DNA from: a virus | IMG/VR virus record: IMGVR_UViG_3300025646_000255 | Location: 1 to 27,737 of that record | Strand: one strand, 5' to 3' | DNA length: 27,737 nt | Shown here: positions 1 to 27,737 of the stretch, one piece after another | How the letters are laid out: every line of letters starts with the position of its first letter | Numbering within the stretch: position 1 is the first letter of the stretch | Made by a program: the position numbers and the translations under genes | Notes under the pieces: model-generated | The model's input: only the letters and a program-made list of their open reading frames with translations | What the model was told of the DNA's origin: nothing | Databases searched by the model: none

Positions 1-1
1 T

Positions 2-757
2 AGAGCAGATGTTAGGTTTATTCAAGCTGTTATGGAGTTGATTGACCGCCAACAATATATTAGTTGGACATTACCTAAAAATTGGCATATTATTCTTACT
101 GCTAATCCTGATAATGGGGATTATTTGGTAAACAGTATTGATAATGCTCAAAAAACTCGATTCATTAGTGTTCAACTTAAGTTTGATAAAGATTGTTGGG
201 CTAAATGGGCTGAGGAAAATGACATTGATGGTCGTTGTATTAACTTTTTGTTGATGAATCCAGAATTGGTCACTACTGATGTTAATAGTAGAAGTGTTTC
301 AATGTTTTTTAATAGTATTAGTTCTATTAAGTCTTTTGAAGATAGTTTGCCTTTGATTCAAATGATTGGTGAGGGTTCAGTTGGGCCTGAGTTTAGTAGT
401 TTGTTTACTATGTTTATCAATAATAAGTTGGATAAGATTATTTCACCTGAAAATATTTTTGAACAGGATGAAAAATATGTTATGACTACTTTGAAATCAA
501 TTGTTGGTAAAGATGATAAATACAGAGCAGATATTGCTTCAACTTTAGCTACTCGAATTGTTAACTATTTGGATGTTTATGCTAATAAAAATAAAGTTGA
601 AAAATCAACTATTGACAGGATTTCTAAAATAGTTAAAGAAGAAATTTTTACAACAGACATTTGTTATAACATGGTTAGGTCAATTTATAATAATAATATT
701 ACTAAATTCAAAACTATGATTATGGATAAAGAATTAGTTAAATTTATAATGAAATAA
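2..757 (+). CDS. MoxR/dynein-related AAA+ ATPase, 3' part only (5' end outside window)
   Basis: The reading frame is open from base 2, so the true start lies upstream and the ATG at 32 is internal. The visible part holds the second half of an AAA+ module. There is a sensor-1 type segment (ILTANPDNGDY, about residues 21-31 counted from the ATG at 32), then NAQKTRF, whose arginine is placed like the arginine finger of the dynein-related/MoxR group. A helical C-terminal lid of about 190 residues follows. Walker A and B are not in the window. MoxR-type ATPases usually act as remodelling chaperones working with a VWA-domain partner, and such a partner is encoded two genes downstream (1855-3036). 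The stop is 3 bases before the next ATG, so the genes are probably co-transcribed. The AAA+ assignment is fairly sure; the substrate is unknown. Confidence 0.82.
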   Translation, partial: RADVRFIQAVMELIDRQQYISWTLPKNWHIILTANPDNGDYLVNSIDNAQKTRFISVQLKFDKDCWAKWAEENDIDGRCINFLLMNPELVTTDVNSRSVSMFFNSISSIKSFEDSLPLIQMIGEGSVGPEFSSLFTMFINNKLDKIISPENIFEQDEKYVMTTLKSIVGKDDKYRADIASTLATRIVNYLDVYANKNKVEKSTIDRISKIVKEEIFTTDICYNMVRSIYNNNITKFKTMIMDKELVKFIMK

Positions 758-760
758 AAC

Positions 761-1855
761 ATGAGTAAATTTTTTAAATTAAGCTACCAATATAATTCTT
801 ACCAACAATACCACCAGTTTAGTTTTTCATGGTGGTATAATCAAGGTTTAGAGTTTAAAGAAGTTAATATTTTAGAGAACAGAGTGCAAGATGTAAAAGA
901 ACTTCTTGAACTACCTGGTAGTGATATAAATGGAGAAATAATATATGCTGGTAAAGGTTCTAATGTACCTAGACATAAACTAAAATCATATATTGAAGAG
1001 AATAATTTGAAAAAAACATCTCGTGTACAAACAGCAAATACTATTATTTTTGATAAAAAAGAAATTGAGGAAGTTTTAAATTATTATAAAAGAGCAAGTA
1101 AGGGAGAATTTGCTTTTGTTAATTTTACTAAAGAGATTTGTGATGTTATTATAAGTTATCTCAAGTCAAATAAATCTATGTATTCAAATTTTGAAGATGA
1201 AATTAAAAACAAAATAGGAAAAATATGGGCTATTGAAAAAGATAAGTATTATGATCTTCCCTCTGATTTAAAGAAAATAATCAACTGTACAGAGTTTAAA
1301 GAATGTTATGAAATGCATAATTATAGAACTCAAAAGATTTTAGACATTTGTAGTGTTATTGATGTTTATTTAGAGGATAAAGATACTAAAAGTATTGTTT
1401 GGGATGATTATATGTTAGAAACTCTAAACTCAGAGGGCATTGAGTTGGATGCAGAGTATTTAGAAACATTTCATAATATGTTAAAAAGTAATGAAACATC
1501 AGATACCCAATTAGCTTTAGAAATGTTGACTAATATTAATCTTGAAAAAGATGGTTTATCAGTTGCTCTTCTTTTAAATGAATATAGAGATAAATTTGGT
1601 TGGGGTACAGGAACTCAAAGTCAAGCATATAAAATTTTGAACAAATATTTTAGTAGTAAAGGAATTCATTGGAAAGATGACTTTAGAGCCTTTTCAGCAG
1701 GGTTATGGAATTACTATGCTAATGATAATAAAGCTAAAGAAATTATAGGTGGTTTTGTTCAAAATAATATTAACAAATATTTGAACAGGGCAGGTGACAA
1801 ATTTGTTCTTCAAATTGATAATTTTAATCTTAGCTTATATAAAAGAAAAAAATAA
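761..1855 (+). CDS. Unknown 364-aa protein between AAA+ ATPase and VWA peptidase
   Basis: I do not recognise this family. The product is charged and mostly helical, Lys/Glu/Asn rich, with no signal peptide, membrane segment or obvious catalytic motif. The N-terminus is rich in aromatic residues (Tyr/Phe/Trp/Gln within the first 30). A Gly-rich turn (FGWGTGTQSQ) lies near residue 280, followed by a conserved-looking Trp-containing segment. It starts 3 bases after the AAA+ gene and its stop overlaps the next start (TAATG at 1853-1857), so the three genes are likely translated together. From this position I infer an adaptor, substrate receptor or scaffold linking the ATPase to the VWA peptidase. 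Nothing in the sequence proves that. Confidence 0.75.
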   Translation: MSKFFKLSYQYNSYQQYHQFSFSWWYNQGLEFKEVNILENRVQDVKELLELPGSDINGEIIYAGKGSNVPRHKLKSYIEENNLKKTSRVQTANTIIFDKKEIEEVLNYYKRASKGEFAFVNFTKEICDVIISYLKSNKSMYSNFEDEIKNKIGKIWAIEKDKYYDLPSDLKKIINCTEFKECYEMHNYRTQKILDICSVIDVYLEDKDTKSIVWDDYMLETLNSEGIELDAEYLETFHNMLKSNETSDTQLALEMLTNINLEKDGLSVALLLNEYRDKFGWGTGTQSQAYKILNKYFSSKGIHWKDDFRAFSAGLWNYYANDNKAKEIIGGFVQNNINKYLNRAGDKFVLQIDNFNLSLYKRKK

Positions 1856-3036
1856 TGTTTAACATTTACGAAGAAATAACTAAATATTCTAAGCAGTTAA
1901 TGCTTAAAGAACCATTTTATGGTTTATTCCTAATTAGTCTAAATAAGGAATTAGATAAAAATATTCCAACTGCTTGTGTTACTCCAGACAATATTAATGT
2001 TAAACTAAAAGTTAATCCTGAATTTTGGAGTACATTAGATGATAAAACTAAGTTAGGAATTCTTAAACATGAACTTCTCCATGTTGCTTTCTTTCATTTA
2101 AATAATTGGGATCGTTTTGATAATAAACGTGTCTATAATATGGCTGCTGATTTAGAAATCAATCAGTATATTAACTCTGATATGAAAGGTGAAGCTTGGG
2201 ATGGTTTGGAAATTGATGGTCCTAATTTTGCTCCTCTTAATCTTGAACCAAGAAAAGGTACAGGATATTATTATGGAAAGTTGATTGGAGAAATTGAAAA
2301 CAATCCAGAAGGTGATATTGCTAAAATGGCTAAAGAAGGAGGTAGTTTTGTTATTGATGTTGAAGGAAGTGAGGGGATGAGTGAGGCAGAAAAGAAATTA
2401 ATTGCTAAACAAATTGATCACCAGTTAAAAGAGATTGCAGAGAATTTAGAGAAAAAAGGTAGAGGTAGAGGTTTGATTCCAGGTGAAATGAAAGACTATA
2501 TTGATAGTTTGTTTGAGGTTGTTGAACCTGTTATTGATTGGAAATCATACCTAAGACGCTTTAATAGCATGTCTACTATGGTCTATACTAAAAAGACTCG
2601 TAGGAAGCCAAATAGACGTTTCAATAGTGGTCCTGCCCTTAAAATAAAGCCTAAGAAAAGAACATTAGTAGCTATTGACACTTCAGGTTCTGTTTCTAAT
2701 GAAGACTTGAAAGAATTTTTTAATGAAATCCAACACATTTATAAATCAGGAACTTATGTTGATATTATAGAGTGTGATACTAAAATTCATAGGGTTTATG
2801 AGTATAAAGGAATTAAAGAAAATATTGAAGTACAAGGTAGAGGTGGCACTGACTTCGAACCGGTTATGCGGTATTTAAACCAGCATAAAACGTCTTATGC
2901 CAACCTAATATATTTGACTGATGGAGAATGTGTCTCACCTGAGACTCAACCTATAAAACCAATTTTGTGGGTTCATTGTTCAGAAAGCAAAATAAATGAA
3001 GAACTTCCAGGTTCTAAAATTCAAATTAAAAGATAA
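1855..3036 (+). CDS. Metallopeptidase-VWA fusion (DUF2201 type)
   Basis: Two domains are visible in 393 residues. The N-terminal half has a zinc-peptidase motif, HELLH at 72-76 followed by H81, and then a segment MAADLEINQYI (about 96-106) typical of the DUF2201 putative metallopeptidase domain. A Lys/Glu-rich helical linker follows (about 175-215). The C-terminal half (about 268-393) is a VWA-like domain with the full MIDAS set: DTSGS at 275-279, T332 in a GGTDF context, and D356 in LTDGE. Proteins of this type are found next to MoxR-like ATPases, and the AAA+ gene two positions upstream completes that pairing. Its start overlaps the preceding stop (TAATG). It is probably a metal-dependent peptidase or binding partner controlled by the ATPase; the substrate is unknown. 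The domain call is strong, the biological role open. Confidence 0.88.
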   Translation: MFNIYEEITKYSKQLMLKEPFYGLFLISLNKELDKNIPTACVTPDNINVKLKVNPEFWSTLDDKTKLGILKHELLHVAFFHLNNWDRFDNKRVYNMAADLEINQYINSDMKGEAWDGLEIDGPNFAPLNLEPRKGTGYYYGKLIGEIENNPEGDIAKMAKEGGSFVIDVEGSEGMSEAEKKLIAKQIDHQLKEIAENLEKKGRGRGLIPGEMKDYIDSLFEVVEPVIDWKSYLRRFNSMSTMVYTKKTRRKPNRRFNSGPALKIKPKKRTLVAIDTSGSVSNEDLKEFFNEIQHIYKSGTYVDIIECDTKIHRVYEYKGIKENIEVQGRGGTDFEPVMRYLNQHKTSYANLIYLTDGECVSPETQPIKPILWVHCSESKINEELPGSKIQIKR

Positions 3037-3037
3037 C

Positions 3038-3047
3038 ATATTTATAA
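3038..3047 (+). promoter_or_regulatory. TATTTATA box, candidate late promoter
   Basis: ATATTTATAA sits 3 bases before the ATG at 3051. The same box precedes five other gene groups in the window. TATTTATA is the reverse complement of the T4 late promoter box TATAAATA. If it were a -10 element, transcription would begin at or within the start codon. The promoter role is an inference. Confidence 0.4.
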
Positions 3048-3050
3048 CAT

Positions 3051-3533
3051 ATGTCAAAGATTGTACTTTTAAGTTGTACCAAATCTAAAATGGACAAACC
3101 ATGTCCAGCTAAGGATATGTACTCACCTTCACCAATGTTTCAAAAAACAAAAGCATATGGTGAGGGACTTAAACCTGATAAAATGTTTATCTTATCTGCT
3201 AAGTATGGGTTGTTACCTATGGATAAGCAGATTGAACCATATGATTTAACTCTCAAAACAATGAAATCAGATGAAAAAAACCAATGGGGAGATATGGTAA
3301 AAGGACAAATGAGCAAAGCAGGATTATCTCCAGAAAAAGATAAGTTTGTTTTCTTGACAGGCTCAGAGTATATGAAACCATTAGAAAAATTTATTCCAGC
3401 TGATAATGTTGAAAAACCAATGGAAGGAAAAAGAATGGGAGAAAGATTGTCTTGGTTGAATACACAAGTTAAAAAGTTACAAGAATTTGTTAAACATATT
3501 AAAAACATGATTTATGAAATTGTCAAAAGATAA
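3051..3533 (+). CDS. YaaA/DUF6884-like protein
   Basis: 160 residues. The N-terminus has a beta strand leading into LLSCTKSK (residues 6-13), then a Pro/Ala/Tyr stretch with SPMF, and ILSAKYGLLP followed by EPYDLTL (about 47-68). This pattern, a Cys-containing strand and the 'SAK-GLL ... PYD-TL' block, is what I know from DUF6884 proteins, which are related in layout to the YaaA family. Biochemical function in phages is not established; a nucleic-acid or nucleotide role is only a guess. There is no membrane segment. It has its own candidate promoter box immediately upstream and overlaps the start of the next small gene by 20 bases. The ATG at 3051 gives the natural N-terminus, because the conserved strand begins within four residues. 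Confidence 0.7.
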   Translation: MSKIVLLSCTKSKMDKPCPAKDMYSPSPMFQKTKAYGEGLKPDKMFILSAKYGLLPMDKQIEPYDLTLKTMKSDEKNQWGDMVKGQMSKAGLSPEKDKFVFLTGSEYMKPLEKFIPADNVEKPMEGKRMGERLSWLNTQVKKLQEFVKHIKNMIYEIVKR

Positions 3534-3750
3534 ATTAAACGAGTATATTGATTTGTATTTAAGTGACTCTTATGACTATGAAGATAGTGAGACACATACA
3601 TTAAATGAAAATGTGCTTAAACCCGTTAAAAACCTTCTATTAGAGTCTAACAAAGATGGAATGACGACATTGCTAGAAATTTCAGGCAACGTTAATAAAC
3701 GTGATAGAGCGGTTATAGACGACTTTATTTTATACCTAGAAAATCTTTAA
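3514..3750 (+). CDS. Small acidic protein of unknown function
   Basis: 78 residues with no recognised domain. The first third is acidic and rich in Tyr/Asp/Ser (DLYLSDSYDYEDSE region); the rest looks helical, ending in a hydrophobic Ile/Leu/Tyr stretch. The start lies inside the 3' end of the preceding gene in another frame, so translation is probably coupled. A run of two hairpins follows the stop. It is accepted as real because of the tight packing, codon use like its neighbours, and the lack of any competing frame over the second half. Confidence 0.6.
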   Translation: MKLSKDKLNEYIDLYLSDSYDYEDSETHTLNENVLKPVKNLLLESNKDGMTTLLEISGNVNKRDRAVIDDFILYLENL

Positions 3751-3753
3751 AAA

Positions 3754-3799
3754 CCTCTTTTGGGAGAGGATTGATTAGGGTTTGGCTTGCCAGGAACCC
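3754..3799 (+). terminator. Two tandem hairpins, possible terminator or RNA element
   Basis: Hairpin 1: CCTCT (3754-3758) pairs with AGAGG (3765-3769). Hairpin 2: GGGTTTGGC (3778-3786) pairs with GCCA (3789-3792) plus AACCC (3795-3799), with a two-base GG bulge and a TT loop. No U-run follows directly, so this is not a textbook intrinsic terminator. It separates the 3514 gene from the DUF932 gene and could also be an RNA processing or stability element. Confidence 0.4.
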
Positions 3800-3805
3800 G
3801 ATGTT

Positions 3806-3815
3806 ATATTTATAT
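3806..3815 (+). promoter_or_regulatory. TATTTATA box upstream of DUF932 gene
   Basis: ATATTTATAT, 24 bases before the ATG at 3839. Same core as the boxes at 3038, 6493, 11240, 14445 and 23859. Here there is room for a normal short leader. A promoter role is inferred from recurrence and position. Confidence 0.4.
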
Positions 3816-3838
3816 CATAATAAGAAAAAATAAGAGTT

Positions 3839-4639
3839 ATGTTAGACATTAAAAGTAATCAGTTCCTAAACAAATCCGAAATTCGCAATCGTGCAAATTC
3901 AATTTTCACTACTAAAGGTGCTCCTGAAACTAGTGACAAGTATTCACACATTCCAACTGAAAAGATCATTGATGATATGGCTGCTTTGGGTTGGGGAGTA
4001 GTTGATGCTAAACAAGTTAAAGCTCGTAAAAATCAAGGTTTCCAAAAACACCTTATTGTGTTCCGTAACAATGATATTCAGATTACCGCTGAAGATGGTG
4101 ATAATGTGTTTCCACAAATTTTGTTAACAAATTCACATGATGGTAAAAATGCCTTTACTTTTACAGCTGGTTTGTTCCGTATGGTTTGTGAAAATGGTTT
4201 GGTTATTGCTTCAACTGAATTTGAGAAAATGAAAATCCGTCACATGGGTTATAATTTTGAAGAGTTGCAAAACACTATCAAGTCAATGGTTGAAAAATTG
4301 CCTTTGACTGTTGAGTCACTTAATAAGTTTCGTGAGGTTGAATTGAACCAAGAACAAGCGCTTGAGTTTGCTAAAAAGGCTCTTGAGTGTCGTTTTGACG
4401 AAACAGAAATGACTCGTATTGATGTTGATTTGAATGATTTGCTTACCGCAAAACGTAAAGAAGATCAAGGATCTGATTTGTGGTCAATTTATAATGTGAT
4501 CCAAGAAAAATTGGTTCATGGAGAATTTAATTATAAAGCGGGTGTTAAAACTCGTAAAGCTCGTAAAATCAAGAACTTCAATAAGGATCTAGAATTGAAC
4601 GAGAAGTTGTACGATTTGGCTCTTGAGTTTGTCTCTTAA
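3839..4639 (+). CDS. DUF932 family protein
   Basis: 266 residues. The centre contains the family hallmark, LLTNSHDGKNAFTF followed by TAGLFRMVCENGLVI (about residues 97-126), which matches the DUF932 phage/plasmid protein family (TIGR03299-like). Members occur widely in phages and plasmids. Their molecular role is not well defined; effects on DNA replication or on host nucleic-acid enzymes have been suggested for relatives. There is no membrane segment. The C-terminal half is helical and basic near the end (KTRKARKIKNF). Base composition is slightly less AT-biased than the flanking genes, with more CGT and GAG codons, which may mean high expression. It has its own candidate promoter box upstream and a hairpin over its stop codon. 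Confidence 0.88.
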   Translation: MLDIKSNQFLNKSEIRNRANSIFTTKGAPETSDKYSHIPTEKIIDDMAALGWGVVDAKQVKARKNQGFQKHLIVFRNNDIQITAEDGDNVFPQILLTNSHDGKNAFTFTAGLFRMVCENGLVIASTEFEKMKIRHMGYNFEELQNTIKSMVEKLPLTVESLNKFREVELNQEQALEFAKKALECRFDETEMTRIDVDLNDLLTAKRKEDQGSDLWSIYNVIQEKLVHGEFNYKAGVKTRKARKIKNFNKDLELNEKLYDLALEFVS

Positions 4640-4650
4640 GAGCCTTATCA
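4618..4650 (+). terminator. Hairpin overlapping the DUF932 stop codon
   Basis: GGCTCTTGAG (4618-4627) pairs with CTTAAGAGCC (4635-4644): a 10-bp stem with one G-T pair and a 7-base loop, followed by TTATCATTAT. The stop codon lies in the 3' arm. It is a plausible but imperfect intrinsic terminator because the U-tract is broken. Confidence 0.5.
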
Positions 4651-4663
4651 TTATATTAACGAT

Positions 4664-4861
4664 ATGAATGAAATGGATGATATGGCACTACAAGAAGCAA
4701 TGTTTAACAGTCAATGCGATAAAATACTAGCGCGAGCCGATTATTATAATTTGCAACTTGAAGTAGTTTATTCAGCGTTCAAACATAAAGAAGACTTCCC
4801 ACAAGCATCGCTCCTAGAATGTCTACAAGTAGGAGCAGATGAGTGGGATGTAAATCTTTAA
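4664..4861 (+). CDS. Small acidic protein of unknown function
   Basis: 65 residues, strongly acidic, predicted helical, with two Cys (positions 18 and 54) and no recognised domain. It lies between the DUF932 gene and the first tRNA, ending 6 bases before the tRNA-Leu. Codon use (GAA, ATA, AGA-poor but GCG/CGA present) is a little less AT-biased than the structural genes. It is probably a small early or accessory protein. The alternative ATG at 4673 would shorten it by three residues. Confidence 0.6.
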   Translation: MNEMDDMALQEAMFNSQCDKILARADYYNLQLEVVYSAFKHKEDFPQASLLECLQVGADEWDVNL

Positions 4862-4867
4862 AGATAT

Positions 4868-4953
4868 GCTGTTGTGGTGGAATAGGTAGACACGCGGGAC
4901 TTAAAATCCCGTGACCCGAAAAGGTCGTGCCGGTTCGATCCCGGCCAGCAGTA
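4868..4953 (+). tRNA. tRNA-Leu (anticodon TAA)
   Basis: Complete cloverleaf with a long variable arm. The acceptor is GCTGTTG/CAGCAGT (two G-T pairs). The anticodon stem CGGGA/TCCCG has loop CTTAAAA, anticodon at 4902-4904. The variable arm is GACC/GGTC. The T-arm is GCCGG-TTCGATC-CCGGC, with discriminator A at 4953. CCA is not encoded. It reads TTA (and TTG by wobble), the dominant Leu codon of this phage. Confidence 0.97.
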
Positions 4954-5002
4954 CTAGGAGACTCACGTAGTTCGTTCTTTAATTTATTGAATTACCAATG
5001 TT

Positions 5003-5076
<74 letters not shown>

Positions 5077-5084
5077 CAAAATAA

Positions 5085-5157
5085 GCCACAATAGCTCAGT
5101 TGGTAGAGCTTCTGATTTGTAATCAGATGGTCGGCGGTTCGAGTCCGTCTTGTGGCT
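5085..5157 (+). tRNA. tRNA-Thr (anticodon TGT)
   Basis: Acceptor GCCACAA/TTGTGGC is fully paired. Anticodon stem TCTGA/TCAGA has loop TTTGTAA, anticodon at 5118-5120. T-loop is TTCGAGT, discriminator T at 5157. It lies only 8 bases after tRNA-Pro, so the two are surely one transcript. Confidence 0.97.
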
Positions 5158-5162
5158 CATTA

Positions 5163-5247
5163 GGAGAGATGGCAGAGCGGTCGAATGCGGCGGTCTTGAA
5201 AACCGTTGACTGTCAAAGGTCCGGGGGTTCGAATCCCTCTCTCTCCG
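5163..5247 (+). tRNA. tRNA-Ser (anticodon TGA)
   Basis: Acceptor GGAGAGA/TCTCTCC is fully paired. Anticodon stem GCGGT/ACCGT has loop CTTGAAA, anticodon at 5197-5199. The variable arm TTGAC-T-GTCAA marks it as a class II tRNA. T-loop TTCGAAT, discriminator G. It lies 5 bases after tRNA-Thr. Confidence 0.97.
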
Positions 5248-5274
5248 CCGCCAACTGAAGACAGAAGAAGAATG

Positions 5275-5306
5275 TTTAGGTTCCCATGCAAAGCGACCCG
5301 CCTAAG
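5275..5306 (+). other. Tail of the tRNA transcript with weak stem
   Basis: Between the tRNA-Ser and the terminator lie about 65 bases that are not a tRNA. TTTAGG (5275-5280) can pair with CCTAAG (5301-5306) around a 20-base loop. This stretch is less AT-rich than its surroundings. It may be a small RNA, a processing leader or a remnant of a seventh tRNA; I cannot decide. Confidence 0.25.
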
Positions 5307-5313
5307 CATAAAA

Positions 5314-5347
5314 AAACCCGAGTGTGAGCTCGGGTTTCTTCTTTCTA
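5314..5347. terminator. Strong bidirectional intrinsic terminator
   Basis: AAACCCGAG (5314-5322) pairs with CTCGGGTTT (5329-5337) around a 6-base loop. A T-rich run (TCTTCTTTCT) follows on the + strand, and an A-run precedes it, giving a U-run on the minus strand. It lies between the + strand tRNA array and the convergent minus-strand gene 5360-5827 and would end both transcripts. Confidence 0.9.
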
Positions 5348-5359
5348 TATTAATATTAT

Positions 5360-5827
5360 TTAAGGTATAACAGTACTATAATCTTGGAACCAATTTGATT
5401 GATCAAATCTTAATTTACATTCTGATACTGTTGTACATCCCACTCCGTTTGCTGGTGGTCCTGCTCCTGCTCTATCAATAGGATTACCATCAACATCATA
5501 ATTTTTTAAAGCATAATCACAAGCAGCTATAAAAGCAGCGTCTCCTTTTGAAGGTACTCCTCCTAATGTGGTAGCCATAAATTGAGGTTGGTCTGTTGGA
5601 GGATTTCCTGCTCCACCTGAGTCTTTTGCATTAGGTAAAGCTAAAGTAAAATAAGAAGCTGATGGTGGACCAGCATAAAACAAAGTATCAGTAGTTGTTT
5701 GAGAAACAGTAAAATTCCAAACTCTACCTGCAATTTGTCTTCCAATATAAAAACTACCTGTTTGGGTTGTATTTGCTGGAGCTGCTCCATCTAAATTAGG
5801 GGCGTATGTTATAGCTAATTGAGACAT
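5360..5827 (-). CDS. Unknown 155-aa protein, only minus-strand gene in the window
   Basis: I do not recognise this family. The product is unlike the charged helical small proteins around it. It is poor in charge and rich in Thr/Ala/Gly/Pro, with beta-type segments (SFYIGRQIAGRVWNFTVSQ; ASYFTLALPN) and three Cys, at about residues 103, 129 and 136. There is no signal peptide or membrane helix. Composition resembles a virion surface, decoration or fibre-type protein, but that is inference only. Codon use (AGA, TTA, CCA, ACA, ATA) matches the phage, so it is not a recent host acquisition. It is inserted between tRNA-Ser and tRNA-Arg and is oriented against everything else. It ends on the shared bidirectional terminator and must have its own promoter in the 59 bases between it and tRNA-Arg. 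It could be a moron-type gene. Confidence 0.72.
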   Translation of the reverse strand: MSQLAITYAPNLDGAAPANTTQTGSFYIGRQIAGRVWNFTVSQTTTDTLFYAGPPSASYFTLALPNAKDSGGAGNPPTDQPQFMATTLGGVPSKGDAAFIAACDYALKNYDVDGNPIDRAGAGPPANGVGCTTVSECKLRFDQSNWFQDYSTVIP

Positions 5828-5886
5828 AGTATTATTTTCTTATACATATTTGGCTTTCATAAAAAAGTAAATTATATTCAGATCAT

Positions 5887-5960
5887 GTTCTCGTAGCTCA
5901 GCTGGATAGAGCAACTGCCTTCTAAGCAGTAGGTCATTGGTTCGAATCCAATCGGGAATA
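5887..5960 (+). tRNA. tRNA-Arg (anticodon TCT)
   Basis: Acceptor GTTCTCG/CGGGAAT (two G-T pairs), D-arm AGCTC...GAGC, anticodon stem ACTGC/GCAGT with loop CTTCTAA (anticodon 5921-5923), T-arm ATTGG-TTCGAAT-CCAAT, discriminator A. It reads AGA, the prevailing Arg codon of the phage. It lies downstream of the divergent minus-strand gene, so it needs a separate promoter from the first four tRNAs or read-through. Confidence 0.97.
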
Positions 5961-5961
5961 C

Positions 5962-6346
5962 AAAGGAGTTCTTTGACATAATAAAAGAAAGGAAAAAATT
6001 ATGGAAATTATTTTAGCTTTTGGTTTGGGAGTGGTATTAGTTATTAATATTGTAATAGTTAATATGGCTCTAAAGTCAAATAAACAAGTTAACGAATTAA
6101 ATGAATTTAAACATATTATCAGTGATAATGTTAAAGATATCCATACTGATTTAATTAGTATTGAAGATCGTTTTTATAGCGAGACAGATAAAATTAATGG
6201 TAAAATTGATTCTCGTGTTGATAAACTAAATGATGTTTTGATTAGAGAAATAAGTGAAACAAATCGTAAAGTAGAATTTTTAAGAAAATCTCTTGGAAAG
6301 GATTACTTTTAATTAAATTAAGTTAAACCCGTTATTGAACTCCTTT
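5962..6346. repeat. 10-bp inverted repeat flanking the 6001 gene
   Basis: AAAGGAGTTC (5962-5971), directly after tRNA-Arg, is the exact reverse complement of GAACTCCTTT (6337-6346), directly before the next tRNA. The arms enclose the small gene at 6001. They could pair in the primary transcript and aid excision of the flanking tRNAs, or mark an insertion; neither is proven. Confidence 0.5.
6001..6312 (+). CDS. Small membrane-anchored coiled-coil protein
   Basis: 103 residues. An N-terminal transmembrane helix (about residues 3-24, Ile/Val/Leu rich) is followed by a long charged helix with heptad-like spacing. No family is recognised. It lies between two tRNA genes, with an A-rich leader (GGAAAAAATT before the ATG) and no Shine-Dalgarno motif. 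The same layout, one TM helix then a coiled coil, recurs in the proteins at 6505, 6770 and 10249. Its job is unknown; a scaffold at the inner membrane or a lysis-related role is possible. Confidence 0.7.
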   Translation: MEIILAFGLGVVLVINIVIVNMALKSNKQVNELNEFKHIISDNVKDIHTDLISIEDRFYSETDKINGKIDSRVDKLNDVLIREISETNRKVEFLRKSLGKDYF

Positions 6347-6348
6347 AT

Positions 6349-6422
6349 GGACCTTTAGCTCAGTTGGTCAGAGCAGCGCACTCATAATGCGAAGGTCATA
6401 GGTTCAAGCCCTATAAGGTCCA
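6349..6422 (+). tRNA. tRNA with CAT anticodon, probably tRNA-Ile2 (else Met)
   Basis: Acceptor GGACCTT/AAGGTCC, D-arm AGCTC...GAGC, anticodon loop CTCATAA, T-arm ATAGG-TTCAAGC-CCTAT, discriminator A at 6422. CCA is not complete. The anticodon stem has a G-A mismatch at its outer pair. It lacks the three G-C pairs of initiator tRNA. C4-G69 and C5-G68 are the pairs known to favour lysidine addition by TilS, and the phage uses ATA often, so I favour tRNA-Ile2 reading ATA. Elongator Met cannot be excluded by eye. Confidence 0.93.
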
Positions 6423-6450
6423 CCGCAGTCAGATGTTGTAGCTACGGCCA

Positions 6451-6490
6451 GGGGGATTTGTTATTTTTAAACAAGTCCCCCCTTTTTTTT
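6451..6490 (+). terminator. Strong intrinsic terminator after the tRNA cluster
   Basis: GGGGGATTTGTT (6451-6462) pairs with AACAAGTCCCCC (6470-6481): 12 bp with one G-T pair and a 7-base loop, followed by eight T. It separates the tRNA region from the lysis region. Confidence 0.95.
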
Positions 6491-6492
6491 AC

Positions 6493-6502
6493 ATATTTAT
6501 AA
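6493..6502 (+). promoter_or_regulatory. TATTTATA box at the head of the lysis region
   Basis: ATATTTATAA directly follows the terminator and ends 2 bases before the ATG at 6505. A promoter is expected here because transcription is cut just upstream. The closeness to the ATG would mean a leaderless or near-leaderless mRNA. Confidence 0.5.
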
Positions 6503-6504
6503 AC

Positions 6505-6768
6505 ATGAAATTACCTGTAACATTTGAACAATTTGCTAAAGACCCAGTTAAGGCGGTCACGTTTTGTATGTTAGTGGTAGTGGCTTATTTATGGTATGAT
6601 AATAAAACTAATTATCAGTCTCAAATAGATACACACCAAGAAAAAATTAAAGTTCTTGAAGAAAAAGTAGACAAATGTCTTGTTTATATGAGAAAGGCTG
6701 ATAGTGCTTTAGCTTCGGCTAACACTAAATTAGAAGTATTAACCGCCCTAGGCAAAATCCCTAAGTAA
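6505..6768 (+). CDS. Membrane-anchored coiled-coil protein, lysis region (spanin-like candidate)
   Basis: 87 residues. A short basic/polar N-terminus is followed by a TM helix (about residues 17-32, VTFCMLVVVAYLWY) and a coiled-coil helix to the end. This N-in layout is that of inner-membrane spanins (Rz type), and the gene heads the cassette that ends in the endolysin. No partner lipoprotein with a lipobox is visible, so the spanin role is inference. It follows the strong terminator and its own candidate promoter, and the next gene starts one base after its stop. Confidence 0.65.
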   Translation: MKLPVTFEQFAKDPVKAVTFCMLVVVAYLWYDNKTNYQSQIDTHQEKIKVLEEKVDKCLVYMRKADSALASANTKLEVLTALGKIPK

Positions 6769-6769
6769 G

Positions 6770-7318
6770 ATGAAAGAAAAATTATTTGATTTTACTGTAA
6801 TGGTCCTTGTAGCTTTTTTTGCTATTGATATGACCACTGATAAAGTATTTGCTGCTGTACCTAAACAATTTGATGAATTAGATGCTCTTATAGCTAAGTC
6901 TGAAAAAACTATGAAACAAACTTCTTCAGTAGTTAAAGCCGCGGCTAAAAAACAAGAAGCTGTAGAAAAAGAAATTGTTGAAAATGTAGAAGCTTTAGAA
7001 GAGACTATTATTGAAACAGAAGAAAAAGTTGGTGATATGGAAATGGAGATGAAGATGATGGAAGAAGCAACCCAAGAAATTAACCAACAACTTAAAGAAA
7101 ACCCAGAAATGGCTAAGTCTCTTGCTTTATACGGTTTAGATAAAGTCATTGAAAGTAAGACTAAATCAAAAATGAACGACTATAAATTAGAAAAGGCTAA
7201 AGCGGAAGGAAATGATAGTATAGTTGAAGAATTAATATACATGAAAAACTTTTATGAAATTAATAGTGGAGTTAATCCATTCTTAAATAATAAAAAAGAT
7301 ACAACAAATAATAAATAA
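6770..7318 (+). CDS. Membrane-anchored or secreted coiled-coil protein, lysis region
   Basis: 182 residues. The N-terminal hydrophobic segment (about residues 8-28, FTVMVLVAFFAI ... VFAAVP) could be a signal peptide with cleavage near AAVP or an uncleaved anchor. A long Glu/Lys/Met-rich coiled coil follows (about 35-120), then a helical tail ending in Asn/Lys/Thr. No Cys lipobox is present. It lies between the 6505 gene and the small membrane proteins, spaced by 1 and 5 bases, so it belongs to the lysis operon. A spanin-like or periplasmic scaffold role is possible; no family is recognised. Its lack of Cys rules out an outer-membrane lipoprotein. Confidence 0.65.
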   Translation: MKEKLFDFTVMVLVAFFAIDMTTDKVFAAVPKQFDELDALIAKSEKTMKQTSSVVKAAAKKQEAVEKEIVENVEALEETIIETEEKVGDMEMEMKMMEEATQEINQQLKENPEMAKSLALYGLDKVIESKTKSKMNDYKLEKAKAEGNDSIVEELIYMKNFYEINSGVNPFLNNKKDTTNNK

Positions 7319-7323
7319 AAAAT

Positions 7324-7536
7324 ATGAAAAATGTAATTAACTTTATTAAAAAAATGTACACTATAGCTAAAGATTGGATTGTTGCTAATGGTGTTGAAGG
7401 AGTCGCTGGCTTAATAGCTGGATTATTTTTATGGGCTTTTGGTTATAAGATTTGGGCTGGTTTCTCATTTGGAGTATTTGCTACTCGTAACTGGGATATC
7501 TTAAAAGCTTATTTAAAATCTTTAATCAAAAAATAA
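7324..7536 (+). CDS. Small membrane protein, holin-like candidate
   Basis: 70 residues. An amphipathic, basic N-terminus (residues 1-20) is followed by one or two hydrophobic helices (about 24-52, Gly/Ala/Leu/Phe rich) and a Lys-ending tail. Small size, basic ends and position two genes before the endolysin suit a holin or antiholin. The protein encoded at 7538 is a second candidate. The leader is A-rich (ATAAATAAAAAAT). One base separates it from the next start. Confidence 0.6.
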   Translation: MKNVINFIKKMYTIAKDWIVANGVEGVAGLIAGLFLWAFGYKIWAGFSFGVFATRNWDILKAYLKSLIKK

Positions 7537-7537
7537 T

Positions 7538-7801
7538 ATGAAAAAAATTACGGATTGGTTAGCAGGATTATTAAAAGATGAAAAAGGTACTCCTTCATCA
7601 AAACGATTTGTAGGAATCGTTTGTGCGTTAACTTTATGTATAACAATGTATGCGAACTCATTTACAGAAGAGCATTTTGCTCCTTCTCCTATTTTAGTTG
7701 AGTCAGTAGCTATGTTAGCATTTGGATGTTTAGGATTAGCATCAGTGGATAAAATTTTCACTAAAAAGAAAGAAAATAAAACAGAAGAAGAATTAGATTA
7801 A
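7538..7801 (+). CDS. Putative holin, two membrane helices
   Basis: 87 residues. A charged N-terminal stretch with DEKGTPSSKRF (residues 13-23) is followed by TM helix 1 (about 24-40), a short outside loop with Glu/His/Pro, TM helix 2 (about 52-68) and a Lys/Glu-rich C-terminus. Two helices with both ends inside and the position immediately before the endolysin (6 bases) fit a class II holin. The 'SSKR' motif ahead of helix 1 is common in small phage membrane proteins of this type. Which of this and the 7324 product is the holin cannot be told from sequence. Confidence 0.7.
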   Translation: MKKITDWLAGLLKDEKGTPSSKRFVGIVCALTLCITMYANSFTEEHFAPSPILVESVAMLAFGCLGLASVDKIFTKKKENKTEEELD

Positions 7802-7807
7802 AAAATT

Positions 7808-8632
7808 ATGTTATTAAAGGTTGGCTCAAGAGGCGAAGACGTAAAAAAACTTCAGGAAAAATTAGGAACTCCTGCTGATGGTATCTTCGGTTCAGGTACA
7901 GAAAGATTAGTTAAAGAATGGCAAGCTAAGAATGGTTTAGTAGCTGATGGATTAGTAGGTAAGGGTACATGGGGTAAAATGTTTGGTGATGAACCAGCAC
8001 CTGCTCCTATTATTATTCCACCTTCAGAATTTAAATTAGATGCTTTAAAAGGGCATGTTCCTGATAATGTAATAGCTCAAATCCCAGATACAGCTGCTAA
8101 ATTCAATATTACAAATCCATTAAGATTAGCTCATTTCTTATCACAGTGTGCTCATGAATCGGGTAATTGGAAAGCTGTTTCTGAAAATTTAAATTATTCA
8201 GCTGATGGTTTAAATAGGATTTTCCCTAAGTATTTTAAAAATGCTGGTAGAGATGCTACTCAGTACGCTCGTAACCCTGAAAAGATTGCAAATATTGTTT
8301 ATGCCAATAGAATGGCTAATGGTGATACTGCCTCAGGTGAGGGATGGAAATTTAGAGGAAGAGGATATATCCAATTAACAGGAAAAGGAAATTATACTAA
8401 GTTTGATAAAATGGTTACTGAAAGTGTTTTAGATAACCCTGACTTAGTAGCTACTAAATATCCTTTAATGTCAGCTGCATTTTTCTTTGACTCAAATAAC
8501 CTTTGGTCCATCTGTGATAGAGGATCAGATGATGGAACTGTTACATCAGTTACCAAAAGAGTTAATGGAGGAACACACGGTTTAGCAGATCGTATAAAAC
8601 ATTTTAAACTGTATTATAACCTCCTAAAATAA
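7808..8632 (+). CDS. Endolysin: PG-binding domain + GH19 glycosidase
   Basis: 274 residues. Residues about 3-58 form a PG_binding_1 domain (LKVGSRGEDVKKLQEKLG, ADGIFGSGT, LVADGLVGKGTW). A Pro/Ala/Ile linker (62-72) follows, then a GH19 chitinase/lysozyme-like domain (about 85-272). The catalytic region AHESGNW gives E117 as general acid, and ENLNYSA gives E126 as the likely second acid. FRGRGYIQLTGKGNY (182-196) is the family signature. It cleaves the peptidoglycan glycan backbone to release progeny. There is no signal peptide, so it needs a holin, in line with the membrane proteins just upstream. It is the last gene of the lysis operon, and hairpins follow its stop. Confidence 0.96.
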   Translation: MLLKVGSRGEDVKKLQEKLGTPADGIFGSGTERLVKEWQAKNGLVADGLVGKGTWGKMFGDEPAPAPIIIPPSEFKLDALKGHVPDNVIAQIPDTAAKFNITNPLRLAHFLSQCAHESGNWKAVSENLNYSADGLNRIFPKYFKNAGRDATQYARNPEKIANIVYANRMANGDTASGEGWKFRGRGYIQLTGKGNYTKFDKMVTESVLDNPDLVATKYPLMSAAFFFDSNNLWSICDRGSDDGTVTSVTKRVNGGTHGLADRIKHFKLYYNLLK

Positions 8633-8651
8633 ACTTTCGTACAATTTATCG

Positions 8652-8706
8652 ACCCGTATAGGGTAGTTGAGTATAGGCGCTATATAACTTTTTTATGGCG
8701 CCTATA
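8652..8706 (+). other. Two hairpins between endolysin and next gene
   Basis: ACCC (8652-8655) pairs with GGGT (8661-8664). TATAGGCGCTATA (8672-8684) pairs with TATGGCGCCTATA (8694-8706), 13 bp with one G-T pair and a 9-base loop of TAACTTTTT. The U-run is in the loop, not after the stem, so this is not a classic terminator. The stem ends 11 bases before the ATG at 8718 and covers the alternative ATG at 8706, so it may control translation of that gene or act as an RNase site. Confidence 0.6.
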
Positions 8707-8717
8707 TGTATGGATAT

Positions 8718-9149
8718 ATGGACATAAATAAGATATTTAACTTATTTGACTCCGGTTCTGAAGATAAAATAAAAGAAGATACACAAATTGTGTTTGTCGA
8801 CTTTAAAGAACATCCTGCCTATTGGTTAGGTATGTTTAAAAAATTGATCCAAAATCATAAGCTATTTAAAAGGAAAATAGTTTCATTCCTAGAAAAGTCA
8901 GAACCAGAATTAGAATTAGGAGACTTAGACCTGGTAGGTGATGATCTTGCCTATGAAAGGGCTTGGTACTATGCTTCAAAATTTGATCCTAGCTTGGAAA
9001 TACATAAAGAGTCCATTAACCTTATATTAGATGAATACCTTGAAAAAGCTATTGATGAAACAATACTTTACTTTCAGAACAAAGAAGAGTATGAAAAATG
9101 CGCTCATTTAAAGAAAATTTTAGATGAAGTAAAGAAGCTTCAAGGATAA
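8718..9149 (+). CDS. UVR-motif-containing protein of unknown function
   Basis: 143 residues from the ATG at 8718 (MDINKIF...). An in-frame ATG at 8706 would add four residues but is buried in the hairpin, so I prefer 8718. The body is acidic and helical, with a FDFKEHPAYWLGMFKKL-like segment early on (VFVDFKEHPAYW). The last 30 residues (YFQNKEEYEKCAHLKKIL) resemble the UVR motif of UvrB/UvrC and McsA, a helical hairpin used for protein-protein contact. No nuclease motif is present. An adaptor role in repair or proteolysis is possible, but only the motif is visible. A weak terminator follows the stop. Confidence 0.65.
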   Translation: MDINKIFNLFDSGSEDKIKEDTQIVFVDFKEHPAYWLGMFKKLIQNHKLFKRKIVSFLEKSEPELELGDLDLVGDDLAYERAWYYASKFDPSLEIHKESINLILDEYLEKAIDETILYFQNKEEYEKCAHLKKILDEVKKLQG

Positions 9150-9170
9150 TTTGGCCCCCAAAATCTTTTT
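9150..9170 (+). terminator. Weak intrinsic terminator
   Basis: TTTGG (9150-9154) pairs with CCAAA (9158-9162) over a CCC loop, followed by ATCTTTTT. Short stem but a proper U-run. It would end the 8718 transcript. Confidence 0.5.
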
Positions 9171-9186
9171 ACTTAATATTCGATAT

Positions 9187-9282
9187 CGGAGGGTTTGAGA
9201 CATTAGGAATGACTGAGGAAATAGAGGGGTTTGAGACAAGGGATGAGATGGATGATAGACGGGGGTAAATAAGGGATAAATA
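9187..9282 (+). promoter_or_regulatory. Purine-rich leader with direct repeats and ATAAATA box
   Basis: GGGTTTGAGACA occurs at 9191-9202 and again at 9227-9238, exactly 36 bases apart. The stretch is strikingly G/A-rich on the + strand, unlike the surrounding AT-rich sequence. It ends with GATAAATA (9275-9282), which fits the T4-like late box consensus, 6 bases before the ATG at 9289. It could be an operator/promoter region. A 19-codon frame at 9209-9268 also exists. Confidence 0.4.
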
Positions 9283-9288
9283 GAATAT

Positions 9289-9483
9289 ATGAAAAATAGG
9301 AATATTATAATGAGACGTTTGGAAAAAGCAGAAGGGCAGATTGAGAAACTGTATTTCTTTCTCCAACGTGGTGGTAGTCAAGAAGATGTAAAGGAGGTAT
9401 TAGTTACTTTACGTGAGGCTATTGATGATGCTAAAGTTTTTATTAACCAAGAACCATTAGGACCAAATGAACTTAACGGCTGA
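9289..9483 (+). CDS. Small helical protein of unknown function
   Basis: 64 residues, helical, with alternating charge and an amphipathic pattern (LEKAEGQIEKLYFFL). No domain is recognised. The ATG at 9310 (MRRLEKAEGQ...) is a credible alternative start that removes seven residues. The 3' end overlaps the HD-domain gene start at 9467 by 17 bases in another frame, so translation is likely coupled. It might be a small partner of the HD hydrolase, but only the overlap supports that. Confidence 0.6.
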   Translation: MKNRNIIMRRLEKAEGQIEKLYFFLQRGGSQEDVKEVLVTLREAIDDAKVFINQEPLGPNELNG

Positions 9484-10252
9484 ACAAATCCAAGATAATT
9501 GGAATAAATTAATGGGTTTCATTGATACTTATATCTCTGAACCTCGTAAAGATAATCTGAAAAAACTTTATGAAAAGTATGCTGAGCGTTTAATGTTGAT
9601 GCCTGCTGCTCATAAAAAAGAATACCATAATGCATTTCCAGGTGGTTATATAGAACATGTTAATAGAGTTATAGAAGCAGCTATTAAGTTAGAAGAAGTA
9701 TGGGAAGAATTTGGATGTGATAATTCTACTTATACACTTGAAGAACTTGTCTTCTCAGCTATGAATCATGACTTAGGTAAGATGGGTGATGAAGAACATG
9801 AATCTTATATCCCTCAGGATGATAAATGGAGAAAAGAAAAACTAGGAGAAGATTATAAGTTTAATGATAAATTAGCTTTTGCATCTGTTCCTGATAGAGG
9901 TTTATTCTTACTTCAGTCTCATGGTGTTCAATATACTTTTAATGAAATGGTAGCTATTCAGACTCATGATGGTTTATATGATAAGGCAAATGAGAAATAT
10001 TTGATGACTTATATGCCTGAGTTAAAACCAAGAACTAGTTTACCTTATATTATACACCAGGCTGATTTAATGGCTGCTCGTATTGAGTTTGAACGTGAAT
10101 GGTTTCCTAAATTTAAAGGTAACTTGGAAGTGTCAAAGAAGCCATTTACATTAGAGACGAAAAAATCAGCACCTGTTACTTCAGCAAATAAAGCTAAAGC
10201 TTTAGGAAGTTTAAAAAATGAGGGGCTAAAAAATTTATTAGATAATTTATGA
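9467..10252 (+). CDS. HD-domain phosphohydrolase
   Basis: 261 residues. Metal-binding HD motif residues are visible: H64 in GGYIEHVNRV, H101-D102 in NHDLGK, a further H167 in QTHDG, and D200 in HQAD. The GGYIEH start of the motif resembles the HD domain of YhaM-type 3'-5' nucleases and of other phosphohydrolases. T4-like marine phages often carry such a gene next to gene 55. It probably hydrolyses a nucleotide, a nucleotide second messenger or an oligonucleotide; the substrate cannot be read from sequence. The C-terminal 45 residues are low-complexity (Lys/Ala/Ser) and may be a flexible tail. The stop overlaps the next start (ATGA). Confidence 0.9.
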   Translation: MNLTAEQIQDNWNKLMGFIDTYISEPRKDNLKKLYEKYAERLMLMPAAHKKEYHNAFPGGYIEHVNRVIEAAIKLEEVWEEFGCDNSTYTLEELVFSAMNHDLGKMGDEEHESYIPQDDKWRKEKLGEDYKFNDKLAFASVPDRGLFLLQSHGVQYTFNEMVAIQTHDGLYDKANEKYLMTYMPELKPRTSLPYIIHQADLMAARIEFEREWFPKFKGNLEVSKKPFTLETKKSAPVTSANKAKALGSLKNEGLKNLLDNL

Positions 10253-10527
10253 TATTAGCAATTATTATTCTTTCAATATTGGTCGTGATTTTAGGATACA
10301 CGACCTTTAACCTTCTTAAAAAGAATGAAAAACAAGAAGATATTCTAGCAGGATATATGTCTTACTTAAATAAAATTTCAGACACAATTGAACAGGCAGA
10401 TGAAAAATTAAAAGAAGTAGACTATAAAGGTTCCTTTAAATCTGATGATGAGGTAGGTTTTGTTTTTGAACAAATTAAAACTATTCAAACAATATTGAAT
10501 ACTTTTATAATCAAAGATATTAAGTAA
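10249..10527 (+). CDS. Small membrane-anchored coiled-coil protein
   Basis: 92 residues. A TM helix from residue 2 to about 22 (Ile/Leu/Val rich) is followed by Lys-rich positive residues and then a coiled coil. The positive cluster after the helix suggests an N-out/C-in orientation. It starts with an ATGA overlap on the HD gene and ends with a TAATG overlap on gene 55, so it is translated between them. No family is recognised. The layout is like the proteins at 6001 and 6505. Confidence 0.65.
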   Translation: MILAIIILSILVVILGYTTFNLLKKNEKQEDILAGYMSYLNKISDTIEQADEKLKEVDYKGSFKSDDEVGFVFEQIKTIQTILNTFIIKDIK

Positions 10528-11234
10528 TGGAACTAGTGATGGTAAAAAAGAAAAAAGGAGTACAGTACTTTACCCAAGAAACAGAAGACTCAATAGTATT
10601 ATATAATAACACTTCTGACCCAGAAACAAGAAGTCGTTTGTATAATGATAAAATTCATTATGCTTTTTTTAAATTAACAGAAAATATAATTCATACATTT
10701 AAGTTTTATTATACAGAAGTAGATGAAATTGAACATCTACAACATGAAGTAATTACATTTCTACTTAGTAAAATTCATTTATATGATCAATCTAAAGGTA
10801 CAAAAGCATACTCTTATTTTGGAACCATTGCTAAACGTTATTTAATACTTTCAAATCAAAAGAACTATAAAAAACGTATTGATACTGCTCCTGTAGAACT
10901 TTTAGAAGAAGATGAAACATATTCTTACACTATAGATGATTCTTCTTCAGATGAAAGACTATCTCTTTTTATAGATGATTTTACAGATTATGTTACTGAA
11001 CATATTTTTGAATTATTCCCAAAAGAATATGATGCTCAAATAGCTGATGCTATTTTAGAATTATTTCGTAAAAGAGAATATTTAGATGTATTTAATAAAA
11101 AAGCACTTTACATTTATATCCGTGAACAAGTTGATGCTAAAACACCTAAAATAACTAAAATAGCTAATCAACTTTATGACATCTTTAAAAAAGGTTATAT
11201 ATTTTATTTAGAACACGGATATACAAATTTTTAA
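10527..11234 (+). CDS. 55: Late-transcription sigma factor, T4 gp55-like
   Basis: 235 residues. The stretch from about 25 to 110, with YNNTSDPETRSRLYNDKIHY, EIEHLQHEVITFLLSKI and AYSYFGTIAKRYLI (94-107), matches the sigma region 2-like core of gp55 proteins in marine T4-like phages. gp55 binds host RNA polymerase core and recognises the short late promoter box; in T4 it works with gp33 and the gp45 sliding clamp, neither of which is in this window. The Asp/Glu-rich middle (about 125-145) and helical C-terminus follow. It starts by TAATG overlap on the previous stop; the ATG at 10539 is an alternative start. It stands just before the structural genes it would activate. Confidence 0.9.
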   Translation: MELVMVKKKKGVQYFTQETEDSIVLYNNTSDPETRSRLYNDKIHYAFFKLTENIIHTFKFYYTEVDEIEHLQHEVITFLLSKIHLYDQSKGTKAYSYFGTIAKRYLILSNQKNYKKRIDTAPVELLEEDETYSYTIDDSSSDERLSLFIDDFTDYVTEHIFELFPKEYDAQIADAILELFRKREYLDVFNKKALYIYIREQVDAKTPKITKIANQLYDIFKKGYIFYLEHGYTNF

Positions 11235-11239
11235 GTTTC

Positions 11240-11249
11240 ATATTTATAA
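11240..11249 (+). promoter_or_regulatory. TATTTATA box at the head of the structural operon
   Basis: ATATTTATAA, 18 bases before the ATG at 11268, in the 33-base gap after gene 55. Spacing allows a short leader. Best-placed example of the recurring candidate late promoter. Confidence 0.5.
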
Positions 11250-11267
11250 GAAACTAATTGTATATTT

Positions 11268-11603
11268 ATGTCACAATTTGATAACGTAGTCTTTGGTAAG
11301 AAAAAATTTTCTGATATTTTAGAAGAAATTTATACTAACCAACAGAAAAAGGATAAACAAGTCTCTGCTCTTATAAATGAGCTAAAACCTCTTATTTCCG
11401 ATATTGGTGATGCTACTTTAGTAGTTCCTTTAATTAAAGAATATATGGAGATTAGTGTTAAAAATGATGACTTATTAATTAAAATGGCTGCTTTAGCTCA
11501 ACGAGCTATGAACACTCAAGCACCAGATGGTTCATTAACTATCTCAGATGAGGAAAAAGAACAACTATTAGCAGCAATGAATGATCTTAAAGGGAAAAAA
11601 TAA
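11268..11603 (+). CDS. Small helical protein, first gene of structural cluster, unknown
   Basis: 111 residues, almost all helical, with an N-terminal FDNVVFGKKKFSDILEEIY segment, a Lys/Gln-rich helix and a hydrophobic middle (ATLVVPLIKEYMEI). No catalytic motif or membrane helix. Proteins of this kind start virion blocks in related flavobacterial-type T4-like phages, as far as I recall. Whether it is a virion part, a chaperone or an assembly factor cannot be seen. Its stop overlaps the next start (TAATG), linking it to the spike protein. Confidence 0.65.
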   Translation: MSQFDNVVFGKKKFSDILEEIYTNQQKKDKQVSALINELKPLISDIGDATLVVPLIKEYMEISVKNDDLLIKMAALAQRAMNTQAPDGSLTISDEEKEQLLAAMNDLKGKK

Positions 11604-12892
11604 TGTTTGCTAGTAATAGTTTATTTAGAACCATTGTACAAGAAAGTCAAAGACTTGAACGTAATGGTACTTTTACAATTACCCCTGTAAGAGTAAAATA
11701 TACTTTTCTTAATCTAGAACAAACAAAAAAAGACTACCCTGAAATATATGCTAAGTATGGCGAAGACTTTGCTTTAAATGGAATTCTATTTGATTCAATT
11801 ACTGCCCCAACTCCAAATACTAAATCTAAAAATTTAGATTATTATATATTTGCTAAACCTTTATTTCCTAATTTCAGACAAGTTCCTCTTGTTAATGAAA
11901 TAGCTTATGTAATAACATTACCATCAGTTAATTTACAAGACCCAAGTTTTATTAACTTAAATGATCAAGAATTTTATTACTTTCTTCCTATAAATCTTTG
12001 GAATAGTGTTCATAATAATGCCTTACCTAATCCTTTAGATACAACAACTAAAACACCCTCAGAACAAAAATCAATACAACAAATTGAAGCAGGTTCTAAA
12101 ATAAAAGTAACAGATGGAGTTAATGATATTGATTTAGGAGAAACATTTGAAGAACAAGCTGATATTAAAAATTTACAACCTTTTGAAGGTGATGTAATTT
12201 TTGAAGGTAGATGGGGTCAATCCTTTAGATTTGGTTCCACAGTAACTGGAAGTAATGGATTGCCTTATTTAGGTAACCAATGGTCTGATAAGACTTTGCT
12301 AGGTAATCAAGGCGATCCTATCTTAATTATAAGAAATGGACAACATAATGATGGTAAAGAAGCTTGGAAACCTATATTAGAAGATATTAATAAAGATCCT
12401 GCTTCTATCTATATGGGATCAACCCAAAAAATCCCATTAACTCCAGCGGCTAGTTCTTATGAAAGTTATTATTACCCTCCTACAAACCCTAAAGAATATT
12501 CAGGTAACCAATTAATTCTTAATTCAGGTAGAGTAGTCTTAAACTCAAATAATGATCATATATTACTTTCATCTAATAAGTCTGTAAATTTAAATGCTGT
12601 TGAAAGTGTAAATATAGATACTAAAGATTTTATTATTTCTTCAAATACTCTTTTAGGAGGAAAAGATGCTACAGAAGCTTTATTAAAAGGAAATACAACT
12701 ATAGGAATATTAAATGAGGTAATAGATAATATTCAAACGTTATCTGATACTTTACAAACTCTAATCTCCCAACCAGCTGGTACTAATTTTGCTACTTTAG
12801 CTGCTAATGCAGGAGCTGTTTCAAGAAACTTAACTTCATTAAAAAATGAATTAACTAATAAAACATTATCAACTAAAAGCTTTACAATATAA
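11603..12892 (+). CDS. gp5-like baseplate hub/spike protein without lysozyme domain
   Basis: 429 residues. The N-terminal half has beta-rich segments like an OB-fold hub domain (about 25-150). A block GDVIFEGRWGQSFRFGS (about 195-212) and GDPILIIRNGQ follow. Residues about 300-355 form alternating hydrophobic/polar strands (QLILNSGRVVLNSNNDHILL ... KSVNLNAVESVNIDTKDF) typical of a trimeric beta-helix spike. A helical tail ends the protein. This is the build of the T4 gp5 membrane-piercing spike, but the lysozyme domain is absent and there is room for none. The block EGRWGQSFRFGS is known to me from baseplate proteins of marine T4-like phages. Overlaps both neighbours by TAATG. Confidence 0.78.
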   Translation: MFASNSLFRTIVQESQRLERNGTFTITPVRVKYTFLNLEQTKKDYPEIYAKYGEDFALNGILFDSITAPTPNTKSKNLDYYIFAKPLFPNFRQVPLVNEIAYVITLPSVNLQDPSFINLNDQEFYYFLPINLWNSVHNNALPNPLDTTTKTPSEQKSIQQIEAGSKIKVTDGVNDIDLGETFEEQADIKNLQPFEGDVIFEGRWGQSFRFGSTVTGSNGLPYLGNQWSDKTLLGNQGDPILIIRNGQHNDGKEAWKPILEDINKDPASIYMGSTQKIPLTPAASSYESYYYPPTNPKEYSGNQLILNSGRVVLNSNNDHILLSSNKSVNLNAVESVNIDTKDFIISSNTLLGGKDATEALLKGNTTIGILNEVIDNIQTLSDTLQTLISQPAGTNFATLAANAGAVSRNLTSLKNELTNKTLSTKSFTI

Positions 12893-14427
12893 TGGCTTTA
12901 CCAATAAATAAAGATATCGCCCTTCAAATAGCTAAACAAAAAGCAAAAGAAGCTATAGCTCAAAAAGCTGCTAAAGCTGCTATGGAACAAGCTAAAAAAC
13001 TTAGAGAAGCTAAAACTTTACCTAAACCTGAAGGAGTTATTGATATTAAAGCATTATCTAAAACAGTTAGAGCATCACAACCAGATGATCAAAAACCAAA
13101 AGGTTTAGCTAAATTTGGTAAACTTATAACTGATAATGGTTTACAATTAGCTCAAGCTGCCTTACCAGCGGCTAAAGCTTACGCTGTACAATTAGCTATA
13201 GATACAGCTTCAGAAAATCTTCCAGATGTATGTCCTAGTCAAGAAATAATAGATTCTATTATAACCCCATTAACTAATTTAATAGAAAGTATAAATTCAA
13301 CAGCTACAATTACTCAAGATATAAATAAATTAATGCAAGATGTATCAACAGGAGTAACAGTTGTTTCTACTACATCAACTATTCTTAATGCCTTAATTCC
13401 TGGATTAACAACAGCAGCAGATGCTTCTCCTTTAGCCCCAGGTTTCTTAGTTTCAGCTATTGATAAAATTGATTATGTTAATAAAAAAATAATTTTTAAA
13501 AATGATGGTACTCCTAGATTACCTGAAATTATATCAAATGTAGGTAGTGTGACTATAGCTACAAGTTTAGTATCTTTTTATTTAAAACAAGTAAAAGATA
13601 TATTAGATAAAGTAATAGCTATTATTAAAAAATGTTCTCCTAGTTCTACTCTCCCTGAATTAAATGCTGAAGTTATTTCTTTATCTAAACAACAAGAACA
13701 ATCAACAGCTAACCAGGATAATGTCTATAAAGGATTTTTAATAAAAATAGTTGAGGTTAAGTTTAATGAACAATTAAACCAAAGAAAAGCAGTAGCATAT
13801 AATGGTAATGGTATTCCTGTATTAGAAACTGAACTTTCATTTACTACTAACACTCAAACTTTAGTTAATGATTTAAAAAAGATAATTGATGAATCTGGTT
13901 TAATTGGAGATTATCAAGCAACTCCTCAACCACCAGCAATTGATCAAGACTTACTTCCAGATTCAGGTCTTGAGAATGACCAAGTTAGATTAAGTGTTTT
14001 AGATACTAGAATAGCTGCTAATCAAAGTAAAGTTGATGATGAATATAAGAAATTCTTAGCATTAAATAAAGAATTACCTATTTCACCTCCTAATTATCCT
14101 GCTGTCATTTCTACACTTAATATTGGTACTGTCACAGGCCAATTTAATACTTTTGCTAATGAAGTACTTAATGAAGTTAATTATAGTTTTTATGCGTATC
14201 GTGATGGTCAGCAAGTTGAAGAATTCCGTTATTCAGAGCAAGAAAGAGAATCAGCAAATAAAATAATACCTGAATTAAAACAAAAATTAAATACTATTAG
14301 ATCCCTTATTGATAATATTAATTCTTTTAAAGGAAATAAAGGAGTAATAGAAGGAACAGCTGTAGCTGTAGATATAAACACACAATCATCATTTGCTCTT
14401 CCTACACCTTTAAATCCAAACCCGTAA
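12892..14427 (+). CDS. Unknown 511-aa structural-cluster protein
   Basis: No family is recognised. Residues 1-50 are an Ala/Lys-rich helix (IAKQKAKEAIAQKAAKAAM). Residues about 95-250 contain long, weakly hydrophobic helices with Ala/Ile/Thr/Ser and a Gly/Pro-rich turn (LIPGLTTAADASPLAPGF), which may be membrane-interacting. The C-terminal half is charged and helical, with a beta segment (YKGFLIKIVEVKFN). It sits between the spike protein and gp25. The Ala-rich helical build and baseplate location would suit a hub-associated, tape-measure-like or effector protein delivered with the tail tip. This is a guess. Overlaps the spike gene by TAATG. Confidence 0.7.
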   Translation: MALPINKDIALQIAKQKAKEAIAQKAAKAAMEQAKKLREAKTLPKPEGVIDIKALSKTVRASQPDDQKPKGLAKFGKLITDNGLQLAQAALPAAKAYAVQLAIDTASENLPDVCPSQEIIDSIITPLTNLIESINSTATITQDINKLMQDVSTGVTVVSTTSTILNALIPGLTTAADASPLAPGFLVSAIDKIDYVNKKIIFKNDGTPRLPEIISNVGSVTIATSLVSFYLKQVKDILDKVIAIIKKCSPSSTLPELNAEVISLSKQQEQSTANQDNVYKGFLIKIVEVKFNEQLNQRKAVAYNGNGIPVLETELSFTTNTQTLVNDLKKIIDESGLIGDYQATPQPPAIDQDLLPDSGLENDQVRLSVLDTRIAANQSKVDDEYKKFLALNKELPISPPNYPAVISTLNIGTVTGQFNTFANEVLNEVNYSFYAYRDGQQVEEFRYSEQERESANKIIPELKQKLNTIRSLIDNINSFKGNKGVIEGTAVAVDINTQSSFALPTPLNPNP

Positions 14428-14444
14428 AAAAATAATTAAAACTA

Positions 14445-14454
14445 ATATTTATAA
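14445..14454 (+). promoter_or_regulatory. TATTTATA box before the baseplate wedge genes
   Basis: ATATTTATAA in the 30-base gap after the 12892 gene, 3 bases before the ATG at 14458. Same core and nearly the same spacing to the ATG as the boxes at 3038 and 6493. Confidence 0.45.
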
Positions 14455-14457
14455 CTA

Positions 14458-14802
14458 ATGAAACCGACAGAATTCAAAAAATTAATTAAAGAAGCTGTTA
14501 GAGAAGCTATCCAAGAAGAATTAAAAGATATTCTCTTAGAAGCAGTTCGTGCCCCAAAATCAGTTGTAACTGAATCAAAAGACACTTATGCTCAACCTCA
14601 TATTGAAAATCCTAAACAACTAACTGCCCAAGAACGCAGAGATATGTTTTCAGGCATTATAGGTGAAATGCAACAAGGAAAACCAGCTACTTCAGCATAC
14701 GCAGGAGATATACAAATGAATAAACCTGTAGATACTATTAATGGAGCTTTACCAGAAGGTAATGTAGGGTTAGACCAGATAATGGCAATGATGAATAAAT
14801 AA
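14458..14802 (+). CDS. Small protein with N-terminal amphipathic helix, baseplate cluster
   Basis: 114 residues. The N-terminal helix (FKKLIKEAVREAIQEELKD, about 5-23) is strongly amphipathic. The rest is likely disordered, rich in Gln/Pro/Asn/Gly, ending in a Met-rich stretch (IMAMMNK). No family is recognised. The layout of a short helix plus a flexible tail suggests a docking or assembly peptide for a baseplate or capsid part. The stop overlaps the gp25 start (TAATG), so it is produced together with gp25. Confidence 0.6.
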   Translation: MKPTEFKKLIKEAVREAIQEELKDILLEAVRAPKSVVTESKDTYAQPHIENPKQLTAQERRDMFSGIIGEMQQGKPATSAYAGDIQMNKPVDTINGALPEGNVGLDQIMAMMNK

Positions 14803-15206
14803 TGGCAATTATAGTTAGAAATAGATTCCCAGTAGATTCTCAAGCTCAAAAAGCTGTTGGAGTTGATATTCCCTTCAATGGACCTGCTGTATTTAAATCT
14901 AATTACTTAACTAGAGAAGCTATAAAAAATAACTTAATAAACTTTTTTTCCACTACCCCTGGTGAAAGAGTATTTAATCCTTTTTTTGGAAGTAAATTAA
15001 AAAGTATAGTTTTCCAAGGATTAAATGATGTTACAAGAGAAAATATTTCTTTTATACTTAATGATGAGTTAAAAAATATTTTTCCATTTGTACAGGTTCA
15101 AGATATAAACTATGTCCCAAATGAGGACTTTAATGAATTAACAATAACTATAACTTATCAAGTAGCTAATTTTGGTATAAATGATACTTTAGAAATAACA
15201 TTATAA
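14802..15206 (+). CDS. 25: Baseplate wedge protein gp25 (sheath initiator)
   Basis: 134 residues, the usual gp25 length. The GPW/gp25 signature is clear: TREAIKNNLINFFSTTPGE (about 37-55) and RVFNPFFGSKL. A C-terminal beta region (ELTITITYQV) ends in LEITL. In T4, gp25 binds the gp6-gp7 wedge core and starts tail-sheath polymerisation. The gp6 gene follows after one base, the conserved order of contractile-tail baseplates. Confidence 0.93.
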   Translation: MAIIVRNRFPVDSQAQKAVGVDIPFNGPAVFKSNYLTREAIKNNLINFFSTTPGERVFNPFFGSKLKSIVFQGLNDVTRENISFILNDELKNIFPFVQVQDINYVPNEDFNELTITITYQVANFGINDTLEITL

Positions 15207-15207
15207 A

Positions 15208-17073
15208 ATGGCAATTAAAAGAGATGTAAAATATTTAAACAGAGACTTTAGTACATTAAGAGACCAATTAGTCACTTATGCTAAAACTTATTTCCCAAAC
15301 ACATATAATGACTTCACCCCAGCCTCACCTGGAATGATGTTTATGGAAATGGCTGCTTATGTTGGGGATGTAATGTCATTTTACTTAGATAACCAAATTC
15401 AAGAAACTTATATACAATACGCTCGTCAAACAGATAATATATTTGATTTAGCTTATATGTTAGGTTACAAACCTAAAGTCACATCAGCAGCTACTGTTAA
15501 TCTTGATTTTTATCAAACTGTTCCTGCTACTACAAGCGGAAGTAATAATGTGACAGTTCCTGATTTTAGTTATTCTCTTTTAGTACCATCTAATACTATT
15601 ATCACCTCAAAAACCAATTCTAACTTAACCTTTATAACTAAGGATAAAGTAGATTTTAGTTTTAGTAGTTCATTAGATTCAACTGAAGTATTAGTATATC
15701 AAACAAGTGGAGGATCTCCAACATCTTATTTATTAAAGAAATCAAGACAAGCTATTTCTTCTACTATAAAAACAACAACAGCTACTTTTACTTCTCCTGT
15801 TCCTTTTAATTATGTTGATATAAATGATACAAATATTATAGGAATATTAGATATTACAGATTCAGATGGTAATCAATGGTATGAAGTAGATAACTTGGCC
15901 CAAGATGCTATTTTTGATACATTAGAAAATACCAACCCAAATGACCCAAATTATTCAGGAAATTCAGATGTACCTAATCTATTAAAAATTAAACAAGTTC
16001 AAAATAGATTTGCTACTCGTTTCTTAGACGCTGAAAATTTCAGAATATTGTTTGGAGCGGGTAATCCTAATGATACAAATGAGGTAATTGTTCCTAACCC
16101 AAATAATGTAGGTTTAGGTTTACCTTTTGAACAAGATAAATTAACAACAGCTTACTCACCTACTAACTTTGTGTTTACAAATACTTATGGTGTTGCTCCA
16201 ACAAATACTACTTTAACTATTAGATATTTAACAGGTGGTGGAGTTGCTAGTAATGCTCCTGTAGGAGATTTAACAACAATTAATACTTCTGCTGTTAGAT
16301 TTATTAACTCAAATATAGCTAATAATACAGTAGCTCAAACATCTTTTGATTCTTTACAAGTAAACAATCCAATAGCTGCCTCAGGAGGTAGTAGTGGAGA
16401 TTCTTTAGAAGAAATTAGACAGAATGCTTTAGGTAATTTCCAAACCCAATTACGAGCAGTAACATCAGATGATTATAATATTAGGGCTTTAAGTTTGCCT
16501 CCTCAATATGGTAGTGTTTCAAAAATATACACAGTAAAAGAAAAAGCAACAAATATTTCTCAAGTTGGTGTTACTTCAACTCTTGATATGTATGTTTTAA
16601 GTTCTAACAATGATGGAACTTTAAAAACAGCTTCACCCGCTTTAAAACAAAACATAATTACTTATTTACAACCATTTAGAATCATTAATGATTCAGTTGA
16701 AGTAAAAGATGCTTTTGTTATTAATATTGGTGTTGAATTTGATATTATTGTTTTACCAAATTATAATAATGATCAAGTTTTAACTAACTGTATTAACTAC
16801 CTAAGAAATTATTTTAACATAGACAACTGGCAAATTAATCAGCCTATTGTTTTAAAACAGTTATTTACGAATTTAGACCAAATTGATGGTGTGCAGACAG
16901 TACAAGCTATCAATATTGTAAACAAAACAAATACAGCTGAAGGGTATAGCAATTATGCTTATGATATAACCTCAGCTACTTATAACAATGTAGTTTATCC
17001 TTCACTTGATCCAATGATTTTTGAAGTTAAATACCCAACAGTAGACATTAAAGGCAGAGTAGTAACATTATAA
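15208..17073 (+). CDS. 6: Baseplate wedge protein gp6 (Baseplate_J-like)
   Basis: 621 residues, close to T4 gp6 (about 660). The N-terminus reads LNRDFSTLRDQLVTYAKTYF and then ASPGMMFMEMAAYVGDVMSFYLDNQ (split over about 12-65), the typical wedge protein start. The middle is beta-rich. The baseplate J-type region with SLEEIRQNALGNFQTQLRAV and TSDDYNIRAL (about 395-430) follows, then a C-terminal domain involved in dimerisation in T4. gp6 dimers form the ring that joins neighbouring wedges. It follows gp25 by one base and precedes the 17075 gene by one base. Confidence 0.94.
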   Translation: MAIKRDVKYLNRDFSTLRDQLVTYAKTYFPNTYNDFTPASPGMMFMEMAAYVGDVMSFYLDNQIQETYIQYARQTDNIFDLAYMLGYKPKVTSAATVNLDFYQTVPATTSGSNNVTVPDFSYSLLVPSNTIITSKTNSNLTFITKDKVDFSFSSSLDSTEVLVYQTSGGSPTSYLLKKSRQAISSTIKTTTATFTSPVPFNYVDINDTNIIGILDITDSDGNQWYEVDNLAQDAIFDTLENTNPNDPNYSGNSDVPNLLKIKQVQNRFATRFLDAENFRILFGAGNPNDTNEVIVPNPNNVGLGLPFEQDKLTTAYSPTNFVFTNTYGVAPTNTTLTIRYLTGGGVASNAPVGDLTTINTSAVRFINSNIANNTVAQTSFDSLQVNNPIAASGGSSGDSLEEIRQNALGNFQTQLRAVTSDDYNIRALSLPPQYGSVSKIYTVKEKATNISQVGVTSTLDMYVLSSNNDGTLKTASPALKQNIITYLQPFRIINDSVEVKDAFVINIGVEFDIIVLPNYNNDQVLTNCINYLRNYFNIDNWQINQPIVLKQLFTNLDQIDGVQTVQAINIVNKTNTAEGYSNYAYDITSATYNNVVYPSLDPMIFEVKYPTVDIKGRVVTL

Positions 17074-17074
17074 A

Positions 17075-18280
17075 ATGGCAGTATATAAAATTTTCCCGTC
17101 TAAAGATACAACCTTATATTCATTATTTCCTAATATGAATACTGGGTTAGATCCCATTATGGAAGCTACCCAAACTTCCTTTACTACAAATGAACCTAGT
17201 CCCCAATCAAGCAGATTTTTAGTCACTTTTGATAGTACTGAAATAGAGGATGTATTGGAAAACAAAATGGGAGTATCTGCTTCAGCCCAATTACAAGATA
17301 CTTCAAGTTATGAAGTTAATTTACAATGTTTTATTTCTACAGCTACAGGTGTTGATATTAATCCAACAGGAACATTATTAGAAGCTTATTATGTTTCTAC
17401 AAATTGGAGTATGGGTACAGGTCAATATTTAGATGATCCTATTTCAACAGATGGAGCTTCATGGTATTGGGTTAATTATTCTGGTAGCACAGCTTGGACA
17501 ACTGCTGGTTTTCCAACAGGAGTAACAGCTTCTTTTACAGGTTCTAATACAGATAGAGACACTAATCCATATGCTGGTGGTGGAACTTGGTATACTGGTT
17601 CTGCTAATAGTTTATGGGATGCTGATGCTTACCCAATATCTGCTTCTCAAACATTTTCATATTCAACAGATAAAGACTTAAATGCTACTGTAACTAATAT
17701 AATAGGAGCTTGGTATACTGGGGCTATTAGTAATGATGTTTTTAATGGATTTATTGTAAAACAAAATCCTGAATTTGTATTTGATAGAAATTACCAACCA
17801 GAATTAAAATATTTCTCAGTTGATACAAATACTATATATCCTCCTGCTTTACAATTTAGTTGGAGAGATTTTACATGGAGTACAAGTTCAACTATAGCAG
17901 TTTTAGACACATTACCTGCTTTAGTTTCATTAAATGAAAACCCAGGTACTTTCCATAGTCAGAGTGTTAATATTTTTAGAGTTAATGCTGCCCCAAAATA
18001 TCCACCTAGAGTTTGGACTACTTCTTCATGGTACACTACAAATTATTACTTACCAGAAGCATCATACTATGCTATAAAAGACTTAAGTACTAATGAATAT
18101 GTTGTAGAATTTGATACTCAATTTACTCAATTAAGCGCGGATACCACAGGTAGTTATTTTACATTATACATGAATGGTCTCCAACCAGAAAGATATTATC
18201 AAGTATTAATTCAATCAACAATAGGAGGAAATACTATGGTTTATGATGGAGGATATTATTTTAAAGTAATTAATGGATAA
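17075..18280 (+). CDS. DNRLRE-like beta-sandwich structural protein
   Basis: 401 residues. Residues about 5-240 have the layout of DNRLRE-type domains: an opening IFPSKDTTLYSLFPNMNTG, a SRFLVTFD strand, then a Trp-rich 'yWVNYSGSTAW..AGFPTG' segment and Gly/Thr-rich loops. These domains are often found in extracellular beta-sandwich proteins. The C-terminal part (from about 255) has further strands with a YYQVLIQSTIGG pattern. In T4 order, gene 7 would follow gene 6; this protein is too short and differently built, so it is likely a baseplate-attached or fibre-like virion protein. Confidence is good for virion role, moderate for the fold. Confidence 0.7.
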   Translation: MAVYKIFPSKDTTLYSLFPNMNTGLDPIMEATQTSFTTNEPSPQSSRFLVTFDSTEIEDVLENKMGVSASAQLQDTSSYEVNLQCFISTATGVDINPTGTLLEAYYVSTNWSMGTGQYLDDPISTDGASWYWVNYSGSTAWTTAGFPTGVTASFTGSNTDRDTNPYAGGGTWYTGSANSLWDADAYPISASQTFSYSTDKDLNATVTNIIGAWYTGAISNDVFNGFIVKQNPEFVFDRNYQPELKYFSVDTNTIYPPALQFSWRDFTWSTSSTIAVLDTLPALVSLNENPGTFHSQSVNIFRVNAAPKYPPRVWTTSSWYTTNYYLPEASYYAIKDLSTNEYVVEFDTQFTQLSADTTGSYFTLYMNGLQPERYYQVLIQSTIGGNTMVYDGGYYFKVING

Positions 18281-18663
18281 TGGAAAGAATCAATTTAAGA
18301 AGACAAGTTTATGCTAAAAGTGCTTTTGATAATGTCATTAGTACTGACTTCACTCAGTTGACACCTGTAACTCCTGAAGTTCCTCAAACTCAATCTATTG
18401 ATATAAATGAATTTTTTGTCCAATATAATAATATATTCTATGATATACCTAAATTTGGAGAAACAAACTCTCATGAGTACCTTGTAAAAACAAGCGGACA
18501 ATATATTAATTCAACCCAAACAAATGAAACAGTAGAAGCCTTAATTGAAGAAATTAATCAATTAAGACAAGAAAATGCTGATTTACAAAACCAACAAATA
18601 CAAGGAGATTTAACTAGTGTAGGCCAAAGTATAGCTAGTGCTCAACAAAAATTAAGTAAATAA
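18280..18663 (+). CDS. Small structural-cluster protein with C-terminal coiled coil
   Basis: 127 residues. A polar, beta-type N-terminal part with IDINEFFVQYNNIFYDIP (about 46-63) is followed by a coiled coil (about 82-120, TVEALIEEINQLRQENADLQ). No family is recognised. It may trimerise or tether a fibre. Both ends overlap neighbours by TAATG, placing it in one translational chain with the 17075 and 18663 genes. Confidence 0.65.
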   Translation: MERINLRRQVYAKSAFDNVISTDFTQLTPVTPEVPQTQSIDINEFFVQYNNIFYDIPKFGETNSHEYLVKTSGQYINSTQTNETVEALIEEINQLRQENADLQNQQIQGDLTSVGQSIASAQQKLSK

Positions 18664-21600
18664 TGAATAAAGTTAGACCAATAGATCCTAATACTCTTAA
18701 TTATCAAAATATAAGTACAGAGGATGCTAATTTATTTGATTCTTTTGAGATCACAAGTTTATTTAATCCTACTCAGGATGTTGTAGAATATTATGTTTAT
18801 GATCTTAATAATGAGTTAATATATCAAGACTTAACTTTTAACAATTGGTCAAATGTAGAAGATCCATCTTTAGCTTCTACTACCCCTGAAACAAATAATA
18901 CAGGATCTACTTTAGATGCTGAGTCAAATCCTAATATAGCTCAAGTATCAACAGTAAATTTAGATCCAATTCAAGACTTACAAAATGTAGGTTTAGATTT
19001 TGGTAAAGTAAAGTCAATTTATAATTTTGTAACTTATAGATTAAATTCAGATCCAAATAATGAATATTTTATTTCTGAAATATCCTCAGATAGAACTGAG
19101 TTAAGATTAAAATCAAACTTTATTTCTGAAGCTAGTTTACAAATTTCATTTGAACAATTTCAAACAGACTTTTTAGACTCAACTGAGTTTGATGAGTTTT
19201 ATTTAAACTTTGGAGATAATAAATACGTTGTAGCAGTTAACGCAGCTATAGACACTGATACTTTATTAATTAAGTTATATGAACCTTTACCTCAAGAATT
19301 TGGAGTAAAAAATACAGCTTATATTTTAACAAAAAACGGAGAATCAGTAGCTTATGAAGTTGAATTTGATGATTTTGTCCTTGAAGACACATCAATTCAT
19401 ATTGCTCCTCCTAACATTAATTTAGAATTATTAAATCAAATTAGTCCAGCTTCAACTTACAAAAGTTATACAGACATAACAGCTACTGACTTATCTGGTT
19501 CTTATAATCAATTAATAAATTTTATTTCAGGTTCAAATATTGGAATCCCATTAAATGTTAATTATACTGATTATTCTAATTTTGTTTACTTCTCTTCAGC
19601 TAAACAAAGATTAGATAATTTTATAACTAAATTAACTAATATTTCTGCCTCTCAAGCAGATTTAAATATTATATATAGTCAAATTACAGGTTCAACTTCT
19701 GGTTCTTCTACAGTAGTAGCTAATAAAATTCTTTTTGAAAAACAAATAGAAAATGAGATATCTACTTTTGATCCTTATGAACAGTTTCTTTATTACCAAA
19801 CAGGTTCAAAATCATTCCCTAAAACCAATAGTACTCAACCTTATACTTTATATGATGTAAATAGTTCTACAGCTGAACAATGGTATGCTACTCAATCAAT
19901 AACAGCTTCAAATTATGATGCTAATAACCAAAATTATCTTTACTGGTTAATTCCAGAATATTTAAGATCTGATTCAACTAATAATAATTATTTCTTATAC
20001 ACAGATATGATTGGTCAATTATTTGATCAATTATGGTTATATACTAAAGAATTTACAAGCAAATTAGAAGCATATCCTGGTTTAGATATTGGTATACCTT
20101 CAGATATGGCTGCTAAAGTTATTGAATCTTTAGGTATTAAAATTTATTCTAGTAATTTCACTACCCAAAACATATATAATTCATTATTAGGTTATTCTCC
20201 AAGTGGTAGTATTTTATTACCTACAGGAAGTAAATTAGTAACTAACTATGTTACTTCTTCTATTGATGATCAGTATGTTCCTACTATTAGTGATTATCAT
20301 AAATTAACATATAAGAAAATTTATCATGCTTTACCTTATTTGTTAAAAACAAAGGGTACAGTTAATGGTTTAAAAACTTTATTAAACATATTTGGTATTC
20401 CTGATACTATTTTAAGGATATATGAATATGGAGGTAAAGATAAAAACTTTAATACTTGGGATAGTTGGCAAAATGAGTTTAACTATTCTTATTATACTAG
20501 TGGTTCCTATTTTATATCTTCATCTTTTGTATTAAATGGAGATTGGAATAGTGCTAATAACACTCCTGGCGCTGTTGAATTTAGATTTAAAACAACAGGT
20601 CTTCCAACTGATGAAGGATATTATTCTCAAAGTTTATGGAGTGCAGATGATGGAGCAGGAGCTGGTGTAGCCTTAATATTAAGATATACAGGTTCAGGAT
20701 ATACATCAGGTTCATATTCTGGTTCAATTCCTGACACTTATAACAAATATGCTTTATTAGATTTTATTCCTGATGTAAGTGACACTACTACCTCAGCTAG
20801 TGTTTATTTACCTTTTTATGATGGAGGATGGTGGTCTGTATTAGTTAATAGTGGTAGCTCTACTTTTGATTTATACGCTAAAAATAAAATATATTCTGGC
20901 TCAGATGGAGATATATTAGGATATCAAGCTAGTTCTTCTGTAACATCAACTTCAACTCCTTGGAGAGGTTCTGAATTTTCATATTTTGGAACCGCTTCTG
21001 TTGGACCGGATGCTAAAACATTCTCAGGATCATTCCAAGAAATTAGATATTACTCTACAGCATTAGGCGAAAATGCATTTGATGCTTATGTAATGAATCC
21101 TAATTCAATAGAAGAAGATGATTACCTAGCATTTAGAGCATCTTTAGGAGGTGAATTATATACATCATCACTTTCAATTCATCCTAAAGTAACAGGATCA
21201 TGGGTTACTACTTCATCTTTTACTTCAGATAGTGATTTTTATTTAGAAAATACTTCAAGCTTTGTTGTTAATAGAGAATATATTTTCTTTGATCAATTTG
21301 CTGTTGGTATTCAAAATAATGTTTCTAATAAGATATATAATCAGGATTTGGTTCTTCCATTCTATGATTCTTCATTTAATAACATACCACCAAATACAGT
21401 TTTATCTTCAGACATTGTAACACAACAAAACTATCCTATAAGTCAAAGTTATACTGAAGATGTAAACTATGCTGAAATTGGTTTATCACCTCAAAATGAA
21501 ATAAATGAAGATATAAATTCTTCAATTGGATACTTTAATATAGGAAATTTAATAGGTGACCCAAGACAAATATCTTCATCAGCTGAATCATATCCTGATT

Positions 21601-23840
21601 TAGATGTTTTAAGAGATACTCATTTCGCTAAGTATACAGCCAATTATAATTGGACTGATTATCTTAACTTAATAGCTTATTTTGATAATTCTTTATTTAA
21701 AATGTTAAAAGATTTTATTCCTGCTAGAACATCTCTAGCTTCAGGAGTAATCATTAAACAACATATTTTAGAAAGAAATAAATATCCTGTTCCTCAATTA
21801 GATACTTACACTACTACTTCTTTTTACAGTGGTAGTTCTTGGAACTCACCTTTAGGAGCCCAAAATATAACTTACTCTAGTTCTATTCTTACTAACTATG
21901 TTACTGGTAGTTCAGGTGGATCAGTATTCAATTTAGGAGGCCAAACACAATCTTTAGGACCAGGTTTTAACATTGTTCCTATAACTCAAAGTTGGTATGG
22001 TGATAATAATTCAATGAGTGGTTCTGTACCTTATACAGCCTCTTATCAATATGAATTTTTTAATGGACAATATAGTGGATCTAATATTGTAGTATCTGAT
22101 GGAAGTTTAAGTGACTGTATGGTTAATATAGTTGAAGTTTACAGTACAGCCTCTGTTGGTAATAACACTAGAAATGTAGATGGTATTCCTGTCAGTCCTT
22201 TTATTAATTCCCAAGTTGGACTCCAAACAAAGAATAATAGATTAAATTTTAATATAAATGTTGATAAAACATATTATATAAGTTTTGACATGATCACATA
22301 TGCTGATGATGATATTGGAGGTACAGCTCAAGCCCAATTAAAAGATAATATTGGAACTGTTTTTTATACAAGTCCTACATTTAATCCCGGAGATACAGTC
22401 TCTATATCTCAACTTCAAATTAATAATCCTCTTCAACCTTTATATTTTTATATTAACACAGATGTCTGGGATTTAGGTGTTCAAGTTACAAATATAGTTT
22501 TATATGAATCTCAATTAAATGACACTAGTGGAGATTGTGAACCATTAGTGAATAATGTGTTAGTGAATAGACCTAATCCATATTATATGGATTTAGATTT
22601 TTCAACTAATCCTTATATAGCAATTAACCAACAAAGTGTATTAACAGGTAGTGCTACACGTTTTGCCATTCCTCAATCAGATTATACAACATTAAAACAT
22701 GCTGGACCTAGATATTTTGGTTCTAGAACTATTGCTCCTGATTTTGGCAAACCAGTATTTAAAAATCCAGCTCAATTACCTTTTAGAAACTCAATTCAAG
22801 TTTTAGGAAATACTGATTTGTATCAAGGTCTTAGAGATGGAACAATAGATAAAAATACTTTATCAGGATCATTATATAATACAGGTTCACAAGAATCTAA
22901 TGTTGAAAATTATGCTGAATATTTCTGTTACTTTAGTAACATAACTTCTTCAGCACCAGAATATCCTTCAGGTAGTAATTTAAACTTAACTTATATTATA
23001 GATAAAGAAGGAAACGCTTATGGTTTAAGTAATCAAAATAATGATTCACAACAAGAAAATGATTTCTTGTATATAATTTCTTCTCTATATCCAGCAGGTA
23101 CCCAACCTAAAATTATTCCTGTTAGTGGAAGTAATACTACATCAACAGATACTATAAGTAATTTTACACTTGTAGAAGGAGGAGCTAGATATCAAACTAT
23201 TTTTGCTAAAACAGGAAGTGGAGGAAGTTTTGGAGCTTTTTGGTCAGGCAGTAATTCATCTCCTGTATATGTTCCTTCTTTTCATTCCCAAAGTACTTCT
23301 ACTTTTGATGATACAGGATCAATTTTTAAACCATGGTTATTACCATTATTAACATTTGAAGACCCAACTTCAGGATCAATAAGTAACTATGATTTTGGAT
23401 TCTTAAATGTTTATAATCCTAATACAGACACAATAAATGCTGATGGATATACTTTACCATCAAATACTTTATTTCCTCTTCAAAAGTATGATTTTATTAG
23501 AATAGCAGATACAGGTTCATCTCCTTCATCTTCATTAGACTCAACTTTTGATGCTTTAGGTTTATACCAAATTAAAACTATATATACAGGAAGTACTGTT
23601 CCTGTTACAACTTCAAGTTTAGAAGTAGTACCTTTTATAAACGGCTCAACATATGAAGTGACATCAGGAACTATTGATCCTAGTTATCAAAGATTTAGAG
23701 TATTTAGAAGAGTACCTTCTCAAACAAACGCTATAATAGGACAAGAAATTTCTGGATTAAATGAAGGATTATTAATACCTGCTAATTATGATCCTAAATT
23801 AAATCCATTAGACTTAGCTAGAAATGCAGGAATTATATAA
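18663..23840 (+). CDS. Giant baseplate/tail protein with lectin-like insertion
   Basis: 1725 residues, the largest gene here. Residues about 430-590 hold a tail-protein core: LFDQLWLYTKEFTSKLEAYP and then KKIYHALPYLLKTKGTVNGL and LLNIFGIPDTILRIYE. The KGT..GL...L..G pattern is that of P2 gpI-type tail proteins and of baseplate wedge proteins. Residues about 630-800 look like a concanavalin-A/LamG sandwich (VEFRFKTTGLP ... FQEIRYYSTALGE). Later parts are beta-rich with many short TGS/SGS turns and ends with IPANYDPKLNPLDLARNAGII, resembling other phage tail-protein ends. By position it replaces T4 gp7 (the long wedge core protein). Carbohydrate binding by the lectin-like part is inferred, not shown. 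Confidence 0.8.
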   Translation: MNKVRPIDPNTLNYQNISTEDANLFDSFEITSLFNPTQDVVEYYVYDLNNELIYQDLTFNNWSNVEDPSLASTTPETNNTGSTLDAESNPNIAQVSTVNLDPIQDLQNVGLDFGKVKSIYNFVTYRLNSDPNNEYFISEISSDRTELRLKSNFISEASLQISFEQFQTDFLDSTEFDEFYLNFGDNKYVVAVNAAIDTDTLLIKLYEPLPQEFGVKNTAYILTKNGESVAYEVEFDDFVLEDTSIHIAPPNINLELLNQISPASTYKSYTDITATDLSGSYNQLINFISGSNIGIPLNVNYTDYSNFVYFSSAKQRLDNFITKLTNISASQADLNIIYSQITGSTSGSSTVVANKILFEKQIENEISTFDPYEQFLYYQTGSKSFPKTNSTQPYTLYDVNSSTAEQWYATQSITASNYDANNQNYLYWLIPEYLRSDSTNNNYFLYTDMIGQLFDQLWLYTKEFTSKLEAYPGLDIGIPSDMAAKVIESLGIKIYSSNFTTQNIYNSLLGYSPSGSILLPTGSKLVTNYVTSSIDDQYVPTISDYHKLTYKKIYHALPYLLKTKGTVNGLKTLLNIFGIPDTILRIYEYGGKDKNFNTWDSWQNEFNYSYYTSGSYFISSSFVLNGDWNSANNTPGAVEFRFKTTGLPTDEGYYSQSLWSADDGAGAGVALILRYTGSGYTSGSYSGSIPDTYNKYALLDFIPDVSDTTTSASVYLPFYDGGWWSVLVNSGSSTFDLYAKNKIYSGSDGDILGYQASSSVTSTSTPWRGSEFSYFGTASVGPDAKTFSGSFQEIRYYSTALGENAFDAYVMNPNSIEEDDYLAFRASLGGELYTSSLSIHPKVTGSWVTTSSFTSDSDFYLENTSSFVVNREYIFFDQFAVGIQNNVSNKIYNQDLVLPFYDSSFNNIPPNTVLSSDIVTQQNYPISQSYTEDVNYAEIGLSPQNEINEDINSSIGYFNIGNLIGDPRQISSSAESYPDLDVLRDTHFAKYTANYNWTDYLNLIAYFDNSLFKMLKDFIPARTSLASGVIIKQHILERNKYPVPQLDTYTTTSFYSGSSWNSPLGAQNITYSSSILTNYVTGSSGGSVFNLGGQTQSLGPGFNIVPITQSWYGDNNSMSGSVPYTASYQYEFFNGQYSGSNIVVSDGSLSDCMVNIVEVYSTASVGNNTRNVDGIPVSPFINSQVGLQTKNNRLNFNINVDKTYYISFDMITYADDDIGGTAQAQLKDNIGTVFYTSPTFNPGDTVSISQLQINNPLQPLYFYINTDVWDLGVQVTNIVLYESQLNDTSGDCEPLVNNVLVNRPNPYYMDLDFSTNPYIAINQQSVLTGSATRFAIPQSDYTTLKHAGPRYFGSRTIAPDFGKPVFKNPAQLPFRNSIQVLGNTDLYQGLRDGTIDKNTLSGSLYNTGSQESNVENYAEYFCYFSNITSSAPEYPSGSNLNLTYIIDKEGNAYGLSNQNNDSQQENDFLYIISSLYPAGTQPKIIPVSGSNTTSTDTISNFTLVEGGARYQTIFAKTGSGGSFGAFWSGSNSSPVYVPSFHSQSTSTFDDTGSIFKPWLLPLLTFEDPTSGSISNYDFGFLNVYNPNTDTINADGYTLPSNTLFPLQKYDFIRIADTGSSPSSSLDSTFDALGLYQIKTIYTGSTVPVTTSSLEVVPFINGSTYEVTSGTIDPSYQRFRVFRRVPSQTNAIIGQEISGLNEGLLIPANYDPKLNPLDLARNAGII

Positions 23841-23858
23841 CAAAAATTAAAACTAGAT

Positions 23859-23868
23859 ATATTTATAA
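23859..23868 (+). promoter_or_regulatory. TATTTATA box upstream of the 216-aa structural gene
   Basis: ATATTTATAA, 15 bases before the ATG at 23884, in the 43-base gap after the giant gene. Spacing allows a normal short leader. A separate late promoter here would allow higher output of the following gene. Confidence 0.5.
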
Positions 23869-23883
23869 TAAAATTACACAACA

Positions 23884-24534
23884 ATGGGATACTTAAACAA
23901 TTCAGTAGTAACCGTAGACGCTATTTTAACTGATGTAGGACGTCAACTTTTATCTCAAAACAATGGTTCTTTTAGAATTACTCAATTCGCATTAGCTGAT
24001 GATGAAATTGATTATACTCTTTACAATCCAAATCATCCTTCAGGCTCTGCATTTTATGGAGAAGCAATTGATAATATGCCTTTATTAGAAGCTTTCCCTC
24101 AGGCAAGCCAAATAATGAAATATAAATTAACAACTTTACCTCGTGGTACAGCTAGAATACCTATCTTAGCTATTCCAAGTAATGTTGGTTTGAAACAAGG
24201 TCAATCACAAGTAATTACTCCTCAAACATTAAACTATACAGGTGGTAATACATTTGAAGCTTCAGGTTACACATTCACAATTTCTGATGTTAGATTGTTC
24301 TCAACATTTGAAGGTGTAGGTATTAACACACCAACCGCTACTAATTTAAATACAACAACAACTTTAGGTACTAGTGTTTCTAAAACAGTTATTGGTACAA
24401 GTTTAAATTTAAGAGCTACTACTGTTAACACATTATTCTCAACTCAAAATACTTTACAAGCAACATTAACTATTGAAGGTAGAGATTCTGGAGCCCGTTC
24501 AATTATTCCTATTTCTGTAACTAAAGTATCTTAA
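23884..24534 (+). CDS. Conserved structural protein (216 aa)
   Basis: 216 residues. The N-terminal half has GYLNNSVVTVDAILTDVGRQ, then FALADDEIDYTLYNPNHPSG, YYGEAI-like FYGEAIDNMPLLEAFP and KYKLTTLPRGTARIP. This block is one I associate with virion proteins of flavobacterial-type T4-like phages. The C-terminal part is a Thr/Asn-rich beta domain. The first residues, with VDAILTDVGRQLLS, resemble the start of many phage tail-tip and fibre connectors. Codon use is slightly more CGT/AAC-rich than neighbours, which with its own promoter box suggests strong late expression. Exact role in the virion is unknown. Confidence 0.72.
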   Translation: MGYLNNSVVTVDAILTDVGRQLLSQNNGSFRITQFALADDEIDYTLYNPNHPSGSAFYGEAIDNMPLLEAFPQASQIMKYKLTTLPRGTARIPILAIPSNVGLKQGQSQVITPQTLNYTGGNTFEASGYTFTISDVRLFSTFEGVGINTPTATNLNTTTTLGTSVSKTVIGTSLNLRATTVNTLFSTQNTLQATLTIEGRDSGARSIIPISVTKVS

Positions 24535-24544
24535 TATATAAACC

Positions 24545-25612
24545 ATGTCATTTAAAAGATTAGAAGCAGATGATTTTGTAATAAGCGCGGACGCTATATC
24601 ATCAACTTGTTGGACTACAGGTACTCCTACATTAACAGAATTTTATACTTCCTCAGTTCAAGAAAATGGTAGTTCCGGGGATTTTTATACAAATGTTTAC
24701 CAAACATCCTCTTTACTATCTGGCTCAGCTGTTCAATTTGCTATAGCCTATGGTAATTCAGTAGGTAGTGGTAGTGCCAACTATAATAATTTAGTTGATG
24801 GGGCCTCACCATCATCAACCATTTATGGACAATACCAGATATTAGTAGTTGGAGATGAAAATACAGACTTTATATTTGGTGGAGTTACAGGTTCTGAATT
24901 TTTTGCTTTACCTGTAGAAAGAGCTTGCTATAAAGAATCATTATTTTTAGGTTCTTTAACTTTAACTCTTACAGGTTCTTCAGGATCAATTCAATTAACA
25001 GATAATAGTAATTATGTTTCTTCTACTTTATTTAATGAAGCAGGTAGAGTATATCAATTAATTACAGGATCAAATGGTACTAGAGCTAACATTTCTACAA
25101 GAAATACTTCAGATGGTTACTCTGCTAAATCAGGATCATATGGTTGGTTCTTACCTGATATTGGAACTATTTTATTAAACCCTATGGCTTTAGCTGATTA
25201 TCCTATTAGTGGAGGTATTGGTTTAGCTTATAGTGGTTCTTATGGTTGGGGACCTGAAGTAGCTATAGCTACTGGTTCAACAGCTCCTAATGTTTCTCCT
25301 AATAGATCATTCTATCAAGCTATTAGCGCTTCAGCAAACTTCCAATTAAATTCTCAAGAAACTATTTCTTCTGATTTTGTATTTGTAAGACCAAGAAGTT
25401 CAGAATTTAACTACTCAGAAAATCCAAGCTTTATATCAGGTTCAACTGGTGAGGTATTATATAGTTCATTTATTAATAATCCTACAACTTATATTACAAC
25501 AGTAGGTTTATATAATGATGCTAACGAATTATTAGCGGTAGCTAAACTTTCAAGACCATTACCAAAAACGTTTACAAAAGAAGCATTAATCAGGGTTAAA
25601 TTAGATTTCTAA
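24545..25612 (+). CDS. Virion protein, paralogue A of the 25618 product
   Basis: 355 residues. The N-terminus (FKRLEADDFVISADAI) and C-terminus (SSEFNYSENPSFISGS ... YITTVGLYNDANELLAVAKL) both align with the next protein, although the middles differ. Ser/Gly/Thr/Tyr-rich beta structure with many SGS/TGS turns is seen throughout. The ending KLSRPLP ... IRVKLDF is like a tail or neck-fibre attachment domain. I infer that A and B are copies that form parts of one fibre or collar structure. It follows the 216-aa gene by 10 bases and is in the same late transcript. Confidence 0.7.
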   Translation: MSFKRLEADDFVISADAISSTCWTTGTPTLTEFYTSSVQENGSSGDFYTNVYQTSSLLSGSAVQFAIAYGNSVGSGSANYNNLVDGASPSSTIYGQYQILVVGDENTDFIFGGVTGSEFFALPVERACYKESLFLGSLTLTLTGSSGSIQLTDNSNYVSSTLFNEAGRVYQLITGSNGTRANISTRNTSDGYSAKSGSYGWFLPDIGTILLNPMALADYPISGGIGLAYSGSYGWGPEVAIATGSTAPNVSPNRSFYQAISASANFQLNSQETISSDFVFVRPRSSEFNYSENPSFISGSTGEVLYSSFINNPTTYITTVGLYNDANELLAVAKLSRPLPKTFTKEALIRVKLDF

Positions 25613-25617
25613 AATGA

Positions 25618-26670
25618 ATGGGCGCGTTCAAACAATTTTTATCCTCAGATATAATCATTACTCCATTTGAAGTAAACAAATCGTTTACTTTTAAAGGTAA
25701 TGAACTGACTGGATCAAATGTTGCGATAGAAAGATATTTAGGAAAAAATATCCAATCTAATCCTTTCATTTCAGGATCTAATCCTCAAACAGGTGTTGTT
25801 TATACTCAAGACCAAGAATTGATTTATGAGTCTATTAAACAACTTTATTATTCTAATTATTTAAATTATACAGCTAGTTTAGGTGCTCCTGTTAACACAG
25901 CAAGTTTAGTTCCTGGTTATGATGAATTAGGAGATAGATTAGTAGGTACAACTTCATCAGCTGGTAGATATTGGAATTATCCTCAAACAACTTTAACATT
26001 TGAACATTATTACCCAACTGCTTCTAATTCTATAATTGGAGTTATATCTGTCCCTGTTGGATTATTTGGAACATATATTCAACCAAAATCTTTTAAATGG
26101 ATAGCAGATAGTGGGTCTATATTTGATGATGGTGAAGGAAATTTAATATATGAAACTACAAATCAAATTTGTGGTAATATATTTTATGGCCATGGATTAG
26201 CTATAATCACTAGTGATTCTCAACCTTTAGGAGATGTTTATGGAACAGCAATATATGGTTCTTCTCTTTATGGAACTAGTGATGCCGCTGTTATTAATAA
26301 TTTTATAACATCCTCAAATGTAACTTGTTCATTCTCTTCTTCATTTACTTTATATGAAAGTCAATATAAATGTACTATTAGAGAAAATGAATTTAATTAC
26401 ACTAACAATCCAACAATTATTACAGGAAGTGTTCCTTTTTCAGGATCTATATATTCTGGATCAGCAGTAAATACTAATTCAAATTATCAATTATATGTTC
26501 AAGCTGATACAGTAAAAGGATTTGTCACTTCCTCTTATTTTGCTCCATATGTAACAACAGTAGGTTTATATGATGATGCTCAAAACTTGTTAGCAATAGG
26601 TAAATTATCTCAACCATTGCCAACTTCCGCTACTACTGATACAACAATACTCATTAATATAGATAGATAA
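25618..26670 (+). CDS. Virion protein, paralogue B of the 24545 product
   Basis: 350 residues. It shares with paralogue A the opening (FKQFLSSDIIITPFEV) and the closing block (ENEFNYTNNPTIITGS ... YVTTVGLYDDAQNLLAIGKL ... SQPLP), while the middle has its own IPVGLFG-like strands (IISVPVGLFGTYIQP is close to the actual text) and a GDVYGTAIYGSSLYGTSD repeat of YG motifs. Beta-rich and poor in charge. The ATG at 25614 is in another frame and gives no product, so 25618 is the start. It ends with a TAATG overlap on the GIY-YIG gene. Probably a fibre or neck component; not assignable to a T4 gene number. Confidence 0.7.
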   Translation: MGAFKQFLSSDIIITPFEVNKSFTFKGNELTGSNVAIERYLGKNIQSNPFISGSNPQTGVVYTQDQELIYESIKQLYYSNYLNYTASLGAPVNTASLVPGYDELGDRLVGTTSSAGRYWNYPQTTLTFEHYYPTASNSIIGVISVPVGLFGTYIQPKSFKWIADSGSIFDDGEGNLIYETTNQICGNIFYGHGLAIITSDSQPLGDVYGTAIYGSSLYGTSDAAVINNFITSSNVTCSFSSSFTLYESQYKCTIRENEFNYTNNPTIITGSVPFSGSIYSGSAVNTNSNYQLYVQADTVKGFVTSSYFAPYVTTVGLYDDAQNLLAIGKLSQPLPTSATTDTTILINIDR

Positions 26671-27104
26671 TGACACTCAAATGGATCTTTTCAGATCCAA
26701 TCTACCCAGAAGATTGGTTCGGGTTCGTTTACATAATTAAAAATAAAGTAAACGGACGATTTTATATAGGAAAAAAAGTATTTTGGAATAACACTAAAAC
26801 AAAGTTAACCAAAAAAGAAATAACAGAACAAACTGGCCCAGGAAGAAAACCAACCCATAAAATAGTTACTAAGGAATCAAATTGGTTAACTTATTGGGGT
26901 TCAAATAAAGAACTTTTAGCTGATGTTAAAGAATTAGGACCAGATAAATTTGAAAGAAAAGTTTTAAAACTTTGTAAGTCTAAAAAAGAATTAACTTATT
27001 ATGAAGTACATTACCAATGTGTTCATGAAGTTTTAATGAATAATTCTTACAATGATAATATATTAGGTAAGTTTTTTACCTCAGACTTGGTCTCCCGATT
27101 ATAA
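26670..27104 (+). CDS. SegE-type GIY-YIG endonuclease
   Basis: 144 residues. The GIY-YIG core is visible as GFVYII (18-23) and FYIGKK (31-36). Then a NWLTYWGSNKEL block (71-82) and KELTYYEVHY follow, giving E112 as the likely catalytic glutamate. This arrangement matches the SegE-like GIY-YIG group of T4-like phages. Such proteins are free-standing homing nucleases or DNA-processing nucleases. It may spread itself into this site or act in DNA metabolism; the sequence does not decide. It begins by TAATG overlap on a virion gene and lies before the primase gene, at the border between structural and replication genes. Confidence 0.85.
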   Translation: MTLKWIFSDPIYPEDWFGFVYIIKNKVNGRFYIGKKVFWNNTKTKLTKKEITEQTGPGRKPTHKIVTKESNWLTYWGSNKELLADVKELGPDKFERKVLKLCKSKKELTYYEVHYQCVHEVLMNNSYNDNILGKFFTSDLVSRL

Positions 27105-27121
27105 ATTGTTATATTACGGTT

Positions 27122-27737
27122 ATGCTTAATCAACCTTTAGTGGCGTTGGTCAACAGTGTGCTTGGAACAGGTAAGTCAACAGCAAGTGGAAACTATGCTT
27201 ATCGTTGCCCCTTTTGTAACCATCATAAACCTAAATTAGAGGTTAATATGAAGGAAAATTCAAAAGGTGAAAATCCTTGGCATTGTTGGGTTTGTGATAA
27301 AAAAGGTAAAAAAGTATATCAATTATTTAAAGCGGTAGAAGCTCATCCTGATAAAATGGCTGAATTAAGAGCCATTGTTAAGTATGTTGGTCCTGATAGA
27401 AAGGAAGAAGTAGTTAATAAATTAACACTTCCTAAAGAATTTAAACACTTTAATAATCTAAAAATTTCAGATATTGAAGGTAAACAGGCTTTAGCTTATT
27501 TAAAGTCTAGAGGCGTAACAGAAGAAGATATTCTAAAATATAATATAGGGTATTGTGTAACTGGTCCTTATGCTAAAATGATTGTTATTCCTTCTTATGA
27601 TGCTAATGGGCAGTTAAATTATTTCACAGCTAGAAACTTTAGTAAAAACTCTACTATGAAATATAAGAATCCAGCTGTTTCGAGGGACATCATACCATTT
27701 GAATTGTTTATAAACTGGAATATACCGTTTATACTGT
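27122..27737 (+). CDS. 61: DNA primase, T4 gp61-like, 5' part only
   Basis: The frame is open to the window end, 205 codons visible and no stop. A zinc ribbon is present: C29-P-F-C32 and C55-W-V-C58, with nearby His (34, 35, 54). A linker follows with GIGY-like 'YNIGYCVTGPYAKMIVIP' (about 139-156). The motif YDANGQLNYFTARNF is the start of the primase catalytic core, seen as 'D..G....F..R' in DnaG-type enzymes, and the TOPRIM part would follow beyond the window. gp61 makes primers for lagging-strand synthesis with the gp41 helicase. The ATG at 27122 is preceded by a 17-base AT-rich gap with no box or Shine-Dalgarno motif. Confidence 0.88.
   Translation, partial: MLNQPLVALVNSVLGTGKSTASGNYAYRCPFCNHHKPKLEVNMKENSKGENPWHCWVCDKKGKKVYQLFKAVEAHPDKMAELRAIVKYVGPDRKEEVVNKLTLPKEFKHFNNLKISDIEGKQALAYLKSRGVTEEDILKYNIGYCVTGPYAKMIVIPSYDANGQLNYFTARNFSKNSTMKYKNPAVSRDIIPFELFINWNIPFIL

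Follow-up and report, generated by a model that had tools for sequence, protein, structure and literature searches.

A lone antiparallel gene in the tRNA cluster of a T4-like phage belongs to a family with remote similarity to a fibre-type N-terminal domain

Phage morons include capsid decoration genes, as set out in a published account (PMC4378225). The lone gene described here resembles morons in being a single coding region with, by sequence, a promoter-like element and a terminator, and in its patchy occurrence, but may differ from them in composition, since at codon position 3 it matches structural genes of the same phage. It lies in a 27,737-nucleotide stretch of DNA (the window, meaning the whole stretch analysed) that is part of a T4-like phage. 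The closest cultured relative, found through the neighbouring DUF932 gene, is Flavobacterium phage vB_FspM_immuto (Immutovirus; 43.6% amino acid identity), and a Bacteroidota host is therefore likely. The window is like immuto in the DUF932 gene, the baseplate genes and the nearly uniform direction of its genes (in the immuto region, 2 of 82 annotated genes have the opposite direction), but a homologue of the lone protein was not found in annotated phage records by tblastn.

A preliminary description of the window, made from the sequence alone, had drawn attention to one minus-strand gene within the tRNA cluster. We recovered this gene as an ORF that runs from an ATG start to a TAA stop and occupies exactly the positions listed in Table 1. 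Counting non-overlapping ORFs of at least 50 aa, the window has 31 on the plus strand and two on the minus strand; these two amount to 645 bases together, 468 of which belong to the lone gene. The surrounding cluster comprises six tRNAs, all on the plus strand. A PHROGs scan of ten window proteins confirmed two baseplate wedge proteins and one endolysin, and the other seven gave no PHROGs match at E 0.001.

Table 1. Positions of the lone gene and of the features next to it in the window
Feature	Coordinates	Strand	Basis or remark
Lone gene, 155 aa, candidate stand-alone fibre-type (FAYNTG-like) domain protein	5360..5827	-	ORF, homologues, pN < pS, profile match
tRNA-Ser(TGA), left neighbour	5163..5249	+	also on the left in the five further contigs that share this site
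tRNA-Arg(TCT), right neighbour	5887..5961	+	also on the right in the five further contigs that share this site
Promoter-like element ATATGTATAA	5840..5849	-	12 bases upstream of the ATG; one mismatch to the lineage's ATATTTATAA
Hairpin terminator common to the tRNA array (+) and the lone gene (-)	5314..5337	.	terminator scan, folding, stem kept in aligned relatives

Pattern scans of IMG/VR revealed homologues of the lone gene in eight other contigs, making nine with the window; an IMG/VR scan with the window protein alone as query returned no homologue, and further pattern scans added none. The eight distinct proteins are all 147-157 aa long and mostly 43-71% identical (one pair, 90%), and their alignment has 33 invariant positions, among them two cysteines six residues apart. 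A chance ORF is ruled out by the nine contigs, by the conservation of both start and stop across the homologues and by a pN lower than pS.

The lone gene is antiparallel to its neighbours in all nine contigs, and it takes up three positions, each near the tRNA cluster: between tRNA-Ser and tRNA-Arg (six contigs including the window), between the gene of an ATPase that we label clamp-loader-like and an ORF of about 250 aa (two contigs), and adjoining tRNA-Met (one contig). In the related contig G040 (176,311 bases), 199 of 203 non-overlapping ORFs of at least 50 aa are on the strand opposite the lone gene, which is the only convincing minority-strand gene; the other three ORFs on its strand are only 56-76 aa long. 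Why a single gene should keep this orientation at three positions, in genomes that otherwise run almost entirely one way, is a clear puzzle. Records found through the DUF932 neighbour, many of them fragments, carry the lone gene in 2 of 36 cases and show none in the remaining 34, and it is present in 5 of the 39 records searched, many likewise fragmentary. It is thus not a gene conserved at this site in all relatives: five other contigs carry it at the window's site and three elsewhere near the tRNA cluster. We found no second copy in the related records (one of one in G040; 39 records; 8,947 ORFs) and no clean empty site, the relatives without the gene having rearranged tRNA clusters.

Each of the six contigs that have the lone gene at the window's site has ATATGTATAA upstream of it, and ATATTTATAG, ATATTTATGG and ATATTTATAA take its place in the other three, so that only L051 has the exact ATATTTATAA there and the others use variants. 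Across ten contigs the exact ATATTTATAA occurs 94 times and never off the main coding strand, and in 79 cases an ORF start follows within 40 bases; 40 permuted ten-mers, used as controls, had a mean of 35 copies with 4 near starts, the best control being the motif shifted by one base. The genes for tail tube, tail sheath and portal are preceded by ATATTTATAA. When variants are included, there are 133 matches, 99 of them near starts and eight on the minority strand, and half of these eight belong to the lone genes of the window, G040, G001 and G039; variants without the exact motif are tied more weakly to gene starts (20 of 39). In the window ATATNTATAA has six copies over both strands, each 3-19 bases upstream of a gene start, against an expected 1.35 per strand. 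Plus-strand copies of the ATATTTATAA-type element upstream of gene starts were noted in the window at 3038, 6493, 11240, 14445 and 23859.

The T4 late consensus is given as TATAAATA in PMC1524935. The complement of ATATTTATAA contains this T4 sequence, and because the match is on the complementary strand, the element is not simply the T4 promoter. We read ATATTTATAA, from its distribution, as the late promoter of this lineage, and the lone gene probably has a late promoter of its own. It may be a hallmark of late genes throughout the uncultured T4-like phages.

At the opposite end, a hairpin is located between the tRNA array and the stop codon of the lone gene. A terminator scan calls it on the plus strand; on the minus strand the stem is longer and is followed by T's. 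Its folding z-score is about -4.4 on either strand, with 0 of 200 shuffles as good, in keeping with the shared bidirectional terminator proposed earlier. With its own promoter-like element, this terminator and its scarcity among the DUF932 records, the lone gene fits the independently regulated accessory gene of the preliminary description.

The low charge noted in that description was also borne out, charged residues making up 12.9% of the lone protein compared with 18.6-34.7% in 19 window genes outside the tail module. Over the whole family charge is 3-13% and GC3 is 0.08-0.15, as in large tail genes, and among 183 ORFs of G040 the lone gene comes 6th from the bottom in charge and 8th from the bottom in GC3. 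In the window the gene has a GC content of 37.4% versus 30.7%, and its GC3 of 0.096 is within the tail-gene range. Both GC and charge also follow from the Gly/Pro/Ala/Asn/Thr-rich composition of the protein.

Direct searches gave no significant match for the lone protein in annotated phages by tblastn (at best isolated short matches, E 0.2 or worse), in genome contigs or in the PDB, and nothing significant for the family in Pfam or PHROGs. One PHROG, phrog_26502 ('virion structural protein'), recurred for three members at E 1.2-3.5 and was not relied on. Two AF2 models were of low confidence (mean pLDDT 37 and 48), and the better one, with two helices and two very short strands, did not confirm the beta-type protein that had been proposed; a BFVD search with this low-confidence model gave a best E of 0.98. 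By hydropathy, neither a signal peptide nor a membrane segment stands out, the highest 19-residue value being about 1.0. In literature titles and abstract openings we did not find the lone protein, or the fibre domain described below, treated.

A remote relationship was found by profile-profile comparison. The least charged proteins of G040 include LamG proteins with an N-terminal part of ~110 residues that seems co-linear with the lone protein. When the domain of one of these was compared by phmmer with 8,947 ORFs, the best other matches were lone proteins, although weak (E 0.1-4.4). One scan of viral contigs detected 129 relatives of this domain, with loci returned for 78 of the 129, and the resulting alignment holds 55 distinct sequences besides those of G040. 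We call the domain FAYNTG-type, a label of our own for a domain with no Pfam model hit. It is widespread and is joined to LamG, to PT-rich repeats or to other C-terminal parts (IMG/VR loci L102-L179); divergent variants occur in G040 (14982-16604 and 16896-17888) and perhaps in G005. The fibre domains had no tblastn match at E 0.01 in annotated phages, and their profile had none in the PDB.

HHalign matched the lone family to the fibre domain with Prob 95.3, E 2.3e-8 and a score of 52.2 over 114 columns, and a repeat with a 35-row alignment gave Prob 94.4 and E 9.1e-8. The match to this RPFAYNTG...WWNGPDEDLGYVI...GYWTS domain is co-linear over 108-114 columns and starts at residue 1 in both, and both occur in a late-type or structural context; the lone family differs in that it has not kept the RPFAYNTG and WWNGPDED motifs and is only ~21% identical. 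In controls, 60 column shuffles, which keep composition, scored at most 22.6, the reversed profile scored 13.4, and 42 tiles taken from other families, including many low-charge tail proteins, scored at most 21.3. Judged by these comparisons, the similarity to the superfamily of the fibre N-terminal (FAYNTG-type) domain is significant for the family, but not for the window protein by itself, which compared alone with the fibre domain gave E 0.0085 and Prob 4.7. The lone-family profile has a low diversity (Neff 2.0). An HMM of the fibre domain clearly finds only the L041 and L042 lone proteins (E 1.7e-4 and 1.2e-3); the remaining ones rank among unrelated ORFs, those of the window and G001 being outside the best 30. 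Domains B and C of G040, which are more divergent, match the fibre domain (E 1.5e-6) but not the lone family (E 0.064).

Laminin_G_3 is present in five of the seven fibre-like relatives scanned, and four of the seven match phrog_8510 ('virion structural protein'). More protein follows the domain in all 48 complete fibre proteins (the shortest has 233 aa), whereas all eight lone proteins end right after it; the lone proteins are therefore relatives of the domain and not fibre proteins. As only one of 43 fibre genes with both neighbours known is antiparallel to both, standing alone and running backward are special to the lone family. The promoter-like element precedes only 3 of 55 fibre genes with the FAYNTG-type domain. 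The 'unknown family' of the preliminary description thus still holds for Pfam, PHROGs and the PDB, and the profile searches it proposed for the 155-aa protein succeeded only with the family, which they tie to a remote one. A family lacking a significant match in these three databases thereby gains a homology-based identity, through a widespread unnamed fibre domain.

Comparison with G001 in 60-base steps gave DNA identities of 0.90-1.00 to the left of the lone gene and 0.48-0.70 inside it; identity is 0.85 where the gene starts and rises to 0.97-0.98 past that point, before a second dip inside ORF 6001-6312. The lone gene has a pN of 0.31 and a pS of 0.56, compared with a pS of 0.09-0.22 in nine nearby genes. 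The drop in identity begins and ends with the gene. These data point to the exchange of a diverged allele, for which recombination would be a plausible route. Hypermutation was considered and rejected, as synonymous and nonsynonymous sites are both diverged across the gene. Most genes before 10249 are 89-100% identical to those of G001; the lone gene, with 51%, ORF 6001-6312, with 75%, and the endolysin fall outside this range. Identity is 68% for ORF 10249, 77% for ORF 10527 and 30-82% for the twelve tail/baseplate genes from 11268 to 26670, and it is back to 97% in the next gene. Judged from this pattern, the tail/baseplate genes are exchanged as a module between the window and G001. The baseplate genes of G001 and G039 are likewise diverged, with flanks less alike. 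The lone gene thus shows the divergence of a tail gene, though about 5 kb away from the tail module.

Two other loci also vary. ORF 6001-6312 is small, has an N-terminal hydrophobic stretch and is unusually diverged between the other contigs as well (38-61%). The endolysin is swapped at one site among closely related contigs (window 7808-8632; L002 7550-8431; L041 2899-3780, minus strand; L042 2810-3691, minus strand): the window and G037 have a chitinase-like type (phrog_181/14712), and G001, G038 and G039 have another, which we take to be amidase-like, with identities of 31-34% between types and 77-92% within.

On balance, if by a modest measure, we favour the reading that the lone gene encodes a late, accessory and exchangeable protein of the virion surface that consists of a single fibre-type domain, and forms its own transcription unit. 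It would be an accessory one-gene unit in a T4-like phage whose host is probably one of the Bacteroidota, transcribed from ATATGTATAA upstream of the ATG against the neighbouring genes, with a transcript ending at the hairpin common to the tRNA array. Its product would be a single domain like the N-terminal part of longer LamG/lectin and PT-rich fibre-like proteins, without the fibre, and would most likely be a small decoration or adhesin exposed on the tail, baseplate or head of the particle. Diverged alleles would be swapped between conserved flanks among related phages, as would the tail module and the endolysin. The family's profile homology to the domain that begins LamG fibre-like proteins and the structural-type charge and GC3 argue for the surface or virion-type protein suggested earlier. 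The moron-type interpretation thus survives in its accessory, self-regulated and surface aspects, and in the sequence we found nothing in favour of its anti-host option.

The next most probable reading, though considerably less so, is a late protein that is not part of the particle, namely a free domain released at lysis or on the cell surface that blocks receptors or excludes competing phages. The stand-alone domain, its own late-type element and the variable alleles suit such a protein, and the same sequence data fit it, but its hydropathy profile suggests neither export nor membrane insertion and its composition is that of structural genes. A shade less probable is that the fibre-less domain is an exchangeable accessory which competes for or caps the sites where the phage's own LamG fibres dock, and that the one-gene cassette, antiparallel at three positions, perhaps uncouples its dose from the co-directional transcripts. 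We are somewhat more doubtful still that the lone domain occupies these docking sites so as to limit or tune fibre number. The lone protein does correspond to the N-terminal region of fibre-like proteins, which may be their docking part, and G040 has the lone gene together with three fibre-like proteins with the same or a related domain; however, the docking role of the domain is only putative, and the lone and fibre domains share only the low identity given above.

A moron factor that works within the cell against the host or its defences seems improbable. An accessory, antiparallel and rapidly varying gene with its own promoter-like element could encode one, but the late-type element, the fibre-domain homology and the structural composition argue against it, and there was no Pfam or PHROG match to a host-takeover family. 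That the profile match is a composition effect and the lone protein an unrelated late protein is very unlikely, since shuffles and tiles of other families scored so low and the match is co-linear, even though both sides are poor in charge, the lone family is small and the window protein alone is not significant.

Other genes were observed at the tRNA clusters of these phages. Genes of 630-644 aa adjoin the cluster in L007 (5930-7864), L037 (5104-7038) and L051 (3016-4908, minus strand), and the C-termini of their products look to us like Bacteroidota type IX secretion sorting domains. A related phage contig has a predicted tmRNA gene (L035, 3421-3793) upstream of a 23-tRNA array.
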